Below are positions 1 through 40,278 of a stretch of 40,278 bases of DNA, one piece after another. Position numbers and translations under genes: made by a program. The DNA lies in NCBI GenBank assembly GCA_944383515.1, contig CALWPV010000099.1:1-40278 (forward strand), read 5' to 3'. The number at the start of each line of letters is the position of its first letter. Within the stretch, counting starts at the first letter, position 1. Source of the stretch: an uncultured Clostridia bacterium (GTDB lineage: Bacteria > Bacillota > Clostridia > Lachnospirales > Bianqueaceae). The notes below the pieces were generated by a model. The model had not been told where the DNA came from and did not search any database. It was given only the letters and a program-made list of their open reading frames with translations.

Positions 1-47
1 TTCCGCATAAATTGATGAATTAAGACGCTCCCAGATAAAAACATCAA

Positions 48-82
48 TGCCGCAGAATCCTTGAAAATAAGGCTCTGCGGCA
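48..82 (-). terminator. Likely intrinsic terminator of the reverse-strand kinase gene
   Basis: A 9-bp perfect stem (TGCCGCAGA at 48-56 with TCTGCGGCA at 74-82) has a further CCTT/AAGG pairing inside its loop. Read on the minus strand it is followed about six bases later by a run of five T. It lies just past the stop of the kinase gene at 131-631. The T-run is not directly adjacent to the stem, so termination efficiency is uncertain. Confidence 0.5.
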
Positions 83-130
83 CTTGATAACACAAGACAA
101 AAACCAATCGTAACTAACAAACAGTGAGTG

Positions 131-631
131 CTAACAAACCAAGCCGATGTCTTGCACAATTTGGTTGAGCGCTTCTTCAAAACTGGTTTCATCGGTGAAA
201 ATAGTTTCCGGAATGGTTGCAATCCAGTCTTTTTCTGTCCACCAGCGGCGCATTTCCGTTTCGCCGAAATCTAGGTGGTTGGGTTTGGTGGCGTGCCGGC
301 GTAGCGTTTCTTCAAAAGAGAGATCATAGTAATAAGCAAAAATGCGAGGGGAAAAGAGTTCTTTGGCGGTGGAAAACAAGGGAAGATACCAGTCGGCGCG
401 TAAAATTCCCTCTAAAATAACATAAGGACAGTGTTTTTGACCATAGTGTAACAAAGCAAGTAACAGCGGTAGCGCATCGGTGTTTTGGCCGTCGCGCACC
501 CAGAGCATATCGCGCCTCACAACGTCTTGGGAAATGAGCAGGGTATTTCTGCCGAGTTTTCGTTGCAGGGCTTTGGCAACACTGGTTTTGCCACTTCCTG
601 AGTTACCGCGGATTATGATTAACGTAGACAT
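131..631 (-). CDS. P-loop kinase / AAA-type ATPase of unknown substrate
   Basis: A 166-residue cytoplasmic P-loop protein. The Walker A motif GNSGSGKT lies at residues 9-16, followed by an ISQDVVRRDML segment and a hydrophobic VILEGILR strand that resembles a Walker B region. The later block with LRRHATKPNHLDFGE and RRWW looks like the lid and substrate region of small nucleoside or metabolite kinases. I recognise a family of short bacterial proteins annotated only as kinase or zeta-toxin-like ATPase, and no substrate is known to me. The start has a good ribosome site (GGAG, 6 bases upstream on the minus strand) and an extended -10 box just upstream. It is transcribed away from the lipoprotein operon and appears monocistronic. 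No antitoxin-like partner is beside it, so a toxin role is not supported. Confidence 0.8.
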   Translation of the reverse strand: MSTLIIIRGNSGSGKTSVAKALQRKLGRNTLLISQDVVRRDMLWVRDGQNTDALPLLLALLHYGQKHCPYVILEGILRADWYLPLFSTAKELFSPRIFAYYYDLSFEETLRRHATKPNHLDFGETEMRRWWTEKDWIATIPETIFTDETSFEEALNQIVQDIGLVC

Positions 632-667
632 GGAAAGCTCCTTTCAAATGGGAATACCTGTGTGGGT

Positions 668-673
668 ATTATA
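668..673 (-). promoter_or_regulatory. Extended -10 promoter for the kinase gene
   Basis: On the minus strand the sequence reads TGGTATAAT, a consensus -10 box with the TG extension. The expected -35 position falls inside the hairpin at 680-701 and has no good match. It sits about 40 bases upstream of the kinase start. Confidence 0.55.
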
Positions 674-679
674 CCATAA

Positions 680-749
680 GTTGGCGCGCATACGCGCCAA
701 CATAAGTTGACGCACGCGTCAACTTAGCAAGAATCCTTTCAGGATTCTT
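680..749. repeat. Three consecutive perfect hairpins in a divergent intergenic spacer
   Basis: Hairpin 1 pairs 680-688 (GTTGGCGCG) with 693-701. Hairpin 2 pairs 703-713 (TAAGTTGACGC) with 716-726. Hairpin 3 pairs 729-737 (AAGAATCCT) with 741-749. Hairpins 1 and 2 look like diverged tandem copies, because both begin TAAGTTGRCGC; the G-to-A change in the left arm is matched by a C-to-T change in the right arm. They lie between two promoters that point away from them, so neither predicted transcript would include them. Confidence 0.75.
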
Positions 750-798
750 ACGGTCGTTCTGTGTAGTTGTCGCGCGTAATATATTTGTCTTGTAGTGC

Positions 799-827
799 TT
801 GACAAGAAAGACAAAAGTCGATATGAT
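799..827 (+). promoter_or_regulatory. Sigma-A type promoter of the membrane protein/lipoprotein operon
   Basis: TTGACA at 799-804 and TATGAT at 822-827 are separated by 17 bases. The first gene starts at 863. Confidence 0.75.
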
Positions 828-862
828 ATAGATAAATATGTGTATGGAAGTGGGGACTTCAA

Positions 863-1912
863 ATGCAGATTATTTTATTTTTCTTAGCGCCGATGGCCTT
901 GGTTTATTTGTTCGTTATGGCTATTAAGCTGAATCGGATTCTTTTGGGGCTTTTGCCGGTGCTTATTTTTGTTTTACTGGTAATCTATCAGGGGGATTTG
1001 ATTATGCAAATGGGCAGGGCGTTTGTGCGCTACAGCCTGGTCTGGGTTGCGGCGGCGCTGCTGGTTTCGCTGTTTTTGACGCGGCGCTTTAGTAAAGGCG
1101 CGCGGGTGATCCTTTGCGGTCTGTGCTGTTTAGCCGCCGGCGCGATATCCTTTATGGCGGCGCAGTCACGCGCTGCCAAGCCGATTACCCCGCTGTCTGC
1201 CTATAGTGATTTTGTCGATGTTACGGCGTACCGTAGCAGGGGAGACGGCATTATATTAGGAGATTCCTATTTGACTGAGCTGAAAGAACAATTTAATGCT
1301 ATGACTGTGCGGCAAGACATTATGGAAGAGAGCCGGAATATGCTGTTAGATTCCGAGCATACCTGGTACTGCCTGGATTTAGAGTATCCTAATGAAGACA
1401 AGGCACGTGTGGTCGTTTTTTCGCGTAACGAGGAGGTATCGCTCTTGCGGGTGGAAACGGCCGAAGCGGTCGAGTATTACAAGGCTGTGGATCCCTCGGA
1501 CGATTTGGGGCGCGACTGGCTCAATCACGCGTTTACGCAAAGTATTAGAAGTACGGTGAAAGAGCAGTATGCGGCAGCCTTGCAGGCGCTGAAGCAGAGT
1601 TTTACTGCCAGTGGGACCGCGTTCTCGTTCGTGATTCCGGAGGGAATGCCGGAGTCCTACGAAATCAAAATTGTAGGACGGCCGGAAAACGGTCCCAGCG
1701 TTTCGTTTTTGAAAGAATATAACGAAGCCGCGAGCTGGCAGGCGGGGCAGTCCTACTCGTTCGACGTGGCTGGCTACGCGCCGTTTCGGTATCTGTATCT
1801 TGCGGTATCCGTTTACCATGAGGATTTTGATTTAGTCAATATTTTTGACATGCTGCCGGCTGAGTTAAAAAGCGAAGAGCCGCAGGATTATTTTAATGAC
1901 GCAGGAATTTGA
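863..1912 (+). CDS. Membrane protein with four N-terminal helices and an extracytoplasmic domain, unknown function
   Basis: A 349-residue protein that I do not recognise. Four hydrophobic segments are visible at about residues 3-21, 27-43, 56-72 and 78-97. A long soluble part of about 250 residues follows with no obvious catalytic motif, and is probably on the outer face of the membrane. The ribosome site is weak (GTGGGG about 8 bases before ATG), but a consensus promoter lies 36 bases upstream. It is the first gene of an operon with two lipoproteins that follow at 1956 and 3553. The arrangement suggests that the three proteins work together at the cell surface, but this is inference. No transporter permease signature is seen. 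Confidence 0.7.
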   Translation: MQIILFFLAPMALVYLFVMAIKLNRILLGLLPVLIFVLLVIYQGDLIMQMGRAFVRYSLVWVAAALLVSLFLTRRFSKGARVILCGLCCLAAGAISFMAAQSRAAKPITPLSAYSDFVDVTAYRSRGDGIILGDSYLTELKEQFNAMTVRQDIMEESRNMLLDSEHTWYCLDLEYPNEDKARVVVFSRNEEVSLLRVETAEAVEYYKAVDPSDDLGRDWLNHAFTQSIRSTVKEQYAAALQALKQSFTASGTAFSFVIPEGMPESYEIKIVGRPENGPSVSFLKEYNEAASWQAGQSYSFDVAGYAPFRYLYLAVSVYHEDFDLVNIFDMLPAELKSEEPQDYFNDAGI

Positions 1913-1955
1913 AAAAGACGCTAGAAAGTAGCAAAGAGGATAGGAGGGACTTTCT

Positions 1956-3560
1956 ATGAAGCGCAAATTATACTTTTTTAAGAAACAGTGTCTGGTTATT
2001 TTGTTACTTTGTTTTAGTCTTTGTTTATCGGCTTGTCAGACGGCGCCTGCGGAGTCTACAGGGGCGGAAGAGTCTGGAGATACTATGCACGCGGCAGAAA
2101 ATAGTGCATTGGATACCCCTTCCTATACAGAGGCGGAAGAGAATGTGGTAAAAATTGCGCAGGAAGTTCCGGTGGGGTTTCCGGCAGATACAATGCAAGT
2201 GGCAATAACCTGGGCCGAGGAAATAGAAGCGCAGACTAACGAGTATTTGAAAGAAAAAGGGAGGGAGTATACCATATCGATTGAAGTGGTTGAAATGGAT
2301 TATACAACCTTTGAGCAATATAGCGAATATAACATTATTAGCGGCTTACCTTGGGACGCGCCGAAATCCTTGATCGAAGAGAACTTTTTAGATTTAAAAG
2401 AAGAACTGGTTGCTGGGGATTTGCGCCCCCTGTATGACAGCGAACCTGAAGTATACTGGAAAAGCGTAGAAGAAAGTGGCAAAATTTATAATCCGATTAC
2501 TTACGAATCTGAGAAGGCAGATGCATTTTTAATTAACCTAGATAAGCTGGAAGCAATCGGAATATCCAGAGAGGAAATAGAAGCGTTTAAAGGCAAGGAA
2601 GTAGGAGAGTGGGCCCCTTTGTTTGAACGGATTTATGAACTCAATGGTAATGTGCCTTTTATTGAGAATCCTATGACGCAGGGAGCGTCGCTTTTAACTC
2701 CGGTTTTGGGTATGCTCGGCTGGAACACGCACTTTCAAATGGTGGCTCCCATGATTGGTATCTCGTATGAAGAGCCTCAAAACGGCGCTCAATTTGTTTT
2801 GGAAACAGAGTATGCGACTCAGGTTATAGAAGTATGGAAGAGCTTGCAGGAAAAAGGGTATATTATAAACATTGATAATACCTTTGAAGACATTTACCCT
2901 CTTTTCTGCCTGACTACGACTACGAGTATGGATATTTTGGAAGAAAAAAGTGAGTACTGGCAATACCGAATGGTAGATGAAGACGAAACGGAGCAAACCA
3001 TTTTAATCTGTCCTCTGCAAAGTGAGCTGTCTTTGCGCTGCCGAAGCGCCTGGGACGAGAATGGATACAGTTTTTTGGTGCCTAAAGACCAGGGCAATCT
3101 GGCGTTAACATTTCAATTTATGAATGATGTCGCGCAGGATACAGAGCTGGCGGCCGTGTCTTCTTTGAAAGATAAACGGTTTCGCTTGATCGATGGATTT
3201 GCGCCTAGTATTCGTGACTTTGGAGCGCATAAAGCGACATATTGTTTATATCCGGAAGAACGCCAGAAAGCGGCGGAGCACACCATGGTGCCGCAGGACG
3301 CGGGATTTATGTATGACGGCGCCGGTTTGCAGAAGCAGGTTAGCTACTTTGACAGCGTTGGCTTTTTTACCAAAATGCCATTTGGCATTGCTCATTCAGA
3401 TCTCGTTATGAGCATGAGTAAAGCGGAAGATTGGGAAGAATTTGACGAACGGCTGGAAACGGTAAAAACCATGTACCATGAAGCGGGTATTGACGAAGTG
3501 CTGGAAGATATCAATACGCAGCTGCAGGCCTACCGTCAGGAAGAGGGAAGCCATGATTAA
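1956..3560 (+). CDS. Lipoprotein resembling an extracellular solute-binding protein
   Basis: A 534-residue lipoprotein. It has a basic start, a hydrophobic signal and an LSAC lipobox with Cys at about residue 27, followed by an acidic low-complexity linker. The body has the look of a family 1 solute-binding protein: alternating strands and helices, a segment with FLINLDKLEAIGI, and many aromatic and acidic residues. Sequence identity to any named binding protein cannot be judged here. It has a strong ribosome site (AGGAGGG, 7 bases upstream). It follows the membrane protein by 43 bases and overlaps the next gene by 8 bases, so the two lipoproteins are likely translationally coupled. No permease or ATPase gene is adjacent. 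Confidence 0.7.
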   Translation: MKRKLYFFKKQCLVILLLCFSLCLSACQTAPAESTGAEESGDTMHAAENSALDTPSYTEAEENVVKIAQEVPVGFPADTMQVAITWAEEIEAQTNEYLKEKGREYTISIEVVEMDYTTFEQYSEYNIISGLPWDAPKSLIEENFLDLKEELVAGDLRPLYDSEPEVYWKSVEESGKIYNPITYESEKADAFLINLDKLEAIGISREEIEAFKGKEVGEWAPLFERIYELNGNVPFIENPMTQGASLLTPVLGMLGWNTHFQMVAPMIGISYEEPQNGAQFVLETEYATQVIEVWKSLQEKGYIINIDNTFEDIYPLFCLTTTTSMDILEEKSEYWQYRMVDEDETEQTILICPLQSELSLRCRSAWDENGYSFLVPKDQGNLALTFQFMNDVAQDTELAAVSSLKDKRFRLIDGFAPSIRDFGAHKATYCLYPEERQKAAEHTMVPQDAGFMYDGAGLQKQVSYFDSVGFFTKMPFGIAHSDLVMSMSKAEDWEEFDERLETVKTMYHEAGIDEVLEDINTQLQAYRQEEGSHD

Positions 3561-5208
3561 ACGCGTAATTTTCTGTTTGCTTTTTGCGCTTCTGTTTCTG
3601 ACTGCCTGCCTTTCCAATGGGGGCTCTGTAGAGAAAACGGTGGGAGAAGAAGAGGAAAAACCAGAAAAACTAGTTGTGTATCTGAACGCTTCTTCGCATA
3701 CATTTGTTTCGCAAGAGTCAGGAAAAGAGGTATTTACGTATTACCCCTCGACATATAGTCTGGGTACTATGCCTACGGGGGGAGAGTTTGATAGTCTGCG
3801 GGGCAATATTTTTGAGCAGGCCCTCGCCGAGTATGCTGAGCAAACCGGAATTCCTATTGAAGTCCATTATGTAGAAGAATATGTGGGCGATAGCGATGTT
3901 TTTCAGGTTATGCTAGACCATGGCGAGCCGCTGCCGGATTTAATGGTGCTGACAAAAGCGGCTCGCTACGACTACACACTTTTGGCGCAGCAAGGATATC
4001 TGCTGGATTTTACACCCTATGCGGAAAGCGACGAAACGCTGCAAGACGGTGAGCGGTACTACCAGGCCGTGCTTGACGGCGGGCGCATAAAGCAAAAACA
4101 ATATACTCTCCCTATTTTGTTTAACTTAAATGGGATCATTACCAGCCAGTCATTTTTAGACTACGTGGGCGCGGCGCAGCCGGGCGAATATCCCGCTTAT
4201 GAAGAAGTGCTCCAAATGCTGTACCAAAGCTGCCTAGGGGTAAAAGACAACCGGACGCTGGAAGCTTTGTATGAATATTCCGGCTGGATGCCGGCAGGGC
4301 GCTATATTCCCAGCATTCTTCTGGGGGCCGCGTATCCTAGCTATGAAGACGAAGTTTCTGGAAAGGTATATCTGGAAAGCGCTACGCTGCAGAGTATATT
4401 GGATGTAATGCAGGCGTATAACGAGCAGGAATTTGCGCCCATTCCCGGCTGGGAAACCAATAGTTATATGGAGAATTCCAACCACAGCCTGGGGAAAACT
4501 TTCATGATGCAGCGCACGGCAGAAGACGCGGAACGTGTTGGCGTTTTTCTTTCCGGAGGACGCAGTGGAGGCAGCGTGCTGCATAACAGTTTGCTCATGG
4601 ATTTAGCTTTTTTTAACAGCGTATATGACCGGCAGGGGGAGCAGCTTGTTTTCTGCGGGATTCCCACCATAAACCGCAGTGACGAGTATGCTGCCAATAT
4701 TTCTCTTTGCGCCTTGGGGGCGGCTACCACAGAGTATCCGCAGGCTGTGTATGAGCTTGCCAGATATTTAATGGATTATACATATGCGCCGGGGTATGGT
4801 TTTTCGGTCAACCGAGAGATTACCGACGCGCAGCTGGAGAATATGCAAACTACGACAACGCATGTGTTTCCTAATCATGTATGGTCACAGGTAACTGGCA
4901 ATTTCAGAAGTTATGAAGAGGTTGAGCAGGAGTCTTTTGAAGTACAACCGCTGGATCAGGAATGGGTGGAAAAAATTCGGTTTATGCTGGATCATATGGC
5001 AGGCGCGGGCCTGCCGAGCGGCGTGCTGGAGTATTATTTGCTTTCGTACGCACAAACAGCGGTGGGCAGCGGTGAGCTCACGAGCGCAGAAGGCGCGCAG
5101 TGGGTTCTTTCGCAGTGGGAACAGTATCAGCAGATGCGGCCGGAGCTAGAGCCGTTTTATGACAAGGAGTATGTGCTCTCGCTGCTGTGGGCGCCGGCGG
5201 ATTCATAA
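3553..5208 (+). CDS. Second lipoprotein resembling an extracellular solute-binding protein
   Basis: A 551-residue lipoprotein. The start chosen is the ATG that overlaps the previous stop, because it is followed at once by a signal peptide (MIKRVIFCLLFALLF) and an LTAC lipobox. An in-frame upstream start at 3478 would put 25 unlikely residues in front. The mature part begins with a strand-like LVVYLNASSH segment, and contains LPDLMVLTKAARYDYTLL and LPILFNLNGI, typical in style of binding proteins that capture sugars or oligosaccharides. It is the last gene of the operon, followed by a strong terminator. It is similar in general type to the preceding gene but not an obvious close copy. Confidence 0.7.
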   Translation: MIKRVIFCLLFALLFLTACLSNGGSVEKTVGEEEEKPEKLVVYLNASSHTFVSQESGKEVFTYYPSTYSLGTMPTGGEFDSLRGNIFEQALAEYAEQTGIPIEVHYVEEYVGDSDVFQVMLDHGEPLPDLMVLTKAARYDYTLLAQQGYLLDFTPYAESDETLQDGERYYQAVLDGGRIKQKQYTLPILFNLNGIITSQSFLDYVGAAQPGEYPAYEEVLQMLYQSCLGVKDNRTLEALYEYSGWMPAGRYIPSILLGAAYPSYEDEVSGKVYLESATLQSILDVMQAYNEQEFAPIPGWETNSYMENSNHSLGKTFMMQRTAEDAERVGVFLSGGRSGGSVLHNSLLMDLAFFNSVYDRQGEQLVFCGIPTINRSDEYAANISLCALGAATTEYPQAVYELARYLMDYTYAPGYGFSVNREITDAQLENMQTTTTHVFPNHVWSQVTGNFRSYEEVEQESFEVQPLDQEWVEKIRFMLDHMAGAGLPSGVLEYYLLSYAQTAVGSGELTSAEGAQWVLSQWEQYQQMRPELEPFYDKEYVLSLLWAPADS

Positions 5209-5243
5209 ACGCGGGTAAGAGAGACGAAAAGGGCAAAAAGATA

Positions 5244-5281
5244 CTGCCGCGTCTATGATTGTTTTATCATGGACGCGGCAG
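5244..5281. terminator. Bidirectional intrinsic terminator between converging genes
   Basis: A 16-bp stem begins CTGCCGCGTC and ends GACGCGGCAG, with one G-T pair and a six-base loop TGTTTT. Pyrimidine/T-rich sequence follows on the plus strand, and a run of five T follows on the minus strand. It sits between the convergent genes ending at 5208 and 5307 and can serve both. Confidence 0.85.
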
Positions 5282-5306
5282 CTTCTTTTAACAGTGCTAC
5301 TTAGCG

Positions 5307-5699
5307 TTAGGATTTCGGCGCCGGATCGTGGGGATCGCTGTCGGAAGAGTCGGCGAAAAGAGCTTCCCCGCGTAAAATGGTATAAATGAATTTGATCTGT
5401 TCCTTAACAGTTTCCTCGGAAAAGTCCTGACTACGGATGGCCTCATATCCGTTTTCGATAAAATCGGCAGCCAGCTGTTGCAAGTCCTCTGGCAGCGCCG
5501 GCGTGTGCTCGAGACAGTAGACGAGGTTAGATGCTTCAAAATATCGAATATCGCTGGAAAGCTTCCAGCCTTCATAGACAGAGTAATCGGCAAGGCCGTA
5601 AAAGGGGCCGATCAGAGACAGAAGAAAAGCATCCGAGGCTATTTCCTGGCGATAGGTACTCAGGCATTGCTGAAAGTTTTCGCGGAACTTTTGAACCAT
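5307..5699 (-). CDS. Conserved-looking hypothetical protein, 130 residues
   Basis: A soluble, acidic and largely helical 130-residue protein that I do not recognise. It has a perfect ribosome site (AGGAGG, 7 bases before ATG) on the minus strand and ends near a bidirectional terminator, which support it as a real gene. No membrane segment, metal-binding cluster or nucleotide motif is visible. The tail is Asp/Ser/Pro-rich. It is transcribed divergently from tmk; the 280-bp AT-rich spacer between them holds the tmk promoter. Confidence 0.65.
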   Translation of the reverse strand: MVQKFRENFQQCLSTYRQEIASDAFLLSLIGPFYGLADYSVYEGWKLSSDIRYFEASNLVYCLEHTPALPEDLQQLAADFIENGYEAIRSQDFSEETVKEQIKFIYTILRGEALFADSSDSDPHDPAPKS

Positions 5700-5881
5700 G
5701 AGGCTTCCTCCTAAAAAATAAATGTCATCTGGGAAGCAAGTGTAACATATAAATATTATGGTTTTTCTAAATTGGTATGAAAAAATGATAACAATATGTT
5801 ACGAAAATATTACGCACAAACGGAGAAAGGACAAGCGCATCGGCAAAATAGATAAATTTTCTGCTTCTTTTAGGGTTTTTC

Positions 5882-5909
5882 TTGAAAAATCAGAAAACCA
5901 TGGTATAAT
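5882..5909 (+). promoter_or_regulatory. Promoter of the tmk operon
   Basis: TTGAAA at 5882-5887 and TATAAT at 5904-5909 are separated by 16 bases, with an extended -10 (TGGTATAAT). It is placed 70 bases upstream of the tmk start. Confidence 0.8.
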
Positions 5910-5979
5910 AGTGTACAAAGACAAACCACTTCGGAGCCAGGGGCTCTGAATGAGAATTTTTATTGAAGGGATACATGAC

Positions 5980-6612
5980 ATGGGTTTACTGATTACCTTA
6001 GAAGGACCCGACGGATCGGGCAAGTCTTTGCAGGCAGACTTACTGGAAAAGCGACTGCAGGCAGAAGGGTACTCGGTTGTGCGCAGTCGTGAACCGGGGG
6101 GCACCCCCATTGGCGAGGCCATACGCGATGTCATTTTAAATCCCGATTTTCAGGAAATGGACTCTATGACCGAGGCGCTGCTCTATGCCGCGTCCCGCGC
6201 GCAGCATGTGGCGCAAAAAATTAGACCGGCGCTGGCAGAAGGCCGCATTGTCCTGCTGGACCGTTTTTTAGACTCCAGCCTTATTTATCAGGGCATAGGC
6301 AGAGCGCTGGGCATTGAAACCGTAGAGGCTGTTAACCGGTTTGCAACAGGCGGGCTCTGGCCCGATATTACCTTCATGGTGTATATCAATTTTGAAGAAG
6401 GATTGCGGCGCAAAAAAGCGCAAAAAGGCAGTTTGGACCGCATGGAAGCACAGCAGGAGGCATTTCACCGTAAGGTAAACGAAGGGTACCTAACGTTAAC
6501 GCAGCGGTATCCGGACCGCATCGTTTTGATCGACGGCGCACGCTCTGTGCAGGATGTTCATCAGGATATTTGGGATCGCACGCAGAAGATGCTGGCGGAG
6601 CGCGATTCTTAA
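5980..6612 (+). CDS. tmk: Thymidylate kinase
   Basis: Phosphorylates dTMP to dTDP in the cytoplasm for dTTP synthesis. The protein has 210 residues, the usual length for the family. The P-loop GPDGSGKS is at about residues 9-16, a DRFLDSSLIYQG segment carries the conserved DR motif, and REPGGTPIGEAIR is the dTMP-binding loop. The start at 5980 is preferred to one 10 codons upstream, because homologues begin directly with the short strand before the P-loop and a GAAGGG ribosome site is 9 bases upstream. It is the first gene of a conserved Bacillota operon with darA, holB and ricT. Confidence 0.95.
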   Translation: MGLLITLEGPDGSGKSLQADLLEKRLQAEGYSVVRSREPGGTPIGEAIRDVILNPDFQEMDSMTEALLYAASRAQHVAQKIRPALAEGRIVLLDRFLDSSLIYQGIGRALGIETVEAVNRFATGGLWPDITFMVYINFEEGLRRKKAQKGSLDRMEAQQEAFHRKVNEGYLTLTQRYPDRIVLIDGARSVQDVHQDIWDRTQKMLAERDS

Positions 6613-6649
6613 TATAACACAATTTTTGTTCTCATAAGGAGGAATCAAC

Positions 6650-6979
6650 ATGAAACTTGTATTAGCAATCATTCACGATGAAGACGCTCAGAAACTTACT
6701 ACCGCGCTTAACAGGAACAATTTTCAGGTAACGAAATTGGCCAGTACGGGAGGATTCCTCCGCGTCGGCAACACCACCGTGCTTATTGGATGCGAAGCAG
6801 ATAAGCTGGATCAGGCGCTCAAAATCATTCATGAGAAATGCCAAACGGTAAAACAAATGACCATCGCCAATCAGCCCTATACCACCACGGCCGAGGGCTA
6901 TGTGCCCTATCCTATCGAGGTAACGGCGGGCGGTGCCACCGTGTTCGTTATCGATGTTGAACAGTTCCACAAATTCTGA
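6650..6979 (+). CDS. darA: Cyclic di-AMP receptor protein DarA/PstA (YaaQ)
   Basis: A 109-residue PII-like trimeric protein that binds the second messenger c-di-AMP. The N-terminal MKLVLAIIHDEDAQKLTTAL, the TGGFLRVGNTTVLIG segment and the C-terminal GGATVFVIDVEQFHKF are characteristic of the YaaQ family. The position between tmk and holB is the classic Bacillota location. The ribosome site AAGGAGGA is optimal. The downstream target of DarA is not established in general, and the sequence gives no extra clue. Length is normal and no key part seems missing. Confidence 0.95.
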   Translation: MKLVLAIIHDEDAQKLTTALNRNNFQVTKLASTGGFLRVGNTTVLIGCEADKLDQALKIIHEKCQTVKQMTIANQPYTTTAEGYVPYPIEVTAGGATVFVIDVEQFHKF

Positions 6980-6999
6980 TTCTGAAAGGAGGGGCTCCC

Positions 7000-8007
7000 A
7001 TGGCTGATCCAAAAGGCAGAGAGGGGGCCTCTTTTTCTGCCGTACTGGGCCATGAAAATGCCAAAAACCATTTACAATCCGTGCTGGCCAGTCGGCAGCT
7101 TAGTCATGCCTATTTAATAGAAGGCCCCCACGGTGTGGGCAAAAAGACCCTGGCCTCCGCCTTTATCCAGGCGCTTCTGTGCGAGAAAAAAGGGGTAGAG
7201 GCCTGCGGGCAGTGCAGCACATGCCGGCGCTTCGCACACGGCAATGATCCCGATGTAAAATGGATCCGGGCGCAGGAAGGAAAAAACAGTATTTCCGTTA
7301 AACAAATTCGTGAAGATTTGGTGGCAGACATCAGCATTCGGCCCTATCAAGGATCCTATAAAATTTACCTCATAGACCAGGCGGAGCTGTTAACAGTGGA
7401 AGCGCAAAACGCTATGCTGAAAACACTGGAAGAGCCGCCGTCTTATGGTCTTATTATACTGCTAGCGAAAAGCAGCGACGCCTTCTTGCCAACGATTATA
7501 TCCCGCTGCGTGAAAATTAGCTTGCAGCCGCTTAGCGACGCGCTGGTGGGGGAAGGGCTGACGCGTAGGGGTATTGCGCCGGAGCGGGCAGCGCTGGCTG
7601 CCGCGTTTGCGCAGGGGTGCATGGGACAGGCTCTTTCGCTATGCGAAAATGAATCTTTTGAAGGAATGCGGGAAGAGATATTTACCTTTTTGGCTCAAAT
7701 TCCGCAGCTCTCCGCCTACGAGGTTATGGCGGGCGCTCGTCTGTTAGAGCGTTATAAAGGAGAGACAGACATGGTGTTTACCCTTCTTTTGATCTGGTAC
7801 CGCGACGTGCTCATGGATCAAATAACGGGAGGGGAAGAAAGCCTGATCTGCCTGGATCGGGCGGCAGCGATTCGCGGCTGCGCCGCGTATTATACGCAGG
7901 CTAAGGTAATGGATATTATCGATACGGTGCTAGATATTCAAGACAAATTAAGAGCTAACGCGAATCGAGATTTAGCGATCGATTGTTTACTCATGAGTTT
8001 AAAATAG
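7000..8007 (+). CDS. holB: DNA polymerase III delta' subunit
   Basis: Clamp-loader subunit of the replicative polymerase, cytoplasmic. The protein has 335 residues. It has an AAA+ fold with GPHGVGKKT at about residues 42-50, a zinc module with CGQCSTC at about residues 69-75, the VKQIREDL helix, and the sensor block LLTVEAQNAMLKTLEEPP. The first residues include the typical FSAVLGHENAKNHLQ. The gene follows darA by 20 bases with a strong ribosome site (AAAGGAGGGG) and precedes ricT, as in Bacillus. The lysine-containing P-loop may be functional or vestigial, since delta' proteins often do not hydrolyse ATP. Confidence 0.93.
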   Translation: MADPKGREGASFSAVLGHENAKNHLQSVLASRQLSHAYLIEGPHGVGKKTLASAFIQALLCEKKGVEACGQCSTCRRFAHGNDPDVKWIRAQEGKNSISVKQIREDLVADISIRPYQGSYKIYLIDQAELLTVEAQNAMLKTLEEPPSYGLIILLAKSSDAFLPTIISRCVKISLQPLSDALVGEGLTRRGIAPERAALAAAFAQGCMGQALSLCENESFEGMREEIFTFLAQIPQLSAYEVMAGARLLERYKGETDMVFTLLLIWYRDVLMDQITGGEESLICLDRAAAIRGCAAYYTQAKVMDIIDTVLDIQDKLRANANRDLAIDCLLMSLK

Positions 8008-8037
8008 AGAGAAAGACAGTGTAGTGGAGGAAACGTA

Positions 8038-8931
8038 GTGACAACAGTGATTGGAGTACGGTTCCGGCACACAGGCCGGGTGTATTATTTTAGCCCCGGT
8101 CCGTACCGGATTGAAAAAGGAGATCATGTTATTGTCGAGACGGCTCGCGGCATTGAATACGGGCTGGTGGTTATGGCGCCGCGTTTAGCGGGAGAAAAAG
8201 ATATTGTTGCGCCGCTGCGCGACGTAATCCGAATTGCCACGGAGCGCGACAAACAGATCTACGAAGAAAATCAGGCGGCCGAGAAAGAAGCCTTTGCCAT
8301 TTGCAAAGAAAAAATCGCTCAGCACGGCCTCGATATGAATTTGATTGACGTGGAATACACTTTTGACGGCAATAAAATTTTGTTTTATTTTACGGCGGAG
8401 GGCCGGGTCGATTTTCGCGAACTGGTGAAGGATCTGGCGGCCGAGTTTCGCACGAGAATAGAGCTGAGACAAATTGGCGTGCGCGACGAAACGAAAATGG
8501 GAGGCGGCATTGGCATTTGCGGGCGTCCGTATTGCTGCTCCACGTTTTTAACGGACTTTGCTCCGGTTTCTATTAAAATGGCTAAAGAGCAGAACCTTTC
8601 GCTGAATCCGGCCAAGATTTCGGGAACCTGCGGGCGGCTGATGTGCTGCTTGAAATACGAAGAAAGCACCTATGAAGAGCTCAATCAGCGTATGCCCAGC
8701 GAAGGCGATATGGTGCAGACGCCCAGCGGCGTGGGCGAGGTGCTTCATGTGAATGTGCTGCGCCAGCTCATTAAAGTGGGTATTACACAGGAAAAGGGAG
8801 ACGTATTGATCGACGAATTCCCGCTGGAAGAGTTAAAAATTGTGAAACGGCGCCGCAGTCACAAAGGCAATCAAGAATATATCGATCAGGAAGAGCAAAA
8901 GCAGCTCAGAGAGCTGGAAAAAGAAAAGTAA
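8038..8931 (+). CDS. ricT: PSP1-domain protein RicT (YaaT), Fe-S component of the Y-complex
   Basis: A 297-residue PSP1-domain protein. In Bacillus, YaaT/RicT forms a complex with YlbF and YmcA that binds iron-sulfur clusters and supports RNase Y-dependent mRNA processing and development. The conserved cysteines are visible in GICGRPYCCSTF and GTCGRLMCCLKYEE, separated by about 35 residues. Start is GTG with GTGGAGGAAAC just upstream. The C-terminal tail is charged (Glu/Lys/Gln-rich). It lies directly downstream of holB, the standard position. The partners YlbF and YmcA are not in this window. Confidence 0.93.
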   Translation: MTTVIGVRFRHTGRVYYFSPGPYRIEKGDHVIVETARGIEYGLVVMAPRLAGEKDIVAPLRDVIRIATERDKQIYEENQAAEKEAFAICKEKIAQHGLDMNLIDVEYTFDGNKILFYFTAEGRVDFRELVKDLAAEFRTRIELRQIGVRDETKMGGGIGICGRPYCCSTFLTDFAPVSIKMAKEQNLSLNPAKISGTCGRLMCCLKYEESTYEELNQRMPSEGDMVQTPSGVGEVLHVNVLRQLIKVGITQEKGDVLIDEFPLEELKIVKRRRSHKGNQEYIDQEEQKQLRELEKEK

Positions 8932-8935
8932 GCAT

Positions 8936-8963
8936 AAGCCGCGATCCAACAGGAAAGCGGCTT
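8936..8963 (+). terminator. Weak terminator-like hairpin inside the tmk operon
   Basis: AAGCCGC at 8936-8942 pairs with GCGGCTT at 8957-8963, followed by TCCGTTTTA. The 7-bp stem and interrupted T-run suggest partial termination or mRNA end stabilisation between ricT and trmN6. Confidence 0.5.
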
Positions 8964-8984
8964 TCCGTTTTATGGGAGGGGCAT

Positions 8985-9725
8985 ATGGAACGAATCGATG
9001 AACTGCAGCGGGGCGGGTACCGGCTCATTCAGGATCCGGACAAGTTTTGCTTTGGAACCGACGCCGTGCTGCTGGCCGATTTTGCGAAGGCGCGGCGCGG
9101 CGAGCGCGTCATAGACCTGTGCAGCGGCAGCGGTGTGGTGCCGCTGCTTATGCTGGCCCGGTATCCTGGCGCGCGGTATACGGCGCTGGAAATTCAGCCG
9201 GACATTGCGGCCATGGCGCGGCGCTCCATGGCGCTCAATCAGGTACAGGAGCGCGTACAGGTTATAACCGGCGATCTTCGCAGCCTGCCGCCACAGCTAA
9301 GGCCGCATAGTTTTCATGTGGTTACGGTGAATCCGCCTTATATGCCGGTAGACGGGCGGCGGCGCAGCGCCAATCAGGCGGTGCAAATCGCGCGCAGCGA
9401 GGTTTGCTGTACGCTAACCGACGTAGTACGCGCGGCGGCTGCGCTGCTCACCGATAAAGGGCGGCTTTATATGGTGCACCGGCCGCAGCGCCTCGTCGAT
9501 ATCTTTGAGGCAATGCTAGCCTGCCGCATAGAACCCAAGCGCCTGCAATGGGTGCATCCCTATGCAGACAAAGAGCCTACGCAGGTGCTTATTGAGGGCG
9601 TGCTGGGAGGCGGCCGCGAGCTGCGCGTTACCCCTCCGCTCATTACCTACGAAGCGCCGGGGGTATATACCAAACCAATGCTGGAGGTGTATGGACAAGA
9701 TGGTCACCATTCGGACATGTCCTAG
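8985..9725 (+). CDS. trmN6: tRNA1(Val) (adenine-37-N6)-methyltransferase family (YabB)
   Basis: A 246-residue SAM-dependent N6-adenine methyltransferase. The N-terminal DELQRGGYRLIQDPDKFCFG segment with FGTDAVLLADF is diagnostic of the TrmN6/YabB group. SAM motif I is seen as VIDLCSGSGVVPLL, and the catalytic NPPY motif occurs as VNPPYMPVDG at about residues 115-124. The family modifies A37 of tRNA-Val in Escherichia coli; the exact substrate in Clostridia is not established. It follows ricT and precedes rsmI as in Bacillus, except that a DUF362 ferredoxin gene is placed between them, overlapping its 3' end. Confidence 0.88.
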   Translation: MERIDELQRGGYRLIQDPDKFCFGTDAVLLADFAKARRGERVIDLCSGSGVVPLLMLARYPGARYTALEIQPDIAAMARRSMALNQVQERVQVITGDLRSLPPQLRPHSFHVVTVNPPYMPVDGRRRSANQAVQIARSEVCCTLTDVVRAAAALLTDKGRLYMVHRPQRLVDIFEAMLACRIEPKRLQWVHPYADKEPTQVLIEGVLGGGRELRVTPPLITYEAPGVYTKPMLEVYGQDGHHSDMS

Positions 9726-10833
9726 TTATCAGGAAGAAACCATAAGCGCCGCGCTGCGCCAGGCGCTGGCAGACATAGGCGGACTGGACGCCTATGCGCG
9801 CCCGGGGGAGACGGTGCTGCTCAAGGTCAATTTAGTTATGGGAAAAGGACCGGAGGCGGCCGCTACCACCCATCCGGCGCTGGTCAGCGCCCTGGCGCGG
9901 CTTCTCATAGCCCATGGCTGCCGGGTGCTCATTGGCGACAGCCCCGGCGGCCCCTTCAACGCCGTCATGCTGCGGCGCGTCTATCACCTTACGGGTATGG
10001 ACCGCGCGGCCGCGGCAAGCGGCGCCGAGCTCAGCTACTCTACCGAAACCAAAACCATTTCCTGCGCGGCAGGAAAAATTTTGAAGTCGCTTACCGTTAC
10101 GGCTATGAGCCAAGAGGTCGATAAAGTTATTTCTGTATGCAAGCTAAAGACACATGGCATGATGACCTATACCGGGGCGGCTAAAAATATGTTTGGAACC
10201 ATTCCCGGTACGGTAAAAGCGGAATATCATGTGCGCATGCCTAAAATGGAAGACTTTGCCGACGCGCTGCTCGATATTTGCGAAGCGACCCGGCCGGTGC
10301 TTTCGATTATGGACGCGGTGATCGGCATGGAAGGGAACGGCCCTACGGGAGGATCGCCGCGGAAAATCGGCGCCCTGCTGGCATCGCCCAGTCCGTACGA
10401 ACTAGATCTGGCGGCGGCCCACCTGATTGGGCTTGGCAAGGAGCAGGTGCTAACCCTGCAAAAAGCGGCAGAGAGAGCGCTGGCGCCGGCGGTATTTGCA
10501 GAGCTGAGCCTGGCGGGCGATCCTCCGGAGCGCTTTATGATTCCCGATTTTAAGCTTCCCGATCACATTCATGCCGATGTATCGGCAAACGGCTTTTTGC
10601 CAAAGTGGCTTATGCAATGGACGCGGCCTAAGGTGCGGGTTGATCCGCAGCGCTGCGTGGGCTGCGGCGACTGCGCCGCCAACTGTCCGGCCAAAGTAAT
10701 TACTATGAAAAACCGGCGTCCGGTGGTCGATTATCGCCGGTGCATTCGGTGTTACTGCTGTCAGGAGCTTTGTCCGCGCACGGCTGTGAGCGTGAAAGAG
10801 TCCTGGATTTTTAAAATAGCTAATCGCCTATAA
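9691..10833 (+). CDS. DUF362 protein with C-terminal two [4Fe-4S] ferredoxin domain
   Basis: About 380 residues. The N-terminal DUF362 domain (residues about 1-290) is recognised by VLLKVNLVMGKGPEAAATTHP, the GDSPGG segment and CKLKTHGMMTYTGAAKNMFG. The C-terminal ferredoxin module has two four-cysteine motifs, CVGCGDCAANCPAK and CIRCYCCQELCPRTAV. Its role is unknown; an electron-transfer function is likely from the clusters. The chosen start overlaps trmN6 by 35 bases. GGAGG is only 3 bases from this ATG and 12 from a second ATG at 9700, so the exact start is open. The gene is not part of the usual Bacillus version of this operon. Confidence 0.85.
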   Translation: MDKMVTIRTCPSYQEETISAALRQALADIGGLDAYARPGETVLLKVNLVMGKGPEAAATTHPALVSALARLLIAHGCRVLIGDSPGGPFNAVMLRRVYHLTGMDRAAAASGAELSYSTETKTISCAAGKILKSLTVTAMSQEVDKVISVCKLKTHGMMTYTGAAKNMFGTIPGTVKAEYHVRMPKMEDFADALLDICEATRPVLSIMDAVIGMEGNGPTGGSPRKIGALLASPSPYELDLAAAHLIGLGKEQVLTLQKAAERALAPAVFAELSLAGDPPERFMIPDFKLPDHIHADVSANGFLPKWLMQWTRPKVRVDPQRCVGCGDCAANCPAKVITMKNRRPVVDYRRCIRCYCCQELCPRTAVSVKESWIFKIANRL

Positions 10834-10848
10834 AAAGGAGGGGGACAC

Positions 10849-11688
10849 GTGGAAGGAACTTTATATGTATGCCCTACGCCGATCGGGAATATAAAGGACG
10901 TGAGCGAGCGCGTGCTGGAAACGCTGCGCGCGGCCGATCTGGTGGCGGCAGAAGATACCCGCAATACGGGGCAGCTTCTTAGCCGTTACCAGATTAAGGC
11001 CGAGCTAATTAGTTATCACCAGCATAACGAAAAAGAGCGCACCGAGCAGCTGGTGCAAAAGCTCAAAGACGGAATGCAGATTGCGCTGGTTACCGACGCG
11101 GGCATGCCTGCCATTTCGGATCCCGGCCAAATTCTGGTGCGCCGCTGCCATGAAGAAGGCGTTACGGTTACGGCGCTGCCCGGCCCCTGCGCGTTTGTTA
11201 CGGCGCTGGCTATGAGCGGCTTAGATTCACGCCGGTTTACGTTTGAGGGCTTTTTGCCGGTCGATAAAAAAGAACGCGCGGCCATACTGGAAGATCTGCG
11301 GGAAGGAAAGCGCACCATGATTTTTTATGAAGCGCCTCACCGCCTGCGGGAAACGCTGCGCCTTATGGCGGACGCGGCGGGCGCAAGGCCGGCGGCGGCG
11401 GTGCGCGAGGTATCGAAGAAGTTTGAGCAGGTTCAGTATATGACGCTGGCAGCGCTGGCGCAGTATTATGAAGAGCAGGAGCCGCGCGGCGAGTATGTCA
11501 TTGTAATTGAAGGCAAGAGCCGCGAGCAGCTTGCGCGCGATGCGCGCAGCCGCTTTGAGGATTTGAGTCTGGAAGAACATATGGCGCTGTATCAGGACAG
11601 GCCTGAAAAAGAAGCCATGAAGGCGGTGGCGAAAGACCGCGGCATTTCTAAACGCGAAGTGTATGCGGCGCTGAAGCGGGAATCGTAG
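10849..11688 (+). CDS. rsmI: 16S rRNA (cytidine-1402-2'-O)-methyltransferase
   Basis: Methylates the ribose of C1402 in the decoding centre of 16S rRNA using SAM. The protein has 279 residues, normal for the family. The hallmarks are LYVCPTPIGNIKDVSERVLE at the N-terminus, AAEDTRNTGQLLSRY, VTDAGMPAISDPGQ and FEGFLPVDKKER. Start is GTG, preceded by AAGGAGGGGG. It is the last gene of the tmk operon. The next gene has its own promoter at 11730. Confidence 0.95.
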   Translation: MEGTLYVCPTPIGNIKDVSERVLETLRAADLVAAEDTRNTGQLLSRYQIKAELISYHQHNEKERTEQLVQKLKDGMQIALVTDAGMPAISDPGQILVRRCHEEGVTVTALPGPCAFVTALAMSGLDSRRFTFEGFLPVDKKERAAILEDLREGKRTMIFYEAPHRLRETLRLMADAAGARPAAAVREVSKKFEQVQYMTLAALAQYYEEQEPRGEYVIVIEGKSREQLARDARSRFEDLSLEEHMALYQDRPEKEAMKAVAKDRGISKREVYAALKRES

Positions 11689-11729
11689 GCTGCGGCGCGA
11701 GCTTTCACAATTTATTCATTTCTGCGGCG

Positions 11730-11758
11730 TTGCCCTGAGCGGGGTTTTGGTATATAAT
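11730..11758 (+). promoter_or_regulatory. Promoter upstream of the HIT gene
   Basis: TTGCCC at 11730-11735 and TATAAT at 11753-11758, spacing 17. The -35 box matches the consensus at four of six positions. The gene starts 53 bases after the -10 box. Confidence 0.65.
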
Positions 11759-11811
11759 AACTGAGAAGAGAAACAGACGGAGTGCTAAGGCACTTTGAAA
11801 TGGAGGTTTCT

Positions 11812-12231
11812 ATGGCTGATTGTATTTTTTGTAAAATTGCGGCGGGAGAGATTGCGTCGCATACGGTGTATGAAGACGCGCTGTTTCGGGTGATTATGGA
11901 TTTGAATCCGGCCAGCCCGGGACATATGCTGATTTTGCCGAAGGCGCATTATCAGGACTTTTTTGAGCTGCCTAACGAGGTGGCGAGCGCGGCCATGCTC
12001 CTTGCTAAACGCCTGGCGCTGGCGGCGAAAAAGGCGCTGCCAATGGATGGGCTGAATATTGTGCAGAACAATGGCAAGGCCGCGGGGCAGAGCGTTATGC
12101 ATTACCACCTGCACGTGGTGCCGCGCTACCAGGGCGTAGCGTTTAAGCTGGGAGAGGGCAGCGCTACGCAGCAGGAGCTGGCCGAGCAGGCAGAGTGCAT
12201 TCGGGCTGCTTTGGAAGAGGCAGAGCGCTAA
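11812..12231 (+). CDS. HIT (histidine triad) family nucleotide hydrolase
   Basis: A 139-residue HIT protein of the HinT/Hit type, which hydrolyses nucleoside phosphoramidates or related nucleotides. The start at 11812 gives the canonical MADCIFCKIAAGEI opening with a zinc-type CxxC, behind a TGGAGG ribosome site. A start 10 codons upstream would add unrelated residues. The catalytic triad is in HYHLHVVPR at about residues 97-105. It is the first gene of an apparent operon with murG, the galK-galT fusion and a cyclophilin; the next gene follows by 15 bases. No functional link to murG is known to me. Confidence 0.93.
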   Translation: MADCIFCKIAAGEIASHTVYEDALFRVIMDLNPASPGHMLILPKAHYQDFFELPNEVASAAMLLAKRLALAAKKALPMDGLNIVQNNGKAAGQSVMHYHLHVVPRYQGVAFKLGEGSATQQELAEQAECIRAALEEAER

Positions 12232-12246
12232 GCGAGGCATTTTCTT

Positions 12247-13320
12247 ATGCAACCGCTGGTGTTTTTAACAGGCGGCGGTACGGCCGGGCATGTTACTCCG
12301 AACCTGGCGCTGGTTCCGCTGCTGAGCCAAAAGGGCTATCGCATCGGTTACATAGGAAGAAAAAACAGTATTGAAGAACAACTGGCTAAGGGAGCGGCCC
12401 TGCCGTTTTATCCGATTCATGCGGGGCGGCTGCATCGAGACTTTAATCTGGAAAACTGGGTGAGCCCGCTGCAAAATCTGTGGGGCACAGCCCAGGCGGC
12501 GCGGCTGATCCGCAGGGAAAAGCCGGCGGTTATTTTTTGTAAGGGCGGCTTTGTGAGCGTGCCGGTAGCGCTGGCGGGGCATATGCAGGGCGTGCCGGTT
12601 ATTTTGCACGAGTCCGATATGACGCCGGGGCTGGCTAACCGGCTCTGTCTGCCGGCGGCCGACGTGGTATGCACCGGGTTTGAGGAAACGCTGGGCTATC
12701 TGCCGCACAAAAAAGCGATTTATACGGGCACCCCGGTGCGCGGGGAGCTGCTTGGCGGCAGCGCGGAAGAAGGCCGGCGCATTACCGGCTTGCAAGGCCG
12801 CAGGCCAGTGGTTTTAATTATGGGCGGCAGCAGCGGCGCGGGCGCAATCAATGCAGTGGTAGGTCCGGGCGCGGCGTATCTGACCGAGCGGTACCAAATT
12901 GTGCATTTATGCGGACGAAAGCAGGTACAGGGCTGCGAGCCGCGCCGCGGCTATTTTCCCATGGCATACGCGGGCAAGGAGCTGCCGCATCTCTATGCGC
13001 TGGCCGACATAGTGGTTAGCCGCGCGGGAGCGAATGCGCTGGCAGAGATTCTGCTATTAAAAAAGCCAAACATTTTAATACCGCTGCCCAAAGCGGTGAG
13101 CCGCGGCGATCAGATTTTAAATGCGACAAGCTTTGCCGGCAAAGGCTATAGCTATGTATTGCCGCAGGAAGAGCTAACGGTAAAGCGGCTGCGGCAGGCG
13201 CTGGATCAGGTGTATGCGGAGCGAGAAGGCTACCGGCGCGCCATGATAAATAGTAAGGGATCCGAAGCAGCGAAGGCTGTGCTGCGCGTTATTGAACGCG
13301 CGGCGGCTAAATCAAAATAA
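12247..13320 (+). CDS. murG: MurG: lipid II-forming GlcNAc transferase (first copy)
   Basis: Transfers GlcNAc from UDP-GlcNAc to lipid I to make lipid II at the inner face of the membrane, in peptidoglycan synthesis. The protein has 357 residues in two GT-B domains. The N-terminal loop GGGTAGHVTPNLAL, the membrane-side FCKGGFVSVPVALAG, the HESDMTPGLANRL segment, the glycine-rich IMGGSSGAGAIN and the nucleotide-binding SRAGANALAEILLL are visible. This is the clostridial MurG type. A second copy at 22459 is similar along its full length. Here it lies between a HIT gene and the galactokinase-uridylyltransferase fusion, outside any mur/fts division cluster. Confidence 0.93.
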   Translation: MQPLVFLTGGGTAGHVTPNLALVPLLSQKGYRIGYIGRKNSIEEQLAKGAALPFYPIHAGRLHRDFNLENWVSPLQNLWGTAQAARLIRREKPAVIFCKGGFVSVPVALAGHMQGVPVILHESDMTPGLANRLCLPAADVVCTGFEETLGYLPHKKAIYTGTPVRGELLGGSAEEGRRITGLQGRRPVVLIMGGSSGAGAINAVVGPGAAYLTERYQIVHLCGRKQVQGCEPRRGYFPMAYAGKELPHLYALADIVVSRAGANALAEILLLKKPNILIPLPKAVSRGDQILNATSFAGKGYSYVLPQEELTVKRLRQALDQVYAEREGYRRAMINSKGSEAAKAVLRVIERAAAKSK

Positions 13321-13338
13321 GAGGGAGAAAACCAGGGT

Positions 13339-16059
13339 ATGCGAATACTAGACGAGTTTCAAAAACGCTACGGAGAAGGCGAAGCGGCGGTATATTTTGC
13401 GCCGGGGCGCGTCAATTTAATTGGCGAGCATATTGATTATAACGGCGGCAAAGTATTTCCCTGTGCGCTGAGCTTTGGCACGTATCTGGCGGTTCGACTA
13501 CGCGAGGACCGCACGGTGCGTCTGGCAAGCGTAACATTTCCGCAGGTGATCACGGTTTCGCTGGATCATATGGTATACGACGAGAAAGACGGTTGGGGCA
13601 ATTACCCCAAAGGCGTGATCAAAGAATTTCAAATGAGAGGACATGAGCTGGGCGGCATGGACATTCTGCTGCTGGGCGAAATTCCGAACGGCTCCGGCCT
13701 GTCTTCTTCCGCGTCGGTGGAAGTGGTTATGGCTACTATGCTTAACGACGTCTTTCACTGTGGGTACGACAAAGTAACGCTGGTACAAATGTGCCAGCAC
13801 TCTGAAAACACATTCAACGGCGTGGCCTGCGGCATTATGGATCAGTTTGCCGTAGGGCTGGGGCGGGAAGACCAGGCCGTTTTGCTAGACTGCGCCACAT
13901 TGGAGTATCAGTACGCGCCTCTGCATTTGGAGGGCCTGAGCCTGGTTATTGGCAATACCAAAAAGCGCCGCGGCCTAGCCGATAGTAAATATAACGAGCG
14001 GCGCGCCGAGTGCGAACGGGCGCTGGCCGATTTGCAGCGCGAGCTTAGCATTCAGGCGCTCTGCGATTTAACGCCTGAAGTCTTTGAAAAATACCGCTAT
14101 TTAATTCGCGGACAAAAAGAGCTCATGCGCGCGCAGCATGCCGTATACGAAAACGAACGCGTGCGGCAGGCAGCGCGGGCGCTGGAGCGCGGCGATATGG
14201 CGCGCTTTGGTCAGCTCATGAACGAGTCGCACGATTCGCTGCGCGATCTGTACGAGGTTACGGGGCCGGAGCTTGACGCTATGGTTGAAGAAGCGCGGCG
14301 CGTGCCGGGCACGCTCGGCAGCCGTATGACGGGCGCTGGATTTGGCGGCTGCACCGTGAGCCTGGTGCGCAGCGATCAGGTCGAAACCTTTATTCAGCAG
14401 GTTGGCGCGGCATACCAAAAGCGCACCGGCCTCAAACCGGAGTTTTACGTGGCGCGGGCCGGTCAGGGCGCGCACCGCGTAGACGAACCCATTGCGTTTT
14501 TGGTGGAGCAGCTGCTTTGTTACGGGCTTGACAAAAAGCTGATTGAGCGCGAAGACGTTGTTTTCGTTCGCAACCAGCTTTTAGAGCAGCTGCGATGCGA
14601 AGAACCGTACGAGAAAACCGAGGGCACATTGCCATGCCGGGAAGCGTTTGCCGCCATGCGGCAAAAAATACAGGGCAATTCTCCGGCGCCGGTACTGGAC
14701 AAGATTTTAGATTATATGGTTGATCGCGGCCTTATTGAAGACGAAACGGTGACGCGGCGAGATTTAATGGACGCGCGGCTGATGGGATTTTTTATGCCGC
14801 GGCCTTCCGAGGTGGCGAAAGAGTTTGAGCGGCTGCGCCTGCAGGATCCGCGGCAGGCGTCGGAGTATTTTTACCAGCTTTCGCGGGCCGGCCATTACGT
14901 TATGGACGAGAGAATCGAGAAGAATCTATACTGGCTGGCGGAGACGCCCTATGGAAATTTAGAGATTACGATTAACCTGTCTAAGCCGGAAAAAGATCCG
15001 CGCGAGATTGCGAAGCTGCGCACCATGAAGAGCGCGGCGTATCCCAAATGCCTGCTTTGCCCGGAAAATGTGGGCTATGCGGGGCGGCTGAACCACCCGG
15101 CCCGGCAAAACCTGCGGCAGATTCCTATTACGCTGCAGACAGAGCAGTGGTATTTGCAGTATTCGCCGTATGTATATTATCAGGAGCACTGTATTTTGCT
15201 TAAGGGCGAGCATGTGCCCATGAAAATTACCGAAACCACATTTCGACGGCTGATTCAGTTTATTGAGCTGATGCCACATTACTTTATGGGTTCCAATGCG
15301 GGGCTGCCGGTAGTAGGGGGTTCTATTTTAAATCACGAGCACTACCAGGGCGGACATCACGTTTTCCCCATTGAGAAGGCCAGCGTTCGCCAGGTGTATA
15401 AGTTCCGCGGCTTTGAAGAGATTTCGGTTAGCGTGATTAACTGGCAAATGTCATGCATTCGGCTGTCTGGACGCGATAAAGAGAAGCTCATTGAGCTGGC
15501 AACGCATATTCTGCATTTCTGGGAAGACTACAGCGACGAACGGGTGCAGATTCTGGCGCAGACCAATGGCGAGAAGCATAACGCGATTACGCCGATTGCC
15601 CGGTTTAACGAGAAGGGTGAGTATGAGCTGGATCTGGTGCTGCGCAACAACCGTACTTCACAGGAGTACCCCGATGGCATTTTCCATCCGCATCCGGAGC
15701 TGCACCACATTAAAAAGGAAAACATTGGGTTAATTGAGGTAATGGGACTGGCGGTGCTGCCGGGACGCCTGCAGGGCGAGCTCGAAATGATTGTGCCAAT
15801 CCTGACCGGACGCGTGTCTATGGAAAGCATGACGCCGGAGGAAGCGGAGCGCATCGGCAAGCATGTGCCGTGGATTTTGGACATGCAAAAGCGGTATGGC
15901 GTAATTGAGAGCGAGGCCAAGGCGCGCGAAGTGCTGCGGCGCGAGGTCGGCGCTATTTTCTCACAGGTTTTGGAAGATGCCGGCGTGTATAAGAACACGT
16001 TAGAAGGCATGGAGGCGTTTGACCGTTTCATGCTGAAAGCCGGATTTTTAAGAAAATAA
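13339..16059 (+). CDS. galK/galT: Galactokinase fused to class II galactose-1-phosphate uridylyltransferase
   Basis: One open frame of 906 residues holds two complete Leloir enzymes. Residues about 1-385 are galactokinase: GRVNLIGEHIDYNGGK near residue 30, the ATP loop GSGLSSSASVEV near 115-126, and SRMTGAGFGGCTVSLV near 330-345. Residues about 386-906 are a class II (Bacillota-type) uridylyltransferase, beginning at IAFLVEQLLCYGLDKKLI. The active-site region GGSILNHEHYQGGHH is near residues 660-675, and LHHIKKENIGLIEVMGLAV lies near 790-810. The two halves are normally separate adjacent genes (about 390 and 500 residues), and here they join with almost no linker. Together they would convert galactose to galactose-1-phosphate and then, with UDP-glucose, to UDP-galactose and glucose-1-phosphate. 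The matching epimerase galE is 5 kb downstream. The gene follows murG by 18 bases. Confidence 0.93.
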   Translation: MRILDEFQKRYGEGEAAVYFAPGRVNLIGEHIDYNGGKVFPCALSFGTYLAVRLREDRTVRLASVTFPQVITVSLDHMVYDEKDGWGNYPKGVIKEFQMRGHELGGMDILLLGEIPNGSGLSSSASVEVVMATMLNDVFHCGYDKVTLVQMCQHSENTFNGVACGIMDQFAVGLGREDQAVLLDCATLEYQYAPLHLEGLSLVIGNTKKRRGLADSKYNERRAECERALADLQRELSIQALCDLTPEVFEKYRYLIRGQKELMRAQHAVYENERVRQAARALERGDMARFGQLMNESHDSLRDLYEVTGPELDAMVEEARRVPGTLGSRMTGAGFGGCTVSLVRSDQVETFIQQVGAAYQKRTGLKPEFYVARAGQGAHRVDEPIAFLVEQLLCYGLDKKLIEREDVVFVRNQLLEQLRCEEPYEKTEGTLPCREAFAAMRQKIQGNSPAPVLDKILDYMVDRGLIEDETVTRRDLMDARLMGFFMPRPSEVAKEFERLRLQDPRQASEYFYQLSRAGHYVMDERIEKNLYWLAETPYGNLEITINLSKPEKDPREIAKLRTMKSAAYPKCLLCPENVGYAGRLNHPARQNLRQIPITLQTEQWYLQYSPYVYYQEHCILLKGEHVPMKITETTFRRLIQFIELMPHYFMGSNAGLPVVGGSILNHEHYQGGHHVFPIEKASVRQVYKFRGFEEISVSVINWQMSCIRLSGRDKEKLIELATHILHFWEDYSDERVQILAQTNGEKHNAITPIARFNEKGEYELDLVLRNNRTSQEYPDGIFHPHPELHHIKKENIGLIEVMGLAVLPGRLQGELEMIVPILTGRVSMESMTPEEAERIGKHVPWILDMQKRYGVIESEAKAREVLRREVGAIFSQVLEDAGVYKNTLEGMEAFDRFMLKAGFLRK

Positions 16060-16078
16060 TGAAAGGAACAGAAACAAG

Positions 16079-16879
16079 GTGAAAAGAAAAACATGGAAAA
16101 ACGCGGCGGCGCTGCTGGCAGTAGTTGTTATTATGCTAACGTGCTTAACCGGGTGCGGTACGGCGGATTATGAGAAGCAGTTTTCGGAACCGGACGAGGG
16201 CGATACGATTGCCGTAATTCATACGAATTTGGGCGACATTACCGTGCGCTTTTTTGAAGACGAGGCGCCGAAAGCGGTGGAGAATTTTGTTACGCACGCG
16301 CAGGAAGGGTATTATGACGGCCTTGAATTTTTCCGCGTGATCGATGACTTCATGATTCAAAGCGGCGATCCGGAGAACACCGGGCGCGGCGGCGAAAGCA
16401 TTTGGGGCGGTACGTTTGAAGACGAAATGGTTGACTATTTAAGCCCCTATTATGGCGCGCTGTGTATGGCCAATAAAGGTACGGATACCAACGGAAGCCA
16501 GTTCTTTATTGTGACTTCGCAGGATAAAGACACGACAACGCTGGAAACCGTCAACGAAACGGCGGCCAAGGCGGAAAAAGTGGATCAGGCGAAAATCGAC
16601 AAGTATAAAGAAGTAGGCGGCGCCATGTGGCTGGACTCACAGGTTAGCGTTTTGTATGAATCCGCCTACCCGTATACGGCGTCTTCGCACACGGTGTTTG
16701 GCCAGGTGCTGGACGGTATGGACGTAGCGGAAGCCATTGCGGCGCTCCCCACGTACACGGCGGAGGAAGCCGATGACGCGACCATTGACGATCCGGAGCA
16801 GACCGATGTGCTAGAAAATAAACCCAAAGAAGAGGCATACATTATTAATATTGAAATCACCACCTATCAGCCGGAATAA
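16079..16879 (+). CDS. Lipoprotein cyclophilin-type peptidyl-prolyl isomerase
   Basis: A 266-residue secreted foldase anchored by lipid. The signal peptide runs to an LTGC lipobox at about residues 20-23 (GTG start, AAAGGAAC upstream). The cyclophilin core begins at IAVIHTNLGDITVRFFEDEAPKAVENF and includes EFFRVIDDFMIQSGDP, NGSQFFIVTSQ and HTVFGQVLDGMDVAEAI. An extra charged segment of roughly 35 residues lies between the NGSQFFIV strand and the HTVFG motif, and an acidic segment precedes the last strand. It probably helps proteins fold outside the membrane. It is the last gene of its operon; a terminator follows. Confidence 0.92.
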   Translation: MKRKTWKNAAALLAVVVIMLTCLTGCGTADYEKQFSEPDEGDTIAVIHTNLGDITVRFFEDEAPKAVENFVTHAQEGYYDGLEFFRVIDDFMIQSGDPENTGRGGESIWGGTFEDEMVDYLSPYYGALCMANKGTDTNGSQFFIVTSQDKDTTTLETVNETAAKAEKVDQAKIDKYKEVGGAMWLDSQVSVLYESAYPYTASSHTVFGQVLDGMDVAEAIAALPTYTAEEADDATIDDPEQTDVLENKPKEEAYIINIEITTYQPE

Positions 16880-16914
16880 GTTTGGAAAAAAACGGATTTT
16901 AAGTGGGAAACCAA

Positions 16915-16950
16915 GGGCAAATTTCGCAAAAAGTTTGCCCTTTACTCTTT
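16915..16950 (+). terminator. Intrinsic terminator after the cyclophilin gene
   Basis: GGGCAAA at 16915-16921 pairs with TTTGCCC at 16934-16940, followed by a T-rich tail (TTTACTCTTT). It partly overlaps the -35 box of the downstream promoter. Confidence 0.75.
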
Positions 16951-16976
16951 ACAGACTATGCAAAAGGTGATAAAAT
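16948..16976 (+). promoter_or_regulatory. Promoter of the pyruvate:ferredoxin oxidoreductase gene
   Basis: TTTACA at 16948-16953 and TAAAAT at 16971-16976, spacing 17, with a TG one base before the -10 box. It implies a 5' leader of about 95 bases before the start at 17077. Confidence 0.7.
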
Positions 16977-17076
16977 CAAAGCTGGTCTTAAACTAATTTT
17001 ATGTAATCATGCTAAGGAATTGGCATTACCTGTATCTTGCAGGGATCTACAATATTTCATGAAAGGGAGTTTAACT

Positions 17077-20000
17077 ATGGCAAGAAAAAAGAAAACCATG
17101 GATGGTAATAACGCCGCGGCTTATGTGTCGTACGCGTTTACCGAGGTAGCCGGTATCTACCCCATTACGCCGTCCAGCCCCATGGCAGACTATGTTGATC
17201 AGTGGTCTGCACAGGGACAGAAAAACATCTTCGGCACCACGGTTAAGGTAGTCGAGATGCAGTCCGAGGCCGGTGCTTCCGGTACGGTGCACGGCTCTTT
17301 GGCAGCCGGCGCGCTGACCACAACCTACACCGCGTCCCAGGGTCTGCTGCTGATGATCCCCAATATGTACAAAATCGCCGGTGAGCTGCTGCCGACCGTA
17401 TTTCACGTATCGGCTCGCTGCGTAGCTTCCCACGCGCTGAACATTTTTGGCGATCATTCCGACGTATACGCATGTCGTCAGACCGGTTTCGCCATGCTCG
17501 CCGAGACCAACCCGCAAGAGGATATGGATCTGGGCGCTGTTGCGCATTTGGCAGCGATTAAAGGCCGCGTTCCGTTCATTAACTTCTTCGATGGTTTCCG
17601 CACCTCTCATGAGCTGCAGAAAATCGAAGTGTGGGATTATGAGGACCTGAAAGACATGTGCGATATGGACGCTGTTAAAGCGTTCCGTAAACGCGCGCTC
17701 AATCCTGAGCATCCCGTTATGCGTGGTTCTCACGAGAATGGCGATATCTTCTTCCAGCATCGTGAAGCCTGCAACCAGTATTACGAAGCCGTACCCGGCA
17801 TTGTAGAAGAGTACATGAACAAAGTCAATGCCAAACTGGGTACCGACTATAAATTGTTTAATTACTACGGCGCTCCGGATGCCGACCGCGTTATCGTGGC
17901 TATGGGCTCCATCTGCGACGTGGCAGAAGAAGTAATCGACTACCTGACCGCCGCAGGCGAAAAGGTTGGTTTGGTGAAGGTAAGACTGTATCGTCCGTTT
18001 GCGGCCGATAAGCTGATCGAGGCCCTGCCGTCTACCGTTAAGAAGATTGCGGTTCTGGATCGTACCAAAGAGCCCGGCGCGCTGGGCGAGCCCCTGTTCC
18101 TTGACGTAGTAACCGCGCTGTCTACCCATGGCGTAAACGCTAAGGTTATCGGCGGCCGTTATGGTCTGGGTTCCAAAGATACGCCTCCGTCAAGCGTCTT
18201 TGCCGTATACGAAGAGCTGGCTAAAGAGAATCCGCAGAGTCAGTTCACTATCGGTATTAACGATGACGTAACGCATTTGTCTCTTCCGGAGAAACCCTCG
18301 CCGAATACCGCTGCAGAAGGCACCATTGAGTGCAAGTTCTGGGGTCTGGGTGGCGACGGTACCGTAGGCGCCAACAAGAACTCGATCAAGATCATTGGCG
18401 ACCACACCGACAAATACGTACAGGCTTACTTCCAGTATGACTCCAAGAAGACGGGCGGCGTAACCATTTCGCATCTGCGTTTTGGCGACAAGCCGATTAA
18501 GAGCCCGTACTATATTAACAAAGCAGACTTTGTTGCCTGCCACAATCCTTCCTACATACTGAAGGGTTACAAAATGGTAAACGATGTGAAGCCCGGCGGC
18601 GTATTCCTGATTAACTGCCAGTGGACGCCCGAAGAGCTGAACAACCATTTGAACGCAGAAACCAAGCGTTACATTGCGAAGAACAACATTCAGCTGTACA
18701 CCGTTAACGCGATTGATCTGGCCGTTCAGGTAGGTATGGGCAAGAGAACCAACACTATTTTGCAGGCTGCTTTCTTCGCTCTGGCTAACATTCTGCCGAT
18801 CGAAGACGCAATCCGTTATATGAAAGACGCTGCTACTAAATCCTACATGAAGAAAGGTCAGGAGATTGTAGACAGCAACCATAAAGCGATTGACGCCGGC
18901 GTATCCGCTTTCGTGAAGATTGACGTACCCGCGGACTGGGCTGATGCGGTAGATCATACCGAGCCTGAAAAAGAAGAGGGTCCGGAGAAACTGGTGAAAA
19001 TGGTTGATAACATTTTGAAACCGGTAGACCTGATGGATGGCGATTCGCTGCCGGTATCCGTATTCATGGATCATGTAGACGGTACCTTCGAGCAGGGCGC
19101 TTCCGCTTATGAGAAACGCGGCGTTGCCGTTAACGTTCCCGAGTGGAATGCGGCTACCTGTGTGGGCTGTAACAAATGTGCATTTGTTTGCCCGCATGCT
19201 ACCATTCGTCCGTTTGCTATGACGCAGGAAGAGCTGGACGCGGCTCCGAAAGCAATCAAGACCGGTTCTAAAGAAAGAACGGCCGCTAAGGCTGGTTATA
19301 CCTATACGCTGGCTATTTCTCCTATGGACTGCATGGGCTGCGGCGTTTGCGTAAGCGTATGCCCGACCAAGTCTCTGACAATGGTGCCGCGTGAGTCTCA
19401 GGATGAGCAGCAGCCGGTATTTGATTACTGCGTAGCGAACGTTTCTGAGAAAGAAGAGCTGACCAAGACCATTACGCCGATCAGCAGCCAGTATAAGAAA
19501 CCGTTGCTCGAGTTCTCCGGTTCCTGCGCAGGCTGTGCCGAGACCTCGTATGCACGCTTAATTACGCAGCTGTTTGGCGACAGAATGTATATTTCTAACG
19601 CAACCGGTTGCTCCTCTATTTGGGGTGGTCCCGCGGCTACTTCGCCGTACACCACAAACAAAGCAGGTCATGGTCCCGCTTGGGCTAACTCCCTGTTCGA
19701 GGATAACGCGGAGCATGGTTTTGGTATGTATCTGGGTCAGAAGGCGATTCGCAGCCGTCTGATCGAAGAAGTAAAAGAAATCGCCACTTCCGAGAAGGCA
19801 AGCGAAGAAGTGAAAGCCGCCGCTCAGGCGTACCTGGATACGGTAAACGACGGTGAGAAGAACGGCGCGGCTTCTGAGGCGCTGGTAGCTGCGATTAAGA
19901 ATCAGGGTCATACCTGTGAGCTGTGCCAGGATATTCTGGATAACGAGGATTACCTGTCCAAGAAGTCTGTATGGATCTTCGGCGGTGACGGTTGGGCTTA

Positions 20001-20631
20001 CGATATCGGCTTTGGCGGTCTGGATCATGTGCTTGCACAGGGCGAAGACGTAAACGTCATGGTATTCGATACCGAGGTTTACTCCAATACCGGTGGTCAG
20101 GCTTCCAAGGCGTCTCAGATTGGTCAGGTTGCCCAGTTTGCTGCGGCAGGTAAAGCCATTGCCAAGAAGAGCCTGGCAGAGATTGCTATGTCCTATGGCT
20201 ACATCTATGTGGCGCAAATCGCTATGGGCGCTGACAACAACCAGACGCTGAAAGCGATTCGCGAGGCTGAGGCATATCCGGGTCCGTCGCTGATTATCGG
20301 CTACGCTCCGTGTGAGATGCACAGCATTAAGGGCGGTATGGTTAACTGCCAGCTGGAAATGAAGAAGGCTGTAGATTGCGGCTACTGGAATCTGTTCCGC
20401 TTCAATCCGCTGCTGAAGGCAGAAGGCAAGAATCCGTTCACAATGGATAGCAAAGCTCCGACCACGAGCTATCAGGACTTCATTATGAATGAGGCCCGCT
20501 ACTCTGCGCTGACCCGTTCCTTCCCCGAGAGAGCGAAAGAGCTGTTCGAAAAGGCAGAAGAGAATGCGTCTGCACGGTATGAGCATTTGCAGAGACTGAG
20601 CGAGATGTTCGCGCCCAAGGCGAATGACTAA
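17077..20631 (+). CDS. nifJ: Pyruvate:ferredoxin (flavodoxin) oxidoreductase
   Basis: Oxidises pyruvate to acetyl-CoA and CO2 with transfer of electrons to ferredoxin, a central reaction of anaerobic fermentation. The single chain of 1184 residues is the usual length. It shows the N-terminal pyrimidine domain (GIYPITPSSPMADYVDQW), the gamma domain (GLGGDGTVGANKNSIKII), two [4Fe-4S] motifs (CVGCNKCAFVCPH and CMGCGVCVSVCPTK), a third cluster region around CAGCAETSYARL, and the TPP-binding IFGGDGWAYDIGFGGLDHV. The start at 17077 has a GGGAG ribosome site and fits family length; an in-frame GTG at 16903 overlaps the terminator and promoter and is rejected. Codon use (frequent GGT, CGT and CTG with few rare codons) suggests high expression. 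It stands alone with its own promoter and terminator. Confidence 0.96.
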   Translation: MARKKKTMDGNNAAAYVSYAFTEVAGIYPITPSSPMADYVDQWSAQGQKNIFGTTVKVVEMQSEAGASGTVHGSLAAGALTTTYTASQGLLLMIPNMYKIAGELLPTVFHVSARCVASHALNIFGDHSDVYACRQTGFAMLAETNPQEDMDLGAVAHLAAIKGRVPFINFFDGFRTSHELQKIEVWDYEDLKDMCDMDAVKAFRKRALNPEHPVMRGSHENGDIFFQHREACNQYYEAVPGIVEEYMNKVNAKLGTDYKLFNYYGAPDADRVIVAMGSICDVAEEVIDYLTAAGEKVGLVKVRLYRPFAADKLIEALPSTVKKIAVLDRTKEPGALGEPLFLDVVTALSTHGVNAKVIGGRYGLGSKDTPPSSVFAVYEELAKENPQSQFTIGINDDVTHLSLPEKPSPNTAAEGTIECKFWGLGGDGTVGANKNSIKIIGDHTDKYVQAYFQYDSKKTGGVTISHLRFGDKPIKSPYYINKADFVACHNPSYILKGYKMVNDVKPGGVFLINCQWTPEELNNHLNAETKRYIAKNNIQLYTVNAIDLAVQVGMGKRTNTILQAAFFALANILPIEDAIRYMKDAATKSYMKKGQEIVDSNHKAIDAGVSAFVKIDVPADWADAVDHTEPEKEEGPEKLVKMVDNILKPVDLMDGDSLPVSVFMDHVDGTFEQGASAYEKRGVAVNVPEWNAATCVGCNKCAFVCPHATIRPFAMTQEELDAAPKAIKTGSKERTAAKAGYTYTLAISPMDCMGCGVCVSVCPTKSLTMVPRESQDEQQPVFDYCVANVSEKEELTKTITPISSQYKKPLLEFSGSCAGCAETSYARLITQLFGDRMYISNATGCSSIWGGPAATSPYTTNKAGHGPAWANSLFEDNAEHGFGMYLGQKAIRSRLIEEVKEIATSEKASEEVKAAAQAYLDTVNDGEKNGAASEALVAAIKNQGHTCELCQDILDNEDYLSKKSVWIFGGDGWAYDIGFGGLDHVLAQGEDVNVMVFDTEVYSNTGGQASKASQIGQVAQFAAAGKAIAKKSLAEIAMSYGYIYVAQIAMGADNNQTLKAIREAEAYPGPSLIIGYAPCEMHSIKGGMVNCQLEMKKAVDCGYWNLFRFNPLLKAEGKNPFTMDSKAPTTSYQDFIMNEARYSALTRSFPERAKELFEKAEENASARYEHLQRLSEMFAPKAND

Positions 20632-20675
20632 ATAAAAACTGCGCGATCGAGAATTTGTCGTCGCAGGATTTCAAC

Positions 20676-20707
20676 GGGGGGCTTCCTGCGGGAGCCCCCC
20701 GTATTTT
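20676..20707 (+). terminator. Strong intrinsic terminator after pyruvate:ferredoxin oxidoreductase
   Basis: GGGGGGCT at 20676-20683 pairs with AGCCCCCC at 20693-20700, and a T-run follows (GTATTTTTT). The next gene, mtnN, starts only about 17 bases after the T-run. Confidence 0.9.
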
Positions 20708-20723
20708 TTAAGAAGGAGCCAAT

Positions 20724-21416
20724 ATGATAGGAATTATTACAGCAACCGAAGAAGAATTTGCGGCGCTTAAGCAGATCATGCCGCAGGCCCGGAGCGTGAA
20801 AGGGCATGCCGGCATGGAATTTTTAGTAGGAACGCTGGGCACAGTAGAAGTAGTGGGCGTACAGGCCGGAATCGGAAAAGTGAATGCCGCCGTTTGCACC
20901 CAGGTTATGATTGATCGGTTTGAACCCGAAAAAATCATTAACGTAGGCGTGGCCGGCGCGTTAAATCCAGAGCTTCATGTGGGAGATATTGTGATTTCAA
21001 CAGACGCGGCGCAGCACGATTTCGATACAACGTTTTTTGGCGACGAACCGGGATACATTACCGGTTTGCCGGGCGTGTATATGGCGGCCGACGAAGCGCT
21101 AAAAAACTTGGCTTCTCGGGCGGCCGAGCGGCTGGGGCTGCGCTATAGAATAGGCCGCGTTGTGACCGGCGATCAATTTGTGGCGGCTCCCGAAAAGAAG
21201 GCATATTTGGTAACGCAGTTTCAAGGTGACTGTACGGAAATGGAGGGCGGCGCGATTGCCCAAACCTGCCAGCTGAATCAGGTTCCCTTTGTGATTATTC
21301 GCGCCATCAGCGACGGGGCGGACGATGGGGCCCCGATGCAGTACGAGGAGTTCGTCCATTTGGCCGCCGCGCGGGCCATGGAGCTGATTCAAACCATGCT
21401 GAAAGAGATTGAATAA
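20724..21416 (+). CDS. mtnN: 5'-methylthioadenosine/S-adenosylhomocysteine nucleosidase
   Basis: Cleaves adenine from methylthioadenosine and S-adenosylhomocysteine, recycling by-products of SAM-dependent methylation. The protein has 230 residues, typical of the family. It starts MIGIITATEEEFAAL, has the VVGVQAGIGKVNAA and NVGVAGALNPELHVGDIVIS blocks, the ribose-binding EMEGGAIAQ and the catalytic Asp in RAISDGADD. The usual EMEGAA is EMEGGA here, a small change. A good ribosome site (AAGGAG) precedes ATG. It opens a tight run with galE, murG, nagZ and the helicase gene. Confidence 0.95.
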   Translation: MIGIITATEEEFAALKQIMPQARSVKGHAGMEFLVGTLGTVEVVGVQAGIGKVNAAVCTQVMIDRFEPEKIINVGVAGALNPELHVGDIVISTDAAQHDFDTTFFGDEPGYITGLPGVYMAADEALKNLASRAAERLGLRYRIGRVVTGDQFVAAPEKKAYLVTQFQGDCTEMEGGAIAQTCQLNQVPFVIIRAISDGADDGAPMQYEEFVHLAAARAMELIQTMLKEIE

Positions 21417-21431
21417 AAGGAGAGGATACGT

Positions 21432-22469
21432 ATGATTTTAGTAACAGGCGGAGCGGGGTATATTGGAAGCCATACTTGTGTGGAGCTTTTGAATGCGGGC
21501 TACGACGTGGTGGTTATGGACAATTTAAGCAATGCAAGCGAGGAGTCGCTGCGGCGCGTAGAGCAGATTACGGGTAAAAGCGTGAAGTTTTACGAGGCGG
21601 ATCTGCTGGATAAGGCGGCGCTGGAGATGATTTTTAACGCGGAGCCGATTGATAGCGTGATTCATTTTGCGGGCCTGAAGGCGGTGGGCGAGTCGGTGGA
21701 AAAGCCGCTGGAGTATTATGAGAACAATATTATGGGCACGCTGAATCTGTGCAACGCTATGCGCGCGCATGGCGTAAAGAATCTGATTTTTAGCTCTTCG
21801 GCTACGGTATACGGCGAGCAGGAGGTAATGCCGATTACGGAGGAAATGCCGAAGCAGCCGGCTACGAATCCCTATGGCTGGACGAAGTGGATGATTGAAG
21901 AAATTTTGAAGGGCGTGCATACGGCAGACCCCGAGTGGAACATTATTTTGCTGCGGTATTTTAACCCTATTGGCGCGCATAAGAGCGGCCTCATTGGCGA
22001 GGATCCGAAGGGCATTCCGAATAATCTGGTGCCGTATGTGGCGCAGGTGGCTGTAGGCAAGCGGCCGTATGTGCGGGTATATGGCAACGATTACCCTACG
22101 CCGGACGGCACGGGCGTGCGTGATTATATTCATGTGGTGGATTTGGCGCGTGGCCATGTGAAGGCGCTGAAGAAGCTGGAAGACAAAGAAGGCGTGAGCA
22201 TTTATAATCTGGGAACCGGCCGCGGCTACAGCGTGCTGGAAGTGATTCATGCCTACGAGAAAGCGTGCGGCAAGGAAATTCCGTACCAGATTGAGGGCCG
22301 CCGCGCGGGCGACATTGCCTCTTGCTATGGCGACCCCAGCAAGGCAGCGCGTGAGCTGGGCTGGAAGGCCGAGTACGATATAGAAGACATGTGCGCCGAT
22401 TCGTATCGCTGGCAGAGCATGAATCCCGAGGGCTACCACACGGCGCCGGCAGAGGATCATGCGCAGTAA
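21432..22469 (+). CDS. galE: UDP-glucose 4-epimerase
   Basis: Interconverts UDP-glucose and UDP-galactose with bound NAD+, the third Leloir enzyme. The protein has 345 residues. The Rossmann motif VTGGAGYIGSHTCVEL is at the N-terminus, the serine block is SSSATVYGEQEVMP, and the catalytic Tyr-Lys pair is in NPYGWTKWMIE. The last 11 bases overlap the start of the second murG, so the two are likely co-translated. Some GalE proteins also act on UDP-GlcNAc/UDP-GalNAc; whether this one does cannot be told from the sequence by eye. The galactokinase-uridylyltransferase fusion is 5 kb upstream. Confidence 0.95.
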   Translation: MILVTGGAGYIGSHTCVELLNAGYDVVVMDNLSNASEESLRRVEQITGKSVKFYEADLLDKAALEMIFNAEPIDSVIHFAGLKAVGESVEKPLEYYENNIMGTLNLCNAMRAHGVKNLIFSSSATVYGEQEVMPITEEMPKQPATNPYGWTKWMIEEILKGVHTADPEWNIILLRYFNPIGAHKSGLIGEDPKGIPNNLVPYVAQVAVGKRPYVRVYGNDYPTPDGTGVRDYIHVVDLARGHVKALKKLEDKEGVSIYNLGTGRGYSVLEVIHAYEKACGKEIPYQIEGRRAGDIASCYGDPSKAARELGWKAEYDIEDMCADSYRWQSMNPEGYHTAPAEDHAQ

Positions 22470-23550
22470 GCTCATTTACATGGCCGGCGGCGGCACGGCC
22501 GGCCATGTAAACCCGAATCTGGCGCTAGTGGAGCCGCTGCAAAAGGCGGGCTTTCAGGTGGAATATCTGGGACAGAAAGACGAAATCGAATATGGGCTGG
22601 CCACGGAGGCCGGCCTTGTCTTTCATGAGGTAGTCTCGGGGCGGCTCAACCGTGGTTTGAACTTGTGGCAAAATTTGCGGCAAAACCTGCCTACTCCTTT
22701 TCGCGTGGTGCGCGGTATCGGGCAGGCCGTGCGGCTGATCCGCCGGCGCCGGCCGGCGCTTATCTTCTGTAAGGGCGGTTTTGCCAGCTTGCCGGTAGCC
22801 GTGGGCGGCTGGCTGCTGCGCGTGCCGGTCATTTTACACGAATCCGATTTAACGCCGGGACTGGCAAACAAGCTTTGCGCCCCCTTTGCCAGCCGTATTT
22901 GCGTGACCTTTGAAGAAACGCTGCGTTACATGCCGCGGCGCAAAACGCGCTACACCGGTACGCCCATTCGCGCCTCGCTGCAGCAGGGAAGCCGGGAAAA
23001 AGGGTTTGCCCTAACAGGACTGGATCCGGCAGGGCTGCCGGTGCTGCTTGTCGTGGGCGGCAGCCAGGGCGCGGGCGCGCTCAACGACATAGTGCTTCAA
23101 AACCTGGAGGCGCTGTGCCGGCGGTATCAGATTGTACACCTTTACGGCGGCGAGCAGAGCGGATTTACGCCGCCGCAGCACAAGGGCTACTACGCCATGG
23201 CGTACGCCAAAAGCGAAATGGCCGATCTTTTCGCCATGACCAGTGTAGTGCTGAGCCGCGCGGGCTCCAACTCGATCAATGAATTTCTGCTGCTGCGCAT
23301 TCCCAATATTCTGGTGCCCCTGCCTCTTACCGTAAGCCGTGGCGACCAGATTTTAAACGCGAAGCACTTTAAAGAAAAAGGCTTTAGCTATGTGCTGCCT
23401 CAAGAAGAGCTAACCGGTAAGAGCCTGCTTAGCGCCCTAGACTACGTAAGCGCACACCGGGCCGAGTACCAGGCCGCCATGGGCGGAAAAGACGCCAAAA
23501 ACGGCACGGCCGAGGTGCTGCGAGAGATCATAGCCGTGGCTTCGCACTAG
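22459..23550 (+). CDS. murG: MurG-type GlcNAc transferase (second copy)
   Basis: A 363-residue paralogue of the murG at 12247. All family motifs are kept: GGGTAGHVNPNLAL, FCKGGFASLPVAVGG, HESDLTPGLANKL, VVGGSQGAGALND, SRAGSNSINEFLLL and SRGDQILNAKHF. Nothing indicates inactivity. The two copies read as closely similar, with nearly the same wording in the HESD, FEETL.Y.P and LPQEELT blocks. One copy presumably makes lipid II; the other may be redundant, differently regulated, or act on another acceptor or sugar nucleotide. The start overlaps galE by 11 bases, while nagZ, a cell-wall recycling enzyme, follows 30 bases downstream. Confidence 0.9.
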   Translation: MRSKLIYMAGGGTAGHVNPNLALVEPLQKAGFQVEYLGQKDEIEYGLATEAGLVFHEVVSGRLNRGLNLWQNLRQNLPTPFRVVRGIGQAVRLIRRRRPALIFCKGGFASLPVAVGGWLLRVPVILHESDLTPGLANKLCAPFASRICVTFEETLRYMPRRKTRYTGTPIRASLQQGSREKGFALTGLDPAGLPVLLVVGGSQGAGALNDIVLQNLEALCRRYQIVHLYGGEQSGFTPPQHKGYYAMAYAKSEMADLFAMTSVVLSRAGSNSINEFLLLRIPNILVPLPLTVSRGDQILNAKHFKEKGFSYVLPQEELTGKSLLSALDYVSAHRAEYQAAMGGKDAKNGTAEVLREIIAVASH

Positions 23551-23580
23551 GCCGGGCGCTTCGGAAAGGAAGTAAAGCGT

Positions 23581-25185
23581 ATGATAGAACAAGAGTTAAA
23601 ACAAAAAGTAGGTCAAATGATTATGGCGGGCTTTCCGTCGCCAGACTTTGACGAGCAGGCACGGCGCCTGCTGGAAGATTTTCAGATTGGTAATTTTATT
23701 TATTTTTCGCGCAACATGCAATCGGCGGCGCAGGTATCGGCGCTAAGTCAGACGCTCAGCCGGCACGTTTTTGACAAGTTAGGCATAGCGCCGCTTATCG
23801 CGGCCGATCAGGAAGGCGGCATGGTAAGCCGTATTACCGAGGGCGCGGCGCTCATTCCGTCCGCTGCGGCGGTAGCAGCTGCTGTGGGCGGCAGTGCGGA
23901 AGGCGGCAGTGCGGAAGAGAATCCGGTTAGGCAGCTCGGCCGGAATTTGGGTGAAATACTGCGCGCCATGGGCGTGAACATGAACCTGGCGCCGGTTATG
24001 GATTTGAATATGGATCCGGCTAACCCCATTATCGGCTGCCGCTCCTATGGCGATAATCCGGAAAAAGCGGCGGCGCTGGGCATTTCCATGATGCAGGGGC
24101 TGGTAGACGGCGGCGTGCTGCCGGTGCTCAAACATTTTCCCGGGCATGGCAATGTCAGCAGCGATTCGCACCTGGGCATTCCCGTTAATCACCAGAGCCG
24201 CGAAAGGCTGGAGGAGACCGAGTGGGCGGCCTTTCAAAAAGGCATTCAGGCCGGAGCGCCGGCCATTTTGACGGCCCACGTGCGCTATGAGCGGGTGGAC
24301 GCCGAAAACCCCGCTACCCTGTCTCCTGCCATTGTGACCGGTCTGCTTCGCCAGCAGTGGGGCTTTGACGGCCTTGTGCTAACCGATTGCATGGAAATGG
24401 ACGCGGTGCGCGCGTCGTGCGGCACCGGCGAGGGCGCTGTGCGCGCCATTGAGGCGGGAGCGGACATGGTAACCATTTCCCATACCTATGAGGCCGTGCA
24501 AGAAGCGGTTTTGGCTATTTACGCGGCGCTCGAAAGCGGCCGCCTTTCGCCGGAGCGAGTGGAGATCTCGTATCAGCGCATACAGCGCTGCAAAGAAAAA
24601 CTGGGTCTTTTCACGCCGCAGGCCGTAGACGCCGAGCAGGCCGAGAAGGTACTGTTGCAGCCGGCTAAGCTCATTTTAAACCGTGAAATGGCGGCAGACA
24701 GTATTACGCTGCTGAGCGGCGAGAGCGTGCAGCTTTCCGAGCAGAAACCTGATTTTCTGGTTATAGCGCCCGACAGCATGGCGGCAACCGGTGTAGAAGA
24801 CAGTAAACCGATTAGCTTAGCAGACCGCGCGGCCGCGCGATTTGGCTGCCTGGCCGCCAAAATGCCGCTAGACGGCGACGCGGCGCAGGCGACTACCATG
24901 CTGGATTCGGCCGTTAAAATGGGATTTAAAACCGTGGTGCTGGGGCTGTTTAACGCCCGCATGCGCCCGGGGCAGCAGGAGGTGCTGCGCAAAATTGAGG
25001 AAATGCCGGGCGTACGCCTTATTGTAGCGCTTCTGGGCGCGCCGTATGATGCGTCCCTGGTGCACCGCGCAGACGCCGTGATTGCCGCTTACGATTACAC
25101 GGCGTTAGGCGTAGAAGCACTGCTCGACGCGCTGGCCAGCGGCCGCTATGCGGGGCATTGTCCGTTTCAGCTTACAAAGCTATAA
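23581..25185 (+). CDS. nagZ: Beta-N-acetylhexosaminidase, glycoside hydrolase family 3 (NagZ-like)
   Basis: Removes terminal beta-linked GlcNAc, typically from muropeptides during wall recycling. The protein has 534 residues: a GH3 barrel (residues about 1-340) with DQEGGMVSRITEG, KHFPGHGNVSSDSHLG (the His/Asp acid-base dyad in the SDSH loop) and VLTDCMEMDAVR (nucleophile Asp), followed by a second domain of about 190 residues as in many Gram-positive NagZ proteins. No signal peptide is seen, so action in the cytoplasm is likely. A 15-base perfect tandem repeat at 23887-23916 encodes GGSAEGGSAE, a local expansion in the barrel. The ribosome site is GGAAAGGAAG; it follows murG by 30 bases. Confidence 0.9.
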   Translation: MIEQELKQKVGQMIMAGFPSPDFDEQARRLLEDFQIGNFIYFSRNMQSAAQVSALSQTLSRHVFDKLGIAPLIAADQEGGMVSRITEGAALIPSAAAVAAAVGGSAEGGSAEENPVRQLGRNLGEILRAMGVNMNLAPVMDLNMDPANPIIGCRSYGDNPEKAAALGISMMQGLVDGGVLPVLKHFPGHGNVSSDSHLGIPVNHQSRERLEETEWAAFQKGIQAGAPAILTAHVRYERVDAENPATLSPAIVTGLLRQQWGFDGLVLTDCMEMDAVRASCGTGEGAVRAIEAGADMVTISHTYEAVQEAVLAIYAALESGRLSPERVEISYQRIQRCKEKLGLFTPQAVDAEQAEKVLLQPAKLILNREMAADSITLLSGESVQLSEQKPDFLVIAPDSMAATGVEDSKPISLADRAAARFGCLAAKMPLDGDAAQATTMLDSAVKMGFKTVVLGLFNARMRPGQQEVLRKIEEMPGVRLIVALLGAPYDASLVHRADAVIAAYDYTALGVEALLDALASGRYAGHCPFQLTKL

Positions 25186-25209
25186 AAAGAAAGAACTGGG
25201 AGGAAGGGC

Positions 25210-28200
25210 ATGAACGAGTCCATTGTTTTCATTGACACAGAAGTAGGCAGAGATAACCATACCATTTACCAAATCGGCGCACTGCGCGAGGGACGCGCGG
25301 ATTTTCATTCGTCCTCGCTAGTCGAGTTTTTTCGCTATATTCAGGGGGCCGAGCTGATCTGTGGACACAATATTTTGCAGCACGATTTGCCCTGTCTGCA
25401 AAAGGCGGCGCCCGACGCCGCTATTACGGCCGCGCCGGTCGATACTTTATATCTCTCGCCGCTGCTCTTCCCCGAAAAAACGCACCATGCGCTTGCTAAA
25501 GACGAAAAGCTGCAAGACGCAGAGCTAAGCAACCCCGTAAATGATTGCCGCAAGGCGAAAGCGCTTCTCTATGAAGAGGTTAACGCATTCGCCGCGCTGC
25601 CGTCGAAGCTAAAACGCATTTTCTGCGCGCTGCTCTACGCGCACAAGGAATTTCAGGGATTCTTTCAGCTTGTGGGCTTTAAGCCATACGCCGGTCAGTT
25701 GGCGCAGCCTATTCGCGAAACCTTTCGTGGTCAGATTTGTGAAAGCGCTCCTATCGAGGCGCTTGTGCAGGAGCAGCCCGTGGAGCTTGCCTACGCTCTG
25801 GCGCTCATTCATGGAGGGGAGGGCTGCGCTCAGCCGGGCCCGTGGCTGCGCGCTGCCTACCCTAAGACCACACATGTGCTGCGGGCGCTGCGCGCCGTGC
25901 CCTGTCACAGTGCTTCCTGCGCTTATTGCCAGTCCGAACTTAGCGTAACTGCGGCGCTGCAGCGGTACTTCGGCTACCCCAGCTTTCGCACCTATGGCGG
26001 CAGGCCCTTGCAGCAAGAAGCGGCTCAGGCCGCCGTAGACGGCGCTTCGCTGCTGGCCGTGTTTCCCACAGGCGGGGGAAAATCCATTACGTTTCAGCTG
26101 CCCGCGCTCATGGCGGGGCGGGCGGAACACGGCCTTACCGTTGTGATTTCGCCTTTGCAATCGCTTATGAAGGATCAGGTCGATAATTTAAACGAAAAAG
26201 GCATTACCGAGGCCGTAACCGTTAACGGGCTGTTAAATCCGGTGGAGCGCGCCAGCGCTCTGCAGCGCGTAGCCGACGGCTCCGCCAGCCTGCTTTACAT
26301 ATCGCCGGAACAGCTGCGTTCGCGCACCATAGAGCGGATACTCAGCGGGCGCACCGTGAGCCGGTTTGTCATTGACGAGGCTCACTGCTTTTCGGCGTGG
26401 GGCCAGGATTTTCGCGTAGACTATTTATATATTGGCGATTTTATCCGGCGCATGCAGGAGATCCAGGGGCCGGGCGTAACCATACCCGTTTCCTGCTTTA
26501 CCGCCACGGCTAAACAGAAAGTAATAGAAGATATTAGCGCGTATTTTAAAGACAAGCTGGGGATTACGCTGCAGCTTTTTGCCGCCGACAGCATGCGCGA
26601 AAATTTGCATTATACCGTACTGAAAATGCAAAGCGAAGAAGAAAAATATACAGCGCTGCGCCGGCTTCTCGAAGAGAAGCGGTGCCCTACCATTGTGTAT
26701 GTGTCCCGCACACGCCGTACGCGGGAGCTGGCTGAAAGGCTGACGCGCGATGGGTTTGCGGCTCTGCCGTTTAACGGAAAAATGGAAGCGGCCGCTAAAA
26801 TTGAGAATCAGGAAGCGTTTATTCAAAATCAGGCGCAGGTTATGGTGGCTACGTCGGCTTTTGGTATGGGCGTCGATAAAAAAGACGTGAAGCTGGTGGT
26901 GCACTATGAGATTTCGAGTTCGCTGGAAGATTATATGCAGGAGGCGGGGCGCGCGGGGCGCGATCCGGCGCTGGAGGCCGATTGCTATGTGCTGTACCAG
27001 GAGGCGGATCTGGACCAGCATTTTGCGCTGCTGAATCAGACGAAGCTGAGCCTGCGCGAGGTGCAGCAGGTGTGGCGGGCCATTAAGCAGATGACAGGCA
27101 GGCGGGACCATGTGCAGTGCTCGGCGCTGGAAATTGCGCGGCAAGCGGGCTGGGACGATACCGTGGCCGATGTGGAGACGCGGGTGCGTACGGCCATTGC
27201 GGCGCTGGAAACGGCGGGCTATGTAAAGCGCGGGCAAAATATGCCCCGCGTTTACGCAACCAGCATTTTGGCAAGAAACATGCAGGAGGCGGCGCGCCGC
27301 ATTGACGCTTCGCCGCTGTTTTCTAAGGTGCAGCGCGTAACGGCGAAGCGGGTGGTGCAGTCGCTTATTTCCCGGCGCCAGGCAGCGGCCGGGCAGGAGG
27401 ACGAAGCGGAGTCGCGGGTCGACTATTTAGCCGACCGGCTGGGCCTTCCGAAGGAGGACGTGATTGGCGCGATTAACCTTATGCGGCAAGACGGGCTTTT
27501 GGCCGATGCCATGGATATGACGGCCTACGTGCCGGACAAAGGGTTTGCCGGCCCGCGCGCGGTGCTGGAGAGCTTTGCCAAACTGGAGGCCTTTGTGCTT
27601 TCCCAGCTTTCGGAAGGCGGGTGCGAATGGAATTTTAAGGAGCGCAATGAGCAGGCGCTGGCGGGCGGCGTGAGCGGATCGAGCGTGAAGAAGCTGCGGA
27701 CGCTGCTCTATTACCACATTGTGCAGCACTATGTGGAAAAACCAGAGTATGCCGCGGCGGAAACGGTGCGTCTTACGCCCTGCGAGGCGCCGGAGGCGCT
27801 GCAGCGCCGATATGAGAGGCGGCTGCGGCTCTGCCGGTTTATTATCAGCGCGCTGGAAAGCCTGGCGGCCGAAGCGGATACGCCGGGGGGCGCTGGCCAG
27901 ACGGTTACTTTTTCACTGGTGGGCCTGCATAAGGCGTACCAGAACCGGCCGCAGGCCGATTTATTTGACGATCTGCCCGCTCTGGCCGATATGGAGGACG
28001 CGCTGCTCTATTTAGCGCGGATTGGGGCGCTGCGCCTGGAAGGCGGTTTTCTAGTGATTTACCAGGGCATGCAGATTGAGCGCCTGGTTATGGAGCCGCG
28101 GGTGCAGTATAAAGCCGAAGACTATAAGGCGTTTGAGGAGTTTTACCGGCAGAAGGTGCGGCAGATTCATATGGTGGGGCGCTACGCCGAGCTCATGGCG

Positions 28201-30006
28201 CAAAATCCGCCGGCGGCGCAGCAGTTTGTGCAGGACTATTTTCATATGGACGCGGGCCGCTTTGTGGCTAAGTATTTTAAAGGCGAGAGCCGAAAGGAAA
28301 TCGAGCGGGGCATAACGCCAAGCCGCTACCGGAAGCTGTTTGGCGACCTGTCGGCGGCGCAGCGGCAGATTATTGACGACGATACGGCGCGCTGCATTGC
28401 GGTAGCCGCGGGGCCGGGCAGCGGAAAAACGCGGGTGCTGGTCCATAAGCTGGCGGCGCTTTTGCTGCTGGAAGACGTCAAGCACGAGCAGCTGCTTATG
28501 CTCACGTTTTCGCGGGCGGCCGCGACAGAGTTTAAACAGCGGCTGGTCGAGCTCATGGGAAGCGCGGCGTATTATGTTGAGGTGAAAACCTTCCACTCGT
28601 ATTGCTTTGACTTAATGGGCCGGGTTGGCAGCCTGGAAGGCGCGGGCGACGTGGTGCAGCGGGCCGTGAGCATGATTCGCAGCGGTGAGGTAGAACCCGA
28701 AAAAATCACGAAGAGCGTGCTGGTCATTGACGAGGCGCAGGATATGGACGAGCACGAGTTTGCGCTGGTGGAGGCGCTAATGCAGCATAACGAGACCATG
28801 CGCGTGATCGCCGTGGGCGATGACGATCAGAATATTTATGCGTTTCGCGGATCCAGCGCCGCCTATTTTCGCTCGCTACTCACCAGGCATGACGCGGCGC
28901 TGTATGAACTAACCGAAAATTTCCGCAGCCGGGAGCCGATCGTGTCGCTGGCCAACGCGCTGATTCGCGCCCTGCCGGATCGCATGAAGCAGGAACCCAT
29001 TACGGCCGTGAGCAGCGAAGCCGGCGTTTGCGAGATCACGCGGTATCAGAGCCGGTACATGGCGCGGGCGGTGGCCGATCAGGTGGCCGAAACGGCGGGC
29101 GACGGCTCGGCCTGTGTGCTGACCAGCACCAATGAAGAAGCGCTGCAGATGCAAAGTCTTCTGCTGCAGCGCGGAATGCAGGTAAGGCTTATCCAGTCGC
29201 TCGACGGTTTTTCGCTCAGTAAGCTGGCCGAGGTGCGCTTCTTTTTGCAAACCATTGACCGGGAGCTGAGCTCGCCGGTAATCAGCAAAGCGCTGTGGGA
29301 GCGGGCGAAGCAGGCGCTGCAAAAGACCTATGCGCAGAGCGCCTGTCTGGAGAATGTCATGCATTTAATTCACGATTTTGAAAGCGTAAATCCGGTGAAA
29401 TATCGTACGGATTTAGACGAGTTCATTAAAGAATCGCGCTTTGAAGATTCGTACCACGACGAAGCCGGTACGGTTTTGGTTTCGACCATTCATAAGGCGA
29501 AGGGGCACGAGTTTTCTTCCGTTTATATGCTGCTGCAGGGCGAACGTGCGGTGGAAGATCGCCGCGCGCTCTATGTGGGACTAACCCGGGCCAGGAATGC
29601 GCTTTATATTCATACCAATACAGAGCTTTTTACCCCTTATCGGTCGCTGCCCGGCCTTACATGGAAAGAGAACCGGGCGCGCTACGGCGAGCCGTCTGAG
29701 CTGATTCTGCCCCTCATGCACCAGGACGTGGTGCTGGACTTTTTTAAGAGCAAGCAGTCGTATATCGGTCAGCTGCGCAGCGGTATGCCGCTGCACATGG
29801 ACAACGCGTATTTAACCGCTTCCTGCGGTGGGCGCCAGGTCCGAGCGGCTAAGTTTTCGCGCGCCTGCGCGGAGAGGCTGGCGGCGCTGCAAGAAAGGGG
29901 CTACAAGCCCGTAGAGGCCCGTGTCCGCTTTGTGCTCGGCTGGCAGCCGGCAGACGAGGCCGGCGAGCTGGAGATTCTCATTCCCACTTTATATTTAAAA
30001 AAATAA
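25210..30006 (+). CDS. Exonuclease-like / RecQ helicase / UvrD-type helicase fusion
   Basis: A single chain of 1598 residues with three nucleic-acid modules. Residues 1-130 resemble a DnaQ-type exonuclease: VFIDTEVG supplies Asp9 and Glu11, GHNILQHDLPCL supplies Asp59 and NDCRKAKALL supplies Asp112. The usual fifth-before-last His appears absent (Ser107), so nuclease activity is uncertain. A Cys-rich CHSASCAYC lies near residue 235. Residues about 255-650 are a RecQ-family SF2 helicase (FPTGGGKS near 286, VIDEAHCFSAWGQDFR near 387, QEAGRAGRDP near 577). A linker with winged-helix-like segments follows. Residues about 1040-1500 are an SF1 UvrD/Rep-like helicase (AAGPGSGKTRVL near 1067, VIDEAQDMDEHE near 1171, GDDDQNIYAFRGS near 1203, TIHKAKGHEF near 1425, YVGLTRARNAL near 1456). 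It probably acts in DNA repair or recombination. It is the last gene of the mtnN run and is closed by a terminator. Confidence 0.9.
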   Translation: MNESIVFIDTEVGRDNHTIYQIGALREGRADFHSSSLVEFFRYIQGAELICGHNILQHDLPCLQKAAPDAAITAAPVDTLYLSPLLFPEKTHHALAKDEKLQDAELSNPVNDCRKAKALLYEEVNAFAALPSKLKRIFCALLYAHKEFQGFFQLVGFKPYAGQLAQPIRETFRGQICESAPIEALVQEQPVELAYALALIHGGEGCAQPGPWLRAAYPKTTHVLRALRAVPCHSASCAYCQSELSVTAALQRYFGYPSFRTYGGRPLQQEAAQAAVDGASLLAVFPTGGGKSITFQLPALMAGRAEHGLTVVISPLQSLMKDQVDNLNEKGITEAVTVNGLLNPVERASALQRVADGSASLLYISPEQLRSRTIERILSGRTVSRFVIDEAHCFSAWGQDFRVDYLYIGDFIRRMQEIQGPGVTIPVSCFTATAKQKVIEDISAYFKDKLGITLQLFAADSMRENLHYTVLKMQSEEEKYTALRRLLEEKRCPTIVYVSRTRRTRELAERLTRDGFAALPFNGKMEAAAKIENQEAFIQNQAQVMVATSAFGMGVDKKDVKLVVHYEISSSLEDYMQEAGRAGRDPALEADCYVLYQEADLDQHFALLNQTKLSLREVQQVWRAIKQMTGRRDHVQCSALEIARQAGWDDTVADVETRVRTAIAALETAGYVKRGQNMPRVYATSILARNMQEAARRIDASPLFSKVQRVTAKRVVQSLISRRQAAAGQEDEAESRVDYLADRLGLPKEDVIGAINLMRQDGLLADAMDMTAYVPDKGFAGPRAVLESFAKLEAFVLSQLSEGGCEWNFKERNEQALAGGVSGSSVKKLRTLLYYHIVQHYVEKPEYAAAETVRLTPCEAPEALQRRYERRLRLCRFIISALESLAAEADTPGGAGQTVTFSLVGLHKAYQNRPQADLFDDLPALADMEDALLYLARIGALRLEGGFLVIYQGMQIERLVMEPRVQYKAEDYKAFEEFYRQKVRQIHMVGRYAELMAQNPPAAQQFVQDYFHMDAGRFVAKYFKGESRKEIERGITPSRYRKLFGDLSAAQRQIIDDDTARCIAVAAGPGSGKTRVLVHKLAALLLLEDVKHEQLLMLTFSRAAATEFKQRLVELMGSAAYYVEVKTFHSYCFDLMGRVGSLEGAGDVVQRAVSMIRSGEVEPEKITKSVLVIDEAQDMDEHEFALVEALMQHNETMRVIAVGDDDQNIYAFRGSSAAYFRSLLTRHDAALYELTENFRSREPIVSLANALIRALPDRMKQEPITAVSSEAGVCEITRYQSRYMARAVADQVAETAGDGSACVLTSTNEEALQMQSLLLQRGMQVRLIQSLDGFSLSKLAEVRFFLQTIDRELSSPVISKALWERAKQALQKTYAQSACLENVMHLIHDFESVNPVKYRTDLDEFIKESRFEDSYHDEAGTVLVSTIHKAKGHEFSSVYMLLQGERAVEDRRALYVGLTRARNALYIHTNTELFTPYRSLPGLTWKENRARYGEPSELILPLMHQDVVLDFFKSKQSYIGQLRSGMPLHMDNAYLTASCGGRQVRAAKFSRACAERLAALQERGYKPVEARVRFVLGWQPADEAGELEILIPTLYLKK

Positions 30007-30019
30007 CCAAACCGTGACA

Positions 30020-30055
30020 ATTCGGGTAGGGATCGTATTCCTGCCCGATTTTTTT
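30020..30055 (+). terminator. Intrinsic terminator after the helicase fusion
   Basis: TCGGG at 30022-30026 pairs with CCCGA at 30044-30048. An inner AGGGAT/ATTCCT pairing around loop CGT extends the stem, and seven T follow at 30049-30055. Confidence 0.9.
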
Positions 30056-30068
30056 GCGCAAATTTCTC

Positions 30069-30097
30069 TTGACAAGACTGTGCATACTGTATATACT
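30069..30097 (+). promoter_or_regulatory. Promoter of the GntR-ABC operon
   Basis: TTGACA at 30069-30074 and TATACT at 30092-30097, spacing 17. The regulator gene starts at 30133. Confidence 0.8.
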
Positions 30098-30113
30098 GTT
30101 CATATGCAGTATA
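30092..30113. promoter_or_regulatory. Candidate operator of the GntR regulator
   Basis: A perfect inverted repeat, TATACTG (30092-30098) and CAGTATA (30107-30113) with an 8-base spacer, overlaps the -10 box. A further ATACTGT lies just upstream at 30084-30090. The position fits autorepression by the product of the next gene; binding is inferred. Confidence 0.6.
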
Positions 30114-30132
30114 AGAAAGGAAGCTGGACTAC

Positions 30133-30522
30133 ATGCACTTGTTTGTCGACAACAAAAGCGGACAGCCGATCTACGAGCAGATCTACTCGCAGATCCGTAA
30201 CTGTATTCTAAGCGGTGAACTGGCAGAAGACGAGGCGCTGCCGTCTATTCGCGCGCTGGCGAAGGATTTGCACATTAGCGTTATTACCACCAAACGCGCG
30301 TACGACGAGTTAGAGCGGGAAGGGCTTCTGTACACGGTGGCCGGGAAGGGATGCTTTGTAGCGCGTCAAAATGGCGCGCTGGCGCGCGAAAATATGCTGC
30401 GCGAAATCGAGGACCACATGGAGCGGATTGCGGAGCTAGCGGCCATTTGCTCTCTGTCGGTAGAGGAGATTATGGAGATGTACCGAATTATGGTGCAGTC
30501 GAATGAGGAGGAGAAGTCGTGA
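30133..30522 (+). CDS. GntR-family transcriptional regulator, YtrA type
   Basis: A 129-residue cytoplasmic DNA-binding protein. The winged-helix domain fills residues about 5-75 (GQPIYEQIYSQIRNCILSGE, LPSIRALAKDLHISVITTKR, LEREGLLYTVAGKGCFVA). Only a short helical tail follows, the hallmark of the YtrA subgroup, which controls ABC transporter operons. A palindrome over the -10 box is a plausible autoregulatory site. The stop overlaps the GTG start of the ATPase gene (GTGA), so the two are coupled. The inducer is unknown; in Bacillus, YtrA-type operons respond to cell-wall antibiotics, but that cannot be assumed here. Confidence 0.93.
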   Translation: MHLFVDNKSGQPIYEQIYSQIRNCILSGELAEDEALPSIRALAKDLHISVITTKRAYDELEREGLLYTVAGKGCFVARQNGALARENMLREIEDHMERIAELAAICSLSVEEIMEMYRIMVQSNEEEKS

Positions 30523-31364
30523 ATGCGATTGAGGTGCGTGGGCTACGCAAGGAGTTTGACGGATTTAGTTTGGGGCCGGTCAATTTGACGCTGCCCAGTG
30601 GCTGTATTATGGGGCTGATTGGTGAAAATGGCGCGGGCAAAACGACGCTGATTAAGCTGTTAATGGGAGCCATGAAGCCGAGCGGCGGGTCGGTTTGTGT
30701 TTTGGGCGAGCGGGACCTACGGCGGCGCCCGGCGGTGAAGGAGGAGATTGGCGTGGTGCTGGCGGAGCCGTGCTTTCCGGAAGAGATTACGGCGGCGGAG
30801 CTGGGGATTGTGCTGGCGCATTCGTATGCGCGCTGGGACGCTGAGGCGTACAAGGCGTATTTGGAGCGGTTTGAGCTGCCGCGCGATAAAAAATTTAAGG
30901 ATTTTTCGCGCGGCATGAAAATGAAGCTGGCCATTGCGGCGGCGCTGAGCCATAGGAGTAAGCTGCTGGTACTGGACGAGCCGACTTCGGGGTTAGATCC
31001 GGTAGTGCGCGATACCATGCTGGATCTGTTTTTTGAGTTTACGCGTGAGGAGGATCATTCGATTTTGATTTCGTCGCATATTGTGAGCGATCTGGAAAAG
31101 CTGTGCGATTATGTGGCGTTTTTGCATAAGGGGACGCTGCTACTGAGCGAGGAGAAAGACCGGCTGCTGGAGCGCTATGGGCTGTATCGCTGCACGCAGG
31201 CGGAGCTGGACGCGCTGCCGCCGGGCGCGCTGAAGGGAAAGCGCGTGGGCAGCTATGGCGTAGAGGCGCTGGTTGATCGTGAGAAAATGCCGGGGGGAGC
31301 CGTGCTGCAAAGCCCGGGGCTGGAAGACGTGATTGTGTATATGTCGAAGGGAGGCAGGCCGTAA
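30519..31364 (+). CDS. ABC transporter ATP-binding protein
   Basis: A 281-residue ATPase subunit. Walker A is GENGAGKTT near residue 38, the signature motif occurs as FSRGMKMKLAIAAAL, Walker B is LLVLDEPTSGLD, and the switch His is in ISSHIVSDLEKL. The C-terminal 70 residues resemble the regulatory tail of YtrB-like exporters. Start is GTG, overlapping the stop of the GntR gene, with GAGGAGGAG upstream. The gene overlaps the permease start by one base. The substrate is unknown; an export role fits the YtrA-type context. Confidence 0.93.
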   Translation: MNAIEVRGLRKEFDGFSLGPVNLTLPSGCIMGLIGENGAGKTTLIKLLMGAMKPSGGSVCVLGERDLRRRPAVKEEIGVVLAEPCFPEEITAAELGIVLAHSYARWDAEAYKAYLERFELPRDKKFKDFSRGMKMKLAIAAALSHRSKLLVLDEPTSGLDPVVRDTMLDLFFEFTREEDHSILISSHIVSDLEKLCDYVAFLHKGTLLLSEEKDRLLERYGLYRCTQAELDALPPGALKGKRVGSYGVEALVDREKMPGGAVLQSPGLEDVIVYMSKGGRP

Positions 31365-32005
31365 TGTGGGGGCTTTTGTGTAAAGATTTTTTCTCAATTA
31401 AAAAGACGGCGGGATTTTTGCTGCTGCTGGGGACGGCGTATATTGTGCTGGACGCGCTGCCTACGGGCGGAACCTCTTCTTTTATGGGTCTTTTTTTGTT
31501 TTTCTTTTTGTCCATGATTCCGATTACAGTGCTGACTATGGAAGAGAAAAGCCACTGGAGCGAGTATGCGGCCATGATGCCATATTCGCGGAAAATGCTG
31601 GTTGTGGAAAAATACGTGCTGGCGCTTGCTAGCGCGGGCGTATCGCTTGTGCTGTATGTCGTTGTTTTTTCGCTTGCGATTGCCTTTGGCGTGAATGCCA
31701 TGTCGATGGCGGGGGTGTGGACCTCGGCCTGCGTAGGAGTGTGCATAGGGCTGGTCGTGCCAGCGCTTAATCTGCCTTTGGTCATTGCCTTTGGCGTAGC
31801 CAAGGGGCGGCTGATTCTGTTTGGCAGCATCGCCCTGGTGATTATGGGGTTAGGCATGGTACTGGAGGCGGTGGGCAGCTCGCAAATTAGCAGTTTAGCG
31901 CAGGCGATAGGCAGTTTCGGCCTTGTTTCTGTTTTGGGAGCCAGCGTGCTCGTTTTTGTAGCTTCCATGGGAATTTCGGTACTGATTGACGAGCGGAAAG
32001 AATAA
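31364..32005 (+). CDS. ABC-2 type transporter permease
   Basis: A 213-residue membrane protein with about six hydrophobic segments, beginning MWGLLCKDFFSIKKTAGFLL, a typical start of the ABC-2 permease group paired with YtrB-like ATPases. The TMEEKSHWSEYAAMMPYSRK loop between helices 2 and 3 is also characteristic. It forms the membrane half of the transporter with the preceding ATPase; its start overlaps that gene's stop (TAATG). The decayed proB remnant begins about 35 bases after its stop. Confidence 0.88.
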   Translation: MWGLLCKDFFSIKKTAGFLLLLGTAYIVLDALPTGGTSSFMGLFLFFFLSMIPITVLTMEEKSHWSEYAAMMPYSRKMLVVEKYVLALASAGVSLVLYVVVFSLAIAFGVNAMSMAGVWTSACVGVCIGLVVPALNLPLVIAFGVAKGRLILFGSIALVIMGLGMVLEAVGSSQISSLAQAIGSFGLVSVLGASVLVFVASMGISVLIDERKE

Positions 32006-32038
32006 TTTGCGGTTAAATTTTAACGGGGTAGGGAAACC

Positions 32039-32620
32039 GGCGCTATCGGTATCGGCGCCGGCAAACTCGGCCTCGCCGAGCGGCCGAAGAGCATTCCCCT
32101 TAAACAGGCCTGCGCCGCCGTGGGGCAATGCGAGCTCATGTACACCTACGACAAACTTTTCGGCGAGTATCACCACACCACCGCGCAAATTCTTCTCACT
32201 CGCGACGTTCTCGAGCAGCCCCAGCGCAAACAAAACGCCATGAACACCTTTGAGCGCCTGCTCGCTCTCGGCGCCATTCCCATTGTCAACGAAAACGACA
32301 CCGTCTCCACCGAAGAAATCGAATTCGGCGACAACGACACACTGTCCGCCATTGTCGCCCGTCTCGTAAAGGCCGGTCTTCTCATCCTCCTGTCCGACAT
32401 CGACGGCTTGTACGACGCGCCTCCTAGCGAAAACCCGCAGGCGCGCCTCATTCCCCACGTCAGTGCGATCACGCCGGCCATTTTGGCCGCCGCGGGCGGC
32501 AGCGGCTCACGGCTTGGCACCGGGGGCATGGCTACCAAGATACAGGCGGCTCAAATGGCTTTGGACAGCGGCTTTACTATGGTGCTGGCCAGCGGGGCCT
32601 CGCCCGAGCTTTTGTACGAA
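32039..32620 (+). pseudogene. proB: Remnant of glutamate 5-kinase, N-terminus and C-terminus missing
   Basis: A continuous frame of about 194 codons matches the middle of glutamate 5-kinase: GAIGIGAGKLGLAERPKS, VGQCELMYTYDKLFGEYH, PIVNENDTVSTEEIEFGDND, LLILLSDIDGLYD and GGMATKIQAAQMALDSGF. The roughly 55 N-terminal residues are absent; an in-frame TAA lies 15 bases before the homology and there is no start codon or ribosome site. At ELLYE the homology stops and the sequence passes straight into proA homology in another frame. The product would have phosphorylated glutamate in proline synthesis. The sense strand is rich in C (CTC and GCC codons), unlike nearby genes rich in G. Confidence 0.88.
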
Positions 32621-32622
32621 CC

Positions 32623-32988
32623 AGCCGGCCGTCGGTGTGTAACGCGGCGGAGACCCTGCTGGTGCACCAAAGCGCCGCGGCCGCGTTTTTGCCGCGTCTG
32701 GAAGAGCGCATGCCTAAGGTGCGTCTGCATGGCTGCGCGCGTACCCTGGCGCTGATACAGCGCGCTGTGCCGGCCATAGAAGAAGATTATAAACCGAGTA
32801 TTTAGATTACGATCTGGCCGTGAAGGTGGTCGATTCCTTGGTCCACGCGTTTCACAGACGGCAGTGAATTTGGTTTGGGCGCCGAAATTGGCATTTCCAC
32901 ACAAAAACTGCATGTGCGGGGCCCTATGGGTTTAGAAGCGCTAACCAGTTATCAATATATTGTTCTTGGTACGGGGCGGATCCGGTAA
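32623..32988 (+). pseudogene. proA: Remnant of gamma-glutamyl phosphate reductase, C-terminal pieces only
   Basis: Three pieces of ProA remain. The first (from 32626) reads RPSVCNAAETLLVHQ and LPRLEERMPK, the block that holds the conserved Cys. The second (from about 32793) reads [16 protein letters not shown] in another frame after a one-base shift. The third (from 32845) reads [34 protein letters not shown] and ends GTGRIR with TAA at 32986-32988. About 250 N-terminal residues, including the NADPH-binding domain, and about 45 internal residues between pieces two and three are lost. The enzyme cannot be functional. Confidence 0.9.
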
Positions 32989-33011
32989 AATGAATTTGTT
33001 GCCGCTTTTCC

Positions 33012-33040
33012 TTGCATTTTTCAGACCAGAGTATTATAAT
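33012..33040 (+). promoter_or_regulatory. Promoter of ilvE
   Basis: TTGCAT at 33012-33017 and TATAAT at 33035-33040, spacing 17. The leader to the start at 33115 is about 70 bases. Confidence 0.7.
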
Positions 33041-33114
33041 CGATACTTAAGAAGCCTTATGCCGCCGGCCGCGCGCTGGGTGACAAAGTAAAGCGCTTCG
33101 GAATGGAGGAGAGT

Positions 33115-34137
33115 ATGAGTAAAAACATTGACTGGGGTAATCTGGGATTTAGCTATATGCCCACGGATTACCGGTATGTATCCCGCTATAAAGACGGCAA
33201 GTGGGACGAAGGCGGCCTGGAGAAGGACGCAACGATTACGCTAAGCGAATGCGCCTGCGTATTTCAATATAGTCAATCCTGTTTTGAAGGCCTGAAAGCC
33301 TATTATACGAAAGACGGGCATATCGTTTGTTTCCGGCCCGATCTTAACGGCGAGCGTATGGAAAACTCGGCCGAGCGCCTGGAAATGCCGCCGTTTCCCA
33401 AAGAGCGATTTGTAGAAGCGGTGCGCCAGGTTGTGGCCGCCAATAAAGAGTATGTACCGCCTTATGGCAGCGGCGCTACGCTTTATATTCGTCCGTTTAT
33501 GATTGGTACTAATAGCGTAATCGGCGTTAAACCGGCCGATGAATTTGAATTTCGTATTTTTGTCACCCCGGTAGGCCCGTATTTTAAAGGCGGCGCTAAG
33601 CCTATTTCCATTAAGGTAAGCGATTTTGACCGCGCGGCTCCGCATGGCACGGGCGATATTAAAGCCGGCCTCAACTATGCCATGAGCCTGCATGCCATTC
33701 AGGTAGCGCACCGCGAGGGTTTTTCCGAGAATATGTATCTCGATCCGCAAACCCGCACCAAAGTAGAAGAAACCGGCGGCGCTAACTTTATGTTTATTAC
33801 TAAAGACGGCACTTTTGTTACGCCTAAATCGGGTAGCATTCTGCCGTCGATCACGCGGCGCTCGCTCATGTATGTGGCTGAGCATTACCTTGGTATGAAG
33901 GTGGAGCACCGCGAAGTGTACTTCGACGAGGTTAAAGATTTCGCTGAGTGCGGCCTCTGCGGCACGGCGGCTGTTATCTCGCCGGTGGGACATATTTACG
34001 ATCATGGAAGCGACATTTATTTCCCCAGCGGCATGGATACAATGGGACCCTGGACGCAAAAACTCTACGACACCCTTACCGGCATTCAGATGGGACGTAT
34101 CGAAGCGCCCGAAGGCTGGGTTGTAACGATTGAATAA
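33115..34137 (+). CDS. ilvE: Branched-chain amino acid aminotransferase
   Basis: A PLP enzyme (fold type IV) that transfers the amino group between glutamate and branched-chain 2-oxoacids, the last step of Val, Leu and Ile synthesis. The protein has 340 residues, of the longer BCAT type. Motifs: YSQSCFEGLKAYYTKDG, the Lys-containing GDIKAGLNYAMSLHA, EETGGANFMFI and SGSILPSITRRSLM. The ATG at 33115 is preferred over one four codons upstream, because that earlier ATG overlaps the GGAGGAG ribosome site. It is monocistronic, between the proBA remnant and the infC promoter. Confidence 0.95.
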   Translation: MSKNIDWGNLGFSYMPTDYRYVSRYKDGKWDEGGLEKDATITLSECACVFQYSQSCFEGLKAYYTKDGHIVCFRPDLNGERMENSAERLEMPPFPKERFVEAVRQVVAANKEYVPPYGSGATLYIRPFMIGTNSVIGVKPADEFEFRIFVTPVGPYFKGGAKPISIKVSDFDRAAPHGTGDIKAGLNYAMSLHAIQVAHREGFSENMYLDPQTRTKVEETGGANFMFITKDGTFVTPKSGSILPSITRRSLMYVAEHYLGMKVEHREVYFDEVKDFAECGLCGTAAVISPVGHIYDHGSDIYFPSGMDTMGPWTQKLYDTLTGIQMGRIEAPEGWVVTIE

Positions 34138-34161
34138 TCCGCAAAAATTGTAAAAAAATCC

Positions 34162-34191
34162 TTGACAAGGCGAGAAGCGGCATAGTATAAT
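34162..34191 (+). promoter_or_regulatory. Promoter of the infC-rpmI-rplT operon
   Basis: TTGACA at 34162-34167 and TATAAT at 34186-34191, spacing 18. It is followed by a structured leader of about 195 bases. Confidence 0.85.
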
Positions 34192-34198
34192 ATACTCT

Positions 34199-34393
34199 GC
34201 ATGGAAAACAAGTAGAAGGTTCCGCTTCTCACCTTGTCATCGGCATTTATAGCCGCACATGGCAACGGTTTATCAATTGTAGATTTCCGGAAAGCAAAGC
34301 TGGGCTTAGGCGCGCTTTTGTTTGCCGGTCTGTATTGCGGATCCTTTGGGATTCGTTTTTTTATGCCAAAAATCATTTCGGAGGTACCAAACC
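34199..34393 (+). promoter_or_regulatory. Structured infC leader with an intrinsic attenuator (L20-leader type)
   Basis: The leader opens with a hairpin (ACAAG and AGAAG at 34208-34218 pairing with CTTCT and CTTGT at 34225-34237). Near its 3' end is a terminator-like hairpin, CGGATCC at 34338-34344 with GGATTCG at 34349-34355, directly followed by seven T at 34356-34362. In Bacillus the same operon is controlled by L20 binding to its leader and premature termination; this leader has the right position and parts. Match to the Rfam L20 leader model was not tested. Confidence 0.7.
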
Positions 34394-34903
34394 ATTAGCG
34401 AATTAATGATCAACGAAGAGATTCGTGACAAGGAAGTCAGACTGATTGACGAGAACGGGCAGCAGCTGGGCGTCGTTTCCAGCCGCGAAGCGCTTAGCAT
34501 GGCCGTAGAGAAAAATTTGGATCTGGTAAAAATTGCGCCTCAGTCCAAACCGCCGGTCTGCAAAATCATGAATTATGGAAAATACCGCTTTGACCAAATC
34601 AAACGGGAAAAAGAGGCGAAGAAGAAGCAGAAAACCATGGAAGTGAAAGAGGTTCGGCTCTCGCCCAATATTGATGATCATGATTTGAATACCAAACTGA
34701 AAAATGCGGCTAAGTTCTTGGAAAAGGGCGATAAGGTCAAGGTATCGGTTCGCTTTCGCGGACGCGAAATGACCCACACGGATATTGGTCGTGAAGTGCT
34801 GAATCAGTTTGCGCAGGGCATTTCCGAGGTGGGCAGCGTAGAAAAGGCTCCCAAAATGGAGGGGCGCAGCATGGTCATGTTCTTGATGCCCAAACGTTCC
34901 TAA
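34394..34903 (+). CDS. infC: Translation initiation factor IF-3, probable AUU start
   Basis: Binds the 30S subunit and checks start-codon choice. The 169-residue product begins (M)SELMINEEIRDKEVRLIDE and includes PPVCKIMNYGKYRFDQ and VKEVRLSPNIDDHD. The start is placed at an ATT codon at 34394, because GGAGGT at 34380-34385 is exactly 8 bases upstream. The nearest in-frame ATG at 34406 is 20 bases from that site, and an earlier in-frame start at 34322 runs through the attenuator. An AUU start for infC is a known autoregulatory device in Escherichia coli and other bacteria. The operon continues with rpmI and rplT. Confidence 0.93.
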   Translation: MSELMINEEIRDKEVRLIDENGQQLGVVSSREALSMAVEKNLDLVKIAPQSKPPVCKIMNYGKYRFDQIKREKEAKKKQKTMEVKEVRLSPNIDDHDLNTKLKNAAKFLEKGDKVKVSVRFRGREMTHTDIGREVLNQFAQGISEVGSVEKAPKMEGRSMVMFLMPKRS

Positions 34904-34983
34904 GCTCAGGCCGAGGAGCGTTGGTATAAAACGTTTTTTAGACGGTATCGTTGACAAACGTAGTATTTAAGGAGGATAAAGTT

Positions 34984-35181
34984 ATGCCAAAAGCAAAAAC
35001 TAAAAAAGCAGCTGCAAAGCGCTTTAAAATTACAGGAAACGGAAAACTGAAACGTTTTAAGGCTAACAAAAGCCATATCCTGACTAAAAAGACCACCAAG
35101 AGAAAAAGAACGCTGAGAAAGCCCAGCATGACCGAAAGAAGCAACGAGAAGGTCATGAAGAAAATCCTGCCCTACAGCTAA
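34984..35181 (+). CDS. rpmI: 50S ribosomal protein L35
   Basis: A 65-residue very basic ribosomal protein with the typical [20 protein letters not shown] start and the [16 protein letters not shown] block. The ribosome site AAGGAGG is about 7 bases upstream of this ATG; an in-frame ATG 11 codons upstream is rejected. Second gene of the infC operon. Confidence 0.97.
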
Positions 35182-35245
35182 TCGCGGCGACAGGATTTTG
35201 GGTTTATCATCATTCGATATAGATTAACTTTAGGAGGATTTCAAA

Positions 35246-35599
35246 ATGGCAAGAGTAAAAGGTGCCTTAAACGCACGTAAAAAGCATAAAAGAACTTTAA
35301 AACTGGCAAAAGGTTTTTATGGCGCTCGTTCCAAACAGTACCGCACGGCGAAAACCGCTGTTATGCGTTCTCTGCGCAGCGCATACATTGGTCGTCGTCT
35401 TAGAAAAAGAGACTTTCGCAAACTGTGGATCACCCGTATCAACGCTGCATGCCGCTTAAACGACATGTCCTACAGCCGCTTCATGAACGGCCTCAAAAAG
35501 GCAAACATCACCCTCAACCGCAAGGTTCTGGCTGACATTGCCGTAAACGATCCCGCCGGCTTCACCAAACTGGTTGAAACCGCCAAAGCCGCTCAATAA
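35246..35599 (+). CDS. rplT: 50S ribosomal protein L20
   Basis: A 117-residue 23S rRNA-binding protein needed early in large-subunit assembly, and the likely repressor of its own operon through the leader. Typical sequence: [35 protein letters not shown] and the [20 protein letters not shown] block. The ribosome site is TTAGGAGGA. Last gene of the operon, followed by a strong terminator. Confidence 0.97.
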
Positions 35600-35614
35600 A
35601 AAGCGCAAAAAAAG

Positions 35615-35656
35615 AAGCACGATTCATCCTCTAGGAGGAAGATCGTGCTTTTTTAA
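35615..35656 (+). terminator. Intrinsic terminator after rplT
   Basis: AAGCACGAT at 35615-35623 pairs with ATCGTGCTT at 35642-35650, with an inner TCCTC/GAGGA pairing and a T-run that follows to 35654. Confidence 0.9.
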
Positions 35657-35705
35657 TAGGCAAATGCAGACATCGCATTTGACCTATCTCATCCGCGCGT
35701 AGCGC
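35656..35705. repeat. Two adjacent hairpins beside a GGGGACGGACC motif
   Basis: A 12-bp stem with one bulged base (35656-35667 with 35675-35687) is followed by CGCGC-GTA-GCGCG at 35693-35705 and then GGGGACGGACC at about 35713. The layout resembles REP-type elements. No other copy was found in the window. Confidence 0.5.
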
Positions 35706-35754
35706 GTAAAGGGGACGGACCTCTTCTTTAATACCCTCATTTATAAGGCCCGAA

Positions 35755-35979
35755 TTATTGACGCTCCGATGAGATGCTTGCTAAAATGATGGCATCTTCC
35801 ACCGCGTCGCGCAAATGCTCTGGCGCAAGTTGTTCGCGTTCGAACATAGCGGCTAAGTTTTCTACAAATGCACGATCTGCAGAAATATCTTCAACCATAT
35901 AATTGCCAGCAGCAATGCCGTACGTAGTATAGACGCCAATATCCTGATGCTGCATTATGTTCTCAATAATGGTGAACAT
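35755..35979 (-). CDS. Small acidic protein, possibly of the DUF6514 group
   Basis: A 74-residue acidic protein with no membrane segment. The pattern GVYTTYGIAAGNY, VEDISADRAFVENLA and HLRDAVEDAIIL resembles short Bacillota proteins of unknown function that I recall under DUF6514, but this is from memory and not certain. A strong ribosome site (AAAGGAGGG) lies about 13 bases upstream of ATG on the minus strand, longer than usual. An extended -10 box (TGGTATCAT) about 60 bases upstream may drive it. It is convergent with rplT and seems monocistronic. Confidence 0.7.
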   Translation of the reverse strand: MFTIIENIMQHQDIGVYTTYGIAAGNYMVEDISADRAFVENLAAMFEREQLAPEHLRDAVEDAIILASISSERQ

Positions 35980-36033
35980 TCTCTCTTTAAGACCCTCCTT
36001 TCTTTTTCAGCTCCCCCGTCGCTGTCAGACATA

Positions 36034-36039
36034 ATGATA
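36034..36039 (-). promoter_or_regulatory. Possible extended -10 box for the small reverse-strand gene
   Basis: Minus strand reads TGGTATCAT. No convincing -35 box is present at the normal spacing. Confidence 0.35.
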
Positions 36040-36352
36040 CCATATATTTCCAAAATTTGCATCATCTTTTTGAAAATTGTTAAAGAAACGTTGTAATGAC
36101 GGAAAGAGCTTCTTTGGTTTATGACATATATTTTAAAATAATAGAAATAAGAATTATAATTCCTAGGAAAAACTAACAATTTTAACCCAAGGTTTCTATA
36201 TAACATATACATGATTTTTAAAAGTCAATGGTAAAAACAAACAAATAAGTTATTTTTACATAAAGAAAAACTAGTCTTACAAATTTTATATAGTCGATTA
36301 TGAAAATCAATTATGGAGAGTTTTACAATAGAAATGGAAGAGAGGGAGGTGT

Positions 36353-36375
36353 TCTTTGAGTAAAGTACTCAAAGA
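36353..36375 (+). repeat. 23-base palindrome, copy 1
   Basis: TCTTTGAGTA, loop AAG, TACTCAAAGA. Flanking bases extend the perfect stem to 12 bp (36351-36377). Copy 2 at 36575-36597 is its exact reverse complement. Confidence 0.85.
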
Positions 36376-36574
36376 ACGATTCTAAATTCCTTTTTATATA
36401 AAACATACAAAAGAATAAAAAAATCAGAAGTTTATCGTTTAGGAATCATCTGATTGTCGAAAAATAAAACAAAAAATAATTGTTTTAAAAATAAAAATTT
36501 GTCAATTTTGCCAGTGCTGAGAAATGAAAAAATACATGACTGCCTTATATTTTGGGGTGGCAGCAATAGCAGCC

Positions 36575-36597
36575 TCTTTGAGTACTTTACTCAAAGA
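36575..36597 (-). repeat. 23-base palindrome, copy 2 in opposite orientation
   Basis: TCTTTGAGTA, loop CTT, TACTCAAAGA. The three-base loop is the reverse complement of that in copy 1, so the two copies form an inverted pair that encloses about 200 bases. Confidence 0.85.
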
Positions 36598-36711
36598 CCG
36601 TAAAAATGCACCGCGCAGCCCCCTTTTTTTATATACCCGCTAAATTATATTCTGAGGGAGAATTGGTAACTATAACAAGCCTGAACCCGCTTCAATTCAG
36701 GGATTTTGGAC

Positions 36712-36739
36712 TTGCATATTTTCTGAAAAATGGTATAAT
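36712..36739 (+). promoter_or_regulatory. Promoter of loaP
   Basis: TTGCAT at 36712-36717 and TATAAT at 36734-36739, spacing 16, with an extended -10 (TGGTATAAT). It gives a leader of about 205 bases before loaP. Confidence 0.8.
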
Positions 36740-36752
36740 GTTTGCAAAGCAG

Positions 36753-36920
36753 AGAAGAACTGGGAAATATTCTGCGTAGATCCCAGCGTATTCTTCTTTT
36801 GTAACAACTTTGACAGAAGCCGGAATCGTCGCCTGGAGCGCGTTTCGGCCTTGTCTTAGCTTATAACCTTTTAGCCAGCTGGGTGACTACGTGACAGATC
36901 TGCGTCAAAGCCCGGATGGC
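36753..36920 (+). promoter_or_regulatory. Structured loaP leader RNA with three hairpins
   Basis: Hairpin A pairs AGAAGAA and CTGGGA (36753-36765) with TCCCAG (36781-36786) and TTCTTCT (36791-36797), a CGTA bulge between, with a short T tail; it looks like an attenuator. Hairpin B pairs GCCGGAA (36819-36825) with TTTCGGC (36843-36849) around a further CGC/GCG stem. Hairpin C pairs 36874-36884 with 36910-36920 with one mismatch, and has an inner TGAC/GTCA pair. No riboswitch class that I know matches. Confidence 0.6.
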
Positions 36921-36953
36921 GAAGCCTACTCTTAATTCCTGGAGGTGAGCGCT

Positions 36954-37550
36954 ATGTGGTATGCAATGCAGGTAAAAGGCGGCAACGAAAACTTGGTTTC
37001 ACAGCTTTGCAAAGCCCGGTTTCAAGGATCGCTGCTAAATAACTGCTTCTATCCTAAGCGAGAAATTATCCGCAAGGAGCGGGGAGAAAGAAAAGTGGTT
37101 ATGCGAACAATGTTTCCCGGATATTTGATTATCGACAGCGATGCGATCGACGAACTGTCCCGCTCGCTCTGGCAGGTACCAGAACTGACCAAGGTTATCA
37201 AAACGGGAACTACCGCCATTCCGATAGAGGGAGACGAACGCGAGTTTATCGAACGCCATAGCGATCAAAATCATGTTTTTCGCATGTCCAAAGGCTACAT
37301 GGTTGGCGATTTTGTCAAAATTGAAGAGGGCGCGTTTGCCGGATTTTACGGGCGCCTGCTCTACGTCAATCGTCACAATCGTTTCGGCGTTATGAAGATT
37401 CATATGTTTGGCAAAGAAATGGAAATCCAATTTGGCCTAGAGATCGTTCACAAAATTCCTTCACCAACCCAACCCATACATACACAAACCCCCGAGGTAG
37501 CGGGAGTTGGCGTCTTTACCGAGAATGCATGGCATTCTTATCCGTATTAA
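36954..37550 (+). CDS. loaP: Transcription antiterminator LoaP (NusG family)
   Basis: A 198-residue NusG paralogue that rides on RNA polymerase and lets it pass terminators in long biosynthetic operons. The NGN domain begins MWYAMQVKGGNENLVSQLC and includes CFYPKREIIRKERGERKVV and FPGYLIID. The KOW domain is in GDFVKIEEGAFAGFYGRLL. These features match LoaP, not the housekeeping NusG. A Pro/Thr-rich tail of about 30 residues follows. The ATG at 36954 has GGAGGT 7 bases upstream. It has its own promoter with a structured leader, and an intrinsic terminator followed by a polysaccharide gene lies directly downstream, as expected for a LoaP-controlled operon. Confidence 0.88.
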   Translation: MWYAMQVKGGNENLVSQLCKARFQGSLLNNCFYPKREIIRKERGERKVVMRTMFPGYLIIDSDAIDELSRSLWQVPELTKVIKTGTTAIPIEGDEREFIERHSDQNHVFRMSKGYMVGDFVKIEEGAFAGFYGRLLYVNRHNRFGVMKIHMFGKEMEIQFGLEIVHKIPSPTQPIHTQTPEVAGVGVFTENAWHSYPY

Positions 37551-37574
37551 ACTGTATAGTACATGTTTTTTAGG

Positions 37575-37598
37575 GAGCTGAGCAATCAGCTCTTTTTT
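37575..37598 (+). terminator. Intrinsic terminator between loaP and the dehydratase gene
   Basis: GAGCTGA at 37575-37581, GCAA tetraloop, TCAGCTC at 37586-37592, then six T. It lies 24 bases after the loaP stop and 46 bases before the next gene, in the position of a LoaP target. Confidence 0.85.
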
Positions 37599-37643
37599 GT
37601 TTACAAAAAAATGAAGGGGAACAAGGGAGGAGGTGTAGAAAGT

Positions 37644-39743
37644 ATGGATATGCGTAAAACAGGCAAGAAGAAAAGATTAGAGCACTGGCAAATTATTGCA
37701 TTATATTTACTCCTGTACGACGTAATTGTTATGAACGCGTCGTATTTTATGGGACTTCTTCTACGCTTCGATTTGCGATATACGGCAATACCTTCTCAGT
37801 ACTTATCGGCCTTTCTTCAATTTGCGCCGTTTTATACGCTGTTTACGGTTTTGGTGTTTTTTGTGTTTCGTCTCTATAACAGTTTATGGCGCTTTGCCAG
37901 TTTTAGTGAACTTAATCGCATTATCGCAGCATCTGTGGTTTCTACTCTATTTCAGGCGGTTGGCATTACGGCCTTTGTGCAGAGAATGCCTGTTGCCTAT
38001 TACGTGTTTGGCGCGATAGCGCAGTTTTGCTTAGTTACCGCGGTGCGCTTTCTTTATCGTTTTATTACCTTAGAGCGAGCGAGACGAAAAAAGAATGTAC
38101 AGGCGGTTCATAGCGCTATGATTATTGGCGCTGGCGCGGCGGGCCGCATGATTATTCGGGAATTAAAGGGTTCGGACGAGGCCGATGCTAAACCGGTCTG
38201 TGTGATCGACGACAATTCAAATAAATGGGGCCGAGTCATTGAAGGCATCCCTATTGTGGGCGGCCGGGAAAGCATTTTGGCGGCGGTTCAGAAATACCAT
38301 GTGGATCAGATTTTATTCGCCATTCCTACGGCCACGCCGGAAGAAAAACGCGATATTTTAAACATATGCAAAGAAAGTAATTGTGAACTTCGTACTCTGC
38401 CGGGTATTTATCAGCTGACGAACGGCGACGTATCGCTCAGCAAAATGAAGCCGGTAGCGGTGGAAGATCTGCTGGGACGCGATCCTATTAAGGTGAACAT
38501 GGAGGAGATTTTTCAGCATTTGCGCGGTCAAACCATTTTGGTGACTGGCGGGGGCGGCTCCATTGGTAGCGAGCTTTGCCGCCAAATTGCCGGCCACGAG
38601 CCGAAGCGGCTGATTATTTTCGACATTTACGAAAACAATGCGTACGCCATAGAGCAGGAGCTTAAAAGGAAATACCCTAAGCTGAACCTGGCTGTGTTAA
38701 TCGGCTCGGTGCGGGACAGCCGGCGCATTGACAGCGTTTTTAAGCAGTACCGTCCCGACATTGTTTACCACGCGGCGGCGCATAAGCACGTGCCGTTAAT
38801 GGAGACAAGCCCCAATGAGGCGATTAAAAATAATGTTATTGGCACTTATAAAACGGCGTATGCGGCCCTGAAGTACGGCGCAAAGCGCTTTGTTTTAATC
38901 AGTACCGATAAGGCTGTGAATCCCACGAATATTATGGGGGCCAGCAAGCGCCTGTGTGAAATGGTGATTCAGAGTATGGACGCCATTAGCAAGGCGGGGC
39001 GCATTGATTTACTGCCGCTTTTGCATGCGCATATGTCTGACGAGGCATATACACATGCGAGCACACATCGACATGGTGAGCTACATAGATACAAAAGGCC
39101 CTTGGTTGATCCCGTGGAGTCTGCCGCGCTAGAGGACGAGCCGGAGGGCTGTTCTATTCGCATTGAAAGCGTAAAGAATAAAGAAAGGACGGGTACGCAG
39201 TTTGTAGCCGTTCGTTTTGGCAATGTGTTAGGGAGTAACGGATCGGTTATTCCACTATTTAAAAAACAGATTGAAGAGGGCGGGCCGGTTACCGTTACGC
39301 ACCCCGATATTATTCGCTATTTTATGACCATTCCCGAGGCGGTGAGCCTAGTGTTACAGGCTGGTACCTATGCCTGGGGAGGCGAGATTTTTGTGCTGGA
39401 CATGGGTGATCCGGTGAAGATCGATACGCTGGCGCGCAACCTGATTCGCTTATCGGGCTATACGCCGGATGTAGACATAAAAATAGAATATGTGGGGCTT
39501 AGACCGGGCGAAAAGCTGTATGAAGAAAAGCTCATGGCAGAGGAAGGCATGCTGAAAACCGATAATGAACTGATTCATATTGGGAAGCCTATTCCCTTTG
39601 ACACCGAGAAGTTTTTGCAGCAGTTGCAAAAACTGGCTGAGGCCAGCTACGAAAATTCCGACCATATCGTACAAATGGTAGAAGAGATTGTGCCAACCTT
39701 CCACCCGACAGGAAGCGATCAATCAACAACAGCAGTGGGGTAA
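37644..39743 (+). CDS. Membrane-bound UDP-sugar 4,6-dehydratase, FlaA1/CapD/PglF family
   Basis: A 699-residue enzyme that makes a UDP-4-keto-6-deoxy sugar for capsule, exopolysaccharide or glycan synthesis. About four transmembrane segments fill residues 15-140. A first nucleotide-binding domain follows (IIGAGAAGRMIIREL near 163), then the catalytic short-chain dehydrogenase domain (VTGGGGSIGSELCRQI near 301, AAAHKHVPLMETSPNEA, STDKAVNPTNIMGASKR with Met in place of the usual Tyr, normal for this family). Between IQSMDAI and TQFVAVRFGNVLGS about 65 extra residues, rich in His and acidic residues, are present. The start at 37644 is chosen for its GGAGGTG ribosome site; an in-frame start at 37563 would overlap the terminator. 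Probably the first structural gene of a cluster that runs out of the window. Confidence 0.92.
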   Translation: MDMRKTGKKKRLEHWQIIALYLLLYDVIVMNASYFMGLLLRFDLRYTAIPSQYLSAFLQFAPFYTLFTVLVFFVFRLYNSLWRFASFSELNRIIAASVVSTLFQAVGITAFVQRMPVAYYVFGAIAQFCLVTAVRFLYRFITLERARRKKNVQAVHSAMIIGAGAAGRMIIRELKGSDEADAKPVCVIDDNSNKWGRVIEGIPIVGGRESILAAVQKYHVDQILFAIPTATPEEKRDILNICKESNCELRTLPGIYQLTNGDVSLSKMKPVAVEDLLGRDPIKVNMEEIFQHLRGQTILVTGGGGSIGSELCRQIAGHEPKRLIIFDIYENNAYAIEQELKRKYPKLNLAVLIGSVRDSRRIDSVFKQYRPDIVYHAAAHKHVPLMETSPNEAIKNNVIGTYKTAYAALKYGAKRFVLISTDKAVNPTNIMGASKRLCEMVIQSMDAISKAGRIDLLPLLHAHMSDEAYTHASTHRHGELHRYKRPLVDPVESAALEDEPEGCSIRIESVKNKERTGTQFVAVRFGNVLGSNGSVIPLFKKQIEEGGPVTVTHPDIIRYFMTIPEAVSLVLQAGTYAWGGEIFVLDMGDPVKIDTLARNLIRLSGYTPDVDIKIEYVGLRPGEKLYEEKLMAEEGMLKTDNELIHIGKPIPFDTEKFLQQLQKLAEASYENSDHIVQMVEEIVPTFHPTGSDQSTTAVG

Positions 39744-40278
39744 AAAGAATGGATAGAGGGGCTGTATTAGACAGTTTACAGGTTTAAGGTGGACTAATGA
39801 AATAGAGCATATGGCTATAAGAAAGTTGATTACTCTTACGTGATGATCCTATTCTACGCTACAGTGGCGCTGCAAGTTATACGAGAAGCCTAGGGTAGGC
39901 TATGGAGTGTTTTATACCATTTATGACATAATGTTAGAATGTTAACGGCTACGTGGTTCATTGTGGAGGGCGTGGCGGAGTCTTCTGGAGTTATTTTTCA
40001 GGGGGGATAGGGCGTTTTTGGAAAGGTGGTTGTTATGTTTGGTAATGGGGATAACGTCTTTGAGACGGATAGGGAGAGAATTGATTTGTAATAAATAGAC
40101 AAAAATGAGGGCGGAAATGGTTGATAATGAAGCTGGTTTTTGTTGATTTACTACAAAAATGAGTACCTCGAAGAGATGTTCTGACGATGACTGAAATGTA
40201 TAAGCGTATATGAGATGGATTGAGCCATTGGATGAAAAGAATAGAAGCGTCTTAAAGAGACAGGTTCCGAGAGGGATG
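39744..40278. other. Gene-free right end of the window
   Basis: 535 bases with no plausible gene on either strand; only reading frames of fewer than about 20 codons start here. A small hairpin AGCCTA-GGG-TAGGCT lies at about 39888-39902. No convincing promoter or terminator is seen. It may be a leader for the next gene beyond the window or decayed sequence. Confidence 0.6.

Follow-up and report, generated by a model that had tools for sequence, protein, structure and literature searches.

A galactokinase fused to a class II galactose-1-phosphate uridylyltransferase in a single clostridial gene

In a stretch of 40,278 nucleotides from an uncultured Clostridia bacterium, analysed as a whole and called the window here, a preliminary description had placed a galactokinase (GalK) and a galactose-1-phosphate uridylyltransferase (GalT) in one protein. 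The question raised by this locus is whether a single gene really specifies both enzymes and, if so, how widely the arrangement is shared and what it would do. The frame described coincides exactly with an open reading frame of 906 codons on the forward strand (Table 1), and the galK-galT fusion is confirmed as real.

The N-terminal half matches the NCBIfam galactokinase model NF003705 over nearly its full length (residues 3-381; 550 bits, cut-off 385) and also TIGR00131 (406 bits, cut-off 226.65). The Pfam domains GalKase_gal_bdg (residues 6-53), GHMP_kinases_N (88-175) and GHMP_kinases_C (279-359) were all found above gathering scores. Compared with GalK of L. lactis (1PIE), the half shows 46% identity, with a Z-score of 54 and an rmsd of 1.6 over 381 residues.

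The C-terminal half is covered by the class II GalT subfamily model NF003629 (residues 385-901; model positions 4-504 of 508; 719 bits, cut-off 628), and GalP_UDP_transf (453-627) and GalP_UDP_tr_C (644-815) likewise exceed their Pfam gathering scores. With these full-length domains above cut-offs in a single frame, the earlier claim that both enzymes are complete holds. The class II GalT equivalog TIGR01239 was matched over its full length, though its score of 615.3 is 35 bits below the cut-off of 650.15, a threshold also missed by relatives such as G025 (644.9) and L172 (618.3). The assignment of GalT function is therefore based on NF003629 and on conserved residues. In the motif H666-E-H668-Y-Q670 both histidines and the glutamine are invariant in all 63 GalT rows of the alignment, and from GalT/HIT chemistry the nucleophilic histidine probably lies within it; C571 and C574 are probably metal ligands. 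Modelled alone, the GalT half reached a pLDDT of 91.8. Its model resembles yeast Ap4A phosphorylase Apa2 (4i5t; Z 16.6, rmsd 4.0 over 271 residues) and, weakly, class I GalT (5in3/1gup; Z about 7.4), the residues before about position 110 of the half being unmatched in the structure comparison. These similarities fit a place in the GalT branch of the HIT superfamily. In a sequence search of the PDB no chain matched this half, and the fusion offers a handle for a class II GalT structure.

Table 1. Coordinates of the fusion gene, its parts and its neighbours in the window, and of GalE-GalT fusions in other genomes
Feature	Position	Strand	Basis or remark
HIT protein, upstream	11782..12231	+	
MurG-like glycosyltransferase (PRK12446 type), upstream	12247..13320	+	18 nt from the fusion
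galK-galT fusion gene	13339..16059	+	single 906-codon ORF, ATG to TAA; domains; AlphaFold2 model
Galactokinase (GHMP kinase) half, residues 1-383	13339..14487	+	NF003705, TIGR00131, 1PIE match
Galactose-binding signature PGRVNLIGEHIDYNGG (R24, E30, H31, D33)	13402..13449	+	alignment
GHMP ATP-binding motif IPNGSGLSSSASVE	13681..13722	+	alignment
CGIMDQFA with predicted catalytic D168	13828..13851	+	alignment
Junction	14488..14532	+	GalK C-terminus directly into first GalT helix (model helix 385-398)
Class II GalT half, residues 385-906	14491..16056	+	NF003629; separate model
Cysteine pair CLLC (C571, C574)	15049..15060	+	invariant in 63/63 GalT rows
HEHYQ, H-x-H-x-Q motif of class II GalT	15334..15348	+	alignment
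Cyclophilin-type PPIase, downstream	16079..16879	+	
Pyruvate:ferredoxin oxidoreductase (PFOR), downstream	16903..20631	+	
galE, UDP-glucose 4-epimerase	21432..22469	+	TIGR01179, 480 bits, cut-off 262
GalE-GalT fusion loci	L172 3711-6278; L171 3985-6552; L173 4601-7156		

The two halves meet at about residues 380-395 (RVDEPIAFLVEQLLCYGL, stop-free), and in the window sequence and the model neither a stop, nor an in-frame methionine, nor a flexible linker is present at the join. In the relatives the junction reads QGAxRVDEPIEFLVEELLAYGL. An AlphaFold2 model of the whole protein, built with 109 aligned sequences, had a mean pLDDT of 93.8 and a pTM of 0.87, with 94-98 for the junction blocks; in this model the last strand of the fold completes the GalK half, and residue 385 opens the first GalT helix. 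GalK runs directly into GalT, and the preliminary description was right in seeing almost no linker. Besides the fusion, translation beginning inside the frame near residue 392 could yield a stand-alone GalT, or the chain could be cut, so that the enzymes would also work apart. In-frame TTG GTG codons (LV) are indeed located where the GalT half begins, close to the position at which the stand-alone GalT of related genomes (group g4, see below) starts, but no stretch resembling a Shine-Dalgarno sequence was seen just upstream of them, the fused relatives have no conserved methionine at this place, and the join is modelled as an ordered and confident segment rather than an exposed linker. Additional separate products appear improbable from these data.

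The best reading, and one held with considerable confidence, is that a single gene specifies a bifunctional enzyme of the Leloir pathway with two predicted activities. The residues of the kinase half bear on this. R24, E30, H31 and D33 are kept in 57 of 58 aligned GalK sequences, D168 is an aspartate in all 58, CGIMDQFA aligns with GILDQFA of 1PIE, and the ATP-site sequence GSGLSSSAS is present in the window protein. The sole exception in the galactose site is a degenerate copy in genome G329, where a fusion (L118, 8835-11591) has a kinase half without these residues: PGKINLIGAYLEKNGG replaces PGRxNLIGEHxDYNGG of the family, and CSTVDYL is found in place of CGIMDQF. A separate, intact galactokinase is encoded elsewhere in the G329 genome, and the motifs are intact in its sister G1266. 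The fused kinase half of G329 is probably a pseudokinase, and it looks like this half decayed after fusion while GalT was kept. Such drift of one half, whereby the kinase would turn into a galactose sensor or both halves would act on a different sugar-1-phosphate, apparently occurred in G329, but it is very unlikely for the window protein, in which every such residue is intact and whose genome gave no second galactokinase match.

Within the family, the fusion was detected in all nine sampled genomes of the genera g1 (two) and g5 (seven), at 67-76% protein identity and with an unbroken junction, so that the expectations of conservation in a clade and of a frame without a stop near position 14490 were both borne out. 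That a lost stop codon or a frameshift artificially joins two ordinary adjacent genes could be suspected in a draft genome of 134 contigs whose relatives contain close galK/galT pairs with a stop between them, but chance or assembly error is excluded for practical purposes, because eight further genomes share the uninterrupted frame and the junction shows the same conservation as the remainder of the chain. For both halves dN/dS was about 0.05-0.14; for the junction it was similar, 0-0.13, in four of five pairs, and 0.31 in the pair G017/G015, calculated over only 25 codons. Four g5 genomes (G012, G013, G014, G018) have an extra insert in the N-terminal region of GalT, past the junction.

The gene order rsmI-HIT-(MurG)-galKT-cyclophilin-PFOR is kept in most g1/g5 genomes; in G015 PFOR is located elsewhere on the contig, some other contigs break off too soon, and only in g1 does the MurG-like gene adjoin the fusion. 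In g4 (L128, L129, L130) GalT is found alone at the syntenic locus (HIT-MurG-GalT-cyclophilin) and begins with MTDIKMLVEELVAYALD, and no close galactokinase was detected anywhere in these genomes (best match 27-30% identity). Either the kinase half was deleted in g4, or the fusion arose later. A candidate remnant of the GalK end upstream of the g4 GalT (query residues 356-384) was rejected, being read-through of a stop-filled frame or out of frame. In g2 and g3, galK and galT are separate, more distant genes.

Searches beyond the family used the window protein as query and drew on genomes of the order (392), the class (391), the phylum (398) and family f6 (378), as well as on a genome-collection scan; these are samples centred on this one protein, and more fusions may exist. 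Fused frames were found in G025 (926 aa), G329 (918 aa) and G1266 (926 aa) by the sweeps and in the Clostridia bin E03_bin49 (874 aa) by the scan, while relatives mostly have galK and galT as separate genes. The fusion is not unique to the group of the window but recurs a few times in Clostridia. Plasmid and phage collections yielded only matches below 60% identity, the best of them in two pieces, as expected for separate genes. GalK-GalE-GalT triple fusions suggested by open frames of 1236-1316 aa in some genomes were discarded, the ORFs proving to be separate.

Trees of GalT and of GalK each require four changes between the fused and the separate state, and well-supported branches impose three of these. 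In the GalT tree G329 is grouped with G1266 (95*), and E03_bin49 has a very long branch. A single GalT clade of g1 and g5 with G025 was rejected when g4 was left out (p 5e-5) and not rejected when g4 was included (p 0.39); the group of the window (with g4) and G025 may therefore share one origin, GalK having been lost in g4. Two to four origins would be a fair statement from these trees. Many relatives contain galK and galT in the same frame, 3-57 nt apart and with stop codons in between, which is a plausible pre-fusion state. The fusion would have arisen from neighbouring galK and galT genes by loss of the few nucleotides between them, stop and start codons included, and from pairs of this kind a small deletion would suffice. 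The large number of same-frame pairs is partly a selection effect, since the search favours matches running through in a single frame, and no conclusion on a frame preference is drawn for this reason.

The galE gene is located 5.4 kb downstream of the fusion and completes the Leloir cycle nearby; its end is overlapped by a second MurG-like glycosyltransferase gene of the PRK12446 type (22459-23550, +). Two other regions of the window may be mentioned for their own sake. A protein of 1598 aa (25210-30006, +) combines a RecQ-like DEAD/Helicase_C part (265-584) with a UvrD-like helicase module (1048-1470), and at 36945-39743 (+) a NusG-like antiterminator and, after it, a PF02719 polysaccharide-synthesis protein resemble the beginning of a surface-polysaccharide cluster.

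In the proposed pathway, the N-terminal half would form galactose-1-phosphate from galactose and ATP, the C-terminal half would convert galactose-1-phosphate and UDP-glucose to UDP-galactose and glucose-1-phosphate via a covalent uridylyl-histidine, and GalE would regenerate UDP-glucose from UDP-galactose. Galactose-1-phosphate is the intermediate held to be toxic in galactosaemia. The main effect of the fusion is probably that both enzymes are made in a fixed 1:1 ratio and in the same place, which would make its build-up less likely. The two activities are deduced from family membership and intact residues; the identity of the substrates and the advantage of making both enzymes together are likewise inferred. 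The preliminary description had gone further and proposed channelling, for which the computed results gave no support, although the overall arrangement in the model is confident. That galactose-1-phosphate would pass directly from kinase to transferase between active sites fixed by the seamless join, making this a Leloir enzyme with natural channelling, is a possibility that we regard as rather doubtful; GalT may also be regulated by the kinase half, perhaps the sole role left to the latter in G329. A natural chain with both the maker and the consumer of galactose-1-phosphate lends itself to asking directly whether build-up is limited when kinase and transferase are coupled. Among the genes adjoining the fusion, no recognisable galactose transporter or beta-galactosidase was found, and the role could for this reason be supply of UDP-galactose for surface polysaccharide instead of catabolism.

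Both enzymes are known, and it is the combination of GalK with class II GalT that is new. As the preliminary description had supposed, no account of a GalK-GalT fusion was found in the open-access literature (subscription journals were outside the scope). Since the NCBIfam scan of the protein gave no model covering both halves, genes of this kind are likely named for one half only. In Firmicutes with separate genes, galK and class II galT specify the same enzymes in the same order and are often adjacent, but two proteins are produced there, whereas the window encodes a single chain interrupted by neither stop nor linker. FKP of Bacteroides (L-fucokinase/GDP-fucose pyrophosphorylase; PDB 5yys, 9iit) is likewise a GHMP sugar kinase fused to an enzyme that places a sugar-1-phosphate on a nucleotide, and its kinase domain matches the GalK half with a Z-score of 32. 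In FKP, however, the kinase is C-terminal, the partner is a GTP-dependent pyrophosphorylase and the sugar is a different one; the window protein has the reverse domain order and a UDP-glucose-dependent, GalT-type transferase of the HIT superfamily, and is not of the FKP type. Yeast Gal10, a GalE-mutarotase fusion, also joins two enzymes of the galactose pathway, but it is a different pair in a eukaryote. Fusions of GalE and GalT, 851-855 aa long, are present in G082, G137 and G189 of family f22; there, class II GalT is again C-terminal to another Leloir enzyme, but the partner is GalE, and galK is a separate gene 1 nt upstream.
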